From the NCBI GenBank assembly GCA_016875215.1, contig VGRX01000009.1:1-38673 (forward strand): DNA of 38,673 nucleotides, given 5' to 3'. This DNA comes from Deltaproteobacteria bacterium (GTDB lineage Bacteria; Myxococcota_A; UBA9042; CAIXZC01). Made by a program: the position numbers and the translations under genes. The first letter of the stretch is position 1. Each line of letters opens with the position of its first letter. This document shows positions 1 through 38,673 of this stretch, piece by piece. Below the pieces are notes generated by a model. It saw only the letters and a list, made by a program, of their open reading frames with translations, did not search any database and was not told the origin of the DNA.

Positions 1-50
1 AGACGGGGCGCTGACCGTCACGCTCACCCCGTGAACGGGCATTCCGGGGG

Positions 51-353
51 CTACGGTCCCTCTTCCTCTTCATCGTCCGAGGCGTGGTACTGGTAGTCCA
101 GCGGCTGTTCGGTGCGTTGGGCCCCCTTCGCTCCTGCCTTGAGATAGCGAAGAAGCCCGACGAACAGGATGAGCATGAAGACGACCAGCAGGGAGAGGAG
201 CATCCATCCCGCGACGAATTGCTGCTCACCCTCGGCCGAGGCACAACCGCAGAGCAAGGCCGCAACCGCAGTCCCACTCACTCCGGCTCCCGGCGCTATT
301 GCAACGTATTGCCCAAGCTCCCTTGCCATGGCCCCCTTCTCTGCCGCCCTCAT
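51..353 (-). CDS. Small single-TM membrane protein with acidic C-terminus (hypothetical)
   Basis: C-terminal part of ORF 51..758; from the ATG at 353 it reads MRAAEKGAMARELGQ...GWMLLSLLVVFMLILFVGLLRYLK...SDDEEEEGP with one clear TM helix. The upstream part of the ORF looks like antisense of the neighbouring gene. Confidence 0.55.
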   Translation of the reverse strand: MRAAEKGAMARELGQYVAIAPGAGVSGTAVAALLCGCASAEGEQQFVAGWMLLSLLVVFMLILFVGLLRYLKAGAKGAQRTEQPLDYQYHASDDEEEEGP

Positions 354-557
354 TCTAGCCTTGGATTGCGGGGGGGACAAGTTCCTGGTACGCGGCGCAC
401 CACGCCGGGCCGTCAACCCGCACTGATGCGCTGCCGACATGCGGCCCAGAGCGCTCGACGAATGACCGGATGCCATGTAGAATGCGAGCCCCCGGGGGCG
501 GACGATGGCGGAAGCCTCGACAGTCCGCCCGGGTCCGTGCGAGGTGAAGTCGCGGTC

Positions 558-3071
558 ATGGTGCTCATCACGCTGCTGAAGTTCGCTGCCCTCGTGCTCG
601 GGCTGTTCCTGGTGCCGGGGCTCTTTCTCGCACGCCTCATCGGAAAGGGGAAACTCGAGGATGCGCCGGTCGCGGTCGCGTTCGCAGTGGGCACGAGCTG
701 GACCTGCTTCTGGGGGCTCCTGTCTACCGCACTCATCGGCCTGGTCGCTCCGTTTCACCTGTCGGCAGCGCTGCTGGCGGGGATCGCCCTTGCGACGACT
801 GCTGCCTGCATCGTTGCACTGCGCATGACCGAGGGGGGATTCGCCTTCCTGCGCGACGTCCTCGTCACCCGCATCCGCAAGGCTTTCTCACCCGGGCTCT
901 TCGCATTCCTCTTTCGTGTGTCCCTGCTCTTTCTCCTGTGCTACGACAGCCTCCTCTTCGACCAGGAACGGTGCCTGTCACGGGCCGGGATGCTCCCCTG
1001 CTTCGATTACCTCACCGCCGATCCTCCCGTCGGATTCAACGGCTGCCTCGATTGCTTCCGGGGACGCAACGCATTCCTGTTGTGGAATGGCGGACAACGG
1101 ATGGGACCTGCGGTGTTCTCGGCACCGTTCATGGCCCTGTTCGGGTTCGCCGGGTTCCGTGCCGGGCACTTCTTCTTCCTGCTGCTCACGGCCTGGTTCG
1201 GCTATCACCTGGGGCGCTCGCTCCTCGGTCCCAGCAGCCTGGGCTACCTGCTGGCCGCTGTGCTTGCGCTCAACCCTGCCGTCCTCTCGATCCCGCTCGA
1301 GGACGAGAACACCATGTGCCTCGGCCTGGGTACGGCGATGTTCTACTTCCTGCTCCGGAGGCAGCCGCAGTGGTTTCTGGGGGGCATGTTCTTCGGCCTG
1401 CTCCTGGGAATCCGCCACGTCGGGCTGCTGTCGGCCCCCGCAATCCTTCTGCTCGTGTGGTCCGCGGGCACGCCGGCCTCAGACGATACCGCCTGGGGTT
1501 CGCGCTGGATCGGCACGGGGCGGACGGCAGGGCTCGGCCTCTTCCTGGCGGGCACCGTCCTCTTCTCCTCCCCCTGCGGGATCACGCATGCCATCGCCTT
1601 TTTCGAGGGCCGCCCGCTCTTCGAATCGTTCATCTCCATGCCGCCGGCTACGCACTCGTTCCTGGGGTTCGAGTTCTCGATCAACGGGTTGCTCTCCTGG
1701 CCGTTCGTTCCGGAGCCGATCCGCAGCCCGTACAACGGGTTTCCGACCTTGCTGGCGTTCCCGCTGGTCCTCGTGAGAACGTTCGGGATCGTGGGAATCG
1801 CCCTGGTCCCGGTCGGGATCTGGTGGGGCCTTCGGCGGTACCGGACAGCCACGGCGGTCGGGCTGCTCTGGTTCCTCCCTCAGCTCACGATGCTGTGCAC
1901 GATGGGGAACTGGGTCGAGCCGAACAAGATGGGGGTGTACCTGAGCTTCGCGCAGCCGGTCGCCGTGGCCGTCGTGTTCGGGCTGGCGGCACTGGTGGAG
2001 ACCTATGCTCCCCTGTTGAGAGGGGCAGCCTCCGGGATGTTCGCACGGCTGATCCCTGACAACCCTGCAGCGATTCCGCGGGTCTGCCGCGTCTCCTCGA
2101 CGGGTATCTTTGGCGGCGTGACCTTGCTGCTTGCCGTGCTGCAGCCGCTCTGCGCCGGATGGGAAGCCCCGGTGGACCGGCGCAACTTCAAGGCAAGGGT
2201 TGCCTACGCGTTCGACGACTACCCGGTGACCCCGACCATGCTGGTCCGCGTGGAGCCCGACTACGCCCGCCTCGACCGGGAGCGGCTGACAAGGCGCTCG
2301 CTCCTCCCCGACTTCACGCAATGCCGCGACCTGTGGTTGCCCACCCTGCTTGCGGCGAGATGGCGCAACGTGGTCGACGATTTCTCTGCCCCGTCGTTCG
2401 CCCGGTTCCGTGAGCGGCCCAAGGATCGGTTCCACACGCTGTCCGGCGTCCCTGCGCCGCGGGAGCGCACGACGGAAGGGCTCGGGCCGCCGGACCTGCG
2501 TCGCGGCCCCCGCGTGCTGATGGCGGACCTCATGCACCACCCCGTCAGTCGGCTGCGGGACGCGATGGCGGGGGACGGCCGCAATGACGGAACGGCGACC
2601 GGGCAGACCCATGACGGCAACGCAGCCGAGTCATCCGGGCTCTCCCTGTCCGCGGGGCGGACCGTCCGGTTCGACCTCACCGTGCCCCCCGCCTCGGGAA
2701 TGCGCTTCCTTCTGCCGGGCGAGGCGTGCACGACGTCGGTCCGGGTGCACGACCGAATCGTGGTGGCAACCGACCTGGTCCTGCCCTGGACCGACGGTCT
2801 CCCGTGCCACCTGGCCGTGATTCCCGTCCGTCCCGGCTCGTACTGGGCCGCGATCTGGTACGGGCCCTATTCCTTCGACCACCTGGCGACGAGGGATGAC
2901 GTGACGTGGCTGCGTGGGGCCGACCCCGCGAACCTGTGCTTCGAGCTGCCTGAAGGCTCGATCCTGCGGGTCAACGATCTCACATCCATGGAGCCTTCCC
3001 GGTTCCACGTCTGGACCGCTCTGGCAGCTCCGGACGTGCCGGTCTGGGGCCCAATCCCGAGCTCCTACTGA
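558..3071 (+). CDS. Large polytopic membrane protein, possible GT-C-type glycosyl/mannosyltransferase
   Basis: ORF 84..3071; plausible start is ATG 558 (MVLITLLKFAALVLGLFLVPGLFLARLIG). Many TM helices, then a ~300 aa soluble C-terminal region. Family assignment is tentative and based on topology only. Confidence 0.6.
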   Translation: MVLITLLKFAALVLGLFLVPGLFLARLIGKGKLEDAPVAVAFAVGTSWTCFWGLLSTALIGLVAPFHLSAALLAGIALATTAACIVALRMTEGGFAFLRDVLVTRIRKAFSPGLFAFLFRVSLLFLLCYDSLLFDQERCLSRAGMLPCFDYLTADPPVGFNGCLDCFRGRNAFLLWNGGQRMGPAVFSAPFMALFGFAGFRAGHFFFLLLTAWFGYHLGRSLLGPSSLGYLLAAVLALNPAVLSIPLEDENTMCLGLGTAMFYFLLRRQPQWFLGGMFFGLLLGIRHVGLLSAPAILLLVWSAGTPASDDTAWGSRWIGTGRTAGLGLFLAGTVLFSSPCGITHAIAFFEGRPLFESFISMPPATHSFLGFEFSINGLLSWPFVPEPIRSPYNGFPTLLAFPLVLVRTFGIVGIALVPVGIWWGLRRYRTATAVGLLWFLPQLTMLCTMGNWVEPNKMGVYLSFAQPVAVAVVFGLAALVETYAPLLRGAASGMFARLIPDNPAAIPRVCRVSSTGIFGGVTLLLAVLQPLCAGWEAPVDRRNFKARVAYAFDDYPVTPTMLVRVEPDYARLDRERLTRRSLLPDFTQCRDLWLPTLLAARWRNVVDDFSAPSFARFRERPKDRFHTLSGVPAPRERTTEGLGPPDLRRGPRVLMADLMHHPVSRLRDAMAGDGRNDGTATGQTHDGNAAESSGLSLSAGRTVRFDLTVPPASGMRFLLPGEACTTSVRVHDRIVVATDLVLPWTDGLPCHLAVIPVRPGSYWAAIWYGPYSFDHLATRDDVTWLRGADPANLCFELPEGSILRVNDLTSMEPSRFHVWTALAAPDVPVWGPIPSSY

Positions 3072-4000
3072 CCCTGCGCCAGCTGCTCCCCCCGCACGCA
3101 ACGCACGAAATGCCCTGGTGCGACTTCGCTCTCCCGCGGCATGTCCGCTCCGCACGCTTCCTCGGCCAGGGGACAGCCGGCCTGGAACGGACATCCCGTC
3201 AGAGCCGTTGCGAACTGGGCCACCGGCCCCTTCCGGGCTGCTGCGAGATGGCGGCTGTAGGGATGGAGCACCTGGTTCCAGGTGCGAAACGCTTCCACAC
3301 GCTCCACAGCCACTCCGGCAAGCAGCACCATCGTCTTGCCGCAGAGGCGCTCGGCCTCGTCAAGCCGGTGCGTGACCCACACCACCGCCTGCTTCCGGTC
3401 GCGGGCCAGCCCGACAGCCTCCTCGAGCAAGGCCTCCCCGGTTTCGGCGTCGAGCGACGCAGTAGCCTCGTCGGCAAGGAGAACGGGGGGGCTGTGCACA
3501 AGGGCACGGGCCACCGCAACCCGCTGGCACTGCCCGCCGGACAGCGCTGCGGGGCGACGACCGTGCATCTCTCGGCCGATTCCCAGCCGTGCGAGCAGAT
3601 CCCCGGCCTGGGTCAGAGCCTTCCCCCAGGGGCAGCCGGAAAGGTGGACGAGCGGCTCGGCGACCGCGTGGATCACCTTCTGCGTGGGATCGAGCGAAGG
3701 TCGGGGGAGTTGGAGGACCAGCCCCAGCCTCCGGCGGGCTGCCCGAAGGCTGCGGCCACCGGGGAGGAGCGGCGTGCCGCCGATCTCCACCGTTCCCCTC
3801 TCCGGGCCGATGAATCCGGCCAGCGCTGCCACGAGCGTGCTCTTGCCCGCCCCGCTCTCCCCGACCACGGCCACCGATTCCCCGGGCTCCAGCCGGAACG
3901 AGAGGTCGCGCAGGGCAAAGACATCCCCATCCGGATGCCTTGCCCAGACCTGATCGACTCGAACTGCCGGGATCGACTCTGCCCGCTCGTTGTGCCCCAT
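3065..4000 (-). CDS. Oligopeptide/dipeptide ABC transporter ATP-binding protein (OppF/DppF-like)
   Basis: Walker A GESGAGKST, signature LSGGQCQRVAVARAL, Walker B VLLADEATA, H-loop WVTHR; C-terminal Cys-containing tail (TGCPFQAGCPLAEEAC) typical of the oligo_HPY domain. Confidence 0.88.
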   Translation of the reverse strand: MGHNERAESIPAVRVDQVWARHPDGDVFALRDLSFRLEPGESVAVVGESGAGKSTLVAALAGFIGPERGTVEIGGTPLLPGGRSLRAARRRLGLVLQLPRPSLDPTQKVIHAVAEPLVHLSGCPWGKALTQAGDLLARLGIGREMHGRRPAALSGGQCQRVAVARALVHSPPVLLADEATASLDAETGEALLEEAVGLARDRKQAVVWVTHRLDEAERLCGKTMVLLAGVAVERVEAFRTWNQVLHPYSRHLAAARKGPVAQFATALTGCPFQAGCPLAEEACGADMPRESEVAPGHFVRCVRGEQLAQGQ

Positions 4001-4135
4001 CCTTCCCTCTTCTCCCCGCAGGTCGGGCGCAGAGCACCCTCCCCCAGGATCTTCGCTCCGGTCAGGACCCGTGCCCTTGGGAGGCTGCACAGAATCACTT
4101 CGCCGTTACGACCTCACTTGGCGAAGCAGTTTCGA

Positions 4136-4834
4136 TCAGCCTCCTTGCTCCGTCCGCTCCTCCCGGTCCGGGCCCGCCCTGGGCGTCGAATCCTCCTCCC
4201 GACCGCCGGCAGCGAACTCCGCCGCCAACCCGAACCACCGCCGGCCGCCGGCCCCGAGGTGAAGCCTGTGCTCGATCCGGGCCGCGGCAAGCAGCTCCGG
4301 GTCGTGCGTGGCAATCACGTACGCCGACGACTGCCGGCGCACCAGCTCGACCGCGCTCCAGCGCACCGACGGGTCGAGCCCGGCGGTCGGCTCGTCGAGC
4401 AGCGTCAGCGGAGCCCTTGCCGCCAGCACGGCGGCCAACAGCACCCGCTTGAGCATCCCAGCCGAGAGTTGGTGCGGATAGAGGGCCAGGACGTCGACCG
4501 TCAACCCGAGCGCCGCCAGGTTGGATTCGAGGTTCGCGGTCCACTCGACCTTGGTGCAGAACCTACGGGCATCGAGTAGCTGCCCCCGGAGACGACGGTA
4601 GGAGGAGAATGCGGCCAGCGCATCCTGGACGCCGAGCACGACGGCCCCGGGGAGCTCGAGCAGGCCGGAGACGGCGTGCGGCGAGACACCCGCCATTCCT
4701 TCGAGCACCGAGGTCTTGCCCGTGCCGCTCGCACCCGAGAGGAGCATCCGATCGTCCGGACATTCGAAGCTGACCGGAGGGACCAGGGCTGCCCCCCCGT
4801 CTGCGGTCACACTGAAGTGAAGCGCCCGGATCAT
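4136..4834 (-). CDS. ABC transporter ATP-binding protein (OppD/DppD-like, short)
   Basis: Walker A SGASGTGKTS, signature LSAGMLKRV, Walker B LTLLDEPTAGLDP, H-loop VIATHD. Start taken at MIRALHF; adjacent to the DppF-like gene. Confidence 0.82.
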   Translation of the reverse strand: MIRALHFSVTADGGAALVPPVSFECPDDRMLLSGASGTGKTSVLEGMAGVSPHAVSGLLELPGAVVLGVQDALAAFSSYRRLRGQLLDARRFCTKVEWTANLESNLAALGLTVDVLALYPHQLSAGMLKRVLLAAVLAARAPLTLLDEPTAGLDPSVRWSAVELVRRQSSAYVIATHDPELLAAARIEHRLHLGAGGRRWFGLAAEFAAGGREEDSTPRAGPDREERTEQGG

Positions 4835-4901
4835 CGTTCGCTCCTCTGCCCCGGCAATCGCCGGGAGTCCCCGCAGCAGCGGCAAGCCTCCAATCCCCCT
4901 C

Positions 4902-6254
4902 TCACTTGCCGCTCCTCTGCCCTGCAAGCCGCCGCGCCAGCTCCTCCCCCAGCAGGTTCAAACTCCACGCCAGCATCAGAACCGTCCCCGCCGGCGCCAG
5001 CAGCAGCAGGGGTGAATCGGCCATGTGTGCAACCCCTTCTCCCAGCAGGATTCCCAGCGACGGATACGGGGGCTGGATGCCGAACCCGAGGAAGGACAGG
5101 AACGCCTCCTCCAGCACCAGCGCCGGGACCAACAGCACCGCATACGCGGAGATCGGCAGCACCGTGTTCGGGACGATGTGACGCGCCACGAGCCGAATCG
5201 TCGAGAATCCCATCCCGGCCAGGCTCCTGACGAACGGCGCCTCCTTGAGCGAAACCGCCAGCCCCCGGGCGTAGCGGGCCAGCGAGAACCACTGCACCGC
5301 ACCCAGCGCAGCAAACAACAGCACCGCCTGGGCCAGCGCCGCGGATTCGGCCTCCTGCCACCGCATCTTCAGCACGTCCCGGGAGAAGACCGACAACAGG
5401 ATCACCAGGAAGATGAACGGGACGCTCTGCAACACCTCGAGCAGGCGCAGGAACGCACGGTCTGCAGCCCCGCCCACGAGCCCGCTCAGCAGACCGAGCA
5501 GCGTCCCGAGGAGCAGGCTCACGGTGGCAGCGGCCAGCGACACGAGCATCGACACGCGCAGGCCGTACAGGAGCCTGGCCAGCAGGTCCCGCCCCAGCGA
5601 ATCGGTCCCCAGCAGGTGCGTGCGGGTCCGAGGCACGCCGACAAGCTCCTGCCGCGAGATCCGCCCGTCCAGGTCCTGGTCGAAGCCGGCAGCATCCAGT
5701 CCGTCCAGGGCCAGGAAGGCCGTCCCCAGCGCCCACTCGTCACGGGAGACCACCCGATCCGAATCGCGGTCGAGCGCTGCCGCCTCGAGCCTGTTCCGCA
5801 TCCGCTCAGGGACTCCGGCCAGCGCCGCATCCCACCCCTTCCGGTCGGCGCCGGACCGCCCCCCGGCAGCCTCGAATGCCCGGCGCATCTCGGAGGCCAG
5901 CCCCGGCAGCTCCTCCAGCTCGGGGCAGTAGTAGCGTCCACCTGCGGACCGTGAGCACGCAAGGACATCGTCGCCGTCCGAGTCGAGCGCGTCCATGAGC
6001 GCATCGTCCGCCAGGTAAGAGCGCGGGTGCGGCTCGACCGAGACGCCCCCCGGTGCCAGCAGGGGCGACAAGGGATCGGGCTGGTCGTACCGGAAGCCGG
6101 CCACGCGGCTCGACAGGGGACCCGCCAGCGCTGCGACCAGGATCAGGCTGCCAAGCAGCACTGCAGGGATGCAAAGCCCCCCGCGTCTTCCCGCAAGGGC
6201 CAGCCCCGTCTCGAGGACGCGGGGACCCGTCGCGTTCCGGGCGGCAGCGCTCAT
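4902..6254 (-). CDS. Opp/DppC-like ABC permease with inserted EF-hand segment
   Basis: Start MSAAARN (ATG 6254) overlaps the stop of the upstream permease. Permease core ...TDSLGRDLLARLLYGLRVSMLVSLAAATVSLLLGTLLG...EAPFVRSLAGMGFSTIRLVARHIVPN... ; periplasmic-loop insert with DRDSDRVVSRDE and DQDLDGRISRQE. Confidence 0.88.
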   Translation of the reverse strand: MSAAARNATGPRVLETGLALAGRRGGLCIPAVLLGSLILVAALAGPLSSRVAGFRYDQPDPLSPLLAPGGVSVEPHPRSYLADDALMDALDSDGDDVLACSRSAGGRYYCPELEELPGLASEMRRAFEAAGGRSGADRKGWDAALAGVPERMRNRLEAAALDRDSDRVVSRDEWALGTAFLALDGLDAAGFDQDLDGRISRQELVGVPRTRTHLLGTDSLGRDLLARLLYGLRVSMLVSLAAATVSLLLGTLLGLLSGLVGGAADRAFLRLLEVLQSVPFIFLVILLSVFSRDVLKMRWQEAESAALAQAVLLFAALGAVQWFSLARYARGLAVSLKEAPFVRSLAGMGFSTIRLVARHIVPNTVLPISAYAVLLVPALVLEEAFLSFLGFGIQPPYPSLGILLGEGVAHMADSPLLLLAPAGTVLMLAWSLNLLGEELARRLAGQRSGK

Positions 6255-7195
6255 GGCCCCCTCCGACTGCCTTCGAGCCGCTGCCGAGGATCGAGGAACG
6301 AATGCAGCGTCTCGAACACGAAGTTGCAGAGCATCAGGAGCACGGCATAGACCAGTATGGCGGCCATCACCAGCGTGTAATCCCTGCCCTGGGCTCCGTG
6401 CACGAAGCATGCCGCAGCCCCGGGAATCTCGAAGATCGCCTCCACGACGAACGACCCGGTCAGGATCCCGGCCACCACCGGCCCAGCATAGTCGAGCATC
6501 GGGATGAGCGCGGACGGTACTACGTACCGCCAGAAGATCCGAATCCGCGGTACCCCCCGCGCCGCGGCCGCTATCCACATCCCTTCCGACATCCGCTGCG
6601 CGACGTTGGCCCGGATCAGGCGCTGGAACACGGCCCCCGACGAGATCCCCAGCGTCAGCACCGGCAGCAGCTTGTTGCGCCAGGAATCGAACCCTCCCAG
6701 CCGCAACGGCGACCCGGGCTGGCCGAGCAGCTCCCGTCCCAACGCCCCCAGCACGATGAGCGAGGCCGAGATCACCGCCAGGGAGATCCCGCTGGTCACC
6801 CGATCGAGACTACCCCCCGGCCTCCGACCCGCGGCCAGCCCCGCCGCTGCCCCGACCAATACGGCCACCAACAGAGCCCAGAACCCCAGCTCCAGCGACA
6901 CGGGGAGCGCTTCCGACAGCACCTCGCCGACCGTACGGCCCGGTGCGAAGCTCAGGCTTGGCCCCAGGTCCCCCCTGAGATACCCCGACAGCGTGACGAA
7001 GTACTGCTCCCACCAGGGACGATCCAGCCCGAACCGCCTCTCCAGGTTGGCCAGCGTCTGCTCGGGCAACCCCTGGATCCGGTCGAACGGCCCCCCCGGG
7101 GCGAGGCGCATCAGAGCGAAGCTGGCCGAGTACACCAGCACGAGAACGGCCAGGGCCGCTGCCAGCCGGGCCGCAGCCATGCGCAGCCCGCTCAT
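6251..7195 (-). CDS. Opp/DppB-like ABC permease
   Basis: MSGLRMAAARLAAALAVLVLVYSASFALMRLAPGGPFD...; EAA-type loop AAARGVPRIRIFWRYVVPSALIPMLDY; GLDRPWWEQYF motif typical of DppB/OppB. Confidence 0.88.
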   Translation of the reverse strand: MSGLRMAAARLAAALAVLVLVYSASFALMRLAPGGPFDRIQGLPEQTLANLERRFGLDRPWWEQYFVTLSGYLRGDLGPSLSFAPGRTVGEVLSEALPVSLELGFWALLVAVLVGAAAGLAAGRRPGGSLDRVTSGISLAVISASLIVLGALGRELLGQPGSPLRLGGFDSWRNKLLPVLTLGISSGAVFQRLIRANVAQRMSEGMWIAAAARGVPRIRIFWRYVVPSALIPMLDYAGPVVAGILTGSFVVEAIFEIPGAAACFVHGAQGRDYTLVMAAILVYAVLLMLCNFVFETLHSFLDPRQRLEGSRRGP

Positions 7196-7202
7196 GAACG
7201 GA

Positions 7203-10200
7203 CTAGTCGCGGGTGGGCGCATCGACGACCTCGACCGCCAGCCCGGCAAGCCGCCTGGCGGAGGAGAGGAACTGGGCCAGCCCGGCATAGTCATCCGGAG
7301 ACACCGCAACCGGGGCTGCCGAGGCCCGCTTGGTCAGCCGAAGCCTGTCCCCGCTGTTCTCCACCTGCAGATCGATCCTGCCGAACTCGCAGTCCAGCTC
7401 CTGTTTGCCCGCGGCCACGACGAAGCGGCCGGCCTCGGTCTCGAGCTCGATGTCCAGCTCGATGTCGTAGAAGCCCGGGAAGTAGAGAGGGGATGTCCGG
7501 ACCGGGAGCTGGGTGAACTCCCGGGCCGGAATCGGCGGCATCAGCAGCAGGAAGCGCTCTTCGGCCGTCGGAGAGCGGGCGAACTCCACGCCCAGCACGG
7601 CCTTGCGCCCCCGGATGTCGAACCGGGCCTGCTCGACGTGCACCTCGGGCAGGACCTGGCCCAGCACGCCTGCTGCCAGCCGTTCCACCTGCTCCGCTGC
7701 CCCGTCCGCTTCTCTCCGGAGCTCGGCCGCAGCCTGCCCCATACCCCCGATCTCCAGGTGCCCGGCCAGCGCCCCGTCTCCGTCTATCGTCCCCCTCACC
7801 ACGATCTTCCACGAATCCACTGCACCTGCCCTGGGAAGGGTCACGAAGAGCCTGGGGTTCAGGGGGGTGAGAACAAGTCCGGGGCGCCCCGCGAACGACC
7901 GCCGCAACTTCCCCGGCGGCGACAGCGGATCATAGGGGTCGAACCACGCCGGCTCCCTGCCCCCAACATAGACCACCGTCCCATCGAATCCGGCCAGCGA
8001 AGGACGCAGGAGATCCAGCGGTGGGGCCGCTGCCGAGCTCACCGCGACCAGGTGAGCGTCCAGCCCGGCCTGGAGCATGGCACAGTACACTGCCAACACG
8101 CCGCTCCCGCTCCCCGTCTCCAGCGTCTGTGAGAAGCTGCGCGACAACACCCCAACCCCGGAATCCACCTCCACCCGCGCCAGCACCTCACGATAGAGCG
8201 CCTCGGCGGACCCCCTCCCGGACCGGAATGGCGAGGGGACGTCGCAAAGCCTTCCCGCCTTGTCCCCGACGCCATCGCGTAGCCGGGTCCAGTCGAGACA
8301 ACGACTCGTCACCTCGACCATGGAGACCCCCGCCTCGGGGTCCGGGCACCACGGCTCGGCCGGCACCGGCGCCACCTTCCGGCGAACGAATTCCCACTTC
8401 CCGGACCTTGGAGCACCGACCTCCACCTCGCCGTGCCGGTGGAACACCAGGTCGGCCCCGCCGTGCACGACCACGTAGCGGGTCAGGAACACCGGCAGAT
8501 CCCGGTGGCCGAAATAGAACGGAGGGAGTCGGAGACAGCCCCCGAGCGAGTCGGCCTGCAACTCCCGGACCGTCCGGCGCAGGACGAAGTCGCCGGGTGC
8601 GAGCCCGGGCAGGGAGATCGTGTCCTTGCCGGCCCCCGAGGCACCGGTCTCTTCGGGCCCCCGCCAGCTCCCGTCTGCCTTGCGAACCGCGAGCTCCAGC
8701 AGCTCCTCGTCCGCAGCCAGGCTGATCTCCCCCACCGATTCCGCCGCATCCGGGGATTCCAGGTGAGTCAGGGTTGTCAGGACCAGCGTGAACCAGCCGT
8801 TGCGGGATGGGACGGCGATCGCCTCATCCAGCACCACCACCTGCGGCATGTCGTGGCCGAACCCGGATTCCAGGTAGGCCTGGACCGCCTCCTCAGGGTC
8901 GGTCCAGTCGCTTCGGGTCCGCTCCCAGGTGAACAGCCGACCCGCTTGAGACCTGATCCCTCCCATCGCGGCCGGATGGTCCCGCAGCGCCTCGCCCAGC
9001 AGGGCAGCCCGGGCGGTCTTCCCGCGGGACAGCCACCAGTCCACCAGCATCCAACCGACCGTGAGATCGCTCGCGGACAGCCGGAGCAACGCTTCCTCGA
9101 CCGCCGGGTCGTCCCCGGACAGGAGCGACGGCAGGAGCCGCAGGCGGAAGGTCCGGCCCGCATCCCGGAAGAGCTCGACCGCGTCCTCGCTCTTCGGCCG
9201 GCCGGCAAAGGGACGGAGGAGCCGCTCCACCCCTTCGCACACTACGGGCAACGATTCCGCAGCCGGGATCTCCGAGCGTTCCAGGCGACGCGACACCCAT
9301 CGTGTCAGGACCTCGCAGTCCTGCGGATACCGGCTGAAAGCAGCCTCGACGTATTCGTCGAGCAATGGGGTCCACTGGCGGCTCAACGCCAGCTCCGCCT
9401 GCACGAGCAGCCCGTCCGCGGTTTCGAGGCAGGCCGGGTCTGCGTCGTTCAGAATCGTCTCGGCAGCCTGGTCCTCACCGTTTCCCAATCGGGTGCGCAC
9501 AGTGTCGAGGAGTGCTCGGCAGGTACCTTCGCCAGGCCCACCGGGGGCCCGATTCCCCGCCTCGGAAGCGGCGGTCGAGGCGGTCGCCGAGCCGGCAGCC
9601 GCTCCGCCCCGTTCCGAGTCCTGAACCAGAGTCCACCGCCGCAACGCCGGGCCCGCCGCTGCGGACCCTTGCGCGGACTGCGCCCCCCCGCCGGCCGGGG
9701 GAGCCTCGACCGCGGCATCCCGGGGCAGAATCCGGATCTCGGGAGGCAGAGTGGTCAGAACCGCCTGGATGACGTCCAGGAAGTGCTCTCCCGCAGCGAA
9801 CCGCACGGACAGGTAGAGGTCGCTCCCGCCCCCGGCCGAACGATCGCTCACGGCCAGGGCCTCCCCGTCGAGCCACACCGACGCCGGGTTGGGAAGCTCC
9901 AGGTGCAGGTACAGCACCTCGTCCCCTCGCACGGTGAAACGGAACCGCGTCGTCTGTACGGTCCCGAGCCAGGCCGGGCCGGGCGGATCCCCAGGCGGCG
10001 CCACCGGAACCGCGGACAGGGCGGTCACGACCGGAGCGGACGACATCGACGTGCGACCGGCAGCAGGGGAAAGACGCAACGGCTCCATCGACGCCACGGC
10101 CGCGTCCCTGTACTTGAGCCCTGCACCGTGGGCCAGCGCATGCATCCGGTAGACGTGCGCGGCGTCCAGGCGCGTCCTGGCGGCTCGCTCCGAAAGGAAC

Positions 10201-10460
10201 GCAACCCGGCCATCCAGCGGGCAGCGCTCGAGCCACTCCTCGAGCTGAATGGCAGCGGACCTCGCCCTGCCGTCGTCCTCCGCCAGGTAATCCGCCCAGA
10301 GCCCGCATGCCTCGCCCAGATCCATCCGGTCGAGAGCCTCGAGCGCCGCATTCTCCTGCGCCGCGGCAGCATCGATCCACGCGACCGCTAGCGCCGCGAC
10401 CGCAGCAGCCGCAAGCACACCCGACCTCCAACGGACCCCGGGGGAGGTTTCACTTCTCAT
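7203..10460 (-). CDS. Large secreted protein, transglutaminase-like paralog lacking recognisable catalytic Cys/His
   Basis: Signal-peptide-like N-terminus (VLAAAAVAALAVAWIDAAAAQE). Architecture parallels the next upstream gene, but the catalytic region reads TGSGSGVLAVYCAMLQAGLDAHLVAVSS and FDGTVVYVGGREPAWFDPYD. Confidence 0.72.
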   Translation of the reverse strand: MRSETSPGVRWRSGVLAAAAVAALAVAWIDAAAAQENAALEALDRMDLGEACGLWADYLAEDDGRARSAAIQLEEWLERCPLDGRVAFLSERAARTRLDAAHVYRMHALAHGAGLKYRDAAVASMEPLRLSPAAGRTSMSSAPVVTALSAVPVAPPGDPPGPAWLGTVQTTRFRFTVRGDEVLYLHLELPNPASVWLDGEALAVSDRSAGGGSDLYLSVRFAAGEHFLDVIQAVLTTLPPEIRILPRDAAVEAPPAGGGAQSAQGSAAAGPALRRWTLVQDSERGGAAAGSATASTAASEAGNRAPGGPGEGTCRALLDTVRTRLGNGEDQAAETILNDADPACLETADGLLVQAELALSRQWTPLLDEYVEAAFSRYPQDCEVLTRWVSRRLERSEIPAAESLPVVCEGVERLLRPFAGRPKSEDAVELFRDAGRTFRLRLLPSLLSGDDPAVEEALLRLSASDLTVGWMLVDWWLSRGKTARAALLGEALRDHPAAMGGIRSQAGRLFTWERTRSDWTDPEEAVQAYLESGFGHDMPQVVVLDEAIAVPSRNGWFTLVLTTLTHLESPDAAESVGEISLAADEELLELAVRKADGSWRGPEETGASGAGKDTISLPGLAPGDFVLRRTVRELQADSLGGCLRLPPFYFGHRDLPVFLTRYVVVHGGADLVFHRHGEVEVGAPRSGKWEFVRRKVAPVPAEPWCPDPEAGVSMVEVTSRCLDWTRLRDGVGDKAGRLCDVPSPFRSGRGSAEALYREVLARVEVDSGVGVLSRSFSQTLETGSGSGVLAVYCAMLQAGLDAHLVAVSSAAAPPLDLLRPSLAGFDGTVVYVGGREPAWFDPYDPLSPPGKLRRSFAGRPGLVLTPLNPRLFVTLPRAGAVDSWKIVVRGTIDGDGALAGHLEIGGMGQAAAELRREADGAAEQVERLAAGVLGQVLPEVHVEQARFDIRGRKAVLGVEFARSPTAEERFLLLMPPIPAREFTQLPVRTSPLYFPGFYDIELDIELETEAGRFVVAAGKQELDCEFGRIDLQVENSGDRLRLTKRASAAPVAVSPDDYAGLAQFLSSARRLAGLAVEVVDAPTRD

Positions 10461-13400
10461 CGACCACCCCCTCGACCCCTGCCAGGGCCGCCCGAAGCTG
10501 CTGCACCAGCCGCCGGAACGCGGGGTACCGCTCCACCGGAACCGAACGGCTCCTCTGCTCCAGCCTCAGCTCCAGCCGGGCCCCGCCGTCCGGAAGCGCC
10601 TCGACCTGGAGGGTAAACGCGGCATCCTCCTCATCGGCGGCCTGGAAGATCCCGACGGGCATCCGCACCGTTCCCGGATGGAGATCCAGCCGCACTTCCT
10701 GCACGTATCGGTAGCCGAACACGAGCACCTGCTTCCGCTCCGGCAGCGATGTCGCCCGCGTCAGGGCCTCCAGGTCAGGGGTCAGCCTCAGGACCGACCC
10801 CGGAGCAACCCAGCTGCCCGAGACCGCGATGCGAAGCTCGGGGACCGGTCCGCAGGTCAGCTCCTCCTCGATCCCCGTGATATCGGCCCCGGGCAGATAG
10901 TCCGCCAGGTAGGACTCGAGCTCTCCCTCCCATGCGCCCCGGTTCTCCGCAATGGATTGGACCCGCCAGACGAACTGACCGGTGAAGCGGATCTCCCCGG
11001 CAAAGAGCATCGGACTTCCGGCCGATACCGAGAGGTCCAGCACGGAACGATTGTCCTGTGCGGGCCCCTCCCGGAAGACGACCTTGCGGGGCACACGGGA
11101 ATCCAGGATGACGCCCCCTCCCCCCTCCACCTGCCAGGGGACAAGCCCCAACCCCACGAACCTCGAGGTGGGATCGAAGAAGACGTCCAGCTCGTCCAGG
11201 TACGCGATGGCATGGTCGTAGGAGGTCGGAGCACCAGGGTCCAGCACCTCGGCCCCCAACGCCACCGTGCTCGCAGCCACGACGTGCGCCGGAATCCCCG
11301 CCTCGGCCAGGAGCGTCACCAGCAGCAGGCTCTTGTCCTTGCAGTCGCCGAACCCGCGACGGAACACCTCGGCCGGCGGGTAGGGCTTGAGCCCGTGAAC
11401 ACCGAACTCCAGACCGACATAGCGCACCTCGTCGGCCACGTATCTGCAGATCGCCTCGGTCAACGCCGTGCGGTCGCCTCCGGTCTCCCCGGCCAGTCGG
11501 GCCACCAGGCGCTTCATCGAGGCATCACCGCCGACTGCCGGCGAGACGACCGGCGCGTACCATCGGGCGAAGTCCTCCCAGGTGGCAAGCGTCGAGTACT
11601 CCAGGTGGGCCGTGCTCCTGAAGCGTCCCGGCCCCAGCGGCTCGTCGGCCTGCGCCGGAATGGGACCGAAACGGAGCCAGTGCACCACCCCCTCCTCGCC
11701 CGAGGTCACGTCCTGCTCGACCGTCAACCCTACCGAGTCCGGTCCGGCTCGATGGAAGAGGTCGGTCCCGGGCGGCATCGAGATCTCGACCTCCACCCCG
11801 TGCTTCGGGTAGTCGGCCTGCAGCCAGACGACCCCGGAGAACGGCGTCCGCAGCGGGGACGGAGACGAGTCCACCCCCCAGGCAGCCACCGCGACGTCCC
11901 CGGCAGCCAGCGCGGGAAACGTGAAGGTCACCTGCCGCATGTCGTAGTACAGGTTGAACTCCTCCTCGCTCACTCCGATGTCACCGTACGGAACCGCCAC
12001 CGGCTTCGAACCGTCCGCCCGCAGCACCGCGGCCCTCAGCACCGTCGCCTCCTCGAGATAGGAATCGTACGCCACGCCGAGCCTCAACCTCCCTTCCTCC
12101 ACCGGAGCCAATGCCTTGACCGCAACCCACCGTTCGAGCTGCCAGGCCCGGTTCGGGTGCGCCATGATGTGGGTTCGGTCCATCACCCCCACGAGACGCT
12201 GCACCCCGGTTGCCGGTACCGATGCAGCTACCCTCCGGATCTCGTCGTCAGAGAACCGCGGGCGGAGAACATCCCCTTCCGACTGGAGCCTCGCCAGCAA
12301 CCCTCGGAGGTTCCGGTCCTGCGGATGCAGGCGCAGCACCCGCTTCCAGAGCGCAAGCGCCCTCTCCCGGTTGCCGGCCCGGTAGTGGAACTCGGCAGCC
12401 CGCTCCAGCAGGTACGGATGATGCGGCGCCCACGCTTCGAGGCTGCCGTAGAGCTCTGCCGCACGGGCCTGCTCCCGCGCAGTCTCGAGCCCGGAGGCCA
12501 GCACGTGTCTCAGGAACGGCATCGTCGGGAAGAGCCAGTTGAGGCGCTCCGCCAGCTTCACCTCTTCGGACGCTCGGCCGAGCTTCTCCAGCAGGAAGAG
12601 CTGGGTGGCTGCCATCTCGTAGTCCCCGGGCCACTCCTCGAGGTAGCTGCCTGCCAGGTCGGAAGCCTCCTGGTAGCGCTCCTGCTCCGAGAGCACCTCC
12701 GACAGGGCGGACACCAACGCCGGGACCTTCCCTGCACGGGCCAGCGCCGCTCGGAGCATCTCCTCCACGTGCAAGCTCAACCCGCTGGCCGACAGGGGTT
12801 CCCTGGCGACCAGAGCGGCCTGCGCTTCCAACTCGGGAGTCAGGCAGGCACGACCGCCGTCCGGGCACAGACTCCGCAGCTTTCCCAATCCATCCAGCAC
12901 ACGTCCGGCCCGCAGGAGGTAGGCCGCGTGGGAAAGCACCATCTCCGGGCGATCGCCCCACACGGCATCCCCGCGGGACAGGACCTCGTGCAGCACCGGG
13001 CTCCCTTCCAGGCACTCGATCGCTTCGAGCCACTCGGGCAACGTGTCCAGCTCGGCCTCAGCCACCAGGGACTCCGCACCGTCGCCGCCGTACCCTGCCC
13101 CGGAAGCCCGCTCCAGGAAGCACGCCAGCAGCAGCTTCTCCGTCGATTCGGGCAGCGAATCGAGGGACTGCCGGACGGTCACCCCCTCCACCGACTTGCT
13201 CTTCCTGCCCGTGGACGAGCTTCGGCCTCCTTTGCCCGAAAGCGGCAGCTCGCCTCCGTCCGGCCGGGTCAGCCGGGCCGCCACACGCACCGGCGCAGCC
13301 TGCGGAAGAAAGCGCAGCTCCACCCGGGTCGTTCCCGGTGCCAGCCGACAGAAAACGACGTGCTGATCCCAGAAGAAGCTGGTGTGCGGCTCCAACGCCG

Positions 13401-13986
13401 TGCACTCTCCTCCGACACAGACTTCTTCGAGATCCGCGGCGGAGACACGGAGCGCAACCGGGGCCTCCGACCGGACCGCCACGTCCGCCCAGATCAACAC
13501 CGGCTCGCCGGGGGGAAGCTCCAGGAAGTCAGCCCCCCGGACCTCCCCCGAGATCGGGTCGGCCGGAAGCTCCGCCTCCTCCCCTTCGGGAGTCCGGATC
13601 CGCCACGTCCGGATGAACCCGAGCCGTGCCGTCAGGCGGGAAGCGTCCTCCCGCCGACCGGCAACCCGCTGCTCCAGCGCCATCCGCCGATCGAGCACCT
13701 GCGCAACCAGCGGATGCTGCCCCGACGCCCGTCGCCAGCGGCCGAACATCTCCAGGCACCGGGCATGTCCGACCCCCAGGCAGAGGGATGCCGCCTGCTC
13801 CACCACCAGGACTCCGACGGCCTCTCCTCGCAGACGCAGGAAGCGGGCATCCAGCGCATCGAGCCTCGGCTGAGCGCACAACCCCTCCCCTCCGGCAAGC
13901 ACAACGCAGACCAGTGCCGCCAGCCGCGAGACGAGAAGTCCCCGGCCGCGGCCCGGTGCACCGGCTACCGACAGCGTCTCTTCCAT
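10450..13986 (-). CDS. TPR-containing exported protein with DUF3857-like and transglutaminase-like domains
   Basis: Start at MEETLSVAG with signal-like region; TPR-like HHPYLLERAAEFHYRAGNRERALALWKRVLRLHPQDRNL; transglutaminase core RRGFGDCKDKSLLLVTLLAEAGIPAHVVAAST, then YDHAIAYLDELDVFFDPTS (Cys/His/Asp triad present). Confidence 0.82.
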   Translation of the reverse strand: MEETLSVAGAPGRGRGLLVSRLAALVCVVLAGGEGLCAQPRLDALDARFLRLRGEAVGVLVVEQAASLCLGVGHARCLEMFGRWRRASGQHPLVAQVLDRRMALEQRVAGRREDASRLTARLGFIRTWRIRTPEGEEAELPADPISGEVRGADFLELPPGEPVLIWADVAVRSEAPVALRVSAADLEEVCVGGECTALEPHTSFFWDQHVVFCRLAPGTTRVELRFLPQAAPVRVAARLTRPDGGELPLSGKGGRSSSTGRKSKSVEGVTVRQSLDSLPESTEKLLLACFLERASGAGYGGDGAESLVAEAELDTLPEWLEAIECLEGSPVLHEVLSRGDAVWGDRPEMVLSHAAYLLRAGRVLDGLGKLRSLCPDGGRACLTPELEAQAALVAREPLSASGLSLHVEEMLRAALARAGKVPALVSALSEVLSEQERYQEASDLAGSYLEEWPGDYEMAATQLFLLEKLGRASEEVKLAERLNWLFPTMPFLRHVLASGLETAREQARAAELYGSLEAWAPHHPYLLERAAEFHYRAGNRERALALWKRVLRLHPQDRNLRGLLARLQSEGDVLRPRFSDDEIRRVAASVPATGVQRLVGVMDRTHIMAHPNRAWQLERWVAVKALAPVEEGRLRLGVAYDSYLEEATVLRAAVLRADGSKPVAVPYGDIGVSEEEFNLYYDMRQVTFTFPALAAGDVAVAAWGVDSSPSPLRTPFSGVVWLQADYPKHGVEVEISMPPGTDLFHRAGPDSVGLTVEQDVTSGEEGVVHWLRFGPIPAQADEPLGPGRFRSTAHLEYSTLATWEDFARWYAPVVSPAVGGDASMKRLVARLAGETGGDRTALTEAICRYVADEVRYVGLEFGVHGLKPYPPAEVFRRGFGDCKDKSLLLVTLLAEAGIPAHVVAASTVALGAEVLDPGAPTSYDHAIAYLDELDVFFDPTSRFVGLGLVPWQVEGGGGVILDSRVPRKVVFREGPAQDNRSVLDLSVSAGSPMLFAGEIRFTGQFVWRVQSIAENRGAWEGELESYLADYLPGADITGIEEELTCGPVPELRIAVSGSWVAPGSVLRLTPDLEALTRATSLPERKQVLVFGYRYVQEVRLDLHPGTVRMPVGIFQAADEEDAAFTLQVEALPDGGARLELRLEQRSRSVPVERYPAFRRLVQQLRAALAGVEGVVDEK

Positions 13987-14729
13987 TCGTACATGGCCAG
14001 CGCTGCCGCCACGTTTGCGTTGTACGATTCGATGCCCTGCATCGGCAGCGCCACAACGGAGATCTTTACATGCTTCGTGCAGATCAGGCCACTGGTTTGT
14101 GCGAGCCCCCCGCCTTCCTGGCCCACCACGAGACCTGTCCGCTCCGGAAACTCGAATCCGGCCACCGGCTCCCCCCGGGCATCCAGGCCTACCAACTCCA
14201 GGCCGAGCCCCTGGAGCCGAGCCGGGTCGTCGATGGGATGCAGCGGCAGCTTGAATACCGCCCCCGCCGAGGTCCTGACCGACTTCGGATGGAACGGATG
14301 CGCACACGACGGCAGGAGGAACGCTCCCGAGGCCCCCAACCCCGCAGCGGTCCGTATCACCGCCCCTACGTTGATCGGATCCTGGAGCGGAACCACCAGG
14401 TAGAGCCCCTTGGCCAGCGTCCCGGACGGCTCGCGGATCAACCCGTCGACGGCCGCGTCCAGCATGGGTTGCCCCGTTCCGAAACGGTCCAGCTCGGAAA
14501 ACAGGCCCCGGGCAAGCTCATGCCGCCGGATCTCCGGGCCGCCGGGCAGCTCCCCATCGAATCCCTCCGGCACGATCCAGGCCAGCCGCTCAGGCGGCTG
14601 CGAGTTGGCCACCTCGCGGCAGATGCGGGCCCCGCAGACCAGGGTGCGCCCGGTCCTGCGCACCTCCCCGTCCGCCTGGCGCCGCCACGTCTTGAACCGG
14701 GAGTTGGATGGGCTCTGGATGGCTGTCAT
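13965..14729 (-). CDS. SpoU/TrmH-family RNA 2'-O-methyltransferase
   Basis: Motifs LQDPINVGAVIRTAAGLGASGAFL, GLVVGQEGGGL, LPMQGIESYNANVAAALAMYEW; start at MTAIQSPSNSRFK. Confidence 0.85.
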   Translation of the reverse strand: MTAIQSPSNSRFKTWRRQADGEVRRTGRTLVCGARICREVANSQPPERLAWIVPEGFDGELPGGPEIRRHELARGLFSELDRFGTGQPMLDAAVDGLIREPSGTLAKGLYLVVPLQDPINVGAVIRTAAGLGASGAFLLPSCAHPFHPKSVRTSAGAVFKLPLHPIDDPARLQGLGLELVGLDARGEPVAGFEFPERTGLVVGQEGGGLAQTSGLICTKHVKISVVALPMQGIESYNANVAAALAMYEWKRRCR

Positions 14730-14814
14730 CGTTCGACCCCGTGCAGGCCGGCCGCTGTCCACCGCACCCGTTGATGCGCTGAGAGCCTCCGGCCCACTGC
14801 TCGCTGCCCACTGC

Positions 14815-15525
14815 TCACTTCTTCCTGTACACCACCAGCCTGCGCCCGCTTGCGGTGCCGGGAAGCAAGTAGGCATGGTCCGCGACCTCGGCGAACTCAC
14901 GGCCCAACGCCCGGCCCGCAATCACCTTCTCCGCGTCCACCGCAGGCCCCTTCATGAAGATCACCAGCCCTCCGGCCGGCAGGAAGGGGCGGACTCGCCG
15001 CAGAGTCTCGCGAATCCCCTCGACGGCCCGGGTGATCACGCCACCGACCGCCAGGTCGAAGCCCTTGTCGATGCTCCGCTCCACGGCCGTCAGCCCCTGG
15101 AGCGCCAGGTCGGCGCAGACCTCCTTGAGGAATGCAGCCTTCTTGCGCTGCGCCTCGGCCAGCACCACCTCGGTCTGAGGCGACGCAATCTTCAGCGGCA
15201 CGCCGGGAAAACCGGCCCCGCTTCCGAGATCGAGCAGCGGCGACGGGAGGCGGGGCAGGTAGCGCAGCACCAGGAGGCTGTCCACGTAGTGCTTCAGCAC
15301 GATGTCCTGCAGGGTCCAGATGCGCGTCAGGTTGTGCGACCGGTTTGCCTCGACGAGCCGATTGTGGAAGCGTGCGAGCCGCTCGACCTGGTCCCCCGCC
15401 AGGTCGATTCCCCGCTCGGAGAGCATGAGGGCGAGCGTCGCTGCGTCCGCCCGGGGATCCCCGGCATCCTGCTCCATGCGCCGCTGCCGGCCTTGTCTCG
15501 AACGGAGCTCGTCCAGATCCGCCAT
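14815..15525 (-). CDS. rsmG: 16S rRNA (guanine-N7) methyltransferase RsmG (GidB)
   Basis: FHNRLVEANRSHNLTRIWTLQDIVLKHYVDSLLVLRYLP...LLDLGSGAGFPGVPLKI, characteristic RsmG motifs. Confidence 0.92.
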   Translation of the reverse strand: MADLDELRSRQGRQRRMEQDAGDPRADAATLALMLSERGIDLAGDQVERLARFHNRLVEANRSHNLTRIWTLQDIVLKHYVDSLLVLRYLPRLPSPLLDLGSGAGFPGVPLKIASPQTEVVLAEAQRKKAAFLKEVCADLALQGLTAVERSIDKGFDLAVGGVITRAVEGIRETLRRVRPFLPAGGLVIFMKGPAVDAEKVIAGRALGREFAEVADHAYLLPGTASGRRLVVYRKK

Positions 15526-15668
15526 TCCAGCCCCCCATCGGGGCATGCCCCGACCCGCATCGCATGAAACAGTTCCGGCCTTCTGCCCGGATTGTCGCGG
15601 CCGTTTGCCGTGCTTGCCTCTCTGCCGTTCTCTTTCCCCGGCCCCTGGCCCCCGGCCCCCGTTTCGAC

Positions 15669-18347
15669 TTAGCCTTGCAGGGATGCCAGGTGCTCCTTCA
15701 GCCCCCGGAGCTTCCCTTCCAACTCTTCCTTCTGGTCTTCCTGCTCTTCGATCACCTCGACCGGCGCCTTCTCCAGGAAACTCGGGTTTGCCAGCTTGCG
15801 CGTGATCTGGTCGTGCTTGACCTGGAGCTTCTCCACCTGCTTGAGGAGCCTTGCGACCTCTTCATCGATGTCGATGACGCCGCCCAGCTCGACGAAGACG
15901 GTGGCCTGGCCGGTCACGGCAGCCCCCGACTTGCCGGGGCGGTCGGCCGCCACGTCGATGACGAGGTTCTGCACACGGCCCAGCCGCAGGATGAACTCCC
16001 GCCCCCACTCGATGCTCTCCGCCCCCTTTGGACTCGACGGCCGGATCACGGCGTCGACGAACGCGGACGGAGGAACGTTGTTCTGCGAGCGGACGGAGCG
16101 GATGGCTCCAATGGCATCGATGACCGAGACGAACCGCTGCGCCTCTTCACCGAAGTCGAGAGCCGGCTCGGGCCGGGGCCACCGGGCGATGGCGATGGAT
16201 TCCCCGTCGCGGGAGGGCAGCATCTGCCAGATCTCCTCGCTGATGTACGGAGTGGCCGGGTGCATCATGCGCATCACGCGGTCCAGCACGTAAACGAGCA
16301 CGTCCCGAGTGACCCCTTTGGCCCCCTCGTCCTCCCCGTAGAGAGACGGCTTGGCCAGCTCCACGTACCAGTCGCAGAACTCGTGCCACACGAACTGGTA
16401 GAGCCCCGCCGCGTACTCGTTGAACCGGTAGTCGGCAAGCGCCTGCTCGGTCTCCTCTGTCACCTTCTGGAGCCTCGACAGGATCCACTTGTCCTGGACG
16501 GTGAGCCGATCCCGGCTCTCCAGCGGCGACTTCCACACGTGGTCGTCGGGGAGGTTCATGAACACGAAACGCGCCACGTTCCAGATCTTGTTCATGAATG
16601 CCCGATACCCGGAGATCGTGTCGAGCGAGAGCTTCAGATCCCGGCCCTGGACGGTCAGCGCAAGCAGCGAGAACCGGAGCGCATCGGCCCCGTGCTGAGA
16701 GCACACGTCGAGCGGGTCCACCACGTTCCCCTTGGTCTTCGACATCTTGTGCCCGTGTGCGTCCCTCACCATGGCATGCAGGTAGACCTCCCGGAACGGG
16801 ACGTCCCCCATCAGCTTCATCCCCATCATGATCATCCGGGCCACCCAGAAGAAGATGATGTCGAAGCCGGTCTCCATGATCGCATTGGGATAAAAGGTCT
16901 CCAGCGCACGGGTGCGCTCCGGCCACCCGAGAGTCGAGAAGGGCCAGAGCCCGGACGAGAACCAGGTATCCAGCACGTCCCCGTCCTGGGCAATGCGGTT
17001 GCTGCCGCAGAATGCGCAGGCGGTCGGGTCCTCGCGGGTCACCGTGACCTCGCCGCACTGGGCGCAGTGCCAGGCCGGAATGCGGTGGCCCCACCAGAGC
17101 TGGCGGCTGATGCACCAGTCGCGGATGTTGCGGAGCCAGCGGAAATACTCCGCAGTCCAGTGAGGCGGAACGAACCGGATCCGCCCGTCCTCCACGGCCT
17201 TGATTGCTGCCCCCGCGATCGATTCCGGATCCTCCGGCGGGCCCATCTTCACGTACCACTGCCACGATACCTTCGGCTCGATCATCACGCCGCTGCGCAT
17301 GCAATGGCCGACGGAGTGGGTGATGGGCTCGATCTTCTCCAGGTACCCCCCGGCCTCCAGATCGTCCACAACCGCCCTGCGGGCCACGAACCGCTCCAGC
17401 CCGCGGTACTTCTGCGGCACATTGTCGTTCAGCGTCGCATCGTCGTTGAGAATGTCGATGAACGCCAACTGGTTGCGCACTCCGCACTCGAAGTCGTTGG
17501 GGTCGTGCGACGGAGTCACCTTCACCGCCCCCGTTCCCCGGGTCGGATCGGCCAGGATGTCATCCGCGATCACGGGAATGGTGCGCCCCGTCAAGGGCAG
17601 CTCGACCTCGCGGCCGACGAGATCCCGGTACCGCTCGTCGGTCGAATGCACCGCCACCGCCGTGTCTCCCAGCATCGTCTCGGGCCGCGTCGTGGCCACG
17701 ACCACGAAACGCCCCGCCTCCCCCACCACCGGGTAGCGGATGTACCAGAAGCTGCCGCCAACCTCCTTGTGCTCCACTTCCAGATCCGACAGCACCGTCC
17801 GGATCGCAGGCGACCAGTTCACCATGCGCCGGGCCCGGTAGATGTACCCCTGCTCGTGCAGGGTCACGAAGGCCTCGCGGACCGCGCGTGACAACCCCTC
17901 GTCCATCGTGAAACGCTCCCGCTCCCAGTCCACCGAAATGCCCAGGCGGCGCGACTGCTCGGTGATTCGGCCATGGTACTGGCGCTTCCACTCCCACACC
18001 TTCTCCAGGAACTTGTCCCGGCCGAGAGCCTCACGCTTCACCCCTTCCGCCGCCAGCTTGCGCTCCACCAGCATCTGCGTGGCGATGCCCGCGTGGTCCG
18101 TGCCCGGAAGCCACAGCGTGTTGAACCCGCACATCCGCTTCCAACGGATGATGCAATCCTGGATCGAATAGGTCAGCGCATGCCCGACGTGCAGCGCCCC
18201 CGTCACGTTCGGTGGCGGAATGACCAGGCAGAACGGCGGCCTCTCGCTGACGTCCTGCGCGTGGAAGTACCCCGCGTTCACCCAGCGGTCATACCACTTC
18301 GGCTCGACCTTCTCATGCTCGTAGCTCTTGTCCAGTTCCCGTGCCAC
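15669..18347 (-). CDS. valS: Valyl-tRNA synthetase
   Basis: PPPNVTGALHVGHAL (HIGH variant), GHKMSKTKGNVVDPLDV (KMSKS), C-terminal coiled coil. The ORF opens at 18404, but a GTG at 18347 (VARELDKSYEHEKVEP) has an adjacent GGAGG. Confidence 0.95.
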   Translation of the reverse strand: MARELDKSYEHEKVEPKWYDRWVNAGYFHAQDVSERPPFCLVIPPPNVTGALHVGHALTYSIQDCIIRWKRMCGFNTLWLPGTDHAGIATQMLVERKLAAEGVKREALGRDKFLEKVWEWKRQYHGRITEQSRRLGISVDWERERFTMDEGLSRAVREAFVTLHEQGYIYRARRMVNWSPAIRTVLSDLEVEHKEVGGSFWYIRYPVVGEAGRFVVVATTRPETMLGDTAVAVHSTDERYRDLVGREVELPLTGRTIPVIADDILADPTRGTGAVKVTPSHDPNDFECGVRNQLAFIDILNDDATLNDNVPQKYRGLERFVARRAVVDDLEAGGYLEKIEPITHSVGHCMRSGVMIEPKVSWQWYVKMGPPEDPESIAGAAIKAVEDGRIRFVPPHWTAEYFRWLRNIRDWCISRQLWWGHRIPAWHCAQCGEVTVTREDPTACAFCGSNRIAQDGDVLDTWFSSGLWPFSTLGWPERTRALETFYPNAIMETGFDIIFFWVARMIMMGMKLMGDVPFREVYLHAMVRDAHGHKMSKTKGNVVDPLDVCSQHGADALRFSLLALTVQGRDLKLSLDTISGYRAFMNKIWNVARFVFMNLPDDHVWKSPLESRDRLTVQDKWILSRLQKVTEETEQALADYRFNEYAAGLYQFVWHEFCDWYVELAKPSLYGEDEGAKGVTRDVLVYVLDRVMRMMHPATPYISEEIWQMLPSRDGESIAIARWPRPEPALDFGEEAQRFVSVIDAIGAIRSVRSQNNVPPSAFVDAVIRPSSPKGAESIEWGREFILRLGRVQNLVIDVAADRPGKSGAAVTGQATVFVELGGVIDIDEEVARLLKQVEKLQVKHDQITRKLANPSFLEKAPVEVIEEQEDQKEELEGKLRGLKEHLASLQG

Positions 18348-18440
18348 AGCATCCCTCCGCTGACTCAGCAACACGGCTGTCTCCGCTATCAGAATGGCCG
18401 CCAAATGTCAATCGTGCGTGCGCCCGGCGGACCTTTTCCG

Positions 18441-18469
18441 TTGACATCGCCCCCGCTCAGGAGTAGAAA
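18441..18469 (+). promoter_or_regulatory. Putative sigma70 promoter of the EEPKA-repeat lipoprotein gene
   Basis: TTGACA (18441-18446), 17 bp spacer, TAGAAA (18464-18469). Confidence 0.55.
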
Positions 18470-18557
18470 GCGCTCCGTTCTCAATGGAACATTGCCAACG
18501 TGACCAATGTGCGAAGCGGCTGGGGATCAGCCGAAGCACGATGACAGGAGGATGAAG

Positions 18558-19778
18558 ATGAAGAAGCTGCTGGTCGTGTGCGTCGTGTCGCTGGGGCTCG
18601 CGTTCGTGGGCTGCAAGAAGGAAGAAGCCAAGAAGGAAGAGCCGAAGAAGGAAGAGGCCAAGAAGGAAGAGCCCAAGGCCGAAGAGCCCAAGGCTGAGGA
18701 GCCCAAGGCCGAAGAGCCCAAGAAGGAAGAACCCAAGGCCGAGGAGCCCAAGGCTGAGGAGCCCAAGGCCGAGGAGCCCAAGGCCGAAGAGCCCAAGAAG
18801 GAAGAGCCCGCCCCCGCTGCCCAGGGCGGTGCCAAGGAGACCGTCGAGGCCGTGTTCAATGCCCTCAAGGCAAAGGACGTCACCCCCCTCCTCGGCCTGC
18901 TGCCCCCCTCCTACGTGAAGGACATCGATGGCGTCGTCCAGGCCTTTGCCAATGCCATGGACAAGGAACTGTGGGACAAGGTCGTCAACCTGCTCGACCG
19001 CACCTTCGCCCTCGCCACCAAGAACAAGGAAGCCCTCGTGAAGATGGTCACCGAAATGGGCGTGCCCGTGTCTGCCGAGGACGTCGGCAAGGCGATCGAC
19101 GGCCTGGCCGAGACCTGGACCCTGCTCAAGACCGCCGGCATCACCGACCTCGAGGCCCTCAAGACTTTCAGCCTGGAGAAGTTCGCGGGTGAGACCCTTC
19201 CCAAGGTCGCTGCCCAGGTGTTCAAGATGGCCGAGGAATCCCAAACCCTCGCCGTGCTCGGCACCGCCACCGTCAAGGCCGAGCCCGAGGCTGAGAAGGA
19301 CGAGAAGTTCGGCGACGTGGTCAAGGTCACCGTCAACATCGCCGGCGACGAAGAGGCCAAGAAGTTCGTCCAGGTCGAAGGCAAGTGGCTCCCGCTCGAG
19401 CTGGTTCGCGACTGGTCCGAAGGCATCGAAGAGGCCAAGAAGGGAATCGCCGAGATGGCCACCGAGCTGCCGAAGAACAAGACCGAGGCCATGGCCCAGC
19501 TCGCCCAGGTCGAGGCCGTCCTGGCCCAGATGGAGGCGTCGGGCGACCTGTCCCTGCTCCAGCAGATGGCCAGCGGCTTCATGATGGGCATGGGCGGTGG
19601 CATGGCCCCCGAGGCCGTCCCGGCCCCCGAAGCCGCCCCGGCCGAAGGAACGGCCCCGGCTGAAGGAACGGCCCCGGCTGAAGGAACGGCCCCGGCCCCC
19701 GAGGCCGCCCCGGCCGCTGATGCCCCGGCCGCTGAGGCCGCCCCGGCCGCTGAGGCCGCTGCCCCCGCTGGCAACTAA
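18558..19778 (+). CDS. Lipoprotein with EEPKA/EEPKK repeat spacer and Ala/Pro-rich C-terminal tail
   Basis: Start MKKLLVVCVVSLGLAFVGC (lipobox) with AGGAGG at 18546-18551; 63 aa pentapeptide repeat follows the lipobox directly. Confidence 0.85.
   Translation: MKKLLVVCVVSLGLAFVGCKKEEAKKEEPKKEEAKKEEPKAEEPKAEEPKAEEPKKEEPKAEEPKAEEPKAEEPKAEEPKKEEPAPAAQGGAKETVEAVFNALKAKDVTPLLGLLPPSYVKDIDGVVQAFANAMDKELWDKVVNLLDRTFALATKNKEALVKMVTEMGVPVSAEDVGKAIDGLAETWTLLKTAGITDLEALKTFSLEKFAGETLPKVAAQVFKMAEESQTLAVLGTATVKAEPEAEKDEKFGDVVKVTVNIAGDEEAKKFVQVEGKWLPLELVRDWSEGIEEAKKGIAEMATELPKNKTEAMAQLAQVEAVLAQMEASGDLSLLQQMASGFMMGMGGGMAPEAVPAPEAAPAEGTAPAEGTAPAEGTAPAPEAAPAADAPAAEAAPAAEAAAPAGN
18621..18809 (+). repeat. In-frame 15-bp tandem repeat encoding EEPKA/EEPKK, ~12.6 units
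   Basis: Repeated gaagagcccaaggcc / gaggagcccaaggct units read directly. Confidence 0.9.
19606..19770 (+). repeat. In-frame repeats encoding APAEGT / APAAEA tail of the same lipoprotein
   Basis: Tandem 18-bp units (gctgaaggaacggccccg) then APAAEA-type units. Confidence 0.8.
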
Positions 19779-19804
19779 GGGCCCGTGCTAGGGACCCGTG
19801 CACA

Positions 19805-19819
19805 GCGACGATTCGTCGC
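19805..19819 (+). terminator. Small hairpin downstream of the lipoprotein gene; possible terminator
   Basis: GCGACG-ATT-CGTCGC inverted repeat 26 bp after the stop codon; no strong T-tract. Confidence 0.25.
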
Positions 19820-19849
19820 ATCTTGATACACCGACATCGGGAATCTCCT

Positions 19850-20307
19850 GGGCCGCATGTTCGCGGCCCGACACGCTGCCGAACGCGTTAGTCTCAAAAT
19901 GCAACACCCGGCCTTCTGTTTCTGGTCCAACCTGAAACACCCCCGCCGTCCTGGTGGTGCCCGCTGCGAGGACGTGCATTCGCGGGCATCGGCTCAACTT
20001 GCCGTGATCATTACCTTCTTGAACCGAGGATGGCGAGACGTGGTCCCGTTGGCACGGTCCCTGCATACCGTCGTGGCGGTTGCTGTTGTAGGCGTTGGGC
20101 TGGCGGCGTGCCCCGAATCCGCTCCTGGTTGTCTGCTCCTGTTGCGGTGCTGCCTGGTCGTTCTCTGAGTCGTCGCTCGCGAGGATTGTGTCGGCGGGAT
20201 CCCGCCGGCAATCCTGACTTGGGCCTCCCGGTCGACACTGTCCGGTCTGGTTGTTTGCCCGTTCTCCGCCTGGCTTGGTTGTTTGCGACTGCGAGACCGG
20301 GAGACCC
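19850..20307. ncRNA. Candidate structured RNA in a long gap between convergent genes (strand unknown)
   Basis: Inverted repeats: GGGCCGC/GCGGCCC (19850-19856/19863-19869); TGCCCGC/GCGGGCA (19958-19964/19982-19988); AGGATTG/CAATCCT around the 16-bp palindrome CGGCGGGATCCCGCCG (20182-20215); GGGCCTCCCGGTC/GACCGGGAGACCC (20221-20233/20295-20307, one mismatch). No convincing ORF. Confidence 0.4.
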
Positions 20308-20365
20308 ATGAGCCTCTATCAAGATTCCCATCGACCGCCCGCATCCCGTTGCTCTCTCCTCCACC

Positions 20366-21490
20366 TCACGGATTGGTCCGAGCCTTTAGCGGCGGCTCGA
20401 CCACGGCCTGAGCGAGGAGCCGGGCCACGAAGTCCTTTCGGGTCTGCTCGATCCTGTGGAGACAGAGGGCGCGGGTCCCTGCGGCCACGAACTCGGGCGA
20501 ATCCGCCGTGATCGCAGGCCGGAACCGCCCCAGCCGGACCAGGTGGTAGCCGGTTTCCGATCGCAGGGGAGGAGAGACCTCGCCAGGCTTCAAAGCCATG
20601 ATGCGGCTGAGCATGTCCGGGTCGAAAAGGCTCTTGGGCTTCTGCTTCTCCAGGGGAATGTCCGGCCACACGACGAATCCGAAGTCCGTGCTTACAAGGC
20701 CGGGATACTGTCTGACGAGCTCGTCCAGCGGAGGGAGCGCACCGTTCCTCCACGAGGCAGCGACTTTCTCCAGGGCCTCCGGCAGCTCCCGATTCCGCTG
20801 CAGGCACGCTCGCACGTCCTCGGCGGGGCAGGAGCCGGCCGGTCCGGAACAGCATCGCAGCTCCACCAGGTCCCCCTGGTAGACATCCACGGGCCACTCG
20901 GGCCGGTAGGAGACCTCGTAGAACTGTCGGAGCTGCCGGGGGGAGATGCTGGCGCAGAGGGTCTCCTGCGAGAAGACCTTCTCCAGGTAGCGGTGCGCCA
21001 GCGGCAGCGGGTCGAGCGCAACGTCCGCACCGGGAAAGCCACCGCGGCGAGCCTCCTCGGCGACGAGCAGGGCCTCGACGAGCCGCCTCCTGGCCGATTC
21101 CCGTGAGATGCCTTCCCCCTTGGCCAGTGCGGCAATCCGGGAGGCCCGCAGGGGGTGCCCGTTGACGACGGTATCGACCGGGCCGGACAAGTCCTCCGGG
21201 CTGCCGTCAAGGGCGCCGGGTTCCGAACCGGAAGCCGGCGTCGGCAATGGTCCGCAGGTTCGAGCCCCCGGGGGGTTCTCACTCGCGAACGGGTCCTTCG
21301 GGGAGGCAGTTGAAGCGTCGGGACGCCCGACATCGGTGCGGGAGGGGGCCGGCCGTGCGGCCACGAGCCCGGGGGCGTCCGGGGGCGGCTGACGCCGGCA
21401 GCCGCCGACAGCCGCCAGCAGGCACAGAAGGACATGGGGAACAACCCGCGAGACGGGCCAAATCAGTCCGCGTTCTCCCAGTAGTCGCAT
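20366..21490 (-). CDS. Lipoprotein peptidyl-prolyl isomerase of the PpiC/SurA (parvulin) type
   Basis: Lipobox LLAAVGGC; parvulin C-terminal motif MALKPGEVSPPLRSETGYHLVRLGRF; N-terminal SurA-like NGHPLRASRIAALAKGEG. Confidence 0.75.
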   Translation of the reverse strand: MRLLGERGLIWPVSRVVPHVLLCLLAAVGGCRRQPPPDAPGLVAARPAPSRTDVGRPDASTASPKDPFASENPPGARTCGPLPTPASGSEPGALDGSPEDLSGPVDTVVNGHPLRASRIAALAKGEGISRESARRRLVEALLVAEEARRGGFPGADVALDPLPLAHRYLEKVFSQETLCASISPRQLRQFYEVSYRPEWPVDVYQGDLVELRCCSGPAGSCPAEDVRACLQRNRELPEALEKVAASWRNGALPPLDELVRQYPGLVSTDFGFVVWPDIPLEKQKPKSLFDPDMLSRIMALKPGEVSPPLRSETGYHLVRLGRFRPAITADSPEFVAAGTRALCLHRIEQTRKDFVARLLAQAVVEPPLKARTNP

Positions 21491-22053
21491 TCGCCGTTTC
21501 CGTCCTTGTCCCAGCCGCGCTTGCTGAGCTTCTCTCCTGCGTACCAGAGTTCGCAGTAGTCGGCGCGACCGTCGCCGTCATCGTCCCGGTCCAGGCGGTT
21601 CATCTTGCCCTCATCGAAGTAGCGCCAGATGAACGGGCGGGAGGATCCGGCCCGAAAAACCTCCTTCACCTTGAGGATTCCGTTCTCGTAGTTCACGATC
21701 TCGTCGAGCTTCCCGTCGAAGTCGAGGTCCACCTCCTCGCGGCGGAGCACCCCCTCTCCGTCGAACTCCCGCAAGATGTCCTTTCGGCCGTCGAAGTTGA
21801 GATCGGCCTCCTTCTTGACCAGGACCTTGGCCAGGATCTTGGGGTTGGCGGGATCGGGGACTTCCTTGTAGTAGCCCCACACGTCGGGCTGGCCGTCACC
21901 GGAGACATCCCCCTTCTCGACGATGAGGGCCCCTCCCCCGGCAGCCGGGGCAATCGGATCCGGCATCATCTCGTCCTTCTTGACGGTCTCGGCACCGGAG
22001 CAGGCTGCCACGGCCAGCGGCAACAGGATCAGGCAGACGGTAAAGAGACGCAT
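21463..22053 (-). CDS. Lipoprotein with Asp-rich DxDxDG (EF-hand/calcium-binding-like) repeats
   Basis: MRLFTVCLILLPLAVAAC lipobox; repeats DVSGDGQPDVW, DLNFDGRKDIL, DLDFDGKLDEIV, DRDDDGDGRADYCE, DKDGNGECDYWE. Confidence 0.78.
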   Translation of the reverse strand: MRLFTVCLILLPLAVAACSGAETVKKDEMMPDPIAPAAGGGALIVEKGDVSGDGQPDVWGYYKEVPDPANPKILAKVLVKKEADLNFDGRKDILREFDGEGVLRREEVDLDFDGKLDEIVNYENGILKVKEVFRAGSSRPFIWRYFDEGKMNRLDRDDDGDGRADYCELWYAGEKLSKRGWDKDGNGECDYWENAD

Positions 22054-22158
22054 TCGCTCCTCCTGGAACAGGCTGGGCTGAAGGTATCACGAAATCGAGC
22101 AGGGTTCAAGTCGGACGGCCCGGGCGGAAACAGCACCCGCTCCGGTGCGGGCGGCAAG

Positions 22159-22521
22159 CTAGACGTAGAGCTTCTCCCGGCGCTCCTGCTCGCTCTTGCA
22201 CTGGATGCAGAGCGTGGTGACGGGACGAGCTTCCAGCCGCTTGACGCCGATGTCGTCTCCGCACTCCTCGCACACCCCGAACTCGCCGGCATCGATCCGC
22301 TTGATCGCCTCCTCGATCTTCTTGAGGAGCGTCTTCTCGCGACCCCGCAGGCGAAGCGTCATGCCCTGGTCCGACTGGGTGGTGGCGAAGTCCATGTCGT
22401 CAGGCAGCTCGGCCACGTCGACGGCCATGTCCTGCTCCAGGGTCCGCCGGGCCTTCTCGACCAGGTCCACCTTCTGCTCCTCCAGCAGCTTGCGGAATTT
22501 CTCGAGGTCCTTCTTCTTCAC
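22159..22521 (-). CDS. DksA/TraR-family C4 zinc-finger regulator
   Basis: GTG start (VKKKDLEKFRKLLEEQ) with upstream AAGGAG; zinc finger CEECGDDIGVKRLEARPVTTLCIQC (C-x2-C-x17-C-x2-C). Confidence 0.9.
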   Translation of the reverse strand: MKKKDLEKFRKLLEEQKVDLVEKARRTLEQDMAVDVAELPDDMDFATTQSDQGMTLRLRGREKTLLKKIEEAIKRIDAGEFGVCEECGDDIGVKRLEARPVTTLCIQCKSEQERREKLYV

Positions 22522-22571
22522 GGTGCACTCCTTCTGTCTTCGGCCCGCAACGGCGGGCGAAAAGCACGCGG

Positions 22572-22599
22572 AGGATATGCATCGAGCCTGAGTTGTCAA
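22572..22599 (-). promoter_or_regulatory. Putative sigma70 promoter of the dksA/traR-like gene
   Basis: Minus strand TTGACA (22599-22594), 16 bp spacer, TATCCT (22577-22572). Confidence 0.5.
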
Positions 22600-22651
22600 G
22601 CCCGTTTCCGCCTCTCCCTCGCGGACTGCGTCCCCTCGCCCACCATAATCG

Positions 22652-22680
22652 TTGCATTCAGAGGGGCAGTCAAGTATATT
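22652..22680 (+). promoter_or_regulatory. Putative sigma70 promoter of the LeuA-like gene
   Basis: TTGCAT (22652-22657), 17 bp spacer, TATATT (22675-22680). Confidence 0.55.
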
Positions 22681-22756
22681 CAGTGTCCTTTTTCCCCCAG
22701 GCCGACCGGTCGATTGCTGGCGATTCCGGAGACTGGGGCAGGGACGGAGGTACCCG

Positions 22757-24070
22757 ATGAAGGACGAGGGGCACTTCAACCTGGAAGAGTTCAACCAGGC
22801 GGACATCATCTACGACTGGAACCAGGTGGACAAGGTGGCCCCGCTCAGCCAGGAGAAGATCCTTTTCCTGGACGAGACGCTGCGTGACGGGATCCAGTCG
22901 CCGTCGGTCGTCGACCCGCCGGTGACGGACAAGAACATGCTCGTGCACACCATGACCGACCTCCCCATCCAGTTTGCCGACGTGGGCCTGCCCGGTGCGG
23001 GCCCGCGGGCGCAGCAGGATGTGCTCGAGGTATGCCGCGAGATCGCGTCGGCCCGCCTTTCCATCAAGCCGTGCGCTGCTGCCCGCACCCTCGACAAGGA
23101 CATCCAGCCCATCATCGACATCTCGCAGAAGACCGGCCTGGAGGTCGAGGTCCTGGCATTCATCGGGACGAGCCCGATCCGCAAGTTCGTGGAGGAGTGG
23201 GAATCCCACAAGATGTTCAGGCTGGTCCGGGAGTCGATCCGGCTGGCCCGAAGCTACGGTCTGCCCGTGACCTTCGTCACCGAGGACACGACCCGGGCAA
23301 AGCCGGACACGCTCTACCCGCTCTATCACGTCGCCATCGAGTCGGGGGCCACCAGGATTGCACTGTGCGACACGGTCGGACATGCCACTCCCGACGGCCT
23401 GAGGAACCTCATCCGCTTCACCCGGAACATCATCGCGGGCATGGGGAAGGGCATCAAGCTCGACTGGCACGGCCACAACGATCGAGGGCTGGGGCTGGTC
23501 AACACGATCCATGCCATCGAAGAAGGGGTCACGCGCGTCCACGGGACGGCACTCGGCATCGGAGAGCGGTGCGGCAATGCCCCCATGGATCAGATCCTGA
23601 TGAACCTCCGACTGCTCGGGGCCATCGACAACGACCTCTCCAAGCTCCTCCTCTACTGCAGGCAGGCATCCATGGCCACTCACTGGCGCATCCCGGCCAA
23701 CTACCCGCTGGTGGGTTCCGATGCATTCCGCACGAGCACCGGCGTCCATGCGGCGGCCATCATCAAGGCGAAGCGTGCCGGTGCGGAGTGGCTGGCGGAC
23801 CGCATCTACTCCGGCATCCCCGCCGGGATGTTCGGATTGCGCCAGATCGTCGAGGTCGGCCCCATGAGCGGCGAATCCAATGCCGGCTGCTGGCTCGAGG
23901 AGCACGGCGTCGAGCCGAAGCCGGCGCTGGTCAAGCGCATCATGGAGGTCGCCAAGAGCAGCACCCGTATCCTGCAGGACATCGAGCTCGAATTCATCGT
24001 CAAGCGGTTCCAGATGAGCGACCGTTCCGAAGCCCCGCCGCCCGACTCCGTTCCCCAGTCCAAGGAGTGA
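22757..24070 (+). CDS. HMGL-like/DRE-TIM family acyltransferase (2-isopropylmalate/homocitrate synthase-like)
   Basis: LDETLRDGIQSP, HGHNDRGLGLVNTIHAIEEGVTRVHGTALGIGERCGNA; GGAGG upstream of ATG 22757. Confidence 0.85.
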   Translation: MKDEGHFNLEEFNQADIIYDWNQVDKVAPLSQEKILFLDETLRDGIQSPSVVDPPVTDKNMLVHTMTDLPIQFADVGLPGAGPRAQQDVLEVCREIASARLSIKPCAAARTLDKDIQPIIDISQKTGLEVEVLAFIGTSPIRKFVEEWESHKMFRLVRESIRLARSYGLPVTFVTEDTTRAKPDTLYPLYHVAIESGATRIALCDTVGHATPDGLRNLIRFTRNIIAGMGKGIKLDWHGHNDRGLGLVNTIHAIEEGVTRVHGTALGIGERCGNAPMDQILMNLRLLGAIDNDLSKLLLYCRQASMATHWRIPANYPLVGSDAFRTSTGVHAAAIIKAKRAGAEWLADRIYSGIPAGMFGLRQIVEVGPMSGESNAGCWLEEHGVEPKPALVKRIMEVAKSSTRILQDIELEFIVKRFQMSDRSEAPPPDSVPQSKE

Positions 24071-24073
24071 TGC

Positions 24074-25587
<1,514 letters not shown>

Positions 25588-25591
<4 letters not shown>

Positions 25592-28447
25592 GGTGGGTCA
25601 CCGCCTCGTTCGCAGCGGCCTTCCTGGGCTGCACCGCCGCCATCCTGACCGGCTTTTCCGTGCCGGTGCTCGCAGACCTGACTTTCGTCCTCGTGCTGGC
25701 CAAGGCCGGCCTGCTCCTGACCCTGGTGCTGCTGGCCGTCGCGGTCGCGCGCCCGGAGTGGCGCCTCCGCCTGGCACTGGGGCCTGCCCTGCTGCTTCTC
25801 GCAGTGCCGGTATCGACCCTGGCGGCGGCCCCGGCCGCGGCGCTTTCGCTTGCGTCGTTCAGCGCGGTCGCTGCGTTCCGGAAAGGGCGGGCCGGCGCCG
25901 GAGCGGCGCTCGTGGGCCTCGCGCTCCTGTGCGCGGGCCGTGGGGTGCTCGATTTCCTCCGGCCCGGATACGCACCGTGGGCTGCGGCTGCCGTCGGAGC
26001 GGGAATCGGCTCCGCACTTGCTGCGTGGGCACTGCGTGCCCTGTCGCTCCGGAGCCGCGCTCCGTTCCTGGCCGCCCTCGGCTGCTGGGGAGTCGCCATC
26101 GGGACCGCCGTCGCCGTGCGCCTGGCCCCCGCAGCCCGGTTCAACGTGACCATGGCACTCTTTGTGGTGGGCTTCATCATCGCGGCTGCCGGCGTGGCAG
26201 CGCTGTTCACCTGGCTCTTTCTCAAAGCCTTTGAGAGGCTCGACAAGGACCTGTTCCACGCGTTCCTCTTCTTCGTCCCGGTGACCCTGGCTCCGATCTA
26301 CCTCGTGGCGGAACAGATCGCGTCCGCTGCGCTCGGAGCCGAGCACCCCGCCTGGCGCTGGGGAGCCTTCGCTCCGGCAGCGGATGGCGTCCTCCTGGCT
26401 GCCTTCCTGCTCCTGCTCTCAATCCGGGAGGCCGGGAGGCGCATCGGTCCCGCCAACCCCGTGCTGCGGACGGCCTGGAAGTTCCTTCGCTCCCAACAGA
26501 TGGTGCAGACCGCGGCCACCCGCCGTGACCTTGCGCTGCGTCGCCTGGTCCCCGCCCCCCGCCCCGGCAACGGAGAGCTGCTCGGCTGGGGGACGGCCGC
26601 CGCTGTCGCGGTAGCGGCCGGGGCGCTGCTGCTCTCCCCCCTGCTCGACCGTACTGCGGTTCCCCCCTTCCTGGTGCGGGCCGCGGGGCTGGCCGCCGCA
26701 GCCGCATGGTTCACACGGCGCGCACTGTCGGCGACCACGGCGAAGGGCCGCTGGAACCTGCTGCCCGCCTGCCTGCTGGCTGCCGGGGCGGCCCTTGAGC
26801 TCAGGGTTGCCGCGGCCGGCGAGGACCTTCCCCTTCGCCTCCTGCCCCCAGCGGCGGCAGCGCTCCCGATCCTCCTGCTCCTGCTCCAGTACGCAACGCG
26901 GCTGCTCCTGGCGGTCCGACTCGCCCGAGGCCGCCTGCCTCGCGACCTCGACCCCCGCTATGCACCGGAGATCCGGACCCGGATGAAAGAGGGCGTGGGC
27001 GCCAGCATCTTCGCCTCGGTCGTCGGCGTGGCCATCGGGGTCTGGGCGCTGATCGTGGTGCTCTCCGTCATGGCCGGCTTCTCCGGAGAGCTCCAGGACC
27101 GGATCATCCGCACCAAGGAGCACCTGCGCATCTCCGCCCGCGAGGGGATTGCCGCCCCGTTCGACCTGGCGGCCGGAATCGCCCGGCAGCCGGGAGTGCG
27201 CTTTGCGGCTCCCTTTGTCGAAGGCGAGGCCATGATGTCGTCGAGCCTCAACATCTCCTCGACCGTCACCATCCGGGGGATCGTCCCCGACGGAGAGGTG
27301 GCGGAGGAGCTCGAGAAGAGCCTCGTCGCCGGGTCGGTCGCGTTCCTGCGCCACCCGGAGGACCTCGTGCCCTTCCCCGGGCTGCCTCCGGCGTCCCGCT
27401 TCTTCCCCGACGAGGAGTGGAGCAGCGACGAGCCGGATCCCACGGTCGTGCCCGCACCGGACGGCCTGCTCCCCATGCCCGACATCCCGGACGACGACCT
27501 GCCTTCGCAGGCCATGGCTGAACGACCTTCTCCGACGGAATCGGAAACGACGGACCCCTCGACTGTCCTCCCTCCGCTGCCGCTTCTCGGCGAAGAGGAG
27601 GGGGACGAGGCCTTTTCCGGCAGTTCCGGAACCGACTACCGGCCCTCCCGCTTCGACGTCGAGGTCCAGCCGCCGGTGATCATCGGCGTCGAGCTGGCCC
27701 GCTCGCTGGGGGTCTCTGTCGGCTCCCGGATCACCCTCATCTCACCGGACGGGGAGATCGGCCCCCTCGGAGTCCAGCCCCGCGCCCGCTCGTTCCACGT
27801 CGCCGGCATCTTCTCCACCGGGATGTACGACTCCGATCTGAAGCTCGCCTACATGCCACTCCCGGAGGCGCAGCGCTTTTTCGACCTCGGGGACCGGATC
27901 GACCTCCTGGACGTGCGGCTGTTCGACATCGAGACGGCGGGGGCCGTCCGCGACAGGCTGGCTGCCTCCGCCACGGGGAACGGGCTCGAAATCCAGACGC
28001 TCCAGGAGATGAACCGCAACCTGTTCTCCGCCCTCAAGCTGGAGCGGATTGTGATGTTCGTGGTCCTGGGGTTCATCATTCTGATCGCATCGTTCAACAT
28101 CGTTGCCTCCCTGTTGATCCTGATCTGGAAGCGCGTGGGGGCGATCGCGATCCTCAGGACCGTGGGAGCCGTGCGCGGGGACGTGATGCGGATCTTCTTC
28201 CTGCTGGGGGCGACCTCCGGGCTGTTCGGCATCGCCTCGGGCGTGATCATGGGGCTGTCGAGCTGCGGGGTCATACGCCACCTGGGCATCACGCTGCCGA
28301 GGGAGTACTACATCCGAAGCCTCCCGGTGCACGTGGACGGGTTCCAGGTGCTCCTGGTGGCAATCGCTGCGCTGCTGATCACGGCGGGGGCAGCGCTTTA
28401 CCCGGGCCGGCTGGCTGCCCGGATCGAACTGGTGCAGGGGTTGAAGG

Positions 28448-28458
<11 letters not shown>
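25588..28458 (+). CDS. LolC/LolE-type lipoprotein-releasing permease with ~450 aa N-terminal membrane extension
   Basis: ATGA overlap with lysS. C-terminal half is LolC/E-like ([46 protein letters not shown] ... [33 protein letters not shown]). N-terminal ~450 aa is polytopic and not part of standard LolC/E. Confidence 0.85.
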
Positions 28459-29152
<694 letters not shown>

Positions 29153-29237
29153 CGCCGTGTCCTGCCTTTCGGATTGTGGTTGCAATCCGGCCCGGTTCTG
29201 AGTAGCCTCTGTTGGGTCGTGCCGAGGTTACTCGACC

Positions 29238-30761
29238 GTGTCACATGACGAACTCAAATATGCCGAAGCCATCGGCCAGCGGCTCTTCCGGGACGGCCAT
29301 GTCGGCGTCATCGCTTTCGATCGCACCGGCAGGGTGGTCCGGGCCAATGGAGCCATCATCAGCCAGCTCGGCAGCCCGGACGAGAAGACGACCACCCTGT
29401 TCAACCTGCTGACGCTCCCCACGCTGCCGGAGCGGGTCCGCGAGCGGGTCCGCCAGGTGCTGGAGACCGGGCACGCCGGCGAGCCCGTGGACTTCGAATA
29501 CGTGTCGATGCACGGCAAGCGGACCTTCATGCGGGCGAGCTTCCATCCGGTTGTCGAAGGAGGGGAGGTCGTGGGCGGGATCGGTGAGATCCTGGACATC
29601 TCCCAGCTTCGCCTGGCCGAGGAGCAGATCCGTCGGACCTCGAAGATGGAGAGCCTCTCCCTGCTGGCCGGGTCGCTCGCTCACGATCTCAACAACATCT
29701 TCACCACCCTGCTCGGCTTCTCCAGTCTGCTCGGCCAGGAAGAGCAGATGGCCCCCGAGAAGCGCCGCAAGGCGCTCGATACGCTGAGCAACGCGGCCCA
29801 GAGCGGCGCCCGGCTCGTCGAGCAGCTCCTCTCGTTCACCAGCGAACGGCTTGCCGACTCCAGCTCCAGCGTGATGCAGTCCGCGTTCGACCAGGCATGC
29901 GGTCTATTCTCGTACGGGCTTGGATCGTCCATCCGATTCACCACCGCCTTCCGGATCGGCGAGGAGCGGGTCGCGGGCAGCACCACGAAGCTCGAGCAGG
30001 TGCTCCTCAACATCCTTCTCAACGCCCGCGATGCCATCGGAAGCAAGGGAGGCCGGATCTCGGCGACGGTGGACCGCGTCCAGATGGCGCCGCCCGATGC
30101 ACTCCCGCGGCAGACCACGCCGCCCAACGGGTACGCGCAGGTGACGATCGAGGACACGGGGTGCGGCATTCCGCCCGAGAACCTGGGCAAGGTCTTCGAC
30201 CCCTACTTCACGACCAAGCCGCCCGGACGCGGGACCGGGCTGGGCCTCAGCTCCGTCTGGGGGATCCTTCGCGAAGTCGGCGGGTGCGCCAGGCTCCAGA
30301 GCACGGTCGGCGCCGGGACCACGTTCGAGCTGTTCCTTCCGATCGTCGCGGGCCGGGACGCGATCTCGACCCGGGATCGGGCGCCGGTCGTCGTCTCCCT
30401 GACCGGCTCGTGGCAGCGCATCCTGCTGGTCGAGAACCACCCCGACCTGCGTGAGCTTCTCGTCTGGCTCCTGCTCAAGAACAACTACAAGGCCCTTGCT
30501 GCGGAGAGCGGCAGCCAGGCCGCCGAGTACCTCCGGGACGCCGGGGAGACCATTGCTGCGATCGTGATGGACGGCGACCTGCCCATGGACCAGCAGGCCA
30601 GGGTGGACGATCTCCTGCAGAAGCGATCCCTTCCGCTCCTCGTCCTGGTCGGCGAGCCGCGCCAGCCGCGGCCTGCCCCGTTGCGCCTTGCACTGCGCAA
30701 GCCCTTCTCGCCCCCGGCTTTCCTCGAAGCGCTCGGCCGCCTGCTTGGCCAGGGACGGTGA
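29238..30761 (+). CDS. PAS-sensor hybrid histidine kinase with C-terminal receiver-like domain
   Basis: H-box SLLAGSLAHDLNNIFTTLLGFSSLL, N-box LLNILLNARDAI, G-boxes DTGCGIPPENLGKVFDPYFTTKPPGRGTGLGLSSVWGI; receiver-like ILLVENHPDLRELL...AAIVMDGDLP...LRKPF. GTG start. Confidence 0.9.
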   Translation: MSHDELKYAEAIGQRLFRDGHVGVIAFDRTGRVVRANGAIISQLGSPDEKTTTLFNLLTLPTLPERVRERVRQVLETGHAGEPVDFEYVSMHGKRTFMRASFHPVVEGGEVVGGIGEILDISQLRLAEEQIRRTSKMESLSLLAGSLAHDLNNIFTTLLGFSSLLGQEEQMAPEKRRKALDTLSNAAQSGARLVEQLLSFTSERLADSSSSVMQSAFDQACGLFSYGLGSSIRFTTAFRIGEERVAGSTTKLEQVLLNILLNARDAIGSKGGRISATVDRVQMAPPDALPRQTTPPNGYAQVTIEDTGCGIPPENLGKVFDPYFTTKPPGRGTGLGLSSVWGILREVGGCARLQSTVGAGTTFELFLPIVAGRDAISTRDRAPVVVSLTGSWQRILLVENHPDLRELLVWLLLKNNYKALAAESGSQAAEYLRDAGETIAAIVMDGDLPMDQQARVDDLLQKRSLPLLVLVGEPRQPRPAPLRLALRKPFSPPAFLEALGRLLGQGR

Positions 30762-30822
30762 GGCTCTCCTTTTCGCGACGGATTCGCACGCGGTGCGCAA
30801 ATATGGTACAGTCAGGTTTGCC

Positions 30823-31422
30823 ATGGAAGCAGACCTGCTGAGCAACGACAAGGCCCTGCTGGCTCGATTCCGGCAGGGGGAAAGGGAAGCGCTGATGCTG
30901 GTATGGAACCACTACCATCCCCTCGTTCACGGCCTGGCGTGCCGGGGTTTTGGCTCCTACCGCGGCTTCCGGTCCCCGTGCGATGTCGACGACACGGTAT
31001 CGGGGGCGTTCCTTGCCGCGTTCGAGGAAGGCTGCCGGCAACGCTACGACGGGATCATCCCGTTCGGCAGCTTCCTGCTCGGCATCGGCCGCAATGTGAT
31101 GCGAAGACAGATCAAGAAGGCCGCGCGGGAACCTGCCATCGAGCCGATGCCTGCCCAGGAGCAGTTGGACCCGGGATCGACCCCTGAAGAGCTCGTCCTC
31201 AAGGCCGAGGAGCTGGAGGTGCTGGGCCGATTCCCCGCGACCCTGGCCCACGAGGAGCAGGACGTGTTCTTCGGGCACTACCGGGACGGGCTATCCGAGG
31301 AACGGCTGGCCGTTCACCTGGGGCGCACCCGGCACGTCGTGAGGAAGTGCCTGCACCGAGTGGGCCGGGCCTTCCGGCGCTTCCTTCGGGATCACGGCCT
31401 TGCGCCGGATCAGGTGGGGTGA
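30823..31422 (+). CDS. ECF-type RNA polymerase sigma factor
   Basis: Sigma2-like DVDDTVSGAFLAAFEEGCRQRYDGIIPFGSFLLGIGRNVMRRQIKKAAREP; region 4 HTH LSEERLAVHLGRTRHVVRKCLHRVGRAFRRFL. Confidence 0.85.
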   Translation: MEADLLSNDKALLARFRQGEREALMLVWNHYHPLVHGLACRGFGSYRGFRSPCDVDDTVSGAFLAAFEEGCRQRYDGIIPFGSFLLGIGRNVMRRQIKKAAREPAIEPMPAQEQLDPGSTPEELVLKAEELEVLGRFPATLAHEEQDVFFGHYRDGLSEERLAVHLGRTRHVVRKCLHRVGRAFRRFLRDHGLAPDQVG

Positions 31423-31425
31423 CCC

Positions 31426-32307
31426 ATGCGCATCCTGCCTGACCACGCAACGACCCTGGCGCTGTTCGAGAAGCGGTTCGAAGGGAAGGCGCTGTCGCCC
31501 GAGGAACTGCGCGGGCTTCGTGAGCACCTCGGGGCATGTCCCCGGTGCCGTCAGGCCTGCGACCGCCGTGTGGTCATGCTGCGGGTTGCAACCGGCGGTG
31601 CGGTCGACCAGCCGACGGCGCTCGAGTCCCGACTCCTGCTGGAGGAGACGCTGGCGCTGCTCCCCCCCCGCCCGGTGCGGCTGCAGGAGGCGCTTGGCCG
31701 CCTGCTCCGGACAGTGCTCCTTCCGGCAGCGGCTGCGGCGACGGCCCTGGTCCTGATTCTCCAGGCCGGACCGGTCAACGAGTCCGCGCCCCCGGCAGCG
31801 GACACGGACACCCAGGTGCGGGGGACGGCCCAGACGTTGCCCGATGCAGGGCTGGGCATCTCCGGAATCGACCCGGAGGGCAGGGAATTCGAGGCGGTTG
31901 CCTCGGAAGGGGTCTGCGTATCCGATGCGCTCCGCTTCTATGTGACCTCCCGCCGCTCTGAGCTGTCGCACTACTTCCTGTTTGGAGTGCAGGGAGGACG
32001 TCCGCTCTGGTACTTCCCTTCCGCTGAAGAAGGCGCAAGCCTCCCTCTGCCGCGGGGGAATCGAATCGGCTGGATGGTTCCGTACGAGATCGAGCTGGCC
32101 CGCCGGCACCGGCCGGAACCGCTCCTGGTGGTGCTGCTGCTTTCCCGCGACCCTCTCGACGTGAAGGAGGTCTTTGAATGGGTCAACGGGGGTGGAATCG
32201 ACTCCGCCCCCGACGGACTGCCGGCCTCGGCGTTGGCCCGATTCGGCGGACGGGTGGCCGCCGCATCGGCTGGCGTGACCCTGCTCGACTGTGGAGGCAC
32301 ACCATGA
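31426..32307 (+). CDS. Zinc-finger anti-sigma factor (ZAS-type), single TM, extracytoplasmic domain
   Basis: H-x3-C-x2-C motif LREHLGACPRCRQAC; TM VLLPAAAAATALVLILQA; immediately downstream of the sigma factor. Confidence 0.75.
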   Translation: MRILPDHATTLALFEKRFEGKALSPEELRGLREHLGACPRCRQACDRRVVMLRVATGGAVDQPTALESRLLLEETLALLPPRPVRLQEALGRLLRTVLLPAAAAATALVLILQAGPVNESAPPAADTDTQVRGTAQTLPDAGLGISGIDPEGREFEAVASEGVCVSDALRFYVTSRRSELSHYFLFGVQGGRPLWYFPSAEEGASLPLPRGNRIGWMVPYEIELARRHRPEPLLVVLLLSRDPLDVKEVFEWVNGGGIDSAPDGLPASALARFGGRVAAASAGVTLLDCGGTP

Positions 32308-33854
32308 CACGTGCACTCGCCCTTCTTGCAGCACTGGAGCTGCTCCTTTCGGGGGCAGCCACCGCCGGCGAGCGGTCCATGGTCCTCATCGTCGGGAACA
32401 ACGCCCCCGTCGATTCGGACCTGGACACCCTCCGATTCGCGGACGACGATGCGTTCCGGTACGAGCGCTTCTTCCGCCTCGTTGCTGACGAGGTGACCGT
32501 GCTGGCCCGGGCGGACCAGGACAGCGCCGGCCTCTACCCCGACGCCTCGGCCGCCCCCCCCACCCGGGACAACGTCGTGGCCGAGCTCGACGAGATCTCG
32601 GCCAGGGCCGTGGAGGCAGCCGATGGCGGCGACGCGGTCACCGTCTTCTTCATCTTCACGGGCCACGGGAACTACGCTGCGGAGGGGGGCGGCTACCTCC
32701 ACCTCGAGGACGGCAAGCTGACCACGCGGGACCTCTTCTATCACCTGATCCGCCATTCCGGGTCTTTCCGCCTCGTGCTCCTCGTCGATGCGTGCAATGC
32801 CGGCTTCCTGGTCAAGAGCCGCGGGGAGACCGACGATCGCCGTCCGGCCGGTCCGACCGGGCTCGAGCTCGAGCAGTTCACCAACGTTGCCCTGATCCTC
32901 TCGTCCAGCAGCACCGGCGAGGTGCGGGAGTGGGGACGGTATCTGTCCGGCATCTTCAGCCACCAGGTCCGCTCCGGCCTCTCCGGCGCTGCCGACGTGG
33001 ACGGCAACGGGACGATCACCTTCCCGGAGCTGGCCTCGTTCGTCGATTCCGCTAACCAGGGAGTGAAGAACCCCTCCCTTCGCCTCACCCCTTACATCCG
33101 CCCGCCGCTTGCCGATCCGGCCATGCCCGTCATCGCCTTTTCGCAGACCCGGTTCTCCCGCTTCGTGAGCATGAAGTTCGACCGTCCGGCCCGGGTGACC
33201 CTGCTGGACAGCGACCTGGTCCGATACGCGGACTTCAACCTGAAGGCGGGCTTTTCGGTGAAGGTCGCGTTGCCCGGCGGCCGGGACTACTTCGTGTCGG
33301 TCGACGACAGACTGGAGTACGTGGTGCCGGCCGGAGCCGAGGGGACGGTGGACCTTGGTGCGATCGAGCCGCGGCAGGCCTCGTCGCTCGCCTCCCGAGG
33401 CATCGATGACTACTACGTGCGCTCCCTGTTCTCGACCCCGTTCGGCCCCGATGTCGCGGCCGAGTACCTGGCCAGCCGATACGGCCCGGGCTTGACCTTC
33501 ACCCGCACGTTTGTCAGACCCTGGTACGAGAACGGCTGGGGTTGGGCCGCGGTCGGCGCCGGTGCGGTCCTGCTCGGCGTGGGAGCCGCTCTCGAAGGGC
33601 TCGCAGTGTCGGAATCGGATGCGGCGCAGGCCACCCCCTGGGGGGACGAGCGCGCTGCACACAACGACCGGATCGACACCTACAACACGCTCGGCATCGC
33701 TTCCCTCGTGGCCGGCGGCGGAGCGGTCGCTTTCGGCACTGCGCTGTTCCTCCTGGACCGTCCCGTGGAGCACGTGCGGATCGTGCCGGACCTCGGGCCC
33801 GGTTTCTCCCTTCTCCCGTTGCCCGGCGGCGCAGCAGTCGAGGGCAGGTTCTAG
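32304..33854 (+). CDS. Exported caspase-like (peptidase C14/metacaspase) protein with EF-hand loop
   Basis: Signal peptide MTRALALLAALELLLSGAATAGE; catalytic His FIFTGHGNY and Cys LLVDACNAGF; EF-hand loop DVDGNGTITFPE; two C-terminal hydrophobic segments. ATGA overlap with the anti-sigma gene. Confidence 0.85.
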   Translation: MTRALALLAALELLLSGAATAGERSMVLIVGNNAPVDSDLDTLRFADDDAFRYERFFRLVADEVTVLARADQDSAGLYPDASAAPPTRDNVVAELDEISARAVEAADGGDAVTVFFIFTGHGNYAAEGGGYLHLEDGKLTTRDLFYHLIRHSGSFRLVLLVDACNAGFLVKSRGETDDRRPAGPTGLELEQFTNVALILSSSSTGEVREWGRYLSGIFSHQVRSGLSGAADVDGNGTITFPELASFVDSANQGVKNPSLRLTPYIRPPLADPAMPVIAFSQTRFSRFVSMKFDRPARVTLLDSDLVRYADFNLKAGFSVKVALPGGRDYFVSVDDRLEYVVPAGAEGTVDLGAIEPRQASSLASRGIDDYYVRSLFSTPFGPDVAAEYLASRYGPGLTFTRTFVRPWYENGWGWAAVGAGAVLLGVGAALEGLAVSESDAAQATPWGDERAAHNDRIDTYNTLGIASLVAGGGAVAFGTALFLLDRPVEHVRIVPDLGPGFSLLPLPGGAAVEGRF

Positions 33855-33855
33855 G

Positions 33856-34302
33856 ATGCTCGACACGACCCGCGAACAGGGCAAAGGCGCCGATTGCGGA
33901 TTTCGGATTGCGGATTGCGGAACGCTTCTTGCCGTGCTGGCAACGGCCACGCTGGCGCTTGCGGGGTGCGACCAGGCGGAAATCGCCGGTTCCCGGTGCA
34001 GCGAGGAGCATCCCTGTCCGGCCCGCTACGCCTGCGTCGACGGGATCTGCTATCCCAAGGGGCCGCTCGAGGGCATATCGTGCTCCGAGAGCGACGACTG
34101 CCCGGCAGGGGTGTGCCTGGTGCAATCGCACGTGTGCGTGGGCTGCCTGCAACACTCCGACTGCGTCTCCAGGCTCTGCGAGCCGCAGACGCACATCTGC
34201 CTGGGCTGCAAGGGTGACTACCAGTGCCCGTCGGGTTCCTGCGACCGGACGACGGGCATCTGTGTCGAAAGTACGACGGATGAGGAGAGCGGCGGCAACT
34301 GA
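33856..34302 (+). CDS. Small Cys-rich lipoprotein
   Basis: TLLAVLATATLALAGC lipobox; repeated Cys pairs (SEEHPCPARYACVDGICYP, CLQHSDCVSRLCEPQTHICLGC). Confidence 0.7.
   Translation: MLDTTREQGKGADCGFRIADCGTLLAVLATATLALAGCDQAEIAGSRCSEEHPCPARYACVDGICYPKGPLEGISCSESDDCPAGVCLVQSHVCVGCLQHSDCVSRLCEPQTHICLGCKGDYQCPSGSCDRTTGICVESTTDEESGGN
33892..33920. repeat. Short GATTGCGGA/TTTCGGATT tandem-type repeat inside the signal-peptide n-region
   Basis: gattgcggatttcggattgcggattgcgg read directly. Confidence 0.7.
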
Positions 34303-34349
34303 GGAACGGAACTCAACGGGGACCGACTGGTCCCGGTGCTCGAAAGGAG

Positions 34350-37300
34350 GTGCTGACCATGTGCAAGACCCGGTTCGTCCTGATTTCGGTGTTGATGGCA
34401 GGGGTGTTTCTCACCGCTTGCGACTTCAGCTTCGAGAAGCCCCAGGTGACCAAGTGCGATTCCGATGACGACTGCGATGACGGTCACTGCAATGCCGAAA
34501 CGGGCAAGTGCGTGACCTGCCTGACCGACGACCACTGCCCCTCGGACAAGTACTGCCTCGTCGAGAAGAATGCCTGCGTGGCCTGCGTGACCGACGCACA
34601 CTGTGGAAAGGGAGTCTGCGATCCGCTCAACGACTACTGCGTCGAGTGCCTGCAGGATTCCGACTGTGCTTCGGGCAAGTGCGACGAGAACAAGCAGATC
34701 TGCGTGGAATGCGGCGCCGATGCAGAGTGCGAGGACGGCAACCCGTGCACCATGACCTGGTGCGGAAGCGGGGAGTGCCTGTCGTCTCCGGTGCCGGATG
34801 GGACCGCTTGCGAGGATCTCGATCCGTGCTCGATCGACGATCAGTGCATCGGCGGCAAGTGCATCGGCGGCCAGCAGGTGTCGCCCGAGTGCCAGCAGCC
34901 GCCGGATCCGTGCAAGGGATTGCCGGACGGCGCGCTCTGCGATGACAAGGATCCCTGCACGCTGGACGACTACTGCCTGAAGGGGATGTGCATCGGGGAC
35001 TCCGTGAAACCCGAGTGCATCGAGAACGACCTCGACGGCGACGGCTTCACCGTCTCCGAGGGGGACTGCGATGACCAGAATGCCACCGTGAAACCCGGTG
35101 CTCCTGAGCTTTGCGACAAGCTCGACAACGACTGCGACGGCACGATCGACGAAGGGTGCGCCGTCTGCTCCAGCGACGCAGATTGCCTGGACGCGGACAA
35201 GTGCACGCTCGACCTGTGTGTGAACGGCAAGTGCGTGCACGAGAAGGACCCCGCCTGCGGCGGCGGGACCTGCGGCCCCGGCCTGGCGCTGTGTCCTCAG
35301 GGGCAGTATTGCAAGACCTTGGAGGGGGGCTGCGGCGGCAAGGGGATCTGCGCCCCCGTTCCCGGGGCGTGCGACATGGTCTACGCTCCGGTCTGTGGCT
35401 GCGACAACAAGACCTACGGCAACGAATGCGAGGCAGCCGGTGCGGGTCAGTCGGTCCTGCACGTGGGAGAATGCAAGCCGCAGCTCGAGTGCGCCAAGCT
35501 CTGCGACTGTTACAAGCTGTACGGGAACGAGTTCGAGGGAATCTGCCCGCTCAAGTGCATGAACTGCGGCATGTACTGGGAGTGCATCGAGGGCAAGTGC
35601 GTTGAGCAGTGCGGCTTCATCCCGCCCGAGGCCATGGAATGCGGCGGCCTCTGCCAGCCGGAGATCTGCGGCAACGGGCTCGACGATGACTGCGACGGCG
35701 TGGTCGACAACGGCTGCACCGTGGATTGCATCCCGGAAGGGGGAAGCGGCGCGGTCATTCCCGACGCTCCCCAGTGCTGCCCGGGGTTGAAGTCGATTCC
35801 GTGCGACAAGGCCAGCATCGACCCCAACGGTACCCAGGGTTGCATATCTTGCGCCGGCGCCTTCTTCTGCACGAAGTGCGGGGACGGCGTGTGCAAGGAG
35901 CCGGAGAACATCTGCAACTGCCCGGCCGACTGCAAGATTGGGCCGCCTCCGTGCGTCACGAGCCAGGACTGCGACGACTCGGACAAGTGCACCCTGGACA
36001 AGTGCGTCAACGGGATCTGCCTGCACGAGAAGGACCCCGCGTGCGGTACGCAGTGCGGCGCCAACGGTGTCGCGTGCCCGAAGGGACAGTACTGCAAGAC
36101 GAAGGATGGCGACTGCAAGGGGCTGGGATCGTGCACCGCGCTGCCGGGCGGATTCTGCCCCATGGTGTATGCTCCGGTGTGCGGGTGCGACGGAAAGACG
36201 TACGGCAACAGCTGCGAGGCTGCAGTGGCCGGCGTTTCGATCCAGAAGACCGGCGAATGCGCCGCAGTCGGCGAATGCAAGGAGACCTGCGACTGCTACA
36301 AACTGTACGGCGACAAGTTCTCGGAACCGTGCCCCCTCATGTGCCCGATGTGCGGCAACTTCTGGCAGTGCGCCCAGGGCAAGTGCGTGGAGAAGTGCGG
36401 GGTCATCCCCGCCGACGCACAGGCATGCGTCACGAACTGCATTCCCGAGGGCAAGACCTACATCGGGACGTCGGACCAGGACAACCAGTGCTGCCCCGGA
36501 CTCACCCCGGCCTGGGATTGCGACGAGCTCCCGGTCAACTGCGACCCGACCAAGCCGAACTGCCCCGGCTTCACCTGCAGTTGCCCCAAGTGCCTCTGCT
36601 ACGTCTGCGTCGCGTGCGGAGACGGGAAATGCGGCCTTGGTGAGAACAAGTGCTCCTGCCCGGAGGACTGCCTGGCCGAGCCCAAGTGCCTTGCCGACGT
36701 CGATTGCCAGGACGACGACCCGTGTACCAAGGACTACTGCGACGCAGCGACCGGCCAGTGCGTACACGAACTGATCCCCGGGTGCGGCCAGATCCAGTGC
36801 TGGGCTGACAACATGTGCCCGGCCGGCGCCTACTGCCGCTGGCCGGACGGCCAGTGCCAGAACGCCAAATCGGGTACCTGCACCGCCATCCCGCAAGGGT
36901 GCTTCGCTCTCTGGGCCCCCGTCTGCGGCTGCGACGGCAAGACCTATGGCAACGAGTGCGAGATGCAGGCCGCGGCCCAGTCCCTCCAGTACAAGGGCGA
37001 GTGCAAGCCGGTCTGCGTTCCGGAAGTGTGCGCAGACGGCAAGGACAACGACTGCGACGGGCAGGTGGACGAAGGCTGCCCCGGCGCCAAGTGCGGCGGC
37101 ATCATGGGGCTTGCTTGCGCTGCCGACCTGTTCTGCAAGTTCCCGGCGGGGCATTGCGACTGGGCCGATGACATGGGGACCTGCACGATGAAGCCTGCGT
37201 TGTGCCCCGCACTCTACAAGCCGGTCTGCGGCTGTGACGGCAAGACCTATGGCAACGAGTGCGAGCTCGACCTGGTTGGCATCTCCAAGGACTATGACGG

Positions 37301-37475
37301 GGAGTGCCAGGTCGGGTGCAAGAAGCTCGACCCCAAGGGCTATGGCGCCTGCCTCGCCATCCTTGGAGTAGCCTATACCGGCACGGACTGCGTGACCGTT
37401 TCCGGCTGTTCCTGCGGCACGGACTGCCCCTTCTTCTTCGAGTCGATCGAGGCATGCAAGAAGGCGTGCTTCTAA
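34350..37475 (+). CDS. Very Cys-rich lipoprotein with four Kazal-type domains and MopE-like Asp/Cys motifs
   Basis: Lipobox VFLTAC. Kazal motifs YAPVCGCDNKTYGNECEAAGAGQSVLHVGEC, YAPVCGCDGKTYGNSCEAAVAGVSIQKTGEC, WAPVCGCDGKTYGNECEMQAAAQSLQYKGEC, YKPVCGCDGKTYGNECELDLVGISKDYDGEC. MopE-like DLDGDGFTVSEGDCDDQNATVKPGAPELCDKLDNDCDGTIDEGC. Confidence 0.9.
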   Translation: MLTMCKTRFVLISVLMAGVFLTACDFSFEKPQVTKCDSDDDCDDGHCNAETGKCVTCLTDDHCPSDKYCLVEKNACVACVTDAHCGKGVCDPLNDYCVECLQDSDCASGKCDENKQICVECGADAECEDGNPCTMTWCGSGECLSSPVPDGTACEDLDPCSIDDQCIGGKCIGGQQVSPECQQPPDPCKGLPDGALCDDKDPCTLDDYCLKGMCIGDSVKPECIENDLDGDGFTVSEGDCDDQNATVKPGAPELCDKLDNDCDGTIDEGCAVCSSDADCLDADKCTLDLCVNGKCVHEKDPACGGGTCGPGLALCPQGQYCKTLEGGCGGKGICAPVPGACDMVYAPVCGCDNKTYGNECEAAGAGQSVLHVGECKPQLECAKLCDCYKLYGNEFEGICPLKCMNCGMYWECIEGKCVEQCGFIPPEAMECGGLCQPEICGNGLDDDCDGVVDNGCTVDCIPEGGSGAVIPDAPQCCPGLKSIPCDKASIDPNGTQGCISCAGAFFCTKCGDGVCKEPENICNCPADCKIGPPPCVTSQDCDDSDKCTLDKCVNGICLHEKDPACGTQCGANGVACPKGQYCKTKDGDCKGLGSCTALPGGFCPMVYAPVCGCDGKTYGNSCEAAVAGVSIQKTGECAAVGECKETCDCYKLYGDKFSEPCPLMCPMCGNFWQCAQGKCVEKCGVIPADAQACVTNCIPEGKTYIGTSDQDNQCCPGLTPAWDCDELPVNCDPTKPNCPGFTCSCPKCLCYVCVACGDGKCGLGENKCSCPEDCLAEPKCLADVDCQDDDPCTKDYCDAATGQCVHELIPGCGQIQCWADNMCPAGAYCRWPDGQCQNAKSGTCTAIPQGCFALWAPVCGCDGKTYGNECEMQAAAQSLQYKGECKPVCVPEVCADGKDNDCDGQVDEGCPGAKCGGIMGLACAADLFCKFPAGHCDWADDMGTCTMKPALCPALYKPVCGCDGKTYGNECELDLVGISKDYDGECQVGCKKLDPKGYGACLAILGVAYTGTDCVTVSGCSCGTDCPFFFESIEACKKACF

Positions 37476-37595
37476 AGCCGCCGTCAGGCAGCTCCAGGGT
37501 CGCCCCAGGATCGTCCGGGTCGCGGCGGACGTTCGGTTGACTCCCCTGGCCGCTCATGGTACAAGTGACTCAGTTTGCTTGATGAGGAAGGGCAC

Positions 37596-38003
37596 ATGAT
37601 CGCAACGAACCGCCGGCCCCTGTTGCCTCTGCTGCTGATTGTCGTTGGCGCCTTCTCCGGCTGTCTGCCGCAGGAGCCGTACGAGTCCTGCGGGTTCCCC
37701 CCGGCCCAGGAGGATCAGTGCATCATCTCCGCCACCGATTCTCCGGAGCTTGTCCAGATCAAGAAGGCCAACAACTGCGTGATCCAGCAGCCGCAGTGCT
37801 CCGAAGGCTACTGCATGAGCGTCCAGGGGCAGTCCGGCTTCTGCTCCGAGCCCTGCACCAAGGACGATGAGTGCCCCGAAGACGGGTCGTGCAAGGAGTT
37901 TGCGCTCGAATGCGTGACGGTGGACAAGAAGGACCCCGCGACCGGTGAAATGGTCAAGGTAACCAACTGCCTCAAGCTCTGCGTCAAGAAGGGAGCCCTG
38001 TAG
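37596..38003 (+). CDS. Small Cys-rich lipoprotein
   Basis: MIATNRRPLLPLLLIVVGAFSGC lipobox; CSEPCTKDDECPEDGSCKEFALEC; GAGGAAGG upstream. Confidence 0.8.
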   Translation: MIATNRRPLLPLLLIVVGAFSGCLPQEPYESCGFPPAQEDQCIISATDSPELVQIKKANNCVIQQPQCSEGYCMSVQGQSGFCSEPCTKDDECPEDGSCKEFALECVTVDKKDPATGEMVKVTNCLKLCVKKGAL

Positions 38004-38007
38004 CGAC

Positions 38008-38421
38008 TCACCCCTGGTACACCGGATTGCGGGCCGTGGATTGCGGCCGGAACGCGTCCGGGATCCACTCGACCTGGTCGACCTCTCCGTCCCGGAAGGT
38101 GACGGCCACGACGTCGAATCGGCACGAGAGGTTGCGCAGCCAGGGCCTGGCCATGTAGCAGCGGGCCACGCGGACCACCTGCATCTGCTTGCGGCCGTTC
38201 ACCGTGAGGGCCGGGGTGCGCAGGTAGCCGGTGGACACGCTGCGCACCTCCACGAAGACCAGCAGATCCTCCTTCCGGCACACGAGGTCCAGCTCGCCGA
38301 CCATGCCGAACCTCCAGTTCCGCTCGATCACCACGTAGCCGGCCTCCTCGAGCCGCGCGGCTGCAACGTCTTCCGCCCGATCGCCCAGCTCCTTGCGGCC
38401 CCGACTCAACGTCTCGTCCAT
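38008..38421 (-). CDS. yraN: YraN/UPF0102 family protein (predicted endonuclease-fold)
   Basis: LGDRAEDVAAARLEEAGYVVIERNWRFGMVGELDLVCRKEDLLVFVEVRSVSTGYLRTPALTVNGRKQMQV; next to rnhB. Confidence 0.88.
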   Translation of the reverse strand: MDETLSRGRKELGDRAEDVAAARLEEAGYVVIERNWRFGMVGELDLVCRKEDLLVFVEVRSVSTGYLRTPALTVNGRKQMQVVRVARCYMARPWLRNLSCRFDVVAVTFRDGEVDQVEWIPDAFRPQSTARNPVYQG

Positions 38422-38488
38422 GGCGTTCCTCCGGTCTCCGGCCAACCGTTATCGTCGTGAGGAAGGAAAACGCGCGGCCGGACCGCAA

Positions 38489-38673
38489 CTATTCGCAGAA
38501 GGTCCGTCGATGGACGGGGCTCAGCCCCAGACGCTCGATCGCCTGCTTGTGCAGGGCGGTGCCATACCCTTTGTGCTGTGCGAACCCGTACCCCGGATGG
38601 AGCCTGTCGAGCCCGTCCATGAGGGCATCACGCCAGGTCTTTGCCACCACCGAGGCTGCCGCGATGTTGCCCC
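38489..38673 (-). CDS. rnhB: Ribonuclease HII, C-terminal fragment (truncated by window end)
   Basis: Own translation of the minus strand: [60 protein letters not shown], a classic RNase HII C-terminal signature; not in the ORF list. Confidence 0.9.

Follow-up and report, generated by a model that had tools for sequence, protein, structure and literature searches.

The closest described counterpart of the locus studied here is the OppABCDF peptide importer, with which it shares two BPD_transp_1 permeases and two ABC ATPases encoded in the order B-C-D-F, NCBIfam scores that are highest for OppB and OppC types, and a binding protein of the cognate clade, found in the sister genera G001 and G002. 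The unit in the window differs from OppABCDF in that OppA is encoded outside the operon, an EF-hand insertion is present in OppC, the ATPases are short, and a pair of transglutaminase-like genes stands upstream. Opp binding proteins encoded away from their permeases have been described in Borrelia burgdorferi, in which OppA4 and OppA5 are on separate plasmids; there, however, several oppA genes stay at the permease locus, which has no transglutaminase genes (PMC5736914). For the two large exported proteins of the window, here named TgA and TgB, one comparison is BDI_1141 of Parabacteroides distasonis (PDB 3kd4), which combines DUF3857 with a transglutaminase-like domain as TgA does, but is a single protein whose solved chain of 505 residues is too short for the TPR part. 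Another, likened by description, is with TgpA of Pseudomonas aeruginosa (PMC3507681) and the LapG-type periplasmic proteases, which like TgA belong to the transglutaminase-like superfamily of the Gram-negative envelope.

The window, by which we mean the whole stretch of 38,673 nucleotides analysed, comes from a draft genome (G000; 5.9 Mb in 857 contigs, 94% complete) of f1, a family of uncultured Myxococcota whose remaining members (G001 to G003) are likewise drafts. Six genes run along its minus strand from 13986 to 3065, with starts set by a simple codon-usage caller and inspection: tgA (10450..13986), tgB (7203..10460), oppB (6251..7195), oppC (4902..6254), and two ABC ATPase genes, one DppD-like (4136..4834) and one DppF/OppF-like (3065..4000). 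The first two overlap by 11 bp, tgB and oppB are 7 bp apart, oppB and oppC overlap in an ATGA, and the ATPase genes follow after gaps of 67 and 135 bp. The sequence-only reading had drawn this six-gene unit with the same coordinates and junctions, and all six open reading frames were confirmed; to them can be added, further upstream on the same strand, genes for a SpoU-family RNA methyltransferase (13965..14729; PF00588) and the rRNA methyltransferase RsmG, or GidB (14815..15546; PF02527), whose order is kept in G001 and G002. Since rsmG and spoU lie directly upstream, with the start of tgA overlapping spoU by 22 bp, a single transcript may cover eight genes, from rsmG to the last ATPase gene. 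Such co-transcription is what we infer for the unit, with spoU probably sharing a transcript with tgA and the genes after it, and rsmG the probable first gene. A scan of positions 2900-16000 gave no sigma-70-like site and no terminators above chance, and is uninformative for this organism. At the other end of the unit, a gene for a multi-pass membrane protein with no Pfam match (558-3071) is convergent with the operon and ends on its last gene.

TgA (1178 aa) is predicted by Pfam, alignment and AlphaFold to consist of a beta-sandwich, TPR repeats, DUF3857 and a transglutaminase-like domain, the last two corresponding to Pfam matches to DUF3857 and Transglut_core. The name Tgl was avoided, as it already belongs to an unrelated lipoprotein of Myxococcus xanthus. 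TgB (1085 aa, with an N-terminal signal-like segment) has no Pfam match; it is a paralog of TgA, with which it aligns over 940 columns in profile-profile comparison (probability 100%, E 3e-46). The predicted catalytic triad of TgA is Cys882, His925 and Asp938, and Cys-His-Asp is kept in 91 of 91 aligned TgA rows. At the catalytic position, by comparison, cysteine is present in none of the 53 aligned TgB rows, and in the TgB of the window both Cys and His are replaced. As judged from its sequence, TgB is a pseudoenzyme, and the description of the first two genes as a transglutaminase protein and its pseudo-transglutaminase paralog, made from the sequence alone, is borne out as to domains and catalytic residues. 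Hydrophobic N-terminal segments suggest that both proteins are exported. The AlphaFold models (mean pLDDT 78.7 for TgA and 74.2 for TgB, pTM 0.60 each) contain TPR helices and further beta domains, and for both the best fold match in the PDB is 3kd4, a "putative protease" (E 1e-19 and 2e-18, respectively), which the TgA profile matches in sequence as well. The transglutaminase fold takes in proteases, amidases and crosslinkers. We know of no substrate or activity for DUF3857 proteins of the TgA kind, nor of any DUF3857-TPR architecture or pseudoenzyme twin among TgpA and LapG-type proteins, and the open-access literature searched yielded no known function for DUF3857-transglutaminase proteins.

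The transporter genes had been read from the sequence as Dpp-like, which proved correct as to their domains and less so as to their subfamily. Pfam finds BPD_transp_1 (PF00528) in both permeases and ABC_tran (PF00005) in both ATPases, but the permeases score nearer Opp than Dpp, with best NCBIfam matches of the OppB and OppC types that fall below equivalog cut-offs (for OppB, OppB/Opp2B, together with a sub-threshold match to PF19300). The DppD-like ATPase is short (232 aa; Walker A GASGTGKT, signature LSAG), while the DppF/OppF-like one (311 aa; Walker A GESGAGKS, signature LSGG) has a Cys-rich tail and matches PRK11308/OppF in NCBIfam; the H-loop is present in both, and PF08352 (oligo_HPY) has no matches in G000. 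OppC (450 aa) contains, before the LGTDSLGR motif, an insertion with two canonical EF-hand loops, DRDSDRVVSRDE at residue 162 and DQDLDGRISRQE at residue 192, which are predicted to bind calcium. Phylogenetically, it falls inside a 32-row OppC clade (support 96/93). All rows of this clade that are long enough to span the insertion, except G046_L059, have from one to three EF-hand loops there, after the first transmembrane segment and ahead of the LGTD-type motif, whereas the outgroup OppC proteins lack such loops. Within this clade, the OppC of family f1 groups with those of families f6 and f12 (99/92). The clade is Myxococcota-wide (window 4902-6254 and the OppC of L033-L065), and we found no paper on it; it raises the question of whether peptide import in Myxococcota is under calcium control.

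A comparison of the neighbourhood among related genomes, which the sequence-only reading had proposed, showed that the tgA-tgB-oppB core is kept in three genera of family f1, in all of which tgB and oppB either overlap or are separated by 7 bp. In G002, a single contig carries rsmG-spoU-tgA-tgB and the start of oppB, with tgA and tgB overlapping by 4 bp and oppB starting inside the end of tgB. G001 presents the same order over three contigs, of which one carries an aminoacyl-tRNA-synthetase-like gene followed by rsmG-spoU-tgA, the second tgA-tgB and the start of oppB, and the third oppC-oppD-oppF opposite the same membrane-protein gene as in the window. The arrangement is therefore not a matter of chance, and its repetition in both genera indicates that the core is old in the family; identity to the TgB of the window is 38% in G001 and 30% in G002. 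As the G002 contig breaks off within oppB, the oppC-D-F part is documented for G000 and G001 only. In G003, tgA-tgB is followed by an alkyltransferase-like gene, and a search of this draft genome gave neither an OppC nor an SBP_bac_5 match.

No SBP_bac_5 gene lies within the window, so the observation that the operon has no binding-protein gene stands; its extension to an importer without a binding protein was set aside, as G001 and G002 encode a cognate-clade OppA away from the operon. Each of these two genomes encodes one further SBP, with a glycosyltransferase neighbour and no permease nearby, and in a tree of 43 SBPs these orphans fall inside a 33-row OppA clade (support 100/99) that holds all SBPs directly upstream of EF-hand-type oppBC. 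Across the EF-hand OppC clade, OppA is often adjacent, just upstream; in families f6 and f12, the SBP is on another contig than oppBC, and the importer has no adjacent TgA-TgB pair. The one SBP_bac_5 match in G000, on contig 218, adjoins permease genes of its own, has counterparts in G001 and G002, and is placed far from the 33-row clade. This other SBP-permease cluster (L002, L069 and L070) has FHA-like, MutL-like and glycosidase-like neighbours and is kept in the family. Neither a cognate-clade OppA nor its neighbourhood was found in the G000 draft with the family model, the G001 protein or the glycosyltransferase and SerS neighbours as queries; the SerS contig of G000 is broken and its synteny differs, so that either an assembly gap or a loss of the gene may lie behind this result. 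Most simply, oppA would have become separated from oppBC before the TgA-TgB pair joined, so that the pair would not have filled the place of a vanished OppA.

Outside the family, tgA-tgB tandems were found throughout the class. A scan of named genomes recovered 80 TgA-like loci from Myxococcota, Acidobacteriota, Planctomycetota and Aminicenantes; at 41 of these, the next gene downstream matches TgB. The tandem, of about 1200 aa per protein, is kept in four or more phyla amid changing neighbours (L160-L239 and L114-L131), and a conserved neighbour that would betray its function was sought in vain, the 51 upstream and 55 downstream neighbours having no dominant family. OppB or OppC was near the pair at none of the 80 named loci, and at one an SBP of the contig-218 type lay about 6 kb away on the opposite strand. 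As the pair is widespread without any transporter, it did not evolve as part of the importer of the window, and TgA and TgB, which mostly occur without Opp genes and in G003 without any Opp match, are not parts of the transporter. A second link to Opp genes was found in G004, of family f2, in which oppA, tgA and tgB are consecutive (L142:2437-11833), downstream of a MacB-like gene. Here the end of oppA and the start codon of tgA overlap in a 4-bp ATGA and tgA and the start codon of tgB in a GTGA; the EF-hand oppBC genes are on another contig. Because the TgA of G004 and that of family f1 do not group together, the arrangement seems to have arisen by a joining of its own; on the same ground, and because the OppA grouping is weak (82/62), an ancestral oppA-tgA-tgB-oppBCDF operon common to both lineages is not supported. 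Given about 1.5 SBP genes in each genome, we roughly put the chance of an SBP standing beside one of about 50 pairs at 1-3%. With this independent occurrence in a second lineage, it is plausible that the pair is linked to peptide uptake, which to that extent upholds what had been proposed from the sequence alone, with the difference that the pair is not an evolved part of the importer.

The explanation we favour, to which we assign a probability of roughly 0.45, is that the unit encodes an Opp importer whose OppA has moved elsewhere, joined in an operon to a TgA-TgB pair that prepares peptides. The pair probably acts on periplasmic peptides: TgA, once exported, would cut or modify peptides or cell-wall peptides at a papain/transglutaminase-like Cys-His-Asp site, and TgB, exported and lacking the catalytic Cys, would be its pseudoenzyme partner, serving as scaffold, substrate holder or regulator. 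OppA would then capture the peptides and hand them over to OppBC, with the EF-hand loops of OppC on the outer side, and the two ATPases would drive import by ATP. What TgA does chemically, how TgB contributes and the feeding of the importer by the pair are put forward as parts of a model, and functional coupling is suggested by the two operon links. In support, tgB and oppB overlap or nearly touch in three genera in which TgB identity has fallen to 30-38%, and the model further draws on the catalytic residues of TgA, the Cys lost from TgB, the clades of OppC and of the orphan SBPs, and the fold match to 3kd4; against it stand the many pairs without Opp genes, the f6 and f12 importers without a pair, the G003 pair without OppC or SBP matches, and the OppA ortholog not found in G000. 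Almost as likely, and ranking just below, is co-transcription without shared function, by which the pair would have an envelope task of its own and oppBCDF would have ended up downstream within a housekeeping rsmG-spoU operon and stayed there, in one family, by drift. Such a history fits the occurrence of the pair across four or more phyla, with varying neighbours and without the transporter, the existence of the importer without the pair and of the G003 pair without an Opp match, and the presence in the same run of rsmG and spoU, whose function is unrelated to either. It does not readily account for the second, independent oppA-tgA-tgB with its ATGA and GTGA overlaps, nor for a close tgB-oppB junction kept over deep divergence.

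Other readings carry far less weight. That TgA and TgB stand in for the binding protein and pass substrate directly to OppBC, the strong form of what the sequence-only reading had entertained, is unlikely, and we regard it as the least probable of all. The operon does have no SBP, the sole SBP_bac_5 match in G000 belongs to another clade with its own permeases, and tgB sits directly 5' of oppB, where several other families have oppA; but G001 and G002, with the same operon, have a cognate-clade OppA elsewhere, sister families with a split OppA have no TgA-TgB pair in its place, no binding-protein fold is among the Foldseek matches listed for the two proteins, and G000 is a draft in 857 contigs. 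Scarcely more probable is a scheme of shared regulation only, in which the pair modifies envelope proteins by crosslinking or deamidation and Opp, in the same phase of growth, recycles the peptides that the wall releases. The operon data agree with it as they do with the favoured peptide-preparation model, the breadth of the fold noted above would allow such chemistry, and enterobacterial OppABCDF imports murein peptides; the unit, however, is without peptidoglycan-binding or wall enzyme genes. Somewhat less improbable than either, if still doubtful, is a broader proposal in which TgA-TgB would be a general periplasmic peptide-processing machine of enzyme and pseudoenzyme, present in at least four phyla, that in some Myxococcota is physically coupled to the EF-hand Opp so that cutting and uptake are channelled.

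We found no description of a tgA-tgB-opp operon in the open-access literature searched, and as far as we found the pair itself, widespread as it is, is so far unstudied and undescribed. Its two independent operon links to Opp genes provide a first testable hypothesis for the function of DUF3857-transglutaminase proteins, namely periplasmic peptide processing, and an enzyme that several phyla have kept together with its pseudoenzyme is an obvious subject for biochemical work. Elsewhere in the window, a run of genes after a PAS-histidine kinase gene (30823-33854) encodes a sigma-70-like factor, a zinc-finger anti-sigma-like protein and a caspase-fold (Peptidase_C14) protein, and a putative lipoprotein of 1041 aa (34350-37475) combines a Kazal inhibitor, a MopE-type metal-binding region and Dictyostelium CTDC repeats.
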